Source of the DNA: Platanthera guangdongensis
Lineage: Eukaryota; Streptophyta; Magnoliopsida; Asparagales; Orchidaceae
NCBI GenBank assembly: GCA_039583875.1
Contig: CM077151.1
Span: 109,820,609 to 109,884,608 of the forward strand
Length of the DNA stretch: 64,000 nt
Reading direction: 5' to 3'
Shown: piece by piece, positions 1 through 64,000 of the stretch
Layout: every line of letters starts with the position of its first letter
How positions within the stretch are numbered: position 1 is the first letter of the stretch
Translations under genes and position numbers: made by a program
The notes under the pieces: generated by a model
Seen by the model: the letters and a program-made list of their open reading frames with translations, nothing else
Databases searched by the model: none
What the model was told of the DNA's origin: nothing

Positions 1-661
1 GGCCAGTGGGCTGGACTTGGTGGGAATTGAACCAAGTCCAGGAGGCTCAGTCCGGGGAGATCGCGCAGTGGAGCGCGGGCTGCATTCTCAGTCCGCCAAG
101 CTTAGTAGAAGTGCTGTTGCCTTATTTGCTAGCTTGGGGTGGGGATATGCGGACTGGAGGATTGCTTGTGCAGGAGCGTGCGGACTGGAGCCAGAGTCCG
201 CTGAGTTCGGTTTAGCCTTGTGACGAGGTTATGGACTCAGGAGTTGTGGACTGGAGTCTGTTGTTAGCGGACTGGATTGGCGTGTCCGCTAAGTCCGGAG
301 GTGCCTTGGCAATGAGGCAATGGACTTGGGATATGCGGACGGAAGCCGGGTGTCCGCTGAGTCCGGCAGGTGCCTTGATGGCGAGGCTGCGGGCTCGGGG
401 TTTGCGGGCTGATGCCTTGTCCGCAGATTGGCGGACACGGCTGTTGTGGAGTCCGGCTGTGGTGGTCCTGGCTTGGCCTCTGGCGGCAAGGCGGGCTGGA
501 TATTGGAGTCCGGCCTTGGAGAAGCTGGGGCGGTCTGGCTATCTACACAGGAGCGGCGAACTGGAATGTGTGTCCGCGGGCTGGCGGACACACTTATTCT
601 AGCTGCGGGATGTGGCGGTGATCCTATCGGCTAGGGTGGTGACCATACTCATCGTCGTGCC

Positions 662-669
662 TATAAATA
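662..669 (+). promoter_or_regulatory. TATA box of C1 5' LTR
   Basis: TATAAATA in the U3 part of the LTR, after the first GCGGAC-rich tract. The same box lies at 4878-4885 in the other LTR. Confidence 0.7.
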
Positions 670-1279
670 GGACCCATGTCACATCAGGAAAAACGGACCT
701 AGACCGAAGTAAGTGAACAGTAATTGAGCTCGCGTAAGTTGCTGCGGTCTGGACTTTGTGTCCGCGCGGATAGAGAGTTGACCGGGTTGTGCTGTGCAGG
801 TTGTGCGGATAGCGCTGGAAAGCCAGGACTTGGCTCTGATTGCGGTCAGGGACAGTGCGGACTCTGCGGTTAAGCAACAGGCGGTAAACAGCAGGTCGCG
901 GATTGCGACCAGGCGGTCTTCGCTTTAGCAACTTGGTTCGGGGTTCAGGAAGTCGCCTGCTTCAGGCGGACTTTTCCATTTGGTGACACAGCTTGTGCGG
1001 TCTGGCGGCTAGGCGACCTCGCGGTCAGGCGGCCTGCAGATCGGCGATGAAGAGCTAAGCATTGGAATAAGGGTGAGTCCGCGCGGCTTGGGTTGCGGTC
1101 TGGCGACCTGGCGGACTGAGCGGACTCCACAGCAGTAGGTCGGCGGCTTATTGATTGAGTCCGCGCGACTTATTTTTTGTTCTTGTCTTTGTAACTGTCT
1201 CTGCTCTCCCAGTGTTGGGTTTTGGTGAAGCATGTCTCGCCATGTATGTCTCGTCTTGTAAAGAAGTTTGCTCTTGATC

Positions 1280-1285
1280 AATAAA
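1280..1285 (+). terminator. Polyadenylation signal of C1 5' LTR
   Basis: AATAAA about 600 bp downstream of the TATA box, conserved at 5496-5501 in the 3' LTR. It fits the R region of an LTR. Confidence 0.6.
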
Positions 1286-1456
1286 GAAGCTTGTGCTTCA
1301 TGTGTTGCTGGTTGTTACTGCTTTGTTGAGATAACCCCTGCTAACTCCATGATACGGGAAAACTTTCAACATTATAAGTGGGCGTATTCTCCTTCGGTTT
1401 GTTGAGGTTTCAACAGGGTATCCAAGGGGGCGTCTGCGGTTTGTTGAATTTGAACA

Positions 1457-1467
1457 TGGTATCAGAG
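1457..1467 (+). other. C1 primer-binding site
   Basis: TGGTATCAGAG begins immediately after the terminal CA of the LTR. It is complementary to the 3' end of initiator tRNA-Met, the usual Ty1/copia primer. Confidence 0.88.
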
Positions 1468-1542
1468 GGAGGTTGTTGGAGTGGTCAAGCAGTGCTCAAT
1501 GGAAGTAGTTGCTCTTCTGTAGAGGAAACCAGTGGTAGAACC

Positions 1543-3858
1543 ATGGCAGTGGAGGATGCAAGTTGTCTTGGTATTGATCTTCTTACAGAGACGAACTGTG
1601 AACGGTGGAAGTCCTGTATGAAGAGTTTTCTTCTTGGCGAGGACCTTTGGGAGGTTGTATGCGGAGCAGGAAGACAAGAGGATACTGCTGGTAATGCTGA
1701 GGCAATGAGAGCTTGGAAGGAGGCAAATGCGAAAGCGGAGTCTATTCTCAAGCAGGTGATCTCATCGGAGCTCTTGGACCACATCAATGGATGTCGGTCA
1801 GCTGCGGAGGTTTGGACTTCCCTTGATGGGTTGTTCAGGAAGAAGGTGAAGGATGCTGCTGAAGATGGTCCCTCTACTTCGTATCAGGAAGAAAGGAGTG
1901 TTTCTCCTAGGCGTGATAGGAAGAGGAAGGAAGGACCAAGGTGCTATAAATGCAAGCAGCAAGGTCATCTTCGGAAGGAGTGCAAGGTTACCTTGCTCTC
2001 GGCGAACGTTGCTCAGGTAGGGAGGAAAGAGAAGAACGTAGTTGGGATATCAACTAGTTCTGGAGTTGATCGGAGGAATGCCATTGATAGTGCAGCTATC
2101 TGGCATGAAAGACTGGGGCATGTAGGGATGGACAAGCTGAAAGCAATGGCGGAAAGAAGACTCGTAAGAGGCTTGCCTAGATTGTCATCCTATGGCGATG
2201 GTCGGGGGTGTGCGGGATGTCAGGAAAGTGGAGCGTATCGCTTCATGGTTGACAAAGCACAATCCAGATGTAATGCACCATTGGCGGTTGTCCATTGTGC
2301 TCTGGTGGGACCGACCGTCACGGCCAGTCTTGGAGGCAGCAGGTTCATGCTGATATTGGTTGATGACTATTCTGGGTATACTTGGGTATACTTTATGAAG
2401 AAGAAGTCCAACATGGTACGCTTGTTTGTGGAGTTCAAGAAGCTTGTGGAAGGCCAGCTTGGCCGGAGGATCAAGGTGTTGAGGACAAGTATCGGTGGTG
2501 AGTTTGGCTCAACCGAGTTCTCACGCTTTTGCAGGAAGCAAGGGATCCGGATGGAGCTTTCTTGTGGACATACTTCACAACAGGGTAGTATTGCAGCTCG
2601 GATGATCCGTTGGTTAACGGAGACCTGCAAGTGTTGGCTTCAGAGTAAAGGCGTTCTGAAGGCTCTTTGGGCGGAGGGAATAGCCTGTGCTGCTCATGTC
2701 ATCAACCAGATGCCTCTTAGTCCGATCATAATGAAGACTCCTTATGAGCTGATGTTCGGAGTGAAGCCCTCAGTGAAGCACCTTCGGGTGTTTGGATCTA
2801 CCTGCTATATACATTCTCTGGGTGCTCTCAAGACAAAGCTAGTCTTTGTTGGGTATGATGAGCAGAGAAGAAGATGGAGGTGTATGGATCCTGCGACGAA
2901 GAAACTCATAGTGTCGAGAGACATTGTTTTTGATGAGTTGACGCCGTATTGGGGTAGCTCTTATGTGGAGCTAGAGATAAGCAGGTCAGATGGTGGGCTG
3001 AAGGAGGCTGCTGCTAAGGAAGTGGAGTTGCCTGAGTCACCATGTGCTCCAGGTTGTTCTAGCTCCGGGGCAAAGGCGTCAGAGTCGAGAAGAAGGGGGA
3101 GCGATGCTCCAGGATCTTCTGCCTCGAAGGCGGAGGCTTCCGGTTCAGGAAGCAAGGGGAGCGATGTTCCGGGCAGTTCTTGTTCAAGAGGGGAGTCTTC
3201 TGGTTCAGGTAGCAGGGGGAGCGTTGCTCCAGGTGCTCTTGGTTCCAGTAAGGAGGCGTCTTGTTCAGGGAGCAAAGGGAGCATTGTTCCGGGTTTGCCC
3301 GGGAACGGAGCTGGTTCAAAAGCAGCGGAGGTGGTTAGCCATGATCAGGTTCTTCGGAGATCGAAGAGGATCAGTAAGCCACCAGCTCGATATAGCGAAG
3401 GGAACACGGCGGACTTGGTCCAATGTTTCTTTACAAGCCCTCAGGTCGAGCAAGGTACTTCTGGCTGTGATGACCCCACTAGAATCAAGGAGGTGGTTGA
3501 CACCAAGGCTGAAGAGGTGACTTCTCTCAGAGGCAACGAGGCTTGGACTTCAGTGTCGAAGGAAGTTGGTGATACTCCTGTGATGCATGAGTGGAGGTTG
3601 AAACTGAAGAAGGCAGAGGGAAGCATGACTCCTTTCTGGAGATGCTGGAGGGCTCCCTCATGGTCCATGATATGCGGGGCGAGGACTATGTCTTGGACAT
3701 CTCTTCGTAGATGCTATCGGAAGGACCAGGTGCAAGGTTACGGGAGCTGCTGGAGTTATTCACCACTTCTCACTTCAAGGGGGAGTGTTGAATTTTGTGA
3801 AGTGAAAGTGGGTGAATGGAAGGTTTGGGAAACCTATCCGCGCGGACTACGCGGATAG
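1543..3858 (+). CDS. C1 Gag-integrase-like polyprotein without catalytic triad, protease or RT
   Basis: The frame is open upstream of the ATG, but 1543 is the best start (AACCATGGC context), giving about 771 residues. In order: a Gag-like N-terminus; a CCHC zinc knuckle at residues 134-147 (CYKCKQQGHLRKEC); an integrase HHCC finger (H188, H192, C223, C226); an integrase core; a Ser/Gly tandem-repeat linker at about 503-586; and the RRSKR..PPARY motif that normally precedes RT. No protease motif (DSG) lies between knuckle and finger, and no RT follows. All three positions of the integrase D,D-35-E triad are changed: residue 253 is Ala in HCALVGP, 316 is Ser in RTSIGGEF, 352 is Ala in IAARM. 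The spacing (316 to 352) is kept. The stop falls inside the 3' LTR, so the last 25 codons or so are LTR-derived. Function unknown; possibly a structural or RNA-binding protein. Confidence 0.85.
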   Translation: MAVEDASCLGIDLLTETNCERWKSCMKSFLLGEDLWEVVCGAGRQEDTAGNAEAMRAWKEANAKAESILKQVISSELLDHINGCRSAAEVWTSLDGLFRKKVKDAAEDGPSTSYQEERSVSPRRDRKRKEGPRCYKCKQQGHLRKECKVTLLSANVAQVGRKEKNVVGISTSSGVDRRNAIDSAAIWHERLGHVGMDKLKAMAERRLVRGLPRLSSYGDGRGCAGCQESGAYRFMVDKAQSRCNAPLAVVHCALVGPTVTASLGGSRFMLILVDDYSGYTWVYFMKKKSNMVRLFVEFKKLVEGQLGRRIKVLRTSIGGEFGSTEFSRFCRKQGIRMELSCGHTSQQGSIAARMIRWLTETCKCWLQSKGVLKALWAEGIACAAHVINQMPLSPIIMKTPYELMFGVKPSVKHLRVFGSTCYIHSLGALKTKLVFVGYDEQRRRWRCMDPATKKLIVSRDIVFDELTPYWGSSYVELEISRSDGGLKEAAAKEVELPESPCAPGCSSSGAKASESRRRGSDAPGSSASKAEASGSGSKGSDVPGSSCSRGESSGSGSRGSVAPGALGSSKEASCSGSKGSIVPGLPGNGAGSKAAEVVSHDQVLRRSKRISKPPARYSEGNTADLVQCFFTSPQVEQGTSGCDDPTRIKEVVDTKAEEVTSLRGNEAWTSVSKEVGDTPVMHEWRLKLKKAEGSMTPFWRCWRAPSWSMICGARTMSWTSLRRCYRKDQVQGYGSCWSYSPLLTSRGSVEFCEVKVGEWKVWETYPRGLRG
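3049..3300 (+). repeat. In-frame tandem repeat in C1 ORF
   Basis: About four imperfect units of roughly 60 bp encode a Ser/Gly-rich repeat containing GSDVPGSS- or GSVAPG-like steps separated by KASxSGSK-like stretches. The unit length is a multiple of three, so the frame is kept. It forms a flexible linker after the integrase-like domain. Confidence 0.8.
3774..3785 (+). other. C1 polypurine tract
   Basis: Purine-rich CAAGGGGGAG-type tract directly before the TGTTGAA start of the 3' LTR; the expected plus-strand primer. Confidence 0.85.
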
Positions 3859-4877
3859 GGTTGGCGGACTGCTAGGTCGGCAGGGATGTTGCAGGCGGTT
3901 TGCTCTGTGGCGGCCTGGGCGGTCTGTTCGCGCGGACTACGTGGACAGCAGCGGAGGTCTGATAGGCCAGTGTATCCTCAGCAGGCGGTTGTCTCCCAGA
4001 AAGTAACCGGGCGGATAGAAATGCTATCCGCGGAGTCCGGCATAAAGCGGACTGAAGAACTGGAGCTCGGCAGACCGGTTTGGCAGTTGCCTTGGTCTTG
4101 CTCTAGTGAAGCGGGAAGTGGAAGCCGCGGAGACCGCCGGTCAGCGCGGACAGAAACTGGAGGTCGCCCGGTATGGCGGGCTAGATCCAGTGTCCGCCAG
4201 TAAGTGCGGACTGGCCCTTGCGGCCAGTGGGCTGGACTTGGTGGGAATTGAACCAAGTCCAGGAGGCTCAGTCCGGGGAGATCGCGCAGTGGAGCGCGGG
4301 CTGCATTCTCAGTCCGCCAAGCTTAGTAGAAGTGCTATTGCCTTGTTTGCTAGCTTGGGGATATGCAGACTGGAAGATTGCTTGTGCAGGAGCGTGCGGA
4401 CTGGAGCCAGAGTCCGCTGAGTTCGGTTTAGCCTTGTGATGAGGTTATGGACTCAGGAGTTGCGGACTGGAGTCTGCTGTTAGCGGACTGGATTGGCATG
4501 TTCGCTAAGTCCGGAGGTGCCTTGGCAATGAGGCAATGGACTTGGGATATGCGGACGGAAGCCGGGTGTCCGCTGAGTCCGGCAGGTGCCTTGATGGCGA
4601 GGCTGCGGGCTAGGGGTTTGCGGGCTGATGCCTTGTCCGCAGATTGGCGGACACGGCTGTTGTGGAGTCCGGCTGTGGTGGTCCTGGCTTGGCCTCTGGC
4701 AGCAAGGTGGGCTGGATATTGGAGTCCGGCCTTGGAGAAGCTGGGGCGGTCTGGCTATCTGCACAGGAGCGGCGAACTGGAATGTGTGTCCGCGGGCTGG
4801 CGGACACACTTGTTCTAGCTGCGGGATGTGGCGGTGATCCTATCGGCTAGGGCGGTGACCATACTCATCGTCGTGCC

Positions 4878-4885
4878 TATAAATA
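4878..4885 (+). promoter_or_regulatory. TATA box of C1 3' LTR
   Basis: TATAAATA at exactly the position equivalent to 662-669 (offset 4216). Confidence 0.65.
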
Positions 4886-5495
4886 GGACCCATGTCACAT
4901 CAGGAAAAACGGACCTAGACCGAAGTAAGTGAACAGTAATTGAGCTCGCGTAAGTTGCTGCGGTCTGGACTTTGTGTCCGCGCGGATAGAGAGTTGACCG
5001 GGTTGTGCTATGCAGGTTGTGCGGATAGCGCTGGAAAGCCAGGACTTGGCTCTGATTGCGGTCAGGGACAGTGCGGACTCTGCGGTTAAGCAACAGGCGG
5101 TAAACAGCAGGTCGCGGATTGCGACCAAGCGGTCTTTGCTTTGGCAACTTGGTTCGGGGTTCAGGAAGTCGCCTGCTTCAGGCGGACTGTTCCATTTGGT
5201 GACGCAGCTTGTGCGGTCTGGCGGCTAGGCGACCTCGCGGTCAGGCGGCCTGCAGATCGGCGGTGAAGAGCTAAGCATTGGAATAAGGGTGAGTCCGCGC
5301 GGCTTGGGTTGCGGTCTGGCGACCTGGCGGACTGAGCGGACTCCACAGCAGTAGGTCGGCGGCTTGTTGATTGAGTCCGCGCGGCTTGTTTTTTGTTCTT
5401 GTCTTTGTAACTGTCTCTGCTCTCCCGGTGTTGGGTTTTGGTGAAGCATGTCTCGCCATGTATGTCTCGCCTTGTAAAGAAGTTTGCTCTTGATC

Positions 5496-5501
5496 AATAA
5501 A
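5496..5501 (+). terminator. Polyadenylation signal of C1 3' LTR
   Basis: AATAAA equivalent to 1280-1285. This copy would end C1 transcripts. Confidence 0.6.
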
Positions 5502-5672
5502 GAAGCTTGTGCTGCATGTGTTGCTGGTTGTTACTGCTTTGTTGAGATAACCCCTGCTAACTCCACGATCCGGGAAAACTTTCAACATTATAAGTGGGCG
5601 TATTCTCCTTCGGTTTGTTGAGGTTTCAACAGGGTATCCAAGGGGGCGTCTGCGGTTTGTTGAATTTTAACA

Positions 5673-6350
5673 TAAATACTATAGCAGAAAATAGAGCGCA
5701 TGATCAGGGGCACACGACCAGCAGTCGTGCGCATTGGATCCCCTAATCGTGTGATTAGCAATGGCAGAACTCCAGAAAAAGTAGAATCAACGCGCACGAG
5801 CAGTGGCGCACGACCAGAGGTCGTGCGCACTATGTCCAATGATCGTGCGATTGCCCAGATAGAACTTGGAAAAGATGGAGAATAGTGCGCACGATCAGTG
5901 TCTTACAACCAGTGGTTGTGCGCTATAGATCCAATGATCGTGTGTAGTATTCCTGTACCGTTTGGGGATTAATGAATAGACAGTGCACGACTAGCGGTCA
6001 TGCGCTAAGGAGTCCATTGACCGTGCGCATGTAAAAATGCATGATCATGGGCCCTTAGGCAGAAAACATTCCCAAATGATACTGGAACACACACACGGCC
6101 CTTGTACCTACAGCAATAACGGAAGAGCCATCGAAATGGACATTCCACATTCTCCAGACACAGAAAAACAGCAAGTAGGGCAAAAGTATAAAAAAATATG
6201 CAATCACACCGAAAACGTGGCCAAAAGTGCACTTAACATGGAATGGACATAATAACAAATATGAACAATTATGGCTCTAAAGTGTAGTGTATCGATGAGA
6301 AAACTAGCCCAGATGAAGTCCAAAAATATGTATATAACTTGGACTCATCA
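5673..6350 (-). repeat. G1 3' LTR (partial, cut by C1)
   Basis: Direct repeat of 22485-23161 with clear divergence, so G1 is older than C1. It holds inverted pairs of GCGCACGACC and GGTCGTGCGC at about 5696-6030. It starts (minus strand) at 6350 and breaks at 5673, where the C1 LTR ends. Confidence 0.88.
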
Positions 6351-6363
6351 CATCCCCAGACTT
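6351..6363 (-). other. G1 polypurine tract
   Basis: On the minus strand the sequence before the LTR reads AAGTCTGGGGATG, then TGATGAG. This resembles the AAG(T)TTGGGGGTG tract of plant Tat-type elements. Confidence 0.65.
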
Positions 6364-8063
6364 AAACATTTGCTCGTCCCGAGCAAACCATCACTCCATG
6401 GACTAGAAAATAGTTAGCTTGCATAGTAATTTCCAAATATAGTAATGATAGAAATCAAATATATCATGGGCATAAAAAATAGAATAGATTAACTTTTTAT
6501 TTATACTACAAAATTTATATTTTTTTGACAGACGTAAATAAATATTGTATCTACTCAAAATTGGAATTCTAGAGAATCATCCGGTCATATGTAGGAAGAA
6601 AGTAGGCAGGCAACTCAGGTGAGCTTTGACAAAGACCGGGGCTTAGGATCACCTCCAAAGAAATCCATCAATGTCGGGGACCATACGCTTGCCCATTCAC
6701 ACTCTCTCCACGGTACTAGCTCGTCAAGCGTGAATCCATAGGACTTTTAGGATAATCATGGGGCTTAGGCTAAGGTTTGGTAGTCAAAGATAAACATGGA
6801 GGCTACGCGCAACCTAAGCGAGCAAACAACGAGCTACCAATACAGCCCTGAGAATTGCACGTGTGACACACCCCCAGACTTTGCTTGAAAATCGGGTGTG
6901 TACACAGCCTAACCCAACCAATATCAAGATAAACAAGATGGGGATTCCATTTCTCATTATAATTCTTTTTAGATTTTCTCTTTCAATTCTCATCTTTTTC
7001 ATTTTCTTTTGCAATCCCCAAATGTTTAGCAAATAAACTTTCTTGTATTCATCTACCACATCACAAGAATTCCACACATCACACATCGTCAAAATTTTAA
7101 TTCACTAGAGCTCGTGGATTTGTTTGTGATAGGAGGATTGGCTTTAGGCTTTGGTGAATGAAGGTGGAGCTGAATCAAAGGAGGGGTAGGCACAAACTTG
7201 GCTTGCAACGGTTAGCAGTTAGGACAAGGTAAACAAAGCTCAAACTAGCCAAAGTGATGGCCTACTTCATGCTCACGCTTGACTAACCATGCACCAATGC
7301 TTCGAGAGTATCTTGGGGGCAAGTTCTTAGCCATCGAGAAAGATGATCCTTCCTCCTGACTCGAGCAAAATGAGTCTAGTGACGGCTACACACATTCCTA
7401 CACTACCGTTCGATTTCACCAGATTCAACATTTTTGAGTAGTACAAACAATATTTACATCTACATAAAAAGTATAAATCTACAAGCATAAAGAAAAATTA
7501 AATTTATACTACTTCTACACAGTCCATCAGTACTCGATTAGGAGCACTACATGAGTTTCACACTACTCTATCCTAAAATCCTAAGCGAGCACCACTATTT
7601 AAAGTTTTCACACGAGCAATGCCTTTGACTCGAGCTGCAAGCGTGGATAAGATCACGCTCAAGTGGGTGATTCAGTGTGTGCTACAGTGATTTTGAAACA
7701 AATAAATAACAATATGCTATAAAATGTGTGCTCGTGTAGTGACCACAGGCATGCTCTCCCCCCAGACTTGAATGCGACAACTCATAAAAGTAAACATTCC
7801 AAATAATATAAAGAGTTAGGGGTAAGAAGTACCTATGCTCAAAACTGAGCATACTAGTCATGCGGCGAGGTTGTCCGATAGCGGTTGGTCTACTGTGCAT
7901 CAAAAAATTCCAGCTCCTGCGAATTATAGATCCTATGCAAAACTAGAAAATAGAAGTGCACATATAAAAAGGAATACATCACACAAAACATGACCAAGTG
8001 GTCCTTTTTTTAAAAGAATACTAATCTAGATAACTGATGGGTTTTTTGTCTCCCAACAGGGAC
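6364..8063 (-). other. G1 non-coding internal region
   Basis: About 1.7 kb between the G1 ORF and its 3' LTR. Only short frames full of stops occur, none resembling a known domain. It is AT-rich with unremarkable composition. I take it as the long 3' untranslated part of G1. Confidence 0.6.
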
Positions 8064-9239
8064 TTATTCAAGGACCATGCACTCTTTTAACTGATGGGCA
8101 TATGAAATTTGAAAGTGCTCAGACTGTTGTTTAAGTTCACATTTCGGTAGAGGGTACTGAAACGGCGACAGAACAAATACCCACATAACTGTGTAGATGT
8201 ACCTGTCTTGAACATCATTCATGGGTAGAATAAATGTTGTGAAGCTCGACGAATCTGACTCCACCTGCACCTGATCTCCATCAATGCTAGGCTGCATTAC
8301 ATGCCCTTGCACTAAATCGACAGGTTCCATGATGTGGTCCTGTAGAGAAGTAGGCACGAGAGTAGGGTTAGGAAATAACTTAGAAGAATGACAAAAAGTA
8401 ACCTCAATCTTGGGGATGATCCCGGATTCATCTCCCATCGGTGGAATTGTGGGTGGATCTACACAGCTATCTAGGCTGGTGCAAGAATGTGCTAGAGCTG
8501 CATCTACTTTGTCCGTGCATTGGACTTCCTTACATGGGACTGAGGCAGCAACCTCGGCCATGCAGATGTCCTCCTCGATTGGATCTGGCTTAATGCTATA
8601 AACACCAGCTGCTCCCTGCGAATCAACCTCCACAAAGGTGTCAGAAACAAAAAAAATGTTATGCAAGGCAGGGGATAGAGGAACAGTGCTCGCAAAAAAA
8701 TCAAGCACAAGCTCCTCACAACTAACATACTCCATACAGGATGATATATGTACATCAAGAGTAAAAACATCCATGTTAGGGTTTAGATCAACACCTGTAT
8801 CTGTGCAAACACTAGTATTTCTCACCTCAAAATCTAAAGGTGGCACTAGTATGTACCCAGATACGGAAGGGGTGCTGCAAGTTGTCGCATTGGAGACAAT
8901 TTGAATATCCGATTCATCATCTTCCTCCAACTGTGCCAAGTAAGTAGCACACTCCTTCAAAGAGTGATCCCAACTCCGACAAAATAAACACTGCTTAACC
9001 GGCTTTGTCTGTACAACGGGTACTGATGTCGAATGAAAGTTGTGCGATAATGGAAGCGCGAATGAGTAGCTAACATGCTTATGTATAGAATACTGAGTAC
9101 CAGATGAGGTTGGTGCTCCATACGTAGATCCATGAGTGCATTGGCTACCATACTCCTTAGGACATATATCACTTGCATGAGAGATATCTCCACACCAGCG
9201 ACAACGGATATTAAAACTTTCCCACATTGCAGAGATCAC
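8064..9239 (-). CDS. G1 double zinc-knuckle protein (gag-like), 391 aa
   Basis: The only substantial frame in G1 begins about 160 bp after the primer site. It has two CCHC knuckles of form C-x2-C-x4-H-x4-C: CRWCGDISHASDIC near residue 13 and CLFCRSWDHSLKEC near residue 83. An acidic stretch (QLEEDDESD) follows. The remainder is rich in Ser, Val and Pro with no catalytic motif or membrane segment that I recognise. A gag-like ORF as the sole coding content matches the TR-GAG class of plant non-autonomous LTR elements. The knuckles suggest binding of nucleic acid, probably element RNA during packaging. The frame may be N-terminally short, because normal Gag carries a capsid domain before the knuckles. 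Confidence 0.65.
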   Translation of the reverse strand: MISAMWESFNIRCRWCGDISHASDICPKEYGSQCTHGSTYGAPTSSGTQYSIHKHVSYSFALPLSHNFHSTSVPVVQTKPVKQCLFCRSWDHSLKECATYLAQLEEDDESDIQIVSNATTCSTPSVSGYILVPPLDFEVRNTSVCTDTGVDLNPNMDVFTLDVHISSCMEYVSCEELVLDFFASTVPLSPALHNIFFVSDTFVEVDSQGAAGVYSIKPDPIEEDICMAEVAASVPCKEVQCTDKVDAALAHSCTSLDSCVDPPTIPPMGDESGIIPKIEVTFCHSSKLFPNPTLVPTSLQDHIMEPVDLVQGHVMQPSIDGDQVQVESDSSSFTTFILPMNDVQDRYIYTVMWVFVLSPFQYPLPKCELKQQSEHFQISYAHQLKECMVLE

Positions 9240-9400
9240 AAATTTCTAGGATTAAACTACCTTGCATAGATTCTCAATAAAAATATAACAATTCCAACCG
9301 ACATAAAAAACAAAAATATACTGGGATAAAATAAATTCGAAACAGGCAACTCTATCGTAACTCTCATAACACAACACAAATCAACAGAACGCCTACATTC

Positions 9401-9416
9401 CTGGCAATGGCGCAAA
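9401..9416 (-). other. G1 primer-binding site (tRNA-Asp type, degenerate)
   Basis: The minus strand reads TTGCGCCATTGCCAGG. The complement of the plant tRNA-Asp 3' end is TGGCGCCGTTGCCGGG, so 13 of 16 bases match. It lies a few bases after the LTR end GCATCA at about 9422. Confidence 0.65.
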
Positions 9417-9421
9417 AAACT

Positions 9422-9713
9422 TGATGCTTCGGCAAGTGAACCGGTTGCTGTCAAGTAATAATTTGGGAATAGCTTCCCCGAATGTCGATCTCGAGGGAAT
9501 GTAGGATGGGTACGTGATAGCGTTGCAGAAAGATCATTACTAAGAGTTAAACGAAACAAGAAAGGGGGTTGGTTTTGGATTCCTAGTTTTATCAAAACAA
9601 ATAAAGAACTATTGCGGGTTGTAAGCACCACTTCGCATAGTGGATGGAACTAGTGCAGGCCGCTAAGCCATGCTTCGTGAGGCGAATGGACGGAGAGCAA
9701 GCGGATGGAGTGA
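9422..9713 (-). repeat. G1 5' LTR, downstream fragment
   Basis: The last 292 bp or so of the G1 5' LTR, ending GCATCA on the minus strand. That end pairs with the LTR start TGATG as the usual terminal inverted repeat. It joins 21886-23161 once C2 and one ACACA copy are removed. Confidence 0.7.
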
Positions 9714-9718
9714 ACACA
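9714..9718. repeat. C2 target-site duplication, left copy
   Basis: ACACA directly before the C2 LTR end. The matching copy is at 21886-21890. It confirms the C2 borders and insertion into the G1 5' LTR. Confidence 0.75.
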
Positions 9719-10452
9719 CGAGAAAATGTTTTGAGTTATCTTACCTAAATCACCTAGAGGGGGTGAATAGGTGAGTTGTGCGTCTTTTTGCGGAATAAAA
9801 AATTTAACGATCTATGCACAAAAAATCAACCAAGAAATCATAGATGACACCAAGAATTATAGTGGTTCCCCAACTTTGGGTACATCCAATTTCCACTCAC
9901 CGATCTAGCAATGCACTAGACTCGGCTACTCCACTAATCTCGGATTGAAAACAATCCTACACCTCGGAACAACGTTCTTACAAGTCAATCCCAAAAATTG
10001 GATCTACACTCGGAAGATAAAACTTCCTACAAGAACTCAGAGAATACAACTCCTACAACTCAGAGAAAGATCTCCAACAAGAATATAATGAAATAACAAA
10101 TACAAACAGTGATTTGATCTCAGATTTGAAATGCTTCTGCCTGTTCTTCTTTCTTTGAACTTTGCGGCTTTATCAGAAATTGTTGAAGAATAATTGGCAA
10201 TATCTCTAGATCTGAAATTCTCTAGACTCACACGATCAAGTAGAAAATATATCGTTTGAAAAGAATCTTGATCTGTGAATCAACTTCTCTGAATCGATCT
10301 GGATCGAAAGCGCTTTGGCGATGAAGATGATGATTGGAACCTCTCGATTTAGAAAAAAATGTCGGATTCAGAATTCTTTGAATTACTTCTTGCGACGGCT
10401 TGTAATTCTTCTTATTTTCTTCTTCTTAGGGTTGGTCGAAAATGACAGGACC

Positions 10453-10459
10453 TTATATA
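10453..10459 (-). promoter_or_regulatory. TATA box of C2 3' LTR
   Basis: TATATAA on the minus strand, about 120 bp downstream of the array end. The same box lies at 20934-20940 in the 5' LTR. Confidence 0.65.
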
Positions 10460-10574
10460 GGACTTGCCTAACGGTCATAATCATCATTAATGACATCCAC
10501 GTGTACCAATCATGTGCTAATGGTATTTGAAATACACGTATGTCTGGACTTAAAAGTTTTCAGAAAAATAGTGC

Positions 10575-11080
10575 GGGTGTTCTCGAGAAGACATATAGTA
10601 CTCGAGAAAAAACATACTGATTCTCGAGAATTACAAAGAGGATCTCGAGAAAAATACTTAGAAAAATATGTGGAGGTAGAAATCAGCTGTCTCGAGAATG
10701 ACAGAAGTACTCGAGAAAAATGTCGTTTTGTTCTCGAGAAGAATCATTCTATTACTCAAGTACAAATACTCATCCCGAGAATAAATGTCTGGCTCTCGAG
10801 AAAAATACTCTGGCTCTCGAGAAATATCTTCTACATCTCGAGAATAAATCATAGTCTTCTCAAAAATAATTTTATTCTCCTCGAGAAAAAGACTTAGAAA
10901 AATATTGACTGGAAAAGAAACAACCCGAGAAGAAATGTCATATAGTACTTGAGAACAAATGCCCTTCTCGAGAACAACAAGAGGCTTTCTCGAGAACAAC
11001 TTCTGCCACTCGAAATTAAGACAAGTCTTACTCGAGAAATTTCTTAAGTCCTTCTCGAGTACAGATACAGTACTCGAGAA
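10575..11080. repeat. C2 LTR palindrome array (TTCTCGAGAA)
   Basis: CTCGAG cores at 10582, 10601, 10623, 10644, 10691, 10710, 10733, 10795, 10816 and 10837, with decayed cores such as CTCAAG at 10756. Most steps are 19-23 bp. More cores continue to about 11078. The array lies in U3, upstream of the TATA box on the minus strand. Confidence 0.88.
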
Positions 11081-11406
11081 AAAGACTTGGACTTTTTCTG
11101 AAAAATTAAAAAACTTAATTCTTCATTAAAATCAGCATCCCTCGTTTCTCTTGCCCTTAGTGCTTGAAAAGGAAGTGTATCCCAATAGAGAGGCTACACA
11201 CGAGTCAACATCATGGATCACATAATGAGGGATTACATTGTATGATCCTATATTTGGAGACTCATTGTAGACTGACATTGGTTTACACTTAGCAATTAAA
11301 TCCTGCAAACACTTAACTAAAAAGAGCATCAAATACAAACTTAATTCATCTTAGTTTAAGGGTGACTTCATACAAATCTGGGCTATTGTGGATGCAATAC
11401 CCAACA

Positions 11407-11420
11407 ATCTCCCCCTATTT
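11407..11420 (-). other. C2 polypurine tract
   Basis: Minus strand AAATAGGGGGAGAT directly before TGTTGGG of the 3' LTR. The identical tract occurs in C4 at 56738-56751, and near copies in C3 and R. Confidence 0.88.
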
Positions 11421-11590
11421 GTAGAAGTCAGAACCCTCAACACTAATGTGAATTTCATCAAAAGAAAAATATATAATGAAACTAATAGCATGAAAATTTG
11501 GAGAAATGCAGTAATATACAAAAATCAGATCAGCAGAATTAGAAGTTCATATAAACAGAAATTTGTCCAAGAGAATTAAATTCTATAATT

Positions 11591-14120
11591 TCAAAAATGA
11601 ACTTTCATCATCTTCAATTTACTAATCCTGTTGATGTTGCTTTCCTTGTCTCTCTTGCTTCTCTTGTTGTATCTTTTGATAACTGTATGGCTTGGGGAAA
11701 TACTTAGGTGGTCTAGGTGGAGCATTGGGATTGTTTCTGCCATATTCCCTGTCATAAATTCTTCTCTTGGTAAGGGACTTTTCATAAAACTCTCATCCCT
11801 GAGGGCTATAGTGAAGGTTCCTGTCTTCATTAAAATCAACTACTAGCTTTTGAGTTTCAAGAATAAGAGACTTGGAAGTAGGGCTCCAAACTTTAGTACA
11901 CTCTTGAAGTTTTTTCCCTTGAGCTTCTGGATGTGGAGTTGATCTACTTGCTGAGGCTCCATCACCATACTTCCTTCTCTTGGCTTTCTGAATTTCTGGA
12001 GGATGAGGAGGCATACCTGTTTGTTCAGATTCCCAAACTTGTTCATACACATCAGGAGGAGGTCCTTCATAGTAATCTGGAGGAGGTCCTTCAACATATT
12101 CTGGAGTAGGAGAGAATGTAGGCTTATTTTCATTTAGGTTTGCAGCAGGAGGTGCATTAGGATCCATGGCAAATTCAGGAAATAACTGATTGTGCATCCA
12201 TATGGAAGTATCATAAGTATATAACTTAGTACTCTTGACTTCTTTGAGGACACAGGTCTGAATTTCTTTTAACTAATCTTCCCACTGATTTTTCATTGAC
12301 AGAGCTTGTTTTTCTAGAAGTTCTTTCACTTTATCCTCCCACTTTCTTACTTCTATGGAGAGGGTGCTGATGACATCTTCTTTAAATTTTCCAACTTCTT
12401 CACAAGTTTTAAAGATTATGAGCAAGTGTAACAGATTGCTCCATAACAGTACCTATGCTTGTAATTGTGTGATCAATAACTTTTCCACCAATTTGTAGAA
12501 GCCTTTTAAATTCATCTGTATTGTTTTGGATTTCAGCAAATCCTCGGCTCATTTCCTTTTCTAATGCATTACTTTTTCAGTTACAACCTTCAGAGAATCA
12601 TCAAAGTATTTTCTTTGATCTGCAAGCATAGTTTCAATTTCGTGTAAAATGGTACCTTCATGGAAGATTTCTTTCTAAGTAGATGGAGGAGGCTGAGCAG
12701 GGACAGTCCATGGAAGAATTTCTTCAATAATAACTGTAGAAGTAGAGGCTAACTTTTTGTTTACAGTGTTGGGTTCTTCTTCAGTATCTGAGGGCAGCAA
12801 AGAGGGAATGTTGAAGTGAAGACTGGGGAGTCTTTGCTCAGCATATTCTACTGGAACTTCATCATCTGAATCATGAATTGAAACAATTTCATCATCATGT
12901 ATATCTGTAGGAGATTTTTCAGCTTCATGTATAGGAGATTTATCAGCTGGAGGAGATGATTCTGGATTTTTTGGAGACTGTGCCTGTTTTGGGGATTTTT
13001 CTCGTTGAGGAGGAGGAGACCTTGTTGGAGATTTGGGGGAAGTTGTTGTAGATGGACGATGATCTTCAGGGATAGAGAAAGGAGGTTCTTTAGAAGAAAG
13101 CTCCTCTATCATCTTATTGATGTCATCTTCAGTAGACAGAATCTGAGCTTGAGTCTGGGCATCTGTCAGATTATCAGAATCTAGAAAGTCTTCAGCAGCA
13201 GGAAATTATTTGTCTTTATGCAGCAAAGAGGAAGAAGCAGCAGCAAAGGTAGATGGAATTTCTTCTAAAACAGCAGCTGAAATTTCTGAAGCAGCAACTG
13301 GAATAGCTTGAGTAGAAATAGCTGAAGCAGATGGTGCAGGCTCCCCCTCAATAACTAAATCAGTTATTTGATGTGAAGGAGGAGATGGGGTCCTGTCAAC
13401 AGCTTCTATTTCCTTGGCAGCTTTGTCTGACTTCTGTAATTTGACTGCCCATCTCTAGATGGAGGTAATGGAAACCTTTTTCATGTGGTGGAGGGCTATG
13501 CCATTTTTCATTGGAAAAGCTTCTGGATTCATCTGATTTAGATAAATAGAAATTATTCTTCCATAGTTGGGGCTCCTAATGCATGCCTTGATTTTCTCAA
13601 AAAACATCATTCCCAACTGGAATTTCTTTCTACAAATCACTGATGTTATTAAATCAAAAAATTCCGGAGTAATGTAGCTGATTAAACTAGTTTTGCAGAG
13701 AAGCACTTTGCCTAGGATGTCAGCCAATAACTTGCTTTCAGCATTCATAAATTGCCTTCTGATTATGTGATAGGATTGAGGAATACCACAGAAACTATAG
13801 GCTCTCTCATAATCAATGCCTTCCAGATCATCTTCCATATCTATTATTGGCAGTTGCAGAAGTTGAGAAACAGAAAGGGCATATATCTTTACCTTGATAT
13901 TCTGAACCTTATACTTGAGTACCTTCCTATTCCTTTTAACTTTGGCGTGCTGGAAAAATTCTTCAACCTCAGAAGTTATAATTCAACATGGATGTTCAAG
14001 AACAAAGGAGAACCCAGCTGTATCTAGCAGAAGGAGGACATTCTTGAAATTATCTGATATCTCTGCAATCCTGGTAGAATTGAGTTTACTCCCAATCCCT
14101 ATCTTTGAAGACGAAGCCAT
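11591..14120 (-). pseudogene. C2 ORF3 (third ORF of SIRE-type element), broken
   Basis: ATG at 14120-14118 (MASSSKIGIG) matches the ORF3 start of C3 (MAPSSKIGIG). The frame is broken by stops into pieces at 13838-13455, 13112-12675, 12197-11793 and 11839-11591. The conserved N-terminal domain includes DILGKVLLCKTS and PNYGRIISI. A Pro/Ser-rich acidic middle (KSPTRSPPPQ) follows, then a basic KRRKYGDGASASRS motif and a C-terminal tail. No signal peptide or transmembrane stretch is visible. The protein has no enzymatic motif I recognise. Such ORFs are often called envelope-like, but the sequence gives no support for that here. The N-terminal domain has a faint look of plant transposon-associated domains of unknown function. 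Confidence 0.75.
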
Positions 14121-14261
14121 GAATGTCAAGAAATCGATCTGACTGGCTGACGAAAGGGAAAACTGGCTTGCAGCAGACGACAGAGATAGAGGAAGACGAA
14201 ACAGCTTTTCTCGAGAAGAAGGGTTTTGAAATCGGGAATAAAAATTCCTTGGACTGATTTC

Positions 14262-14269
14262 TATTTATA
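14262..14269 (-). promoter_or_regulatory. Putative internal TATA box of C2 ORF3
   Basis: TATAAATA on the minus strand, 142 bp upstream of the ORF3 ATG and just downstream of the internal palindrome array. C3 has TATATAAA at the same distance (42165-42172). Confidence 0.55.
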
Positions 14270-14389
14270 TTTACCTCTAATTTTGATGATTAAACATATA
14301 AATAATCATTAAAAATACCTGGAATGAGGCGGCTAAGTTCCTGTGTGCCGATATGAAAATTTTGGACTTGAAGAAAAATTGCGCACCAG

Positions 14390-14592
14390 ATTTCTCGAGA
14401 GGACAGATTGTTCTCGTGAAGAATTTGATCAGCACTCGAGTATAATAATCCTTGGTCTCGAGTAGAATGAGCCTTGTTCTCGAGTAGAGATTTCCTGTTC
14501 TCGAGTAGAATACTTCTTCTCAAGAAATAATTTCTTTGTACTCGAGGAATAATTTTGTTGTTCTCGAGTACAAGTGATGTACTCGAGAAATG
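14390..14592. repeat. C2 internal palindrome array before ORF3
   Basis: Ten positions at 14394, 14413 (CTCGTG), 14435, 14457, 14479, 14500, 14519 (CTCAAG), 14541, 14563 and 14582 carry CTCGAG or a one-base variant. Steps are 19, 22, 22, 22, 21, 19, 22, 22 and 19 bp. It lies between the end of pol and ORF3. Flanks mix the C2 LTR type (CTCGAGAA) with CTCGAGTAG. Confidence 0.88.
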
Positions 14593-14826
14593 AAGTCCAA
14601 ATTCTGAAATTTTCTGATTTTTTCAAGTAAAACCAGATCTTGACCTTGCCTGTTACCTTTTTCTTCATTCTCCTTCATCCTTATTGAGAATGACAAGTCC
14701 TGTTTTGAATAACGAGAACATGGCCTTGTCCAGCGACTTCGTGAAAATATCTGCAATTTTCCTGTCTGTTGGGACATATTGTAGATCTATGTACCCATGC
14801 TCCACATGCTACCAGATGAAATGGTA

Positions 14827-16353
14827 TCACAGCTCTATGTGCTTTGTCCGGCTGTGAGAGACTAGATTGTTAGCTATTGTAATTGCACTGGAGGAGTTGC
14901 AAAATAAAGGGATGTCTTGGACTTTTAGATTGTAATCTTCTAGTTGGTTCTTTATCCACAACAATTCTGCACAACAACGACCAGTAGAAATATATTCTGA
15001 CTCGGCCATTGAAATTACGACACAATTCTGTTTTTTGCAGCTCCAAGAAACGAGCCTCCTTCCAAGGAATTTGAAAGTCCCGTAAGTGCTCTTTCTATCA
15101 TCTTTACTTTCTGCAAAGTCTGCATCTGAAAAACCAATTAGTTTGCTGTTATTACTTCTTGGGTAGCATAAGCTAAGATTTGGTGTACCTTTAAGGTATC
15201 TCAAAATCCGTTTTGCAGCAGCGTAGTGAGATTCCTTAGAGTTCACTTGAAGTCTAGCACACACACATGTTGAAAATATTATATCCGGTCTACTAGCAGT
15301 AAGGTAAAGCAAAGATACAATTATGCTTCTGTACTTGGTTTCATCGAAAGGTTTCCCTTTCTCATCCTTATCCATAGACATAGTTGAATCCATTAGAGTC
15401 CTCATAGAGGTTGCGTTCTCCATTTCAAATTTCTTAATCAACTCTGTGGTGAATTTCATCTGAGAGATGAAAATTCCATCTTCAGATTGTTTCACCTGAA
15501 GTCCTAAGAAATACTTCAGCTCTCCCATACAGCTCATTTTGAACTTCCCTTGCATAAGTTTGGAAAACTTTTTGCAAAGGTTGTCGTCAATAGAGCCGAA
15601 AATGATGTCATCGACATAGATTTGCACTAGCAAAATCTTGCCTTTTATTTCCCTAAGAAATAATATTTTATCTATCTTTCCTCTTGTGAACTTGTTCTCA
15701 AGAAGAAAGTTAGATAGCGTCTCGTACCAAGCTCGAGGAGCTTTTTTAAAACCATATAATGCTTTAAATAAAAGATAGACATGATCAGAAAAGTTAGAGT
15801 CAACGAAACCTGGAGATTGTTCCACATACACTTCTTCCTTTATGTCCCCATTAAGGAAGACAGACTTCACGTCCATCTGATAGACGGTGAAGCCCTTAAG
15901 TGCAATATATGCTAGGAACAACCTAATTGCCTCCAGCCTTGCCACTGGAGCATAAGTCTGTTCGAAGTCGATTCCTTCTTCTTGTTGGTATCCTTTGGTG
16001 AAGAGTTTGGCCTTGTTCTTTATTATTGTCCCATCCTCTCCCATCTTGTTCCTGTAGACCCATTTTAACTCGATGACGTTCTTACCTTTGGGTCTTGGAA
16101 CAAGCTTCCAGACTTGGCAATGCTTGAACTGATTCAATTCTTCCTCCATTGCCATTATCCATGATGCGTCTAAGTTTGCTTCCTCATACTTCATCGGTTC
16201 AACCTGTGATAGAAAACTCAAATATAAATTCTCATTAGATGTACCTCTACGAGTTCTGACACCATCCCGGGAATCTCCTATGATTTGGTCCATTGGGTGA
16301 TCCTTCAAGCTTCTGAGCTCTAAGGTCCTTTCATCTGTAGCTTCTTCAACCAT
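14827..16353 (-). pseudogene. C2 reverse transcriptase and RNase H
   Basis: A 508-codon open stretch covers the end of the integrase-RT linker, the copia RT and most of RNase H. RT signatures include [19 protein letters not shown] and the active site YVDDIIFGS (two catalytic Asp kept). RNase H shows [16 protein letters not shown] and SRTKHIEL. Pol is split from the integrase part by frameshifts, and the last RNase H residues continue past a stop toward about 14680. RT copies element RNA into DNA in cytoplasmic particles; RNase H removes the RNA strand. About 85% identical to C3 RT by hand count. Confidence 0.88.
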
Positions 16354-16379
16354 AGGAGTGACTTCATCAACTTGAATGG

Positions 16380-17444
16380 TTCCTTCATCTTGATCATCAA
16401 CCTCTCCAATTGGGGTTGGAGTGGTGATCTTTATGACCTTTCCACCTTTTTCTTCAATTGGTTAATCCAAGTTTAATTCTTTTAGCCTTGAACCTGCATC
16501 TTCAATAAACACACTAGAAGAGCTGCCTTGCAGCAAGCTCGTCTCATCAAATACAACATGAATAGATTCTTATACAACCAAGGTTTTCTTATTAAATACC
16601 CTATATGCCTTACCATGGCTACTGTACCCTACAAAAATACATTAAAATGCTTTTCGCTAAATTTGGTAGTATGATACTTTCCATTGTTAAGGACGAAGCA
16701 CTTACAGCCAAAGATTCTAAAATATGAAACAGTCGGTTTCCTGCCCTTTAGACATTCGTAAGGTGTCTTATTGTGGTTCTTTTTTATGAGTGCTCGATCT
16801 TGCACGCGGCATGCAGTGTTGACGGCTTCATCCCAGAAGTATTCTAGGAGTGAGACATCATTCAACATGGTCCTGCATGCCTCTATGAGTGGTCTATTCC
16901 TTCTCTCAGCTACTCCATTCTATTGAGGAGTACGAGGAGAGGAAAACTGATGAAAGATACCTAAGCTTTCACAAAATTCTTTCATGGCCCCAAACTTGAA
17001 CTCTGTTCCATTGTCACTTCTGATTTTGACTACGGAACAGTTATATTCATTCTGGATCTGCATGACAAAATTAGTAAAGATGTCAAAGATATCTGACTTG
17101 TGTTTTAGAAAGAACACCCACGCAAAGCGCGAGTAATCATCAATAATAACCAATGTATAGTCCTTACCTCCCAAACTTCTAACTTGCGGTGGACCGAACA
17201 AGTCCATATGAAGTAGGTGTAAACATCTATTAGAATCTTTGCCAATAATGTTTTTAAAGGTTGCCCTTGTTTGCTTGCCTTTTACACAGGCATGACAAGG
17301 TCTATCTTTAGCGCACTTGACATATGGGGCATCACGTACTAAATTAAGTGAAAATAATTTATTAATAGTTTTGAAATTAATATGTGTTAGTCTCTTATGC
17401 CATTGGTCACCAAGAGACGCACTATCTTTAGCCAAAAAGCACAC
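16380..17444 (-). pseudogene. C2 integrase, fragmented
   Basis: Pieces at 17444-16920 and 16868-16629, with further remnants to about 16380, form the GAG-pre-integrase finger and integrase core. Seen: WHKRLTH...CHACVKG (zinc finger), HMDLFGP (first Asp), RSDNGTEF (second Asp), and across a stop at about 16920 a QQNGVAERRN-like block with the catalytic Glu still present. Frameshifts or stops near 16920 and 16629 disable it. It would insert the cDNA into the genome. Confidence 0.82.
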
Positions 17445-18163
17445 TGGTGTAGAAGAGTCTATACCAAAAAATCAAACAAAATATATTTCTACTACGAGTG
17501 CCTGATAGAATCGTTTCCATATTGTCAACCGATTTTATCAAGCACTTATCTGCATGAAATTCTACTACGTATCCTTTATCGCAGAGCTGGCTTATGCTTA
17601 TGAGATTGTGTACCAATCCTTCAATATAAGCCACATTTGAGAAGGATACACTAATGTTAGTAATCATATCGTAGCCTTTAGTAATTCCTTGGTCTGAACC
17701 TCCAAAGATGATCTTTGCCCCGTTCATGACTGGAGAATAATTATAGAGAAGGCTTCTTATCCCGGTCATATGCCGAGAGCATCCACTGTCCAAATACCAG
17801 ATCAGAATTTTGGTGGCCTTTGGATATACCTGAAATCACAAATCAATTTGCCTTAGGAACCCAAACACATTTGGGTCCTTAGTCTCTAGTTAGAACACTC
17901 CCCCTACGAGTATTAATATTATGAGTGGTTTTTCTCACATTGCTAACTTGAGGAGTTGCATAATTTCTGGAAATAAACCAGCTATCAATGGAAATGTGAC
18001 CAATTTTGTCGCAGCACCAACAGTCAAACCTGTTGTATCTTTGCCTGAAATTCACCTGCTTGACCTTTTGAGAGTGTTGTCTAGCAGGGGCAGCAGTCTT
18101 GGAGGAAGAAGCTTCATGGTGATGGAAATCACATGTCTTCTTCTCCTTGAGAGGATTTTCCAC
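17428..18163 (-). pseudogene. C2 protease and second CCHC knuckle
   Basis: The protease piece (17793-17428) starts MDSGCSRHMTG, the copia aspartic protease active site. Upstream, 18163-17879 carries CWCCDKIGHISIDSW, a knuckle whose last Cys is replaced by Trp; the C3 copy keeps C (CWCCGKIGHFAIDC). The protease cuts the Gag-Pol polyprotein inside the particle. Confidence 0.75.
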
Positions 18164-18736
18164 AATAGGCTTTACTTTTGGTGCCTTCTTGATGTTATGA
18201 ACATGATTATAAGGGTCATAGCTCTGAAGAGAAATTTCTTCATAAGGTGCCTTAAAGACACTTTAACCAAAGTTCCGGGGATGGGTCTATCCTTGGTAAC
18301 GAGACTTGGGCTCTACATAAGTAGGCCTAGCAAAGTGATCGTATGACGAATCAAGACCAAACTCGTTCTTTGGAAATATAACATCCTTAAAAGAAGTCTG
18401 ATCTTGAGGAGCTTTCCCCTTCTCCTTGGCCAAAGCCTTCTTGACTGCCTTATTCTTCCTTTGAGCCTTATTTCTCCTAGAAGGTTTACTAGGAGCATCA
18501 GTATGGCCTAGGACAACACCTTTGGCCTGAGCTAAGAATTCAGCAACAAAAGGAAGGACAGTCTTGGGGTTTGAGAAACTTTCAACAAGTTTCTTTTCCC
18601 CTACAAGTTATTCTTCTAGTTCTTTGATGATCTTCTCTTTTAGATCTAGATGCTCGAGAGCCTTATTATTCTCTTCTATAGCAGCATTGTAGTTCTCTCT
18701 GATTGAGTCTGTCTTGGCGACTTCCTCTCTCAGAGT

Positions 18737-20163
18737 TCACTCTTCAGCCTTGAGAGACTTTATCTCCTTGGCTTGAGTTTTCACGACTCTTCGACATTTG
18801 TCGTAAGCCTTGATCAGCTCTTTATACTGGGCCATGAGTTCAGACTCATCGTCAGAAGAGCTGTCGTCAGGATCAAGATCAGAAGAATCAGATTCAGAAA
18901 GAGGAGTATGAGAATTTACCTTCCCAGTGAACTGGGGTTCTTGTTCATCATCAGTTTGTGCCATTAGCCCAAAGTAGGCTTCCTCTTCTTCACTTGACTC
19001 AGATGAGTCAGAGTCGCTAAGAGCCTTGCCCTTCTTGGCTACTAGGCTTCTTTCTGTTCTCTTCTTACGATATGAGTATTTCTTCTCCTCTCTCTTTCCA
19101 CCCTCCTTCTTCTTGTGAGGGCAATCAGCGATGATGTGACCTGGCTTATTACAACAGTAGAAAATGATGTCAGAAGAAATATGTTTATTCTGATTAGTAT
19201 TATACCTGTCTTGGCTATTTGAGCCTTTCTTGTGTCGATCGCCATCATGACGGGATCTTCTGTATGAGGTATCCTTCCCTCTCCATTGCTTCTTCTTGTT
19301 CAAGAATTTCTTGAACTGCCTTGAGAGTAGAGAAAACTCTCCTTCAGATAATTCTGAGCCTGAGGTGCTTTGCTCTGAAGTTTCTTCTTCACTATCTTCC
19401 TGTGCAGGAGCAGGTGATGGAGCTTTAATCTTCCTTGAGCTGTTTACCTTCAGAGCGACAGACTTCTCCTTGGATGACGTCCAGCTCTTCTCTTCTTCAG
19501 CTTTTCTAGAATTTATCTACAGCACATAAGACATCAGCTTTCCGAAGAGATTTTGAGGGCCGGTCTCTGCCAACTTGCCAAACTCCCTGATAGAACAGAC
19601 TTTATTGTCTCATTCCTTAGTCAGGGACTTAGAAACATATCATTCAGTTCTCCATTTGTAAAGACCCGGCCATATACTCTTAGGCCATTAACAATCTTGA
19701 AGAAATTTTCAAAGGTATCTGCAATTGAAGACTTTGATCCTTGTCGCAATGCTTCATACTTTTGATTCAATAGGTATCTTCTGTCATCCCTAACTTCTTC
19801 AGTGCTTTCCATCAAGGTGATAAGAGACTGCCACATTTCCCTAGCAGATTGGCAATGAATCAGATTCTGCAGCATATAATCATCGACTGCACTTGCTATA
19901 ATATTTTTAGCTTTCTTGTCCAACGAGACAAGTGCAATCTCATCTTTATCAAGATCCATTAATTTCTTAGGAACGTTTTTGGTAGGATTAATAGTGGAGA
20001 TGGTCATTGGAACATAAGGACCTTCTTCAACCATCATGAAGATCCTTGGATCCACAGCTTCCATGAAGAACTTAATCCTTTCTTTCCACATGGGAAAGTT
20101 AGTCTTTGTGCACAGAGGAAGCCTTGCAAAATCCTTGGCCTTGTCCATACTTGGATTACACAA
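18737..20163 (-). pseudogene. C2 Gag, fragmented
   Basis: The start at 20163 (MCNPSMDKAKDF) gives a Retrotran_gag-type domain (NFPMWKERIKFFMEAVDPRI, then SAREMWQSLITLMEGT-like). After breaks, 19303-18737 holds a Lys/Arg-rich stretch, the knuckle CCNKPGHIIADC and a Ser/Glu-rich acidic block, then a coiled-coil-like end. Gag builds the particle and binds element RNA. The gag of C3, C6 and C5 begin the same way. Confidence 0.82.
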
Positions 20164-20219
20164 AAGACAACTTTAGGGCAGATCTGCTCAAGGTGTTAAC
20201 CTTTTTATGAACAACCTCC

Positions 20220-20230
20220 CTCTGATACCA
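20220..20230 (-). other. C2 primer-binding site
   Basis: Minus strand TGGTATCAGAG two bases after the LTR end (TTTTCA); initiator tRNA-Met type. Confidence 0.88.
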
Positions 20231-20933
20231 ATTGAAAATGTTTTAATTTGTCTTACCTAAATCACCTAGAGGAGGGTGAATAGGTGAGTTGTGCGTCTTT
20301 TTGCGGAATAAAAAATTTAACGATCTATGCACAGAAAATCAACCAAGCAATTACAGACGACACCAAGAATTATAGTAGTTCCCTAACCTTGGGTGCATCC
20401 ACTTTCCACTCACCGATCTAGCAATGCACTAGACTCGACTACTCCACTAATCTCGGATTGAAAACAATCCTACACCTCGGAACAACGTTCCTACAACTCG
20501 ATCCCAAAAACTTGATCTACACTCGGAAGATAAAACTTCCTACAAGAACTCGGAGAATACAACTCCTACAACTCGGAGAAAGATCTACAGTGATTTGATC
20601 TCAGATCTGAAATGCTTCTGCCTATTCTTCTTCTTTGAACTTTGCGGCTTTATCAGAAATTGTTGAAGAAGAATCAGCAATATCTCTGGATCTGAAATTC
20701 TCTGCACTCACACGATCAAGTAGAAAAATCTGTCGTTTGTAAAGAATCTAGATCTGTGAATCAACTTCTCTGAATCGATCTGGATCGAAAGCGCTTTGAC
20801 GATGAAGATGATGATCAGCGGCTCTCGATTTAGAAAGAAATGTCGGATTCCGAATTCTTAGAATTACTTCTTACGGTGGCTTGTAATTCTTCTTATTTTC
20901 TTCTTCTTAGGGTTGGTCGAAAATGACAAGACC

Positions 20934-20940
20934 TTATATA
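20934..20940 (-). promoter_or_regulatory. TATA box of C2 5' LTR
   Basis: TATATAA on the minus strand, conserved with 10453-10459. It would drive the full-length C2 transcript. Confidence 0.65.
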
Positions 20941-21059
20941 GGACTTGCCTAACGGTCATAATCATCATTAATGACATCCACTTGGACCAATCACGCGCTA
21001 ATGATATTTGAAATACACGTCTGTCTGGACTTAAAAGTTTTCAAAAAAACAGTGCGGGT

Positions 21060-21555
21060 GTTCTTGAGAAGACGTATAGTACTCGAGAAAAAACATACTG
21101 GTTCTCGAGAAGAGCTAAGAGGATCTTGAGAAAAACACTTAGAAAATTATGTGGAGGTGGAAATCAGCAGTCTCGAGAGTGACAGAAGTACTCGGGAAAA
21201 ATGATGTTTTGTTCTCGAGAAGAATCATTATGTTACTCGAGAACAAATAATCATCCCGAGAATAAATGTCTGGCTCTCGAGAAAAATAATCTGGGTTTGG
21301 AGAAATATCTTCTGCATCTCGAGAACAAATCATAGTCTTCTCGAGAAAAATGTTATTCTTCTCAAGAAAAAGATAGAAAAATATTGACTGGAAAAGAAAC
21401 AACCCAAGAAGAAATGTCAAATAGTACTAGAGAACAAAAGCCCTTCTCGAGAACAACAAGAGGCTTTCTCGAGAACAACTTCTGCGACTCGAAATTAAGA
21501 CAAGTCTTACTCAAGAAATTTCTTAAGTCCTTCTCGAGTACAAATATAGTACTCG
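21060..21555. repeat. C2 5' LTR palindrome array
   Basis: The TTCTCGAGAA array, matching 10575-11080 in order and spacing. Many units show CTCAAG, CTTGAG or CCCGAG, as expected from CpG decay or copy-specific mutation. Confidence 0.85.
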
Positions 21556-22033
21556 ATAAAAAAAATTAGACTTCTTCTGAAAAACTGAAAATCTTAATTC
21601 TTCATTAAAATCAGCATCCATCTTTTCTCTTGCCCTTACTGCTTGAAAAGGAAGTGTGTCCCAATAGAGAGGCTACACATGAGTCAACACCATGGATCAC
21701 ACAATGAGGGATTACATTGTATGGTCCTGTGTTTGGAGACTAATTGTAGTCTGACATTGGTCTACACTTAGTAATTAAGTCTTGCAAACATTTAACTAAA
21801 AAGAGCATCAAATACAAACTTAATTCATCTTAGTTTAAGGGTGACTTCATACAAATCTGGGCTATTGTGGATGCAATACCCAACAACACATGAAGAGAGT
21901 GAGGGTCACAATCACCTCTTCAACCACAAACACTAGCCTTTGCTAGAGTGATTCTAGTGCGTGATTGAGTGGATGTGAATGGAGGCGAGTGCATCATAAT
22001 TAACAAAAGAGGATGTAATTAACCAAAACATAC

Positions 22034-22039
22034 TTTATT
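22034..22039 (-). terminator. Polyadenylation signal of G1 5' LTR
   Basis: AATAAA on the minus strand about 450 bp downstream of the TATA-like sequence near 22490, as expected for the LTR R region. Confidence 0.45.
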
Positions 22040-22499
22040 CATAGACAAATAAAAGCAATTTAATGTTCATTATAAGCTTTAGAGTACAATCTACTATGAC
22101 GATGAGGTAGAATAAACCGAAAGGGGAAAACCTAGCCGTGGTTCTTTGCCGGAGTGGTGGGTTGTCAGTCCACTTCATGACTCTGATCGTGGTTGCTTTT
22201 GGAGGCAAATGGGTTGTCAATCAACTTGTCTTCCTTTGTCTTCTTCCCTTTCTTTCAAGCTTTTCTCCCTTTTTCCCAAAGGAGTTTCACCAAAAGATCT
22301 CTGTTACACGCTGCTGGTGGCCGAAAACTCTCCAAACGATTGAAGATGGCTTCAGATCGCCGGAGAAAGCTTCCCGGAGGGTGGAGATGAGTGGATGACC
22401 TGCAGGGATGAGAAACGGTGCTTCGCGCGCAGCAGTGTTACGGAAAATGAAATGATGATACCCTAATTCGCGGAGCATGGGTTTAAATACTACAATATA

Positions 22500-22870
22500 A
22501 AAATAGAGCGCACGATTAGGGGCGCACGACCAGCGGTCGTGCGCATTGGATCCCCTGATCATGCGATTAGCAATGGCAGAACTCCAGAAAAAGTAGAATC
22601 AACAAGCACGAGCAGTGGCGCACGACCAGAGGTCGTGCGTACTATGTCCAATGATCATGTGATTGCCTAGACAGAACTTGGAAAAGATGGAGAATAGTGC
22701 GCACGATCAGTGGCTCACAACAAGTGGTCGTGCGCTATAGATCCAATGATCGTGCACAATATTCTTATACCATTTGGGGATCGATGAACAGACAGGTCAC
22801 GACCAGCGGTCATGCGCTAAGGAGTCCACTGTCTGTGCGCGTGAAAAAACGCACGATCAGTGGCCCTTAG
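22500..22870. repeat. G1 LTR inverted-motif array
   Basis: Repeated pairs of GCGCACGACC with GGTCGTGCGC around a 3-base spacer, plus half-motifs such as GCACGATC. They recur at 5696-6030. The array lies upstream of the TATA-like stretch on the minus strand. Spacing is less regular than in the SIRE-type elements. Confidence 0.8.
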
Positions 22871-23161
22871 GCAGAAAACATTCCCAAACGATCCCGGAAC
22901 ACACACATGGCCCTTGTAACTGTAGCAAAAATAGAAGAGCCACTGAAATGGGCATTCCACATTCTCCAGACACAGAAAAACACAAAGTAGGGCAAAAATA
23001 TATAAAAAATACACAATCACACCGAAAACAGGCCAAAAGTGCACTTAACATTGAATGAACATAATAACAAATATGAACAATTATGGCTCTAAAGTGTAGC
23101 GCATCCACGAGAAAACTAGCCCAGATGAGTCCAAAAATATGTATATAACTTGGACTCATCA

Positions 23162-25505
23162 GTCATCTATCAGTATATACAAGATCAAGATCACTCCCAG
23201 AAGCCTGAGCAAAGCCCTGAATCTGCCTAAGTTCAAGTCGTCTGATAAAGAAGAAGAACTATATTAGGATGATGTGAAATCTGCCCTTAAGTGGTGTGAG
23301 ATTTCAAAGCATACCACTGGGTCTATTCTGAGAAAGGAGATGAATTTTAAAGAAACGTTTCTGGCAGATGTAGTTGGCAAAGCTCTGATCAGCAAGACAG
23401 AGTCCCATGACAAGATCTCTAGAAAAATATTTGAGCTAATGACAAGGATAATTCTATCCAAGGTAACTAACTGGGGAAATATGTTGTTTGATGGGATTGT
23501 AGAATGTGTTCTAGAGCCAAACCTAGGTAGAATTTTGTCCCTGTACTTGTATATTATTATTCCAGGGATCCTCAATGTGTGGCTAGGAACAAAGATCCAT
23601 CATATGAGAATGATGGGCTCAAAAGTGTTTGACAGATGTGCCGGAGTGTTGTTTCCATACCAACAAACAACTGTCAAGAAGAAAAACTAAGGAAGTTATA
23701 ATCAGTAAGTAAAGTACTGGAAGAAACTCTTCTGAGAGTAGAGAGGAAGAGCCTCATGATCCTCAGCTGTTTGTCTCTTATGAAGAAACCAGAAGAGATA
23801 TAACTGCTCAGGTTTTTATGACCTCAGAACCTACGACAAGGATTCCACATAGTGTCTCTCGGTCTGAAGATACTCCAGGAGAAATAGTTGAAAGATTGAC
23901 TAGAAATATGGTGGAAAAGATCTGTGTAGACATTGAGGGGGAGACTACCCAAATAAATGCTCCAACTGAGGGGGAGCAAGTTACATCAGTACAAGAACAA
24001 CTTGATACCTTCCTATAAAATCTATAGGGATGGATTGATTAGACTCCAGATGATCTTGATGTGATCCTCTTCAGTCCTCAAGGTGAGGGGGAGCAACTTC
24101 TAGATGCAGTGAATGAAGGTGCTCTAGTGACAGTTGATACATAGCAGTATGTTCTTATGGGGAATGCAGAGGTTGATGGGGAGATTCCAACAGAGCTCCA
24201 TAATCAGGAAACTGAAAATATTATAGAGATATCTGAAGATGCTGTAACTGAGGCTAATATGACAAAGACTGATGATGTTGAACACTCATCTGAGATCAGG
24301 ATGGTTGACTCATTATCCAGGGAAGTTGCACGGGAGAAGGATCTGCTTCCAAGGGGCATCTCATCAGGTTGATCCAATGTCCTCAACATTCTTGACTCAA
24401 GTAAAAGGTCTGCTAGATGAACAGAGGAGACAACTAGAACATTATGTTGATGATTCCCTCAAAGAGTGGAGAAAGGATCTATCTACAAAAATCAAGTCCA
24501 TCATACTTGAAGTAAACATGCTAAAGGCCAAGACAGTTTCATTCTCCATGAGAGCTACCCCACCTATAACCTATACTGAAAGCAAGCTTGAGGAAATCTG
24601 GAAGAAGCAAATTGATTTCATGGAAAATCAGAACATCACCGCTAGCAATATGAAAATAGTCCATAATGTGCAGAAGACACTGAAGGAAGCACACAAGACA
24701 AATATGGAGAGAAGTATGGATGCACTCAATATCTAGATGATCACATGCTGGAGGTTAAGAATCATATTACTAAATGAGTACATTTTTTGGATGAAAGAAT
24801 CTCCACAACTAAGAACTCCCTGATTGCTACTATATCTGAAGAAGTCATGAAGGAGAAGACAATGATCAAAGCAAACACTTTGAATGTTGTTTGGGTCACC
24901 AATGTAATTATGGTATCATTGGGACTTGAACAATATTCATATGATAATATGTTTCTTGCTCCTCTTCTAGAGGAACAGACTGATGGTGATCAATGTGATA
25001 ATTAGTATGATGATCTGTATGGTGATCAATATGATGCTCAGTGGGATGAATCCTCACTGCTGATACACCTAACTTCAGTTCCACTGCAGAACAGATTTCA
25101 AGAGCCAAAGGCAAGTCTATTACTGAAGAGGAGGAAGAGGTCAAGTTCAACAAAAAGTGGTACAAAGAAGAGATGGAAACTAGGACAAACTTTGAAAAAT
25201 GGAGTCCTCAATCAAGGACTATCATTTTGTCTGCCTAGGATCAAATAAAAGGAAATAATACTGATAGGGGAAAGCTATATAGCTCCCTGGAATGGGTTAA
25301 GCTTGAAAGAAATGATGAGGCCACGAGAAAATTCAGAAGAGATAAGAAGATCGGTACAGTGCCACCAGATGCTCTAGATCCAAGGAAATACTTCCCAAAG
25401 CCCTACAATTACTTTAAAAGACTGAAGCAAAAGAGGGCTGATACTGATGAAAAGGCTGCTAAGAAACCCAGCAGATTCATAGTTATCAAGGAACCTGAAA
25501 CTTAA
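23162..25505 (+). pseudogene. R: ORF3 remnant of an old SIRE-type element
   Basis: Broken frames encode an ORF3 homologue. The best piece, 23274-23690, contains FLADVVGKALISKTESHDKIS and NLGRILSLYL, matching C4 (FMADVVGKVLLAKHSAHDTI) and C2/C3. Later pieces are 23818-24018, 24157-24372, 24272-24736 (helical, charged), 24787-25005, and a C-terminal segment near 25260-25505 with DPRKYFPKPYNYF, related to the C3 tail PPKYYPKPYSY. Stops and frame changes are frequent. The N-terminus is cut at 23162 by G1, so R is older than G1. Confidence 0.75.
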
Positions 25506-25694
25506 AATGTTTTTGTATTCCTTAAGGGCTCTAGGATTGGGAAACTTTATTATAAACACACTTTCTCTTTATAATTATTACTTTAAATGTTAATCATATT
25601 TTTGATTATGTGTCAATTATCACTCTTGTTTACTGTGAATGTTTATCTTCTTCTTATAGAAGTGTATATCATTGACTAGGGTTCTGACTTCTTC

Positions 25695-25846
25695 AAATAG
25701 AGAGAGATTATTGGGTCAATTGATCACAGTGTCCTAAATTTGAAGAAGGCCCATAGTTCAATGGTATATACAAGATTGTATCTAATATATGTTCAAAGTT
25801 CATTGTATGTAGGTTGTATACTATTACATGGATTAGACAGGTTATC
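25695..25846 (+). repeat. R polypurine tract and 3' LTR start (degenerate)
   Basis: AAATAGAGAGAGAT (25695-25708), then TATTGGGTC, mirrors the AAATAGGGGGAGAT/TGTTGGGTA boundary of C2. The LTR continues until S interrupts it, and probably resumes at 30607-30734 before C6. Confidence 0.55.
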
Positions 25847-26050
25847 TGTGTAACGACCTGGTCCGCTAGGAGCACAGCACCACCGGCCCACCAGTATCCC
25901 AAGGTTGAGGGTTAGAGGCCCACTGCGTAACAGTTCAACATGCCCGCTCCGAGGCACCACGGTGGTACAGCCGTAAACATCAAGACCTGCAGGCCCAGTA
26001 CACCGCAACCCATCTTCGTGACTGTTTCTAACCACGGTAGGTTATTGCTG

Positions 26051-26131
26051 GGTATCGAACCCGCAACCTTGATAACACACTCTTCCAACTACGGCTATCA
26101 CCAGCTGAGCTACAGCTCAGTTGGTGATAGC
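26051..26131 (-). other. tRNA-like A box/B box segment with long hairpin in S
   Basis: On the minus strand TAGCTCAGCTGG (26112-26101) fits a Pol III A box, and GGTTCGATACC (26061-26051) fits a B box about 40 bp downstream. The A box lies in an inverted repeat, 26094-26131, of two 18-base arms around AC with one mismatch. No proper acceptor stem is visible, so this is not a normal tRNA gene. It may be a tRNA-derived (SINE-like) fragment or a duplicated tRNA 5' half. Confidence 0.5.
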
Positions 26132-26699
26132 TGTATCACCAACTACGGCTTTTCTGGCAAATTTGTGGCCGTCCATTCCTTCAGCCTAGATCCAAGGGAT
26201 GAGAGGCCTCCCTGTTTCCTTAAGGCCGTGAATGAGAAGAGCAATCTCATTTCTTATTTGGTCTTCTCTTTCTTCACTTCTAGAGAGAAAGAGATAGGAA
26301 GAAGGAGGAGGAGGAAAGGGGGTTGATCACCGGTGGTGCTGCGGTTTACCGACTAGAGATCTGAGGCCGACGTTGCGGAGGAAAAGCTCTTGTGAGTTGT
26401 TCAAGCCAACTTTGAGTTCATGGAACCAAAGAGGGCTTCAAGGGTAACGACTTTTCTTCCTAGCCATGTGAAGGCTTCCTTTTGGCATATGTTTGTGATT
26501 CCCCCACCAAGAGATGGCTGGTTTTGGGAGTCTTTGGGTGGATGCATGAAATCCCCTTTTATTGGCATATAGATCCAGAAATGGAGTACAGAATAGGCAT
26601 CCTGTATGAAGCCCATCTGGATAGGTTGGTCTGGATTGGTGATGTTGCATACGAATTGGAGAAGACTCCGTGATAAACGTGTAGTTTAAAGAGTCAACG

Positions 26700-27000
26700 G
26701 GTTATGCCTGTGAAGAGTAGTAGCAGGAAGTACTGGAGTGGTAGTCCAGGAAACTATCCGTGTTATGCTTGTGCTATTGGGTCGTACCTGTGAATAAGTA
26801 ACAAGAAGTACTGGTGTGACCAGGAAAGGCCCTTTGGGATGCTTGATGTCGTAGGGCGTCCACCTGTGAAGCGAGTAACAGGAAGTTCTGGCATGGTAGC
26901 CAGGAAAGACCCCTGACATTTGTGATATTGCGGTGTCGTACCTATGAACGAGGAACAGGAAGTACTGGTGTGCCCAGGATAAACCCGTTGTTGTTGTGAG
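26700..27000 (+). repeat. Degenerate tandem repeat in S
   Basis: About four imperfect units of roughly 75-85 bp share ACCTGTGAA, AACAGGAAGTACTGG and CCAGGAAA steps. Confidence 0.65.
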
Positions 27001-27122
27001 AGAATGGGTGTAAGAATTATGCCCAGGCTTTGAATGCCAGAACAGGATCGGTGAGAGATACCCGCGCCTTTTTATAGCTGCGAGTACGTCGTGCTCGGTG
27101 ATGGCAAGGCGATTTGAGCAAC

Positions 27123-27145
27123 GGGGGGGGGGGGGGGGGGGGGGG
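27123..27145 (+). repeat. Poly-G run (23 G)
   Basis: Uninterrupted run of 23 G. Length could be affected by sequencing. Confidence 0.9.
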
Positions 27146-30003
27146 TGGAGGATCCGACCTGCGTTATGTCCGTCCGACGTGAGACCAGAAAGTGCGGTCT
27201 ATTGAAGCGCATAGCAAGAGTCTTAGGCATGCGCGCCGTGAGACCATGGGGGGCTAAGGGACAATCCCGGTTCACTAAGACTATAAAACTCCAGCTGGTC
27301 GCCATGAAGTAAATGCTCAAGAGAGTTACCGTTGGGTTGTGACCCTGATACGGTGGTGGGCAAGTGCTTTGCCAGAACACCAAGAATGTGCCCTGAGTGC
27401 ACGGACCGTTGGGCCGGGTGGCGAACGGTTGTGATGGCATGTGTGTGTGAAAGCACATTATATGAATATATTGTCATGCTTGTGATATGATATGCCTGCA
27501 GGAAAGATTACCGCTGCCCCGAGAAAATGGGTAGGGTCGTTATAATTGGGTCAGCTGAACGCTGACCGTTACTTCTGTTTGCCACCATTGGGTGGATTGT
27601 CCCTGTACAGGTGCTGGAGATCCAAGCGGGACGCATAAAGGTTGATGTCCTTGTTGTTGTTGCTGCTGCTACTGCTAGCCCTCAAAGGCTATTTGGAAAT
27701 GCTTGTTGTGTTTTCTTTTATTATGGCCGGCCTGCGCACCAATGTTGGGGCCACTGTTTGAAAGCCTTGTAAGGCCATTAGGCCAATGATGGTTACATGT
27801 TGTAAGACATTCCTATATGCTATAAAATATGGTGTTTTATTTGTTGGACATTCAAGAGAGGAGTTCAAGTGGTAGTATAGGCTTCCGCTAGAATGCTTTG
27901 TGATAGGTGCGCTCCGCTACTCTGGTATCATCCCGTACCTTCACCACCTGTTTTGTGATATATGCTGTGGGGCCCCGGCCGGACCTTCTAGTATATACCA
28001 TATGAACGGATGGGGTTGTTACATGAAGATCTCCTAGGAAGAGACCATGCTAGGATCACGTCCTAGAGATTAGTTGTCTTCAACCTCTCCTCTCTTCGTT
28101 GTGAAGATGGTGGACTTGGTTTCGTGAAGAAGGATGGTCTTTTGAGGGTGAATAAGGGAGGAGGAAGTGCTTTACGTGGTTTTGAACAAATGGCTAAAGG
28201 AAGAAGGCAAACCAATGTCGTTCGTTTTGCCATAAGATTCGTGCAGAAATCTATTTTCTGCGTACAGCGGACTTAGAGGCCATTTTTGAGCATGATACGA
28301 CCGGATCTAGGTCTTGGGCTGAGTACGAAAGTTGTAGTCCTCGGAAGGACCTTTCCAAAGAATAATTACAAGTTTTCATAGGAGCTTTTTAACTCCTATA
28401 ATGTACAGTTGAATTTGCTGTATGGTAACAACTTATTTGTAGAATGATTTCGGGTTAGTGTATAACCTATTTCGAACTAGGAAGGAGAAACATAGCAAGA
28501 TGTTGTTGAGGGTTAGATGATCCTAGTCATATGTAGCTGAGATAAATAAATGGTTTGGAGGAATTTAATAAACAAAGGGTTTGGGGAAATTAGTGAACAG
28601 ATAGCTTGATAAGATTTGGTTGTACAAATGGCTACTTGTGAAATCCGGTAAGGATGCACGCGATTGTAATCCGATGAATGATACAGGTTTTGAAAGAGGA
28701 TGTGGTGCCCGATAATTGAATGTGTAATCTATACTTACGATATCATGCTTGACGGATATGTGGAGAGTTAATATATTATTGTGATAAACATATTAAAGCA
28801 TAATTATTTGTGAATGCTTGATTATAAGGAAGGAATCAGATGAGGTAAATCTCATGACCATGAAAAATGTTGAATCGTGATCTCAAGTATTGGATGGGAT
28901 AATTTGTGTAGTCCACAGCTTAGAGTGTGTCTCCCTATGGGTAGTAGTGTGAGTTTGGTATGTTGTTCAAGATGGCTTGCCACCAGTGTTGATGTTGAAC
29001 CCTTGAGTGCTTGGGATCATAGAAATGTGAAAGGGTGTAAGTGCAAGAGTATTTGACTTTACTGGATTGGTAATGATGATAAGGGACTCAGAGTGGATCC
29101 CTTGAGTTCTATTAAGCACTTGATTGGTAATGATGAAACGGACTCGGTTGGAGCCCTTGGATGGTTTATGGCATGGCCATATGAAATTACATGCGGTGTG
29201 ACTTGGCACGTGGTGTCATAATCCTGGGATAAGGTAGTGTGGAAGATCTACGGGCTTGCCAGTCATCACACCGACGGGAGTTGATAGATAGACTTTGGAC
29301 TATGGGCATTGGTCCTCATTGCTTTTTCCCGGGGCACCCCCGTGCCAAGTGGATGGTTGGCCTTAGTCCTGTGGTGATACACTCCCATAGGCACCTTCTA
29401 TGTCACAAAGATAGAAAAATTTGGGATGTGTTCTTGGTGCACATCTACCCAAGACCTCTTCTAAGTTATAGTACGCATAGAGCTTTGCTGATTATGTTTT
29501 TGGCGTTAAGGCGTACGGTGGCCTAGGCCATGTAGTGTGGAGACCAGCCTAGTAGTGGAAAGCTCGTTTCACTGTCAACCGTCTAGCCACGATAGATGGT
29601 GACTGAGAGGTTAGCTACCTGCTCGAAAAGTGGGAACTACAAGTATGTGTTGATATAGCAGCGTGCATGTGTGTGTGCATGGGTGAGTCATCGCATTGTG
29701 TTCATAACATTGCATTGCATTCAAAACATTACATTGCATTACATACACAAGATCCTTATCGTATAAGTTTATATGAGCACTCTTATATGATGAGTTATTT
29801 TACTGTTAAGCCGATCCTTAACTTATAAATCTGTACAGGCATTTTTATAAGTTAAGTTACTTTTTTGTTGTAGATCTATACACCTTGATGATGGAAATTG
29901 CTTGTGTAGAACTACTAGAGTAAAATGTTGATAATAGTGTTGTAGACTTTTGCCTTTACTACTCTTGATATGTAGAGATATACCACTTGCTTTTTTATTA
30001 CTG

Positions 30004-30104
<101 letters not shown>

Positions 30105-30734
30105 CTTCTTCTTCCCCCGCTCGATACCTAAGAGCCGCCTCGGTGAGAGGATGAGATATCCAGTTAGTCTTTATGACTAATGGTTGCTACAACTGCTATT
30201 TTAGGAGGACATCCAGCGGATGGAGCCACATCAGTAGCAGGTTTTGTAGGAGGGCAGCCAGTCTAGGGTGATATGGCGTGATACGACGTTACCTTCACTG
30301 TTGTCAGTAACAGATGTGAGTTTTTGGAGAGACTCATATTGTAGCCCTTTGGGCAATTTTTGTGTACTCTGATATTATAGAAGCTGTTGTTGCTTTTTAT
30401 TATTGTTGTACTTATATGCTTGTGTGGATTTTGACTTCTATATATTCTTTTTGTTAGGTTGGTATGGATGATATTGTTTTAGCTGACAGGATAGGCGTCT
30501 TGTGGTAGAGGTTAGCCCGTGTGCTGACGCTATTGCAAGACAGCTGTTCTGGTCATAAGACTCCCCTCGGCCATGTTTTGTGTTCCGGGAGGGGAGTCTT
30601 ACAAATGTTATCAGACTTGCAACGATCCTAAACTAAAGAAGTCATGAAACAATTATGCCACCCGCATTCGATTGGTCAGTTTGCTGACAAACTGAAATAG
30701 TAGAAGCAGTGGTGTGCCCATGTGTAATTCACAT

Positions 30735-32256
30735 TGTTGGATATTGTATCCACAATAACCTAGATTTGTGTGAAGTCACCCTTGAACTAAGATGAATTAA
30801 GTATGTATTTGGTGCTATTTTCTAGTTGAGTGCTTGCAGGTTATTATTGCTAAGTGTATACTAATATCAGTTTACAATGAGTCACTTAACATAGGACCAT
30901 GCAATGTAATCCCTCATTGTGTGATCTATGGTGTTGACTTATGTGTAATCTCTCTATTCGGATGCACTTCATCTTCAAGTACTAAAGCATGGAATAAGGA
31001 AGGGTTGCTGGTCTTTGAACAAGAAAAAAATTTACTCTAAAATTTTGCTAAGTCTATTATTCGACAAGAACATTGTTTTCGAAAGGTCTAGACAAATTTT
31101 TCGAGAAAGAACAACTGTTCTCGAGAAACATAAGGACTTTTCGAAAAACTCTCATAAGATTCTAAGATATCTTTTTCGAGAAATGTTCTGTAGAATTCGT
31201 GAGAAAGCCGAGTTCATTTTTCGGGAAAGAAATGTTGCTTTCAAAAAATCAAATTCATTTTTGGAGAAAGAAAAGTTGTTTTCGAAAAGTCAAATTCATC
31301 TTTCGAAAAATCAGTTCCTCTGTTCAGAGAATTCTGCATGAAGCATTTTCTCGAGAAGGGTATACCATTTTTCGAGAAATCAAGTTCTTTTCTAAAAATC
31401 AAGATGCCTTTCGAAGAAGGCAATTGCAGGAAATTCAAATTTCATAATTCGTCGAACGGGATTTCAAATATTAATCTGTGTTTAATATTATTGAATATCA
31501 TTCCTTAAATGATTTCAGACAGTTAGTGAATATCCTACATAAAGTCATCTCAAGGATTCACTAGCCCTAACAGTACAAGTAAGAATTCGAAAAAATCAGA
31601 ATCACCGCAAGTTGTAGATCGGGAACAAAAGCCACTCGCCGCCATTGTTGTTCTTCTCTGTCGCTTCTTCCTCGATCCAGCAATTCAACAGAAGAAAATA
31701 TTCGACTGATCATAGATTCAAGTTCCTCAATCATTCGTTTGATTGTGTCGGATCCTACGAGTTTCAGATCGTGTTCTCTCAAGATTTCTTCCTCAACATC
31801 TTTCTTTAAGAATTTCAGATTTCAAGAGGGAAGAACTTTGAAGATCTCAGATCTGGAAGTACAAATTTCATTGTAGTTGTAAAATTTATTTCAACTCTTG
31901 TAGGAGCTTTGTCTCCGAGTTTGTAGGAAAATTATTCTTCCGAGTGTAGATCCTGTTTTGGTGGGTCGAGTATGTAGGGGTGTATTTACTCCGAGTTGTA
32001 GGAGCATTGCTTCGAGGTGTAGGATTGTTTTAATCCGAGATTTAGTGAAGTCGCCAAGGCTAGACATGTGCTAGATTGGTGAGGTGGAGAGTGGACGTAC
32101 CCAAGATTGGGGAGCCACTATAATTCCTTATCTCGTCTGTCTTGTGCTTGATTACTTTCTGTGTTATACTCTCTCAAATTTTTATTTCGCAAAAGACGCA
32201 GATCTCACCTATTCACCCCCCTTTAGGTGATTTAGGCATACAACTAGATACTTTCA
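30735..32256 (+). repeat. C6 5' LTR (1522 bp)
   Basis: TGTTGG start and CTTTCA end, followed by the primer site. A palindrome array is at 31060-31435. The GAGTTGTAGGAG-like steps near 31900-32050 are shared with the other SIRE-type LTRs. Confidence 0.85.
31060..31435. repeat. C6 LTR palindrome array (TTTCGAGAAA / TTTTCGAAAA)
   Basis: TCGA cores at 31061, 31079, 31101, 31121, 31141 and 31176, and more degenerate ones to 31435. Steps are 18-22 bp with gaps. The flanks differ from C2 (TTCTCGAGAA) though the LTR frame is shared. Confidence 0.75.
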
Positions 32257-32258
32257 TT

Positions 32259-32269
32259 TGGTATCAAAG
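32259..32269 (+). other. C6 primer-binding site
   Basis: TGGTATCAAAG two bases after the LTR end; a one-base variant of the initiator tRNA-Met site, as in C3 and C4. Confidence 0.82.
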
Positions 32270-32335
32270 TGAAGTTGTTCTCAAAAGTTCACACCTTGAA
32301 CAGATCTACTTTTAGTTATCGTAGAAATTATCAAA

Positions 32336-32510
32336 CATCGACAAATCTGTGGACTCCACAAAGCTTCCGATGTGCACAAAGGCTAACTTTCCCATGTGGA
32401 AAGAAAGAGTAAAATTCTTCATTGAAGTTGTTGATCCCCGCATCTTCATTATAGTGGAAGAAGGCCCCTATGTTTCCATGACAGCATCCACTATTAATCC
32501 AACCAGAAAG
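32336..32510 (+). pseudogene. C6 gag N-terminus (truncated)
   Basis: Reading through, it encodes a segment with KLPMCTKANFPMWKERV and DPRIF, nearly the same as C2 Gag. The C7 LTR begins at 32511 and cuts it. No clear ATG is kept at the expected start. Confidence 0.72.
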
Positions 32511-32694
32511 TGTTGGTGATACCATAGTGATCTGGAAGTGATAAAGCATGTATCCACACTACCAACTCAGTATGATCCTATCTAGGTCGCACAAAAGTTT
32601 GTGGAGAAATTGGGAGATTGGATCTGTATTGTATAGCTCATGTGATGAGTTGAAGGAAAAATAAAAAGGGCTTAAAAATATTTTGTGGCACATT

Positions 32695-33000
32695 CGTCTA
32701 ATGCCATTCGATGAATCTGGCCTTGGCGCAGATTCGTCGAACACCGTTCGACGAATCTGGCCTTGGTACAGATTTGTCGAACGCCGCCCATCAAATCAGG
32801 CCTTGGCGTAGATTTGTCGAACGCCGCTTCTGGCCTTTGGATTTGAGTGTGTTAAGATCACTCAATGCCATGGAGAAGAAGGCGTTGATAGCATTGAGAT
32901 CACTCAACGCCATGGCGCAGAAGTGTTGACAGCATTGAGTTCACTCAACGCACTCAACGCATCTGGCCTATGGCGTTGAGTATGTTGAGTTCACTCAATG
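32695..33000. repeat. C7 LTR inverted-motif array
   Basis: ATTCGTCGAAC and GTTCGACGAAT pairs with GGCCTTGGC spacers, followed by repeats of the type TTGAGTTCACTCAA. The half-site TCGTCGAAC is shared with C4 although the elements belong to different copia groups. Confidence 0.78.
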
Positions 33001-33065
33001 CCCGTGCTGAGTTAAATGTTGACTTACTGAAATTACGACAGAGCGTTTTCTGTTTATTGCTCGGG

Positions 33066-33073
33066 TATAAATA
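33066..33073 (+). promoter_or_regulatory. TATA box of C7 LTR
   Basis: TATAAATA about 65 bp downstream of the inverted-motif array. Confidence 0.65.
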
Positions 33074-33539
33074 GGATTGTTTAGGGGTTTCTGATGATGA
33101 CAGTTTTTCTTTTCAGTCTAAGCACACGAGCCGTCACTGTGAGCCTAAAATCCTGACGGAAGCGTTACACCAATCCCGCAGCCGTAGCCAATCCTAATCC
33201 CAGCGAGTGTCGCCGCCGCGTCTCCTTCAACAGACCTAGCAGTCTGTGGAGACGCTGGGTGTCCTCTCCCGACCTAGTGCTTGTGTAACAAGTTACCACG
33301 GGTTCTCCCGATCGTGTGGATTTCCTTTATAGTCCCGGATATACTTTCTGCGCTCCAGTCTCTAGTCGCTGAGTGGCCGACCCGATTCTTCTGGAGCATC
33401 TAGGTTAAGGTAATTTTATTACAGCATGCTTTACTTCTTGATTCGTGAATATTGTCAGATCCAAACTTATTTGGGTTTTTCTTATTCTTATTTCCGCTGT
33501 GCGCACAACTGTCATGCCATCCCCAAAAAAACCCAATAG

Positions 33540-33550
33540 TGGTATCAGAG
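33540..33550 (+). other. C7 primer-binding site
   Basis: TGGTATCAGAG, initiator tRNA-Met type, four bases after the presumed LTR end. Confidence 0.83.
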
Positions 33551-34515
33551 GGAGGTTGGAGACAATATTCATTATTTCAGAAGTTGCTAAATCTATGGTG
33601 TGTAGATTTGTAGATTTAGAAGTGTTTTAAATGCCCAAATCTAGTCTTGGATCTTCCCTAGAATGCATGCGATTTCTTTGAAGTTCACTCCTTAACAGTA
33701 ACCGTCACTTTGTTGGTTTGTGAAACTAAACATGTGTTAGATTTTTAACCTCACATGAAATGATGAGCTTGTCTACTATGTAAGTGGAGTTGGTATTGCT
33801 CATGTCCAGTGCATGTAGGTCTGAAGATTTAGAAATGTTCTAGATGTTCAGACTTAGCCCAATTCATCAGGTGTTGATGATTCTTGTGCACATCTGGGAT
33901 GCATTTGGATTATGCTTATTGAATTTTATTTTGCTTGATGTACATAATGGTTAAGTGTTAACCATGATTAAATAGTTAATCAACTATCTAAAAAACCCTT
34001 AAGTAATATTAAGTATTTGGATGTCTTCTGATGGAAGACACTCTTCTTGCCTCGATCGATGAAGTGTGGGCTTGCCAAAGAAAAGTGCATTAATCTATCT
34101 TGGTAAGGGTGTGAGCGGATAATTGTGATATCCCACTGTCGACATCGACTGGGTGAACTCAAAGGTTGAGTGCCCAGAGGCATGGGGTTGGCATGCACCA
34201 TATGATGGATGCGAATAATGAGTTATTCACCAGCCATACAATAATTGCATAGTGATGCAATTGGCAAGCGTTGCCTACCTAAATAGCTGCATTGTGAGAG
34301 AAAAGCCAAAGATAACTCATAGTGTTTGTAAAATATTGATCTTGTCTACTAAGAGGGTTACTCGCCAAACACTTCTAATTGATATCGAGGGTTATCAGTT
34401 TGATAAAAATAGTGGGAGTTATTTTGATTAAAGTCCTAATCGAAAGAAAATTATATTCTAAAATATAGTACTAATTTGCTTTGCTTTGCTTTACTTGTAT
34501 TCTTGTAGAATTTCC
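33551..34515 (+). other. C7 untranslated leader
   Basis: About 965 bp without a usable frame between primer site and gag ATG. It holds a loose duplication of GTAGATTTAGAAGTGTT-like sequence near 33605 and 33825. Confidence 0.6.
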
Positions 34516-35290
34516 ATGACAAGTGATTCACACTCCACCCTGTCCCTCAGAGCAATCATTGAGAAGGAGAAGCTAAGTGGTACAAATTATTTGGATTTGT
34601 ACAGGAACCTGAGAATTGTTCTCAAGCAAGAGCGTAAGCTCTTTGTTTTCGAAGAGGAATCCCTAGATGAGCCTGCCAGGAATGCACACTGTGCTGATAA
34701 AGATGCTTATAAGAAGTATCTCGACGACTCCTTAGACATCGAATGTCTCATGTTCGCGACCATGAACTCTGAGCTTCAGAAGCAACATAAGAACATGGGT
34801 TGCAAGGACATTGACGAGCATCTCAAGGATATGTTTCAAGGGCATGCTCGTCAAGAGAGATTTGACGTCACTAAGGCATTGTTTCAGTGTAAGTAGGAAC
34901 TCATGTACACAATATGATTGGGTATATCGAGAACCTTGAAAGACTAGGGGTTCCCTCTAGGCCAAGAGTTGGCTACAGACCTGATCTTACAATCGTTGGC
35001 GGACAGTTATGAGCAGTTCGACTTCAACTATAACATGAATGAAATACACAAGACACTGCCCGAGCTCCTAGGCATGTTGTGAACTGCCGAGATAAACATG
35101 AAGAAGGTCAAGCCTGCTAGGCCCATATTAATGGTGCATAAAGGCAAGGGCAAGGCCATGGGCTTCAAGAAGACGAAGGTGGGACCTAAGTCTGGACTGG
35201 ATCCCAAGTCTTCAACACTAAAAAAGAAAGGCTTGATGAAAGAGGGAAGTGCCGCCATTATGGCAAGGTAGGACACTGGAGGAGGAACCG
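34516..35290 (+). pseudogene. C7 gag, broken
   Basis: Starts MTSDSHSTLSLRAIIE with a typical copia Gag (KLSGTNYLDLYRNLRIVL, then DSLDIECLMFATMNSELQK). A stop at 34894-34896 ends the first frame. Remnants of the later Gag (NLERLG, LPELLG) continue to about 35290 with more stops. Gag forms the particle. Confidence 0.82.
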
Positions 35291-35303
35291 TCCTTCTTAT
35301 GGT

Positions 35304-36593
35304 ATGACTTCCACTTCAGGTATTTATGTTATAGAGATAAACTTTTATGCTCCTTCATCCCGGGTATTGGTTATTGGCTATGGTTATCACATTTGTATAA
35401 TTGTACAAGAACAAGGAAGGAGAAGATTGCTGAGTAAAGGAGAGGTAGACCTGCGCATTGGCAATGGAGCAAGGGTTACTGTTGTTGTCGTGGGGGTTTA
35501 TCGTCTTGCTTTGCCTAGTGGTCTTTTAATAGAACTAGATAATTGTTATTTTGTTCCTTCCATAACTAGAAAAATTATATCCATTTCATGTTTGGACATG
35601 GTGGGTTTTTCTTTTATTATTATGAACAATTGTTGTTCGATATTTAAGAATGATGTTTGTTATGGTGTAGCCCAAATGTTTAATGGTCTGTATGTTTTGA
35701 ACTTAAACCATCCAATCTATATTATTAAAAATACTAAAAGACTAAGAACAAATGACTCTAACCCTATGTATCTTTTGCATTGTCGTTTGGGCCATATAAA
35801 TGAGAAACATATAACCAAGCTTCATAAAGATGGACTATTGGTCTCATTTGATTATGAATCATTTGAGATATGCAAATCTTGTTTGTTAGGCAAGATGACT
35901 AAAGTCCCTTTCACTTCCTTTAATGAGAGGGCTGATGATCTCTTGGGTATAGTACATAGTGATGTATGTGGACCCATGAGTTCTATGGCTATAGATGGAT
36001 ACTTCTACTTTGTTACGTTTACTGATGATTTCAGTAGATACGGATACGTGTATCTTATGAAGTGAAAATCTGAAACCTTTGAAAAGTTCAAAGTGTTAAA
36101 AAGCGAAGTAGAAAACCAGCTATGTAAGAAGGTTAAAGCACTCCGATCTGATCGAGGTGGCGAATACCTATGTCATGAGTTCTGTGATCATCTACTAGAG
36201 TGTGGTATTGTTTCACAACTCACTCTAACTAGAACACCACATCATAATGGTGTGTCTGAGAGGAGGAATCGTACTTTGTTATACATGGTGCGATTGATGA
36301 TGAGTCATGCAGATCTTCTTGTTTCCTTTTGGGGCTTTGCTCTAGAAACTACTGCTTTAACATTAAATAGTGCTCCAACGAATGCGGTTCTACAGACACC
36401 ATATGAGATATGGACTGGGAAGCGTCCCAGTATGTCGTTTATTAAGGTTTGGGGTTGTGAGGAATGCGTAAGACGTCAAATGCCTGTTAAGCTGGAACCC
36501 AAATCAGATAAGTGTTATCTTGTGGGGTATCCTAGGGAAACCAAAGGTTACAACTTCTACCTACCGTCCAAGTGCAAGGTGTTTCTCATATAG
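35304..36593 (+). pseudogene. C7 protease and integrase
   Basis: The protease region is degenerate: the expected LDTGCGSH-like active site reads LVIGYGYH, so the catalytic Asp is lost. Then come the pre-integrase finger (LLHCRLGHINEKH...CKSCLLGK) and the core with HSDVCGP, RSDRGGEY and NGVSERRNR, so all three integrase acids are kept. An in-frame stop near 36063 separates two pieces. The block ends with a C-terminal YLVGYPRETKGY motif. Confidence 0.84.
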
Positions 36594-36803
36594 ACTAGTG
36601 TCTTTCTTGAGAAATAGTTCTTAAGTAGAAAGACAACCATGGTAGAACTTGAAGAAGTTTAGGAACCACAAACTATGAATGAACCAGAATTAGGACCTGA
36701 GTCAGGACTACAAGTAGTTGTAGCTGGATAACCTGCTCAAGAAACACAAGTTCCACATAGATCTGGTAGACCAAGGTTTGATCCTGAGATATTTGGATTT
36801 CTT

Positions 36804-37582
36804 GTGTCTCAAATAGGTAATGTGTTGCTTATGGATCATAGTGATATGCCTGCAACCTATCAAGAGGCTATGAGTGGACCAGACTCCGAGAAGTGGCTTG
36901 AGGCCATGAAATCTGAAATGGACTCCATGTATGAAAACCAAGTTTGGACTTTGGTGGAACCACCTGAAGGGGTAAGACACATAGGGTGTAAGTGGGTATT
37001 CAAGTAGAAGACCGACATGGATGGGAATGTACAGACATTCAAAGGGCGCCTGGTGGCTAAGGGTTTCAAGCAAATTCATGATATTGACTATGATGAGACT
37101 TTTTACCTTGTTGTCATGGTTAAGTCCATCAGAATTCTGCTTGCTATTGTTGTGTATTATGACTACGAGATCTGGCAGATGGATGTCAAAACATCTTTCC
37201 TTAATGGAAACCTCCTTAAGGAAGTGTATATGACAAAACCTGAGGGTTTTGTATCTCTAGGTGAAGACACTAAAATATATAAGCTGTAGAGATACATTTA
37301 TGGTTTGAAACAAGCTTCTCGAAGTTGGAATCTTCATTTTGATGAAAAGATCAAAGAGTTTGGCTTTATCAAGAATGAGGATGAACCTTGTGTTTATAAG
37401 AGGATTAATGAGAGCATTGTAGTCTTTCTGATATTATATGTAGATGACATACTGTTGATCGGGAATGACAAACCGACCCTGCAAGTTGTTAAAAACAACC
37501 TAGGGGACTGCTTTTCGATGAAAGACTTCGGGGAAGCGACTTATATACTCGATATTAAGATATATAGAGATAAATCGATGAA
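36804..37582 (+). pseudogene. C7 reverse transcriptase, truncated by C3
   Basis: RT fragments include PATYQEAMSGPDSEKWLEAM, WQMDVKTSFLNGNLLKEVY and YVDDILLIGND (active-site Asp pair kept). Stops near 37006 and 37287 break it. The sequence joins the C3 LTR at 37583; the rest of RT and RNase H must lie right of C5. Confidence 0.85.
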
Positions 37583-38285
37583 TGAAAGTGTTCAGTTGTC
37601 TACCTAAATCACCTAGAGGGGGTGAATAGGTGAGTTGTGCGTCTTTTTGCGGAATAAAAATTTAGAGATCTATGCACACAAAAATCTACCAAACATTCAC
37701 AGACGACAAGAGATTTATAGTGGCTCCCCAACCTTGGGTACATCCACTTTCTCTCACCGATCTAGCAAAGCACTAGACTCGGCTACTCCACTATCTCGGA
37801 TTGAAAATCAATCATATGCCTCAGAACAAAGTTCCTACAATCTCGATCCACAACAAGGATCTACACTCGAAAGATAAAAATTTCCTACAACTCGGAGACA
37901 AAAGCTCCTACACTCGGAGAGAAGTCTCCTACAAGAATAAATTGAGAATAATGAAATACAAATAGTAATTTCTCAGATCTGGAATCTGTCGGCCTAGGTC
38001 TTCTTCGTTGATCTTTGCGGCTTTGTCAGAAAATGTTGAAGAAGAGGCTCGGCAAGATCTGAATTTTGAATTTCTTTGACTCACACGATCTAAGAGATGA
38101 TGAGGAGTTGAAGAGCAATCTCGATATGTAAGTCAACCTTGATCTGAATCTTCTTAAGTCGAAAACCATAGCCGATTTGCACGATGAGGAGGGCGGCGAC
38201 TTCCATTTTTAGAAAGAGAAAATAGGATTCAGAAAACTTAGAATAATTCTTGACAGCTTGTTAGGGTTAGTCGTTTTGAAAGACC

Positions 38286-38292
38286 TTATATA
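38286..38292 (-). promoter_or_regulatory. TATA box of C3 LTR
   Basis: TATATAA on the minus strand, downstream of the palindrome array, equivalent to the C2 box. Confidence 0.65.
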
Positions 38293-38409
38293 AGATCTCC
38301 CTAACGGTCATAATTAGCATTAATGACATACACGTGGACCAATCACGTCACGACATTTGAAAGTCCCATCGATTATGGACTTAGCGAATTTCTGGAAAAT
38401 CTGACTGAA

Positions 38410-39115
38410 ATACTTGAGTGAAATATAAGCTACTCGAGTACTAATATGATTACTCGAGAGGATAGAAACAGACTACTCGAGTAGAAGTCCTTGAGAAAAT
38501 TCAGAATAGGATGAGCAATCACTCGAGTAGAAAAAGACTTACTCGAGTGATAATATGATTACTCGTGACGTGGAGATGAACTACTCGAGTACTAGAAATA
38601 TTACTCGAGAAAAAGACTTAGCAGATTTTCTTGGAGAAGAAATCTAGTTACTCGAGTACAGGAGCTAGACTACTCGAGAAGAGATAGACTACTCGAGAAG
38701 TAGATTAACTACTCTAGTATAGGACTAGGAAAAATTATGAAAGATAAAAAATCTGATCACTCGAACAGTAGTGCTGGACTACTCAAGTAGTAGAAAGACT
38801 ACTCGAGTACATGAACTGAACTACTCGAGTGGGGTAAAACAACACGAGAATCTTCCTTCTGTAACTCGAGACAAAAGACTTATCTACTCGAGTGGTTAAC
38901 TTGACTACTCAAGTAAAAGACTTGGAATAAATTTTGAGAGGAAAAACTGTTAACTCGAGAATAAGAGAAAGTTTACTCGAGTAATGAACTTGGCCACTCG
39001 AGAGCTATATTCAGACTACTCGAGAGCCATTTCCCTTACTCGAGTACAGATAGACTTACTCGAGTATTTACCAAGTATTCAACTCGAGTACTTAAACTTC
39101 TACTCGTGTGAAAGA
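38410..39115. repeat. C3 LTR palindrome array (CTACTCGAGTAG)
   Basis: CTCGAG cores at 38433, 38453, 38476, 38522, 38542, 38584, 38604, 38651, 38673 and 38692, with one-base variants at 38562 and 38712. Single steps are 19-23 bp and gaps are doubles (46-47). About 30 units in all to 39115. Flanks TA..TA replace the TT..AA of C2. Confidence 0.9.
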
Positions 39116-39439
39116 CTTATAAAAATTTTCCTTCAAGAGAATTTTCTTTTCTTCAATAAAGTCAGCAACACTTCTTTCTCCAATCAATCCTAGTGCTTGA
39201 AACATGAAGTGTATCCTAATAGAGAGGCTACACATGAGTCAACACCATGGATCACACAATGAGGGATTACATTGTATGGTCCTGTGTTTGGTGACCCATT
39301 GTAGACTGACATTGGTCTACACTTGGCAAATTAGTCCTGCAGACACATAACTCAAGCAAGACATCAAATACAACTTAATTCATCTTAGTTCAAGGGTGAA
39401 TTCACCAAATCTGGGTTATTATGGATACAATACCCAACA

Positions 39440-39452
39440 GTCTCCCCTATTT
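39440..39452 (-). other. C3 polypurine tract
   Basis: Minus strand AAATAGGGGAGAC before TGTTGGG; one G shorter than in C2 and C4. Confidence 0.8.
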
Positions 39453-39650
39453 GTAGAAGTCAGAACGTTTTACACTAAGGTGAATTATATAGACAAATAG
39501 AGAACTACATATACAAGAGAGAAAGCAGTGTAACAAACATAAGGATTAAAATCAAAGAGTAGAGGATCAAAATTAAGAATTATATAAATAAGATTGTCCA
39601 AAAGTCATTTATATACAAATCTCAACCACACTCATGTAACTTCTCTATGC

Positions 39651-42023
39651 TTAAACTTGATGTTGTTGTTTGTCCTTCTTCTCTTGTTGTCCTCGCTGGT
39701 AACTGTAAGGCTTAGGATAGTACTTTGGAGGCTTTGGAGGAGCAGCAGAGTTGTTTCTTCCATGTTCTCTGTCATATAGTATTCTTTTAGTAATAGACAT
39801 CTCATACAAATCCCATTCTTGGGTGCTATAATGATCAGGTCTATTTTCATTAAAGTCCATGACTAGCTTGAGAGTATCAAGAATGAGTAACTTTGAAGTA
39901 GGAGACCAAATCTATGCAAATTCTATAGCTTTCCTTTTCTCTGTATCTGGTACTGGAATAGATCTACTGGCAGAGGCTCCATCACCATATCTTCTCTTGT
40001 TTGGAATGTGAATTTCAGGAGGAGCTTGAAGAAAAATGTCTGTTGGATCAACCTCCCAAACCTGAGCATAAGAGTATGGAAGAGGTCCTTCAAAGCCTTC
40101 AGGTCTTGGAGAGAAGGGAGGTTGAGGAACTGGAGCTGGAGCTACGGGATTCAAATTATGAGGAATGACATTTGGATCAGCTGGAAAGTCAGGGAGTATC
40201 TGATTATGCATCCACACTGCTATGTCATAAGTATGAAACTTTACACTTTGGATCTGACCCAACACATCATCATGAATTTCTTTCATCTTTGCTTCACAGA
40301 GTGTTTGCTTGTTGGCATCTGATTTCTCTAAGTATTCCATGACTAAATTCTCCCCTTATCTAACTTCTACAGTCAGAGTATTGATAGCATCTTCTTTGAA
40401 AGTGCCTACTTCTTCACAGACTATGAAAGTGTGAGCTTGAGCATTCTTTTCCAACTGAATCTGATTATTTGCAACAGTAACAGCTTGATCCATGACATGA
40501 CCAACACTAGTGATTGTGTGGTCTAGAGCTTGGCCATCTATCGGGAATAGCTGTCTTAATTGATCAGTATTGTGCTGAATCTCAGCAAATCCTCTGCTCA
40601 TCTCTTTCTTATGAGAAGTAAATTTGTCTTGAATAACTTTGAGAGATTCATCAAAATACTCTCTTTGTTCAAGAAGCATTTGTTCAATCTTACCAATAAT
40701 ATCATTTGCAGCAGGAGGAGGAGGAGCAGCAGTAGAAGGAACTGGAGGAAGAGGAGCAGACCATGTAATGACTTCTTCAATGGTGACTAAGCTCTTAACT
40801 CTGGTGGTATGAATCAGAGCATCCCCTTCTTCAGTGATGAAGGTGGGGATAGTGAAGTACAGGCTCTTCAAAGGAGCTTCCACTGGTTCTAGAGAATGTT
40901 CTGGTTCATCAAAAATCAAAATGGTGTCATACTGCTCTTGGTCAGCGGCAGGAGAATGTGGAATGGGGGATACTGGAGATGGAATATGAGTGGGATATGA
41001 TACTGGTGTTGGCTGCTTGGATGCTTCAGTAGTTTGTTCTTTTTGAAGTGGGGGAAGAGGTTATTCAGAAGTGAGTTCTTCAATCATCTCATTGATGTCT
41101 GCTTTAGTGGAGAGAAGGGTTTCTTGGAGTTGAGCATCTGTTGGAACTTCTTCAGGAGTGGATGGAGGGAGAGAAGTGGCAGCTGGTGGAGTAGGTACTT
41201 TGTCTTCTAGAACAGAAGGAGCACGCTCCCCCTCAGCAGCTGCACCAGATGTGCTGGCTATATGAGGTGGAGAGGGAGATGGGGTCCTATCCTCTGCAGA
41301 TGGTTGATCATGGGCTATGGAAGCCTGAGAAGGATTCTGCAACTTTAACACCTACCTCTAAATGGATGAGATTGAGACCTTCTTCATGTGATGTGGAATA
41401 GTTCCTTTGGAGAAGTTGAAAACCTCATGATTGATCTCATGTAGCAGTAGAGAGATAATCCTTGCATAATTTGGAGCCTTGATGGTTTCCCTGATTTTGT
41501 CCAGAATTAACATACCAAATTGATATCTCTTCCTGCAGATAATAGTTGTCATGATGTCAAACATGCTGAGAGAAATGTCTCTGATTGAACTGGTCTTGCA
41601 TAGAATGATCTTCCCAATAATGTCAACCAAGAGTTTGCCTTCTGGATTGAGTTCTGATCGGCAGATGGTGAGAACATCTGGAGAGACACCACAGAACATA
41701 CATGTTCTGTCAGAATCCTTATGACCTAGGTCATTTTCTTCATCAACCACTGGCAGTCGAAGAAGAGTTGAAACAGAGGTTTTGGAGAGCTTTATTTTGA
41801 TTCCCTTTACTTTGGACTTAAGAACCGTGCCATTTCTCTTTACCTTGATGTTCTTGAAGAGTTATTCAACCTCTGGAAATAAAATCTTACACGTTTGCTG
41901 TAGAATGAATATGAGGCCGGCGGTGTCGAGGAGGATCAGGAGATTGCGAAAATCGTCTGATAGGTCGGAAATCCCTGTGGGGACGAGTTCAGAGCCGATT
42001 CCAATCTTGGAAGAAGGTGCCAT
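39651..42023 (-). pseudogene. C3 ORF3, broken
   Basis: ATG at 42023-42021 (MAPSSKIGIG). Pieces: an N-terminal part with a stop near 41863, 41750-41358 (DIIGKIILCKTS, APNYARIISL), 41351-41061, 40919-40356 (a helical stretch after IVCEEV- and QMLLEQREYF-like motifs), 40340-39912 (RRYGDGASASRS) and 39860-39651 (PPKYYPKPYSY). The order matches C2. Hand comparison with C2 over about 96 residues of the N-terminal domain gives roughly half identical, far less than RT. No membrane segment seen. Confidence 0.75.
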
Positions 42024-42164
42024 GATCTAGAGATTTGAGAGAAATCTGTTGCGGGGAAGAAAATTACGCAAGCTGTGCGACAGTCGGCGGAAGGCGAAGA
42101 GTTTTCTATTACTCGAGTGAGAGGGTTTTGATTCATGTAGAGAAATGAATTCCGGACTTTTTTG

Positions 42165-42172
42165 TTTATATA
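42165..42172 (-). promoter_or_regulatory. Putative internal TATA box of C3 ORF3
   Basis: TATATAAA on the minus strand, 142 bp before the ORF3 ATG and downstream of the internal array; position identical to C2. Confidence 0.55.
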
Positions 42173-42289
42173 ACCCTAATTTATGATAATTAAGAAAGTA
42201 AATTAAGCTTAACATACCTTGGATAGGGCGGCATAAGCCTCGGGTTGCGAATAAAGAAATTTGAATTGAAGTTGGAAATTTTCTTCCGG

Positions 42290-42545
42290 GTACTCGAGAG
42301 GACCAACAGTACTCGAGTGAAATGAAGATAGTACTCGAGTGAGAAAACTGGAAGTACTCGAGTGATAATATGGAAGTACTCGAGTGAAGTCCCTATAGCT
42401 CTCGAGTGGAAACTTAGTACTCGAGTAGGTTGAAGAAGTACTCGAGTAGGTTTACTCGTGTGGCTGAGGAAGTACTCGAGTAGTTCAAAGAGGTACTCGA
42501 GTGACTTACTTCTTACTCGAGTGGTCTTTATCTTACTCGATTCAT
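42290..42545. repeat. C3 internal palindrome array before ORF3
   Basis: CTCGAG cores at 42293, 42312, 42334, 42357, 42379, 42401, 42420, 42441, 42475, 42496 and 42516, with variants at 42455 and 42536. Steps are mostly 19-23 bp. Flanks are of the C3 type (TACTCGAGTG or TACTCGAGTAG). Confidence 0.88.
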
Positions 42546-42620
42546 AAGGTATGAAGTTTGAAAAATTTCAGCTTTTGACTGATTTCTTGATCTCTGAGCC
42601 TTTTTGTGAGTCCACCTTCT

Positions 42621-44012
42621 CTAATCTACTTTGTTGAACATTCCAAGTTCTGTTTTGAAGAACGAGAACTTGGTCTCGCTCAGCGGCTTCGTGAAAATGT
42701 CTGCAATCTGCCTATCTGTTGGGACATATTGTAGATCTATGTCCCAATGCTCCACATGCTCCCGGATGAAGTGGTACCGCAGCTCTATATGCTTTGTTCG
42801 GCTGTGAGAGACTGGGCCGTTGGCTATTGAAATTGCGCTGGAAGAGTCGCAAAACAATGGAATGTTCTGAAACTTCATGTTATAGTCTTCAAACTGGTTC
42901 TTTATCCATAACAACTGTGCACAACAACTGCCTGCAGAGATATACTTTGACTCAACAGTTGAGATTACAACACAATTCTACTTCTTACTGCTCTAGGATA
43001 TGAGCCTTCTTCCAAGGAATTGTAAAGTACCAGAAGTTCTCTTCATGTCGTCTTTGCTACCTGCAAAATCTGCATCTGAAAAACCAATTAGCTCGCTATC
43101 ATTACTTCTTGGGTACCATAAGCCAAGATTTGGTGTACCCTTGAGGTATCTCAAAATCCGCTTTGCAACAACGTAGTGAGATTCCTTAGAGTTCACTTGA
43201 AATCTAGCACAGACACATGTTGAGGACATTATGTCTGGTCTACTAGCAGTAAGGTAGTGCAAGGATCCAATTATGCTTCTTTACTTGCTTTCATCAAAAG
43301 ATTTCTCTTTCTCATCCTTGTCTAGAGACACAGTTGAACCCAATTGAGTCATCATAGAGGTTGCGTTCTCCATTCCGAATTTTTTAATTAGCTCTTTGGT
43401 TAACTTAGTCTGCGAGATGAAAATTCCATCTTCAGATTGTTTCACCTGAAGCCCTAAGAAATACTTCCGCTCACCCATACTGCTCATTTCAAACTTTGCT
43501 TGCATAAGTTTAGAAAACTTCTTGCATAGGTTGTCGTCAGTAGAACCAAAAATAATGTTGTCGACATAGATTTGCTCTAGCAAAATCTTGCCTTTTATTT
43601 CCCTAGGAAATAATATCTTATCTATCTTTCCCCTTGTGAACTTGTTCTCAAGAAGAAAGCTAGACAACATCTCATACCAAGCTCGAGGAGCTTGTTTCAA
43701 ACCATATAATGCTTTATGTAATAAATAAACATAATCGGGAAAGTTAGAATCAACGAAACCTGGAGGTTGTTCCACATACACCTCTTCCTTTACATCACCA
43801 TTAAGGAAGGCAGACTTCACGTCCATCTGATATACAGTGAAGCCCTTAAGAGCGGCATATGCTAGGAATAACCTGATTGCCTCCAACCTTGCCACTGGAG
43901 CGTACGTCTGGTCAAAGTCAATTCCTTCTTCTTGATGATATCCTTTAGCAACGTGTCTGGCCTTATTCTTTATGATCGTTCCATCCTCTCCATCTTGTTC
44001 CTGTAGACCCAC
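42621..44012 (-). pseudogene. C3 reverse transcriptase and RNase H
   Basis: RT piece 44012-43281 ([19 protein letters not shown]). The active site reads YVDNIIFGS, so the second catalytic Asp is changed to Asn. RNase H pieces 43262-42993 ([10 protein letters not shown]) and 42914-42621 ([16 protein letters not shown], then the C-terminal end FNKVD). Stops separate them. Collinear with C2. Confidence 0.87.
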
Positions 44013-45100
44013 TTTGTCCTAATGACATTCTTACCTTTGGATCTTGGAACAAGTTTCCATACTTGACAGTGCTTGAACTGATTTAGTTCTTCTTCCATTG
44101 CCATTATCCAAGATGCGTCAGAGTTTGCTTCCTCAAACTTCTTTGGTTCAACCTGTGAGAGAAAACTTAAATATAAATTCTTTTTAGTTGTACCTCTATG
44201 AGTTTTGATACCATCCCGGGGATCTCCTATGATTTGGTCCATGGGGTGATCCTTCAGATGTCTGAGCTCTAGAGTCCTTGCATCTGGAATGTCTTCAATC
44301 ACCAGAGTGACTTCATCAACTTGGACGATTTCTTCATCTGGATCATCTACCTCTCCAATAGGGGTTGGAGTGGTGATCTTGATGAACTTTTCACCTTTAT
44401 CTTCAGTCGGTTCTTCCAAGTTAAGTTCATTCAACTTTGTACATGCATCTTCAATGAATACACTAGAAGAGTTGCCTTGCAGCAAGCTCATCTCATCAAA
44501 TACAACATATATGTATTCTTCTACGACCAGAGTATTTCTATTAAATATCCTATATATCTTACTGTGGCTACTATATCCTACAAAAATACCTTCAAAACTC
44601 TTTTCGCTAAATTTGGTAGTATGATACTTACCATTGTTAAGCACGAAGCATTTACAATGAAAAATTCTAAAATATGAGACAGTCGGTTTCCTGCCCTTTA
44701 GGAGTTCGTAAGGTGTCTTATTGTGATTCTTGTTTATGAGTGCTCGATTTTGCACGTGGCATGCAGTGTTGACAGCTTCAGCCCAGAAGTATTCCGGAAG
44801 TGAAGAATCACTCAACATGGTCTTGTAGGCCTCTATGAGTGTTATATTCCTTCTCTTAGCTACTCCATTCTGTTGAGGAGTTCGAGGAGAGGAAAACTCA
44901 TGAAAGATACCTAGGCTTTCACAGTATTCTGTCATGGCCCCAGAATTGAACTCTGTTCCATTGTCACTTCTGATTTTGACTACGGAACAGTTGTATTCAT
45001 TTTAGGCCTGCCTGATAAAATTTGTAAAGATGTCAATGGTATCTGACTTGTGTTTTAGAAAGAACACTCAAGCAAAGCGCGAGTAATCATAAACAATAAC
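43970..45100 (-). pseudogene. C3 integrase
   Basis: Core and C-terminal region, including RSDNGTEF and QQNGVAKRRN. The third catalytic position, Glu in C2 (VAERRN), is Lys here, a single G-to-A change. A stop near 45067 separates the part that holds HMDLFGP. The C-terminal linker toward RT is complete but frame-shifted at about 43990. Confidence 0.83.
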
Positions 45101-46112
45101 CAACGTATAATCCTTACCTCCCAAACTTCTAACTTGCAGTGGACCGAACAAGTCCATATGAAGCAGATGTAAACATCTATTAGAATCTTTGCCAATAATG
45201 CATTTAAAGGTAGCTCTTGTTTGTTTACCTTTTACGCATACGTGACATGGTCTATCTTTGATGTACTTCACATTTGGGGCATCGCGTACTAAATTCAGTG
45301 AAAATAATTTATTAATAGTTTTGAAATTAATATGTGATAATCTCTTGTGCCATTGGTCACCAAGAGACGCACTATCTTTAGCCATAAAACATACTGGGGT
45401 AGAAGAGTCTATACAAATGAAATTTAAACAAAATATATTTCTGCTTCGAGTGCCTGATATAATCGTTTCCATATTGTCAACCAATTTTATCAAGCACTTA
45501 TCAGCATGAAATTCAACAATATATCCTTTATCGCAAAGTTGACTTATGCTTATGAGATTGTGTTCCAGTCTTTCAACATAAACCATATCTGAGAAGGATA
45601 CTCTACCATTAGAGATCATACCATATCCATTAGTAATTCTCCGGTCTGAATCTCCAAAGATGACCTTTGGCCCGTTCAAAACTGGAGAGTAGTTCTGGAG
45701 AAGGCTTCTTGTCCCGTTCATGTGTCGAGAGAATCCACTGTCCAAATACCAGATAGGCATTTTGGTGACCTTTGGACATACCTGCAATTATAAATCAATT
45801 TGCCTTAGGAACCCAAACACGTTTGGGTCCTTGGTCTCTTGTTAGAACACTCCCCCTACGAGTATTAACATTATGAGTGTCTCTCATATTGCGAATTTGA
45901 GGATTTGCAAAATTTCTGGAATTAAACCAGCAGTCAATGGCAAAGTGACCAATCTTGCCACAACACCAACAGTCAAACCTATTGTATCTTTGCCTTAGAT
46001 TCTCCTGCTTGACCTTTTGAGATGGTGGTATAGCAGGGGCAACATTCTTGGAGGAAGAAGCTTCATGGTGATGGCAATCACATGATTTCTTCTCCTTCAA
46101 TGGCCTTTCCAC
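45068..46112 (-). pseudogene. C3 zinc knuckle, protease and pre-integrase finger
   Basis: 46112-45795 carries the intact knuckle CWCCGKIGHFAIDC. 45787-45068 has the protease motif WYLDSGFSRHM (usual Cys changed to Phe), then the zinc finger WHKRLSH...CHVCVKG and HMDLFGP. The upstream end is cut near 46198 by C4. Confidence 0.83.
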
Positions 46113-46198
46113 AATAGGCTTTACCTTTGGTGCTTTCTTAATATTATGACCATGATTATAAGGGTCATAGCTCTGAAGAGTGATTTCTTCATAAGGTG

Positions 46199-47720
46199 TG
46201 TTGGAACACCCTATTACTAATTTGGGTCAGGATCACTATATCTCTAGGAAACAAATGCTTGACCTCCTGTATAGCTCAATAGGTCAATTAGAATTGAGTC
46301 TAAGGATTAGAAGTCTAGGTTTGGAAGCTGCCCTCAAGACCAGGATTTTCTGTTTGGAGACTAAGTCATATCGTCGAGCTCAGCACGACGATTCGTCGAA
46401 CTCCGATCGACGATCGTCTAGCTTAACTTGGACAGATCGTCGAACTCCATTCGACGATCGCTGAGCTCAACCTCATCATATCGTCGAACTCCATTCGACG
46501 ATCGGTGAGCTCAGGTCGACGATCTTGACTCAGCTTTGGATTTCTATCTCTGAGCTCAGTTCGACGATCTTTGAGCTCAGATCGACGATATTTTGCTGCT
46601 GTATTTATCCATATCGTTGAGCTCAGTTCAACGATAGTAGAGCTCAGTTCGACATTTTCAGATAACTTCAAGGATGTTTCTAGATTCAAATTCAAATCAG
46701 TTAAGGAGTTATTCTGTAATTAATTCTGAAGATTTCCTAGCCGTTTTCATTCATTTCTGGACCAAGTTTCAAGGGATTTTCAAAGAATATTTCTATGGAC
46801 TTTCCTCCAGAAGAGATTTTGCAATTAAGGATGCAATTAATGCAGGCCAACGACTATTCTTCTCAGAGAATGTTTTGTTCAGTATCAGAGAATAAAAGAT
46901 AAGAATTGTTTGAATCTTTGAGACAGATTACAGAGATACACAGACACACAGACAGACATCAGTAATCTTCAACAAAATATTCTGTCTCTAAGAATTCTCA
47001 AGAACACTCATCCAAGGAGATCAACCTTTTCTAAAATCTTCAGATCTCTCTAGTTTTCAAGTGTTCAAGGCCAACATATTTCAAGATTCCAGACACTCAA
47101 CATTTCAGCTGTTGCTGAAATCATTTTTTGCTGGAGCTCAACTTGTGAAGAACTATCACCCTCAGCAAAGCTTCTTTTCCTGAAGATCTCAAGGACTCAG
47201 GGGGAGCTTTGACATCAACAATCCACATAGTCTTCTCAATTGTTTGAGAAAGAGAAGACTGCCATCACTCTCTCACCCCCTCTCTGTAAAGGGTTTCTCA
47301 AACTCCCTTCAAAAGTTTGAGCTTGGTTTTGAGCACCTTGTCAAAAGCTCATTGGTGGCAAGACACCTGATCAAAAAATCTGATTTGGTTTTTGAGCACA
47401 TTATCAAAAGCTCATTGCTGCCCAGGACACCTGATCAACTCATCCTGCAGTGGATTCCTACCTAGGGTGGTAGAAGAGTGGATGTACCCGAGTTTAGGGG
47501 AACCACTATATTTCCTTGTGTCTTCTGGTTTTGCTTGTCTTTATTTTTGTTTCTGGCCTTGATTATTTTATGATTAGCTTTAGATTAGTTTAGTTCTGTG
47601 ATTAGATTAATTATTGCTTCCCTGCTCACTCATATTACAACAATTGTTGTAAAAAGTTTCAAAGCACCATATACTCTATTCACCCCCCTCTAGAGTATAT
47701 CAGATCTAGCTGCACTTTCA
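46199..47720 (+). repeat. C4 first LTR (1522 bp)
   Basis: TGTTGGAACACCC start, CTTTCA end. Very similar to 56752-58295 except for a 21-bp array unit missing here and scattered substitutions. No textbook TATA is obvious after the array; CTGTAAAG near 47286 equals CTATAAAG near 57858 in the other copy. Confidence 0.92.
46372..46652. repeat. C4 LTR palindrome array (ATCGTCGAAC / GTTCGACGAT with GAGCTC)
   Basis: ATCGTCGAACTCC and TTCGACGAT half-sites alternate with GAGCTCAG, about 20-22 bp apart, or 44 bp between like half-sites. The same array lies at 56925-57232. Confidence 0.85.
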
Positions 47721-47722
47721 AT

Positions 47723-47733
47723 TGATATCAAAG
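47723..47733 (+). other. C4 primer-binding site, first copy
   Basis: TGATATCAAAG, one base changed from TGGTATCAAAG at 58298-58308 in the second copy. Confidence 0.8.
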
Positions 47734-47852
47734 TGAGGTTGGTTAAACATACCACACCTTGGTGGTTGCACAGGATAACACCTGAACCCAAAGATCCCAA
47801 GTTAGATCTGTTTTTCTTTTGTAGTTTATTATTAGATTTTTTTTCACAAATC

Positions 47853-49883
47853 ATGGCCCAAAACAAAGATTATGCTAGCACCAGACCTCCAGTGTGCAAT
47901 CTATCCAAGTTTGCACTTTGGAAAGCAAGGATCAGACTGTACATGAATTCTATTGACGAAGACATTTTTAACTCTGTTTTGACAGTGTGTCCAAGACCCC
48001 CAGAGAACTCCAGTACAAATGCTGTTCCACCTCCATCAGGAACAAATGCTGATATCAAGAGATGGAAGGTAGCTGATGCCAAGGCTATGAACATCTTGGC
48101 CCAGACAATGTCTGATGACATATTTCAAAAGGTGGCTGAATGCAATTCAGCAAAGGAAATTTGGGACAAACTCTCAGAAATAGTCTCAGGCTCAGCTGAT
48201 GAGAGAAAGGATAGGAGATCCCACCTCATATCTCAATATGAGAATTTCAAGAAGGGAGAAACTGAGTAAGTGGGAGATATGTACAACAGGCTCAGTCTAA
48301 TTGTCAGTGAACTCAGAACATTGGATAACGAGATCTCACTAACTGAACTAAATGACAAGATTCTAATGTGCTTCCCTAGCACTTGGGATTCAAGAATCTG
48401 GCCAATTAAGGATGCCAGAAGTCTGAATGAGATCACCACTGAAGCTCTATTGGGTAAGCTCAAATCTTATGAGCTACTCATCAAGAATAGAGAAGAAGAA
48501 CAGAAGGCTGCCTCACCAGCCACAAGAAAAGAGAAGACCATAGCCTTCAAGGCAACTGAAGATCAGCCTGAAGACAAAGTCACAGGCAATGATGAACTGC
48601 TCAGTCTGTTGGCCAAAAGATTTTATAAGATGGCCAGAAAAGACTTCAGAAGGAGATCATACAAGGAACATGATAAGCCAAGGTATGACAAGTCCATTAA
48701 TAATAATAATAAAGACATTATTTGCTTTGGTTGCAGGAAACTAGGGCATATAGTTCCTGACTGTCCAGAAAACAAAAACAAGGACAGAAGGGACAGGAAA
48801 GAAAGAAGAAAGGAGAAAGACTCCAAGAGGAGTGGCAATGGCAAACCCTCATCAAGCAAAAACAAACATACAATAAAGGGGTTTGTTGTTGAATCCTGGA
48901 GTGAGACTGAAGAAGAGTCAGAAGCATCATCCAGCTCCAGTGATGATGAGGATGATGCAGAAGAAAAAGAGTTCTGCATGATGGCAATCAATGACTCACA
49001 ACATAATTCAGAAGAAGAGGAGTCAGACTCAGACTCAGAGACTCAACCTGAAGAAGATCTGGTAATCAGCTCTTTTGATTTTAATTCAGAGGACTTCAAA
49101 TCTGAATTTAAAACATTGTGTTTAGACCTGCTAAAGTATGAGAAAGAAATTATCTCTCTCAGAAATCATTTATCTGAACATAATACTTTAAAATCAGAAA
49201 ACCTCAAACTCTCTCAGGAGTTGGAGTGCTGTAAGGAGCAGATAGCTTCACTGAAAAGTGAGCTATCTGAGGCCAAGAAGCTTGAAGAATCCCTTAATGG
49301 GAGAAGCATCAAGCTGATGGACATCACAAGCATAGTGAACTCCAGATTCAATAGTACACTGGGCTTGGGTGCTTCATCTAGCCAACCCATAGTTCTAACA
49401 ACTCCAATCAAATTCATTTCTGATAAAGGAAAGGGAGTTGTAGAGGTTGCTAGGAAAAATTCTGATCTGCCCCAGAAAACTAAGTCCCAGCAGAAATCGT
49501 CGAACGAAGATCGACGATTGCCAAACGGAGATCGACGATCGCCGAACGCAGATCGACAATCTCAGGCAAAATCGTCGAACGCAGGTCGACGATCTCAAGT
49601 ACCTGATCTCAGCCATAGTCGACCGTCGAACGGAGCTCGACGATCTGACCCAAGATCGTCGAACGCAGCTCCAAGATCGTCGAATAGAGGTCAGAGCTCT
49701 GGAAAATTTTTCAAGGGCGAAGCAAAATTCAATCCTAAGGGTCCTTCATCCCAAATCTTTAACACTTATACTGAATGGATTATACCTCCAAGGAGATATC
49801 ATCCTGAAGGATATAAGAGTCAACCTGGGATGTCTTTTATTTCAGAATTTAAAGGTTATCAACCTAGGCCCAAGGTAAACTAG
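47853..49883 (+). pseudogene. C4 Gag with heptapeptide insertion and one internal stop
   Basis: ATG at 47853 (MAQNKDYAST). The frame is open to 49883 except for a TAA at about 48267, where the second copy has a sense codon. Order: Retrotran_gag-type domain (to about residue 280), knuckle CFGCRKLGHIVPDC, Lys/Arg block, acidic Ser-rich block, a coiled coil near 49080-49300, then a region of 7-residue repeats (DRRSPNA-like) at 49495-49690 encoded by the palindrome motif. Gag is unusually long for copia because of these additions. It forms particles and binds RNA. Confidence 0.85.
49495..49690 (+). repeat. Palindrome motif array inside C4 gag coding sequence
   Basis: ATCGTCGAACG/GATCGACGAT half-sites of the C4 LTR type. 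TCGAC starts at 49511, 49532 and 49553, exactly 21 bp apart, so they translate as in-frame heptads. Confidence 0.88.
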
Positions 49884-49899
49884 GTCAAAAATAAATGAA

Positions 49900-50451
49900 T
49901 TGTCTTATGTGCAGGTGAAGACCTATCCAACATCTAACCAGCAATGGTACTTGGATAGTGGATGCTCTAAGCACATGACAGGGAACAAGGACAACCTCAC
50001 TTCCTTTAGAGCCAAGCTTGGACCCAAAGTTATCTTTGGTGATTCAAACTTTGGACAGACTAAAGGATATGGTGCAGTCCAGATTGGATCAGTAACCTTC
50101 AAGAAGGTAGCTTATGTGGAAGGACTGAAGCACAACTTAATAAGAATCAGTCAGCTGTGTGATGAAGGCTACCAGGTGACCTTCAACAAAGACTTATGCA
50201 AAAACAAGTCAGAAGACAACACAACTGTGTTGACAGGTAAAAGGAAAGGTAACATCTATCTAGTAGATTTTCTTTCAACTGATGTAGATATTTTCCTGTT
50301 TAATTCTGTCTGTAGACCAAATATCTTATGGCATAAGAGACTAGGACACCTAAACCTTAGAACTATTGCTAGGCTATCCAAGGACAACCTTGTTAGAGGA
50401 CTACCTTCTGGCCCTACAAGAAGGAAGGACTCTGCAGGGCTTGTCAATTAG
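49900..50451 (+). pseudogene. C4 protease and pre-integrase finger
   Basis: WYLDSGCSKHMTG is the copia protease active site. WHKRLGHLN begins the zinc finger, but the frame breaks near 50440 before its Cys pair. The next frame starts with the integrase core. A stop between Gag and protease (about 49881) may be native or a mutation. Confidence 0.83.
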
Positions 50452-50507
50452 GCAAGTAAACTAAAAACAGCTTTAAGTCACTTAATAAGAGTGATTCACC
50501 TAGGATA

Positions 50508-51701
50508 TTGTATCTGTTACACATGGATCTTTTTGGACCCATCACAGTACAAAGCCTAGGAGGGAAATCCTACACTTTAGTAGTTGTAGATGACTTCTCT
50601 AGATTCACTTGGGTGTTCTTTCTAAGGAAGAAGTCTGATAACTTTAAGTGTCTGACAGAGTTTCTCAAATGTATACAGATTGAGTTCAATACTCACATTG
50701 CCCTGATCAGAAGTGATCATGGGACAGATTTTGATTCTCTTCTTATGCAAGAGTTCTGTCAGAGTGAAGGGATCAGACATACTTTCTCAGCTCCTAGAAC
50801 TCCTCAACAAAATGGGGTAGCTGAAAGGAAAAATAGAACCCTTATTGAATCTGCCACTACATTGTTGTCAGATGCTCACCTTCCTCTATCCTTTTGGGCA
50901 GAGGCAGTGAACACCTCCAACTATGTGCTGAATAGAAGTTTGATACATAAACTAAAGGGAAAGACTCCCTATGAATTACTCAAAGGGAAGAAACCTAAAG
51001 TTGATTATTTTAGAGTCTTTGGTTGTATTTGCTACATTCATAATAATGACAAGAAATATTTAGCAAAATTTCAAGCTAAAGCTGATGAAGGAGTGTTTCT
51101 GGGATACTCCATGATCAGCAAGGCTTATAGGGTCTATAATAAATTATCTTTAAAAATTGAGGAATCTGTTCATATATCATTTGATGAATCTAACATGTCT
51201 TTCAAGGAGAAGATCTCTTCTACCATAGAACCTTTGCAGGAACATTCTCCAGTTGAAGACTTGAACAAGTTGCAGGTTACCCAAAGGGATGAAAGCAGTG
51301 AAGATGAAGAAAATGCTCAACATATTGAAGAACAACTTGAAGAGCCAGTTGTTGTACCACAAGAGGAAACAACAACACAGGTTGGTGAACAATCAACACC
51401 CCCTGTTGATTTAGTAACATCAAGAGACCATCCAATTTCCCAAATAATTGGAGACATCTCAGCTGGTGTGCAAACCAGAAATCAGGTCAACAAAAACCTG
51501 TTGCACACCTGCTTCCTATCTCAAATTGAACCTCAGTCCATTCAAGATGCAGAGCAAGATCCACACTGGATCATTGCAATGCAAGAAGAGTTGCATCAAT
51601 TTGAGAGGAACAAAGTATGGGAACTAGTGTCAAAGCCTAAGGATCACTCCATTGTTGGAACAAAGTGGGATTCAGAAACAAACTGGATGATCAAGGAGTA
51701 A
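50508..51701 (+). pseudogene. C4 integrase
   Basis: The core retains HMDLFGP, RSDHGTDF and QQNGVAERKN, so all three catalytic acids are present. The C-terminal part (GKTPYELLKGKKP) and the variable linker to RT follow. A one-base loss near 51668 shifts the frame into RT, which continues from about 51665 in another frame. Confidence 0.87.
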
Positions 51702-53062
51702 TTATAAGGAACAAGGCAAGGCTAGTTGCTCAGGGATATTCTCAAGAAGAAGGAATAGACTACGACCAGACCTTTGCACCAGTTGCAAGATTGGAAGCCA
51801 TCAGAAAATTTTTAGCTTATGCAGCACATAAAGGCTTCAAGGTATATCAGATGGATGTCAAAAGTGCATTTTTAAATGGAGACATCAAAGAGGAAGTATA
51901 TGTCAGACAACCTTCAGGTTTTATCTCTCCAACTTATCCTGATTATGTTTTTAGATTGAACAAAGCATTATATGGTCTCAAGCAAGCTCCTAGAGCATGG
52001 TATGAGACCCTAGCATGCTTTCTTTTGGAAAATAGTTTTATAAGGGGTAGAGTAGACCAAACTCTTTTCATTAGAACCCATAAGTCCCATACCCTACTAG
52101 TACAGATTTATGTAGACGATATTATTTTTGGTTCTACTGACTCCAAATTGTGCAGAAGGTTTTCTAACCTGATGCATTCTAAATTTGAGATGAGTAGCAT
52201 GGGTGAGCTATCCTTCTTCCTAGGATTGCAAGTCAAGCAACATGCTGAAGGCATCTTTATTTCTCAAACCAAATATGCAAATGAATTGGTTAAGAAATTT
52301 GGTATGTCTGAAGCATCTTGTATGAAAACACCCATGCCTACTAATGCTGTATTGGATGCTGATGAACATGGGAAACCTGTTGATCAGACAACATACAGAG
52401 CAATGATTGCCTCTTTACTGTATCTTATAGCTAGTAGACCAGATATAATGTTTGCTACATGTATATGTGCTAGGTTCCAAGTTAGCCCTAGAGAGTCACA
52501 CCTAACACTAGTAAAGAGGATTCTCAGGTATGTTAAAAGTTGTCCAAATCTAGGTCTCTGGTATCCAAAAGATTCAGCATTTGATTTAACTGGATTCTCT
52601 GATGCTGATTATGCTGGATGCAGAATTGACAGGAAAAGCACCAGTAGAACTTGTCAGTTCCTTGGTGACAGACTTGTCTCTTGGTTTTGTAAGAAACAAA
52701 CATCTGTGTCAACTTCAACTGCTGAAGCTGAATATATGGCTGCAGGCAGTTGCTGTTCACAAATCTTGTGGATTCAAAACCAACTCCTAGACTATGGCTA
52801 CAACTTAGAGAAGTCTAAAATCTTTTGTGACAACACCAGTGCTATTTCTATAGCTCAAAATCCAGTCCTCCATAGTAGGACAAAACACATAGAGATTAGG
52901 CATCATTTCTTAAGGGATAATGTTGAAAAAAATAAAATTGAACTACAATATATCCCAACTGATTTACAAAGGGGAGATATTTTCACCAAGCCCTTGGATG
53001 AAAAGAAACACACCTTCTTCCTAAATCAGTTAGGAATGTTAGATGGAGGAAGTCTTAAATAA
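51665..53062 (+). pseudogene. C4 reverse transcriptase and RNase H
   Basis: The best preserved pol part: 465 open codons. RT has [19 protein letters not shown] and YVDDIIFGS. RNase H has [18 protein letters not shown] and [12 protein letters not shown] and ends [10 protein letters not shown]. All RT catalytic Asp residues are present. Separated from integrase by one frameshift only, so C4 is younger or less decayed than C2 and C3. Confidence 0.9.
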
Positions 53063-53154
53063 TATCCAAGATTTTGAAAGCTTAAAAATTGACCAAGACT
53101 AGGCAAACATCCTGATTTCTCTTAGTGTCTAGAGCCTTTCTGATCTCTGAACTG

Positions 53155-53415
53155 CACTCGACGATTTTCCCCCAGATCGTCGAACGGAGATCGACGATTT
53201 CCGAAATCGTCGAACTGAGTTCAGCGTTTCTCAGATAGTATGAACTATCTCTTCCGGTCAACGATCGTCGAACGACGCTCGATGATCTTGTTCTCTGAAT
53301 GATTGTCGAACAGAGCTCGACGCTCTCCAATATCGTCGAACGGAGATCGACGATGTTGAAGACTCTTCAGATTCCTTTAGAAGCCTCGATCGTCGAACTG
53401 AGTTCAACGATCTTT
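53155..53415. repeat. C4 internal palindrome array before ORF3
   Basis: GATCGTCGAACGGAGATCGACGAT-type inverted pairs (here split as GATCGTCGAAC and GATCGACGAT) repeat between the pol stop (53062) and the ORF3 TATA. The half-sites are those of the C4 LTR. Confidence 0.85.
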
Positions 53416-53437
53416 CCAATTCTGCGTCGAACCCTAA

Positions 53438-53444
53438 TATAAAA
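53438..53444 (+). promoter_or_regulatory. Putative internal TATA box of C4 ORF3
   Basis: TATAAAA 115 bp before the ORF3 ATG and just after the array, the same layout as in C2 and C3. Confidence 0.5.
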
Positions 53445-53558
53445 TTCATTTTTCGCCGTCGTTCTCCTTTGCGCTTTCGATTTCTCTGCAAGAATTTTCT
53501 TTCCCTCCAAACAGTTCTGCACTTGGTCGTTTTGTTTGTTGAATTTTTGCAGGTACCC

Positions 53559-56500
53559 ATGGCTGTGTCTGTTGCTATTCTCGCCGCAATGAAGTTTGAT
53601 GCTGGCTTCGACATCGACATGGAATCCTTCAGCACAACCGACCAGGTCTTTCAAGATATTTTGGGATTATTCAAAGAGCAGAACCTGACTGCCATTATGA
53701 CCACAAGGATCAAGCTTGCATCTGATGAGATCAAAGAATGGGTCTACACTGCCCACAATCAGGACAACTCCACCATTGTTGGGTCAATATCTGGCACACA
53801 GGTACCTCTAACCCTAGTAATTTTATCAGAGGTTTTTGAGTTGAGAAATGGTGAAGATACTGCTGACCTGTCTGGAGAAGAGTATTCTGACCTGCTTGCC
53901 AAAATGGGTCATTCAGAGGCCAACCCCAGCAAGCTCTTGAAAAAGAACCTATCTATGGAATACAGATTCATGGCAGATGTAGTTGGGAAGGTGCTACTGG
54001 CTAAGCACTCTGCCCATGATACAATCTCAAGGTATCAGCTCTGCCTCATGGGAGCCCTTGTAGACAGGAAAAATTTGAATTGGGGAGAAGTCTTCTTTGA
54101 CCTTATCAAGAAGAAAATCAACAAAATTTTTGTAAACTTTGGAAGGATTATTGGGGTGTTTCTGCAGCACAGGTGCCCTGCTTTGCTGGTCTCCTCTGGA
54201 ATCCATATCAATGCTTCCAAGAGACTATCTTGTGCCCTCTTTGGAAAGTGGGACAGACAAATCAGCAAGCCCAGCAGGCCCTCCTCTAGCACTCCTTCAG
54301 GCACAAGGACTCTCAGAGTCACTTCCCCACAGGTCTCTGCTCCTGCAGCTGACCTGCCTGCTGATGTTGCCTCTCCTCCTCCTCCAATTCCATCCCTTCC
54401 CATACCATCTACCATTCAAACCCCATCCACCATCATCATCTCCAGCCCCTCTCCAACATCTACACCATCTCTAGTACCTACACTTCCAACACCAGAAGAA
54501 CAATTCCATCCCTTATTCTCCTACCCTCAACCAGATGTCACTTCATCACCCTCCATTCCATCCTTCACCCTCATTGATGATTCCTTTATGGATGATTCAC
54601 CATCCTCTCCTCCTGAGATACCCTCATCCTCCACTTCCTATCAAGACCTTCTACAAGAAATCATTGACCAACCCACATTCACCCCATCTATTTCCATCCC
54701 ACTGTCCTCCATATCCACCTTACCCACACCTCAGCCATCTCTTCCCCCATTCACCAGCTCTCCACTACCCTCACCATCAGCTGCTCCTCCATCTTCTACC
54801 TCTGCTCCAGTCACCCTTGAGCAAGTAGACCTTCCAGCCCTTGCTGACAGGTTGTATGAACTGCTAGCCCCCAGGCTATCTCTTCTTTTGGATACCACCT
54901 TGGCTCCCTTACACCTGTCAGTGGCAGCTCTCTCTGCCAGGCTCTCATTTCTATTCCCTCAGGCAGCCCCTACAGCAGTGTGCCTTGATCCAGCCTTGTC
55001 TGAATCTAGGCAGGGGGAGATGCCCTATGAAGTGAGTCTTCCTACTGATGCTGTTGCTGCTGTTTCTGTGAGCCTGTCTGCTACTGCTGCTGTTATTGCT
55101 GCTTCTTCAGCTCCTGTTCTTGCTGCTGCTGCTGCTGTGTCTCAAGAACAAATCCCTCCTGCTGCAGTCCTTGCAATAGACCTCAGGTCTTTGCTTTCAA
55201 ACTTTGATCAGTTTTATTTCAGCTGTCTGCCAGAGCCAGTTGCTGTCCAGCCTCCAGAGGATCTATCCAAGGCACTTGTGCCATTCTCTTGCTGTGACTT
55301 AAGCATCATCACCTCTTTTGTCAACTCAGTGTATGCTGCTGCTTCTTCTGATGAAAGCATTGTTGTTGCTTCTGATGTTGTTGCCTCTAATGCTGCTGAA
55401 CTTTTTGATACTGCTGATATTTCTGTTATTGCTGTTGAGCCAATTTCCAAGGAAATTCTTATGTCAGAGGCACCTGAGTTTGATCCTTCTGCAGTTTCTG
55501 ATGATATCTCAACTGTTGTTGCTGCTTTCACTTCTCCAGAGCCTATAGTTGCTGCTGCTGCTGTTACTACTTCAACACCTGCTGCTACACCATCTGTTGC
55601 CTCTTCTGCTTCTGTACAGCTCAAGAAGGATCTGATGAAGAAAATAGATGCACTTTATGATAATCAGAGTTCTGAAAGTGATGAGTTCAGAACAGACTCT
55701 GATGATTCTTCTGCTACCATTGCCAGGAAAAGAAAGGCAAGGAGCAAAGCCATGAAGAGAGTACCTCCTGCCAAGGTCAAAGATAACAATGATATACCAT
55801 ACTACATTCTTCATGATTGCCCTATCACTGAACACTGGATGCAGTACTCCAAGAACCAACTGAAAGCAATGAAAAAGAAGAGGAAATATGAAAAGGGTTC
55901 CTCACAATTCCAACACTCTCATCCTCCTCCACCACCTCCTCCTGATGCAGGTGCAGGTGGAAGTTCTGCAGCTCAACCCCCTGCCAGAAGTCAGGCCCCC
56001 TATCAGCCTCATGCTAGATCCTATAATAGGGGAAGCCAATCCAGGGGTTCTCAATCCAGGAGAGGAGGATACAGAGGAAATCAAAGAGATCTCCAAGTCT
56101 ACTCCAAAGGTTACTCAAGGCAACACCCATACTCCAGGGGAGGACAAATTTCTTCTGATACCACATCTGGTCCTTTTCCCTACAAATTAAAGGAAACTGT
56201 GTCTTCCAGGCCTCCTCAGGACAATCCTTCTAACAGATATGAGCCACCAGTCCCTTTTGAGGACCCTGAGAACAATCCAGCTGCTTGGACTGCAAGATTA
56301 AAAGAACTAGCTGCACTGGATCAGATCAAAAAGGCTAGAGAGCAAGGAAAAGATTCCTCCAACATTTCTACAATGTCTGAACAGAGAAAGAAAGAGCTAG
56401 AAAGATATGCATCAAGCAAGTTCTTTGATTCTGACAGGTATATGGAATTGCATCCTGAAGCTGTAGTTCCCAGGCCTAAACAGCAAACATCTTTAGGTGC

Positions 56501-56582
56501 AGCAGATGATACCAGATCAAAGAAGGAAGCCCTCAATCCCAACAGAGAGATCAAACTTGTTAAGGGCAAGGAAAAGAAATGA
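53559..56582 (+). CDS. C4 ORF3, 1007 aa, intact
   Basis: I chose ATG 53559 (ACCCATGGC context); the frame is open upstream but shows no better start. Layout: conserved N-terminal domain (about 1-245) with FMADVVGKVLLAK and NFGRIIGVFL; Pro/Ser-rich stretch (about 250-450); Ala/Val-rich low-complexity part (about 490-690); acidic then Lys/Arg-rich segment with nuclear-signal-like RKRKARSKAMKR near 725; poly-Pro; Arg/Gly/Ser-rich RGG-like region (about 820-865); charged helical C-terminus. There is no signal peptide, transmembrane helix or catalytic motif, so it does not look like an envelope protein. The RGG and basic parts suggest nucleic-acid binding, probably nuclear. ORF3 homologues occur in C2, C3 and R. 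Function unknown. Confidence 0.82.
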   Translation: MAVSVAILAAMKFDAGFDIDMESFSTTDQVFQDILGLFKEQNLTAIMTTRIKLASDEIKEWVYTAHNQDNSTIVGSISGTQVPLTLVILSEVFELRNGEDTADLSGEEYSDLLAKMGHSEANPSKLLKKNLSMEYRFMADVVGKVLLAKHSAHDTISRYQLCLMGALVDRKNLNWGEVFFDLIKKKINKIFVNFGRIIGVFLQHRCPALLVSSGIHINASKRLSCALFGKWDRQISKPSRPSSSTPSGTRTLRVTSPQVSAPAADLPADVASPPPPIPSLPIPSTIQTPSTIIISSPSPTSTPSLVPTLPTPEEQFHPLFSYPQPDVTSSPSIPSFTLIDDSFMDDSPSSPPEIPSSSTSYQDLLQEIIDQPTFTPSISIPLSSISTLPTPQPSLPPFTSSPLPSPSAAPPSSTSAPVTLEQVDLPALADRLYELLAPRLSLLLDTTLAPLHLSVAALSARLSFLFPQAAPTAVCLDPALSESRQGEMPYEVSLPTDAVAAVSVSLSATAAVIAASSAPVLAAAAAVSQEQIPPAAVLAIDLRSLLSNFDQFYFSCLPEPVAVQPPEDLSKALVPFSCCDLSIITSFVNSVYAAASSDESIVVASDVVASNAAELFDTADISVIAVEPISKEILMSEAPEFDPSAVSDDISTVVAAFTSPEPIVAAAAVTTSTPAATPSVASSASVQLKKDLMKKIDALYDNQSSESDEFRTDSDDSSATIARKRKARSKAMKRVPPAKVKDNNDIPYYILHDCPITEHWMQYSKNQLKAMKKKRKYEKGSSQFQHSHPPPPPPPDAGAGGSSAAQPPARSQAPYQPHARSYNRGSQSRGSQSRRGGYRGNQRDLQVYSKGYSRQHPYSRGGQISSDTTSGPFPYKLKETVSSRPPQDNPSNRYEPPVPFEDPENNPAAWTARLKELAALDQIKKAREQGKDSSNISTMSEQRKKELERYASSKFFDSDRYMELHPEAVVPRPKQQTSLGAADDTRSKKEALNPNREIKLVKGKEKK

Positions 56583-56751
56583 CAATGTAAGGTGACATTC
56601 TCTGTGATTTCTGATTACTATCTGGGATGTTATATATCTCTGTGATTCTGCAATGTCTAGCTTGTTGCTTTTCTGTTTTGTTGCCTGTATGTTGTTAATT
56701 AGATTTTTCCAAAGTCTGTAAATAGTAATCCTAACCCAAATAGGGGGAGAT
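56583..56751 (+). other. C4 3' spacer and polypurine tract
   Basis: About 155 bp after the ORF3 stop, then AAATAGGGGGAGAT (56738-56751) directly before the LTR. The tract is identical to that of C2. Confidence 0.85.
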
Positions 56752-58295
56752 TGTTGGAACACCCTATTACTAATTTGGGTCAGGATCACTATGTCTCTAG
56801 GAAACAAATGCTTGACCTCCTGTATAGCTCAATAGGTCAATTAGAATTGAGTCTAAGGATTAGAAGTCTAGGTTTGGAAGCTGCCCTCAAGAGCAGGATT
56901 TTCTGTTTGGAGACTAAGTCATATCGTCGAGCTCAGCACGACGATTCGTCGAACTCCGATCGACGATCGTCTAGCTCAACTTCGACAGATCGTCGAACTC
57001 CATTCGACGATCGCTGAGCTCAACCTCATCATTTCGTTGAACTCCATTCGACAATCGGTGAGCTCAGGTCGACGATCTTGACTCAGCTTTGGATTTCTAT
57101 CTCTGAGCTCAGTTCGACGATCTTCGAGCTCAGATCGACGATATTTTGCTGCTGTATTTATCCATATCGCTGAGCTCAGCTCAACGATAGTAGAGCTCAG
57201 TTCAACGATAGTAGAGCTCAGTTCGACGTTTTCAGATAACTTCAAGGATGTTTCTAGATTCAAATTCAAATCAGTTAAGGAGTTATTCTGCAATTAATTC
57301 TGAAGATTTCCTAGCCGTTTTCATTCATTTCTGGACCAAGTTTCAAGGGATTTTCAAGGAATATTTCTATGGACTTTCCTACAGAAGAGATTTTGCAATT
57401 AAGGATGCAATTAATGCAGGCCAACGACTATTCCTCTCAGAGAATGTTTTGTTCAGTATCAGAGAATAAAAGATAAGAATTGTTTGAATCTCTGAGACAG
57501 ATTACAGAGATACACAGACACACAGACAGACATCAGTAATCTTCAACAAAATATTTTGTCTCTAAGAATTCTCAAGAACACTCATCCAAGGAGATCAACC
57601 TTTTCTAAAATCTTCAGATCTCTCTAGTTTTCAAGTGTTCAAGGCCAACATATTTCAAGACTCCAGACACTCAACATTTCAGCTGTTGCAGAAATCATCT
57701 TTTGCTGGAGCTCAACTTGTGAAGACCTATCACCCTCAGCAAAGCTTCTTTTCCTGAAGATCTCAAGGACTCAGGGGGTGCTTTGACATCAACAATCCAC
57801 ATAGTCTTCTCAGTTGTTTGAGAAAGAGAAGACTGCCATCACTCTCTCACCCCCTCTCTATAAAGGGTTTCTCAAACTCCCTTCAAAAGTTTGAGCTTGG
57901 TTTTTGAGCACCTTGTCAAAAGCTCATTGGTGGCAAGACACCTGATCAAAAAATCTGATTTGGTTTTTGAGCACCTTATCAAAAGCTCATTGGTGCCCAG
58001 GACACCTGATCAACTCATCCTGCAGTGGATTCCTACCTAGGGTGGTAGAAGAGTGGATGTACCCAAGTTTAGGGGAACCACTATATTTCCTTATGTCTTC
58101 TGGTTTTGCTTGTCTTTATTTTTGTTTCTGGCCTTGATTATTCTGTGATTAGCTTTAGATTAGTTTAGTTCTGTGATTAGATTTATTATTGCTTCCCTGC
58201 TCACTCATATTACAACAATTGTTGTAAAAAGTTTCAAAGCACCATATACTCTATTCACCCCCCTCTAGAGTATATCAGATCTAGCTGCACTTTCA
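56752..58295 (+). repeat. C4 second LTR (1544 bp)
   Basis: Near-identical to 46199-47720. It has one additional 21-bp unit (AGCTCAGTTCAACGATAGTAG-like) near 57190-57210. Confidence 0.92.
56925..57232. repeat. C4 second LTR palindrome array
   Basis: Same order of half-sites as 46372-46652, one unit longer. Confidence 0.85.
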
Positions 58296-58297
58296 AT

Positions 58298-58308
58298 TGG
58301 TATCAAAG
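58298..58308 (+). other. C4 second primer-binding site
   Basis: TGGTATCAAAG directly after an LTR that should be the 3' end of the element; evidence for a tandem second internal region. Confidence 0.85.
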
Positions 58309-58428
58309 CGAGGTTGGTTAAACATACCACACCTTGGTGGTTGCACAGGCTAAAACCTGAACCCAAAGATCCCAAGTTAGATCTCTTTTTCTTTTGTAGT
58401 TTATTATTAGATTTTGTTTTCACAAATC

Positions 58429-59475
58429 ATGGCCCAAAACAAAGATTATGCTAGCACCAGACCTCCAGTATGCAATCTCTCCAAGTTTGCACTTTGGAAA
58501 GCAAGGATCAGACTGTACATGAATTCTATTGACGAAGACATTTTTAACTCTGTTTTGACAGTGTGTCCAAGACCCCCAGAGAACTCCAGTACAAATGTTG
58601 TTCCACCTCCATCAGGAACAGATGCTGATATCAAGAGATGGAAGGTAGCTGATGCCAAGGCTATGAACATCTTGGACCAGACAATGTCTGATGACATATT
58701 TCAAAAGGTGGTGAATGCAATTCAGCAAAGGAAATTTGGGACAAACTCTCAGAAATAGTCTCAGGCTCAGCTGATGAGAGAAAGGATAGGAGATCCCACC
58801 TCATATCTCAATATGAGAATTTCAAGAAGGGAGAAACTGAGTCAGTGGGAGATATGTACAACAGGCTCAGTCTAATTATCAGTGAACTCAGAACAATGGA
58901 TAAAAAGATCTCACTAACTGAACTCAATGACAAGATTCTAATGTGCTTCCCTAGCACTTGGGATTCAAGAATCTGGCCAATTAAGGATGTCAGAAGTCTG
59001 AATGAGATCACCACTGAAGCTCTATTGGGTAAGCTCAAATCTTATGAGCTACTCATCAAGAATAGAGAAGAAGAATAGAAGGCTGCCTCACCAGCCACAA
59101 GAAAAGAGAAGACCATAGCCTTCAAGGCAACTGAAGATCAGCCTGAAGACAAAAGTCACAGGCAATGATGAAATGCTCAGTCTGTTGGCCAAAAGATTTT
59201 ATAAGATGTCCAGAAAGGACTTCAGAAGGAGATTATACAAGGAACATGATAAGCCAAGGTATGACAAGTCCATTAATAATAATAATAAAGACATTATTTG
59301 ATTTGGTTGCAGGAAACCAGGGCATATAGTTCCTGACTGTTCAGAAAACAAAAACAAGGACAGAAGGGACAAGAAAGAAAGAAGAAAGGAGAAAGACTCC
59401 AAGAGGAATGGCAATGGAAAACCCTCATCAAGCAAAAACAAACATACAAGAAAGGGGTTTGTTGCTGAATCCTGG
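58429..59475 (+). pseudogene. C4 second gag copy, truncated
   Basis: Same start (MAQNKDYAST) and sequence as 47853 onward. A one-base loss near 58711 shifts the frame, a stop occurs near 59076, and the knuckle Cys codon near 59301 is altered (TTTGG after ATTTGA). Lesions differ from those of the first copy. It ends after GAATCCTGGA at about 59475. Confidence 0.88.
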
Positions 59476-61245
59476 AAATATGACTTTCTTGAACGAAGTC
59501 TGATCTTGAGGGGCTTTCCCCTTCTCTTTGGCCAAAGCCTTCTTTGCCGCCTTATTCTTTCTTTGAGCTTTATTCCTCCTAGAAGATTTATTAGGAGCTT
59601 CCACATGGCCTAGCCCAGCACCTTTGGCCTTAGCTGAGAATTCAGCAACGAAAGGAAGAATAGTCTTGGGCTTCGAGAAACTTTTGGCAAGTTTCTTTTC
59701 AGCAGCAAGTTGTTCTTCAAACTTTTTGATGATCTTCACTTTTAAGTCAAGGTGCTCGAGAGCCTTGTTATATTCTTCAATGGCAGCATTGAAGTTTTCT
59801 CTAAGTGAGTAGGTCTTAGCGACTTCCTCTCTCAAAGTGCTCTCTTTAGCCTTCAGAGACTTTATCTCTTTAGCTTAAGTTTTCATGACTCATCGACATT
59901 TGTCGTAAGCCTTGATTAACTCCTTGTACTGGGCTATGAGTTCAGACTCATCATCAGAAGAGCTGTCCTCATGATCATGCTCAGAAACATCAGATTCAGA
60001 GAGCGGAGTGTGAGAGTTTACCTTTCTCGTGAACTGGGACTCTTATTCATCATCAATCTGAGCCATAAGCCCAAAGTAGGCTTCTACATCTTCACTCGAA
60101 TCAGATGAGTTGGTGTCGCTGAGAGTTTTTCCCTTCTTGGCTATCAGGCTCTTCTCTGTCCTCTTCTTATTGTATGAGGACTTCTTTTCCTCTCTCTTTC
60201 CACCCTCCTTCTTTTTGTGGGGGTAGTCAGCAATAACATGACCTGGCTTATTGCAGCAGTAACAAATGATGTTAGTGGAAATATGTTTGTTCGGTTTAGA
60301 AGCATACCTGTCATGGCTGCTTGAGCCTTTTCTGTGTCGATCACCATCATGTCGTGATCTTCTGTAGGAGGCATCCTTGCCTTTCCATTGCTTCTTTTTG
60401 TTCAAGAATTTCTTGAACTGTCGTGAGAGTAGAGAGAACTCTCCTTCATATAGCTCTGAGCCTGAAGTACTTAGCTCTGAGGTTTCTTCTTCACTTACTT
60501 CTTGTGCTGGGGCAGGAGAGGCAGCCTTGGACTTCCTTGAGCTGTCTACCTTGAGAGCAACATATTTCTCCTTGGATGAGGACCTGCTCTTCTCTTCTTC
60601 AGCTTTTCTTGTATTGAGTTGTATCTCGTATGACATAAGCATCCCGAAGAGATTTTGCGTCTTATTTAGCTTTCCAAATTCTCGGATAGCACAAACCTTG
60701 TTATCTTATTCCTTAGTTAGGGATCTCAAGAACTTGTCATTCAGTTCTCCATTTGTGAAGACTCGGTCGCAGACCCTTAGGTCGTTGACTATCTTGAAGA
60801 AGTTTTCAAATGTATCTGCAATGGTATCCTTGGGTCCTTATCAGAAGGCTTCATATTTCTGATTAAGAAGGGATCTTCTATCATCCCTAACCTCTTCTGT
60901 GCCTTCCATCAAAGTGACGAGAGACTTCCACATCTCCTTAGCAGACTGGCAGTAGATCAGGTTCTGTAACATGCAGTCATCAACTGCACTTGCTATTATA
61001 TTCTTGGCCTTCTTGTCTAGAGAGACAAGTGCAATCTCATCTTTGTCGAGATCCATCTATTTCTTAGGAACATTCTTTGTTGGATTGATAGTGGAGACGG
61101 TCATTGGAAATTAAGGACCTTCTTCAACGATCATGAAGATCCTTGGATCCACAGCTTCCATGAAGAATCTAATTCTCTCTTTCCACATGGGAAAATTATT
61201 CTTTGTGCACAATGGAAGCTTGGCAAAAACTTTAGCATTATCCAT
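59476..61245 (-). pseudogene. C3 gag, broken
   Basis: Minus-strand start near 61245. Pieces: 61056-60841 (MDLDKDEIALVSLDKKAKNI), 60642-60043 with knuckle CCNKPGHVIADY (last Cys changed to Tyr) and an acidic Ser block, 59835-59428 coiled-coil-like. Collinear with C2 gag. Separated from the C3 protease region by C4. Confidence 0.82.
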
Positions 61246-61314
61246 TCTTGGATGATCTCAAAAGACAGCTGGTTAGATCTGATCAAGGTGTTAACCTTTT
61301 ATTGATCAACCTCA

Positions 61315-61325
61315 CTTTGATACCA
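61315..61325 (-). other. C3 primer-binding site
   Basis: Minus strand TGGTATCAAAG two bases after the LTR end. Confidence 0.85.
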
Positions 61326-61327
61326 AT

Positions 61328-61605
61328 TGAAAGTGTTCAGTTCTCTACCTAAATCACCTAGAGGGGGGTGAATAGGTGAGTTGTACATCTTTTTGTGGAA
61401 TAAAAATTTAGAGATCTATGCACACAAAAATCTACCAAGCATTCACAGACGACAAGAGATTTATAGTGGCTCCCCAACCTTGGGTACATCCACTTTCCCT
61501 CACCGATCTAGCAAAGCACTAGACTCGGCTACTCCACTATCTCGGATTGAAAACCAATCATACGCCTCAGAACAAAGTTCCTACATTCTCGATCCACAAC
61601 ACGGA
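61328..61605 (-). repeat. C3 5' LTR fragment (cut by C5)
   Basis: Matches 37583 to about 37860 of the other C3 LTR, then stops at the C5 LTR start. The rest should follow C5 outside the window. Confidence 0.87.
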
Positions 61606-61744
61606 TGTTGGGTACATTGGAAAATGTGTACCAGATTTGGAGAAGCCTCACTTAGCTCAATGATATTCATCAAGGTGTATTTGATGTTGTTTTGAGTTTA
61701 TATGTGCAGGTTAAGAATATGCAGGAAAAGTTTCTAAGTCCATG

Positions 61745-62195
61745 AGTCGACACCAGAAGAAGCTGTGTCGACACTTGTGAAGACTTGTGTCGACACTTGA
61801 GAAAAGCTGTGTCGACACCTAGAGTCAATTGTGTCGACACTTGGAAAAGTTGTGTCGACACCAGAAGAAATTGTGTCGACACACAGGACTTGTGTCGACA
61901 CACAGAAAGTTCAGTCGACATCAACTGTGTCGACACACAGGACTTGTGTCGACATACAGAAAGTTCAGTCGACATCAACTATGTCAACATACAGGACTTG
62001 TGTCGACACACACACCAGAATTTCTTCTAAGTTAATTGTGTCAAGACAAGAAGTGACTGTGTCGACACACAGGACTTGTGTCGACACATTCTTACAGAAG
62101 CTATCAGTGTCGACACCATGAGAGCTGTGTCGACACCACCAAGGATTGTGTCGACACTTAGTCTACTTGTGTCGACACATGTGAAGTTCAGACTC
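61745..62195. repeat. C5 LTR palindrome array (GTGTCGACAC)
   Basis: TCGAC starts at 61747, 61768, 61790, 61812, 61834, 61855, 61876, 61895, 61915, 61930, 61949 and 61969, and continues to about 62190. Steps are 21, 22, 22, 22, 21, 21, 19, 20, 15, 19 and 20 bp. Lies upstream of the TATA box. Confidence 0.93.
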
Positions 62196-62334
62196 GACAC
62201 TTTGCTGACAGAGATAAAGTTTCAAGAAGTGACTGGAGACTTGACAACTGCCATAACCAACAAGTCTACTGCAACTGTCAGATCTGTCAGTAGTTGGTTA
62301 GCAACCGGATCAGCCGGTAATCTTGGATGAAGTC

Positions 62335-62342
62335 TATATAAA
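62335..62342 (+). promoter_or_regulatory. TATA box of C5 LTR
   Basis: TATATAAA about 140 bp after the last palindromes. Confidence 0.7.
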
Positions 62343-62828
62343 GACAGATTCTATCAACTGAAGCCGACGAAGTACACACAACACAATTACAACAGAAGAT
62401 CCAACATACACAAGGAAATCCAGTCAGAGATTTCAAGTGGATCTAAGTGAAGAATTTCAAAATATCTTCAGAAGAATTTGTAGAGAGAGAGCTCCAACAA
62501 TTCAAGTGAAGAAAGAGACTATCATCAACTAGTCTCTTAAGAGCAGATCCTGAACTAATCTGCAAAGAAGAATTCAGATTAATTTCTGGATTTCAAGAAG
62601 GAAGCTGATTGAAGATCAACTTCAAGAAATTCAACCTTATTGTGTTCAGATTCAAGAAGCTTTGAAGAAAGCCAAAGGCAGGTTTATTTCTGAGTAATCA
62701 GATTCTTCAAGAACTGATTAAGAAAACTTTCTACCCATTCTCTCTCAACTTGGGTGAAAGATAAAACTTATTTTATATCATTTTTCTATAAGATCATTAT
62801 TGATCTGAGTTATAAGCCTAATTTATAA

Positions 62829-63020
62829 AGGCTGAGGTGGGGCTGAGTGCCTGAGGTAGGAGATTTACATCTCTGAGTTGTAGGCCTTGGGAAGGCTGAG
62901 GTAGGGATGTGTGCCTAAGGTAGGAGATTTAATTCTCTGAGTTGTAGGCCTGGGTGAAGGCTGAGGTAGGGCTTAATTGCCTTAGTTGCAGGAGTGTGGA
63001 CTCACTCTGAGTTGTAGGAA
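62829..63020 (+). repeat. Tandem repeat in C5 LTR
   Basis: Three imperfect units of about 64 bp with CTCTGAGTTGTAGGCC, AAGGCTGAGGTAGGG and TAGGAGATTT steps. GAGTTGTAGG is shared with the downstream part of the C2, C3 and C6 LTRs. Confidence 0.8.
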
Positions 63021-63327
63021 CCCTGACTGGGTTCTGAGCTGTAAGATCTGTGGATCTGAGAAGGAAGGAAGAAGTTAGGCTGAATCTAGCACACTACTAG
63101 ATAGGCGAAGGGGGAAAGTGGATGTACCCATCATTTGGGGAACCACTATAAATCTGTGTGTCATCTGTGATTGTGTGTGATATTGTGATTTCCGTGATGT
63201 GGTAGTTGTAGAACTGTTTGATTCTATTTGATTAACTGAATTAATATTCTGCCTTATAGTAAAAAGGAATTGAACCTATTCACCCCCCTCTAGGTGTTTA
63301 GGTTATCTTGAAACCAATTCTTTCAAG

Positions 63328-63338
63328 TGGTATCAGAG
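63328..63338 (+). other. C5 primer-binding site
   Basis: TGGTATCAGAG two bases after the LTR end; initiator tRNA-Met type. Confidence 0.87.
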
Positions 63339-63404
63339 GGAGGTTGCTCAAAGATAGACTTAACAGTCTGAGTAAGATCTGTGAGGCAGAATTAATTCGA
63401 AAAG

Positions 63405-63958
63405 ATGGGTTCAGGAGAAAATCATAAGGAACTTGGTTCCATGAAGTTGCCCAATGCAGGAAAGAAATCTTTGCAATATGGAAAGAAAGGGTCAGATTGT
63501 TTAAGGAAGCATCTGATCCAAGAATATATATAACTGTTAAGGAAGGGCCTTGTATTCCAATGAAAGTCTCAGTTCTTGATGCTAATCAGAGGACACCAAA
63601 AGACTTTTCAGAAATGACTAAGGATGAGATTATCTTGGCTACTATGGACAAGAGAGCTCAAAATATTATAGTGAGTGCCATAGATGACTCAACATTCTAA
63701 AATTTGATTCACTATAAAACCTCCAAGGAGATGTGGGACACATTGATAGTCTACATGGAGGGATTAGAAGAAGTTAGGCAAGATAGAAAGTCAATGCTTA
63801 ATCAGGAATATGAGAGCTTCAGACAAAGCAAATCAGACAACATCACTGAATGTTACAAGAAGTTCTTTAGAATTGTGAATGAACTAATGTCTTATGGAAG
63901 GGTCTTTAGTACATATGAGTTCAATGATAAATTCCTTAGATCTTTGACTAAGGATTGA
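63405..63958 (+). pseudogene. C5 gag N-terminus, broken
   Basis: ATG at 63405 (MGSGENHKEL). After a frameshift near 63465 the Gag domain continues with FKEASDPRIYITVKEGP, then a stop near 63699, then HYKTSKEMWDTLIVYMEG. It aligns with C2 Gag and shows C5 also belongs to the SIRE-type group. Ends at a stop (63956-63958); the rest is outside. Confidence 0.82.
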
Positions 63959-64000
63959 GACACCAAGAACTGTGTCATCAGGGAAGTTGCCAGACTGGCA

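Follow-up and report, generated by a model that had tools for sequence, protein, structure and literature searches.

The linker between pol and the third open reading frame (ORF3) of a Sirevirus-type retroelement in the orchid Platanthera guangdongensis carried an array of short palindromes followed by a TATA box, and this linker is probably an internal promoter for RNA polymerase II from which ORF3 is transcribed into a separate mRNA. ORF3 probably makes its own mRNA because the layout of array and TATA box recurs in relatives of quite different sequence. The element, termed C2, was found in a window of 64,000 nucleotides from the 4.25 Gb genome, and it was compared with copies of its own family, with two other elements of the same window (C3 and E4) and with further families of the genome. 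The original prediction that ORF3 has its own promoter and transcript gained support from a conserved distance between the TATA box and ORF3, a leader free of ATG, the recurrence of the layout in C3, E4 and a further family (F4), and a palindrome word shared with the LTR; the separate RNA is what we infer from these features.

C2, a minus-strand Ty1/copia element, is old and belongs to the Sirevirus type; its copia-type reverse transcriptase was identified by the RVT_2 profile (Table 1). The insertion was considered old because blast aligned its two LTRs in two pieces with 92.1% and 93.8% identity, and the flanks TGTGT/CGTGT fitted by eye a 5-bp target duplication with one mismatch. Several Sirevirus features were present, including the PPT octamer at its place before the 3' LTR (the octamer of E4 was located at 56742), a C-rich stretch near the LTR end, and a third, ENV-like ORF after pol, which was found in C2, C3 and E4. 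The ORF3 frame of C2 itself was interrupted early. The PPT-LTR junction AGGGGGAGATTGTTGG had 64,732 genome matches versus 1 for the reversed control.

The linker of C2 was analyzed by core search and shuffling. The predicted ten CTCGAG-type sites at 19-22 bp steps between pol and ORF3 were borne out: on the minus strand the cores started at 14587, 14568, 14546, 14524 (CTTGAG), 14505, 14484, 14462, 14440, 14418 (CACGAG) and 14399, with steps of 19, 22, 22, 19, 21, 22, 22, 22 and 19 bp. Exact CTCGAG occurred 9 times in 14120-14592; 1000 dinucleotide shuffles contained 0.24 on average and never more than 3. The order of array, TATAAATA box and ORF3 ATG also stood as predicted, and the distance from box to ATG was corrected from 142 bp to 141 bases. 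Counted from its first T, a TATA box is expected to place the transcription start about 25-35 bases downstream, and the start zone predicted in this way was narrow. An eleventh CTCGAG, which had gone unmentioned in the earlier description, was located downstream of the box in C2, and C3 had a further CTCGAG downstream of its own box. The TGTCGACA units after the box in F4 are a parallel to this eleventh site.

Table 1. Positions in the window of the features of elements C2, C3 and E4
Feature	Position	Strand	Basis
C2 3' LTR, with CTCGAG array at 10582-11078 and CTATATAAG at 10460-10452	9721-11406	-	blast; ends set by eye
C2 PPT octamer AGGGGGAG, starting 10 bp before the 3' LTR (LTR start 11406)	11409-11416	-	sequence reading
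C2 ORF3, about 2.5 kb, broken in the C2 copy	11612-14120	-	frame reading; open pieces in relatives
C2 ORF3 ATG	14120-14118	-	sequence reading
C2 ORF3 mRNA leader (presumed)	14121-14233	-	no upstream ATG in 36/38 copies
C2 eleventh CTCGAG, downstream of box; C3 counterpart at 42112-42117	14210-14215	-	exact match
C2 expected transcription start zone (predicted), about 25-35 bases past the first T of the box	14234-14244	-	box position
C2 TATAAATA box of the proposed ORF3 promoter	14262-14269	-	sequence reading
C2 linker array, ten CTCGAG-type sites (8 exact, 2 with one mismatch)	14394-14587	-	core search, at most 1 mismatch
C2 pol, open part with RVT_2	14827-16353	-	profile match, E 1.7e-66
C2 PBS ATTGGTATCAGAG, directly after the 5' LTR	starts 20232	-	sequence reading
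C2 5' LTR	20233-21885	-	blast; ends set by eye
C3 3' LTR	about 37585-39440
C3 TATATAAA box, 149 bp before ORF3 ATG (42023), equal to the C2 distance	42165-42172	-
C3 linker array, ACTCGAGT type	42293-42521	-	core search
E4 third array, same word as the linker array, inside the gag frame	49498-49719	+
E4 linker array, ATCGTCGA(AC) type, ten half-sites	53158-53430	+	word search
E4 TATAAAAT box, 121 bp before presumed ORF3 ATG (53559)	53438-53445	+

At least one TATAWA appeared by chance between array and ATG in 12.1% of the shuffles for C2 (2000 shuffles), 28.6% for C3 and 0.7% for E4. A lone TATAWA in one AT-rich linker is unsurprising by chance, and therefore the case was placed on conservation in other copies and families. 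A DNA search for the C2 stretch gave 44 match rows, and 39 places besides C2 were retrieved. After one duplicate (99.7%) was left out, 38 copies were used, among which L012 and L015, probably another duplicate pair with the same numbers in the ORF3 open-piece and omega results, were retained. CTCGAG was found at each of the ten array places in 25-31 of the 38 copies, the TATAAATA box was exact in 32 and the eleventh CTCGAG in 26. The mean major-state frequency over the 38 copies was highest among the seven regions compared in the box (0.980), followed by the array-to-box stretch (0.952), the palindrome cores (0.947), the pol tail (0.918), the spacers (0.910), the leader (0.904) and the ORF3 start region (0.862, a value depressed by early-ending copies); the copies were selected by likeness to the linker stretch, which favours the linker over pol and ORF3, but this bias weighs less on comparisons within that stretch, namely box and cores against spacers and leader. 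The distance from TATA to ATG was 146-150 bp in 33 copies, the ORF3 ATG was preserved in 35 and the presumed leader was ATG-free in 36 of the 38, copies within one family not being independent.

Bias from linker similarity was avoided in a whole-genome pattern search, in which C2-type ORF3 starts were chosen by 17 ORF3 bases alone. This start (ATGGCTTCGTCTTCAAA) had 79 genome matches, among them C2 and a known duplicate pair, and its reversed control had 1. A TATA was present 135-164 bp upstream in 73 of the 79 starts, and the reversed pattern, which served as the specificity control for the counts of upstream TATA, gave 0. The search returned 79 rows, 6 being second hits at starts already counted, and TATAAAT was read by eye in all rows but one. 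The six starts without TATA in this range were located at C7:249763068, C10:111588165, C10:162776251, C11:104593803, C12:166751829 and C16:115946353. For the F4 family, the ORF3 start ATGGCGCCTAAGCTAGAGG had 1144 genome matches, and the search for a TATA 92-121 bp upstream gave 1179 matches including overlapping hits, with 0 for the reversed control. When the first 97 of the 1144 starts were compared by eye, TATA was found in 97 of 97 and the full TATAAATA in 88.

The layout was further compared among families. The linkers of C2 and C3 were alignable (score 68 vs at most 29 in 500 shuffles) and their boxes agreed in 7 of 8 bases; the LTR promoters of the two were likewise related (score 102 vs 30 for shuffles), and the dS of pol between them was only 0.42-0.58. 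The leader of C3 contained one out-of-frame ATG just past the assumed start, which counts against an internal promoter. E4 is a plus-strand element whose pol shares 62% identity with the C2 pol across 409 residues. Other families were sampled upstream of the first six PPT places (L048-L053). Two of these (L049 and L050) represented F4, in which GTGTCGACAC repeats were followed by GGTATAAATAGG, by two more repeats and then by an ORF3 unlike that of C2; the box stood 107 bp (L049) and 106 bp (L050) before the ATG, and the presumed leader was ATG-free in both. Triplets of GTGTCGACAC in 18-24 bp steps had 283,259 genome matches including overlapping ones, with 0 for the reversed control. Blast comparison of the E4 and F4 linkers with the C2 linker gave no match at cut-offs of E 1e-20 and E 1e-8. 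In the E4-like L052, array and ORF3 were present and no TATAWA was found between them, which counts against an internal promoter, and in L048, L051 and L053 no linker was recognised upstream of the PPT.

The main rival to an internal promoter is splicing, by which ORF3 would be translated from a spliced full-length RNA with a 3' splice site just before its ATG, the array and TATA having another purpose or being relics; we consider this explanation unlikely. Acceptor-like sites were indeed seen by eye before the ORF3 ATG, namely CAGTCAG/AT at 18 bases in C2, CAACAG/AT at 22 bases in C3, TTTTTGCAG/GT at 6 bases in E4 and CTCTTGCAG/GT at 8 bases in L052 (the slash marks the site), and BAGY-2 and Athila are cited in part of PMC2829016 as having env-like genes with predicted splicing. 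However, CAG was not retained at the acceptor place in F4, because L049 has CCAG and L050 has CAAG, and the acceptor AG of the C2 copies (0.95 and 0.87) was conserved no better than its surroundings. Splicing would also leave the fixed-distance box and the ATG-free leader unexplained. E4-like elements in particular may rely on splicing, L052 being without a clear box, and an internal promoter and splicing may coexist in different families.

The palindrome word was common to linker and LTR in C2, C3 and E4, and the F4 linkers matched an F4-like LTR. In the C2 family, the base after the core was A in 0.74 of 334 linker sites and in 0.64 of 345 sites from 23 LTRs, and in C3 it was T in 0.92 of 12 linker sites and 1.00 of 21 LTR sites. 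The base before the core agreed less between linker and LTR (A in 0.43 vs 0.08 for the C2 family and 0.92 vs 0.62 for C3). In a cross table, the E4 word was confined to regions of E4 or E4-like elements, the F4 word to F4 regions, for which a similar LTR of the window at 61606 was used in place of L049's own LTR; four C2-type units were found in the C3 LTR and one C3-type unit in the C2 linker. L049's own element had GTGTCGACAC triplets on both sides of the PPT junction, some about 140-230 bp below it and others about 3.4-3.6 kb upstream. In linkers, 214 of 286 steps between exact sites fell in the range of 10-33 bp, with a mean of 20.94 bp; on the LTR side 180 of 309 did so, and their mean was 21.09 bp. 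Steps of about 21 bp correspond to about two helix turns and would fit factors bound on one face of the helix.

Array followed by TATA was also the arrangement of the C2 and C3 LTRs, and E4 had palindrome arrays in both LTR and linker, with two candidate boxes in the LTR. The prediction that the linker copies the LTR layout thus holds for the arrangement in C2 and C3, and a recognisable copy of the LTR promoter was not found, the similarity being only in the palindromes. A duplicated LTR promoter was not supported: five linker-LTR comparisons of stretches of about 280 bp, of which four used the 3' LTRs of C2 and C3 and the fifth the 5' LTR of C2, scored like shuffles outside the palindromes.

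The linkers were rich in CpG. The CpG observed/expected ratio of the linker was 0.94 in C2, 1.08 in C3 and 1.63 in E4, compared with 0.08, 0.16 and 0.03 in ORF3, and the gag-pol part had intermediate values of 0.40 in C2 and 0.46 in C3. Over 39 copies, the median was 1.29 (1.02-1.58) in the linker, 0.52 (0.38-0.70) in the pol tail and 0.15 (0.03-1.12) in the first 1500 bases of ORF3. Bins of 300 bp in E4 held 0-2 CpG outside four islands, which were the two LTR arrays, the linker and the gag array. The palindrome clusters coincide with CpG-rich stretches as judged by this ratio. ORF3 is under purifying selection: between the C2 family and C3, the median omega was 0.24 over 42 of 45 open segments, the other three being dropped for saturated dS. 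Matches of ORF3 to Pfam were all below the cut-off (PF20167, E 0.0013 in L041 and 6.8e-5 in E4), no PF20167 match was found in the ORF3 piece of L047, and a protein search with residues 55-227 of an L047 open piece yielded 117 candidates, none of them a hit at E 0.001.

These CpG data bear on another explanation, in which the arrays serve the attraction or escape of DNA methylation, the production of siRNA, control of nucleosomes or integration, or RNA structure, and the TATA is incidental. The arrays of E4 were the only CpG-rich parts in a nearly CpG-free body, and its third array of the same word lies inside gag, where a separate transcript is not known; the lack of a known ORF start at this gag array counts against a promoter role of arrays. 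Against this explanation, the box had the highest mean conservation among the regions compared and was retained at C2-type and F4 ORF3 starts, and arrays followed by TATA also mark the C2 and C3 LTRs; we regard this explanation as quite improbable. Readthrough of the pol stop codon, for which SIRE1 is a precedent (cited in part of PMC2829016), was rejected as almost certainly wrong because in C2 the distance from pol stop to ORF3 ATG is about 560 bp and the pol frame has more stops in this gap, compared with a single stop codon between the two genes in SIRE1.

Under an internal promoter, an assumed host factor would bind the regularly spaced palindromes, the TATA box would set the transcription start about 30 bp downstream, and the short ATG-free leader would allow ribosomes to initiate at the ORF3 ATG. 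Two RNAs sharing their 3' end would result, a full-length one from the LTR for gag-pol and a shorter one for ORF3. The linker and LTR of one element use the same word, and therefore one factor would serve both promoters. In a wider proposal, to which we give an even chance, ORF3-bearing Sireviruses would be two-promoter retroelements, with an LTR promoter and an internal promoter that are unlike in sequence and tied by a family-specific palindrome changing in step at both. The promoters would be CpG-rich and ORF3 CpG-poor, and gag-pol and ORF3 would be under one host factor and transcribed separately. In E4 the third array of the word lies before the protease part of the gag-pol region.

The original prediction had called an internal ORF3 promoter unusual for LTR retrotransposons, and precedents for the idea exist. 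Repeat boxes before ENV, CpG islands and an internal promoter have already been proposed for Sireviruses, the RM boxes in the LTR and upstream of ENV together with the internal-promoter idea being described in the cited parts of Bousios et al. 2010 (PMC2829016), where the authors could not conclusively identify a promoter upstream of ENV. The same parts list as Sirevirus features the PPT octamer together with its position, conservation of the 5' LTR junction and a polyC-rich signal where the LTR ends. In the elements studied here, as in that account, high-copy palindromes stood before the LTR TATA and again before the ENV-like gene, one word was used at both places in each element, CpG islands were present at both and the PPT AGGGGGAG lay 10 bp before the LTR. 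The published RMs in those parts all have a CGG-CCG core except that of Tnd-1; unlike them, the words here were CTCGAG, ATCGTCGA(AC) and GTGTCGACAC, with cores CTCGAG, CGTCGA/TCGACG and GTGTCGACAC. The conserved TATA between linker array and ORF3 and the third array of E4 in gag go beyond the RM boxes as described in those parts.

According to the cited parts of PMC2829016, an internal promoter for the Sirevirus ENV was the hypothesis of Peterson-Burch and Voytas 2002, who envisaged the same mechanism but did not find a promoter or transcription-factor sites in the region before ENV. BAGY-2, Athila and SIRE1 are, in those parts, plant LTR elements that likewise carry a third gene behind pol, and the routes given for its expression, predicted splice acceptors for BAGY-2 and Athila and stop-codon suppression for SIRE1, differ from an internal promoter. 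The MASiVEdb paper (PMC3414828), in the part used here, lists two mechanisms for expressing ENV, stop-codon suppression and an internal promoter, and the words "spliced" and "subgenomic" were absent from the passages used of the ICTV profile (PMC8515867). A literature search by title and abstract opening, with subscription journals mostly outside it, found no report of an ORF3 transcript start. The addition to prior work is thus the TATA box and its conservation, the arrays and the internal-promoter idea being already published.

How plant Sireviruses express their third gene has been in question since about 2002, according to part of PMC2829016. The presence of the box before 73 of 79 and 97 of 97 ORF3 starts, together with the narrow predicted start zone, makes the idea of an internal promoter directly testable, and a genome with 64,732 perfect PPT-LTR junctions offers a setting for such testing. 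If an internal promoter is at work, an LTR element would not be limited to a single RNA, and the palindromes would be shared control elements, not merely a peculiarity of the LTR.

The pol regions of C2 and C3, two related minus-strand Sirevirus-type elements of the window, were 86% identical, whereas divergence was far greater from the end of pol onward, in ORF3 and in the linker, the non-coding stretch that separates it from pol and holds a palindrome array followed by a TATA box. It looks as though pol has had one history and the linker, together with ORF3, another. A donor-like motif (CAG/AAG before the junction, GTAT after it) was common to both elements in the array-to-box interval.

E4, a plus-strand relative with its own palindrome word in LTR and linker, is arranged as a tandem LTR-internal-LTR-internal structure, and a second PBS and gag were found downstream of its 3' LTR, in a stretch that matches the first LTR-containing repeat. 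The two LTR-containing repeats were 96.9% identical. Apart from four islands, E4 was nearly CpG-free; its ORF3 contained 5 CpG in 3024 bp despite an open frame and this high identity of the repeats. A third array of the E4 word was located within gag, just upstream of the protease part in the gag-pol region; the frame was uninterrupted across it, and the 300-bp bin starting at 49499 held 28 CpG.

Features in the window
Feature	Position	Strand	Detail
C2, stretch compared with C3 in pol	14694-18249	-	
C2 donor-like motif	14325-14310	-	
C3, stretch compared with C2 in pol	42644-46198	-	
C3 donor-like motif	42225-42210	-	
E4	46199-58296	+	
E4 repeat, first	46199-48900	+	
E4 gag array	49498-49719	+	
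E4 repeat, second	56752-59476	+	
F4-like LTR (family with another palindrome word)	61606-63250	+	TGTCGACA units, 16 exact; also a TATATAAA
LTR and beginning of another related element	about 30733-32257	+	repeats, mainly TTTTCGAGAA, TTCTCGAGAA and TTTTCGAAAA

Triplets of GTGTCGACAC gave 283,259 matches genome-wide, overlapping triplets included. Among the C2-family copies fetched from the same genome, L020 and L047, 53 kb apart on C5, were 99.7% identical across the entire 6.3 kb fetched, and this pair may perhaps represent a segmental duplication. L012 and L015, both on C14, look like a second such pair.
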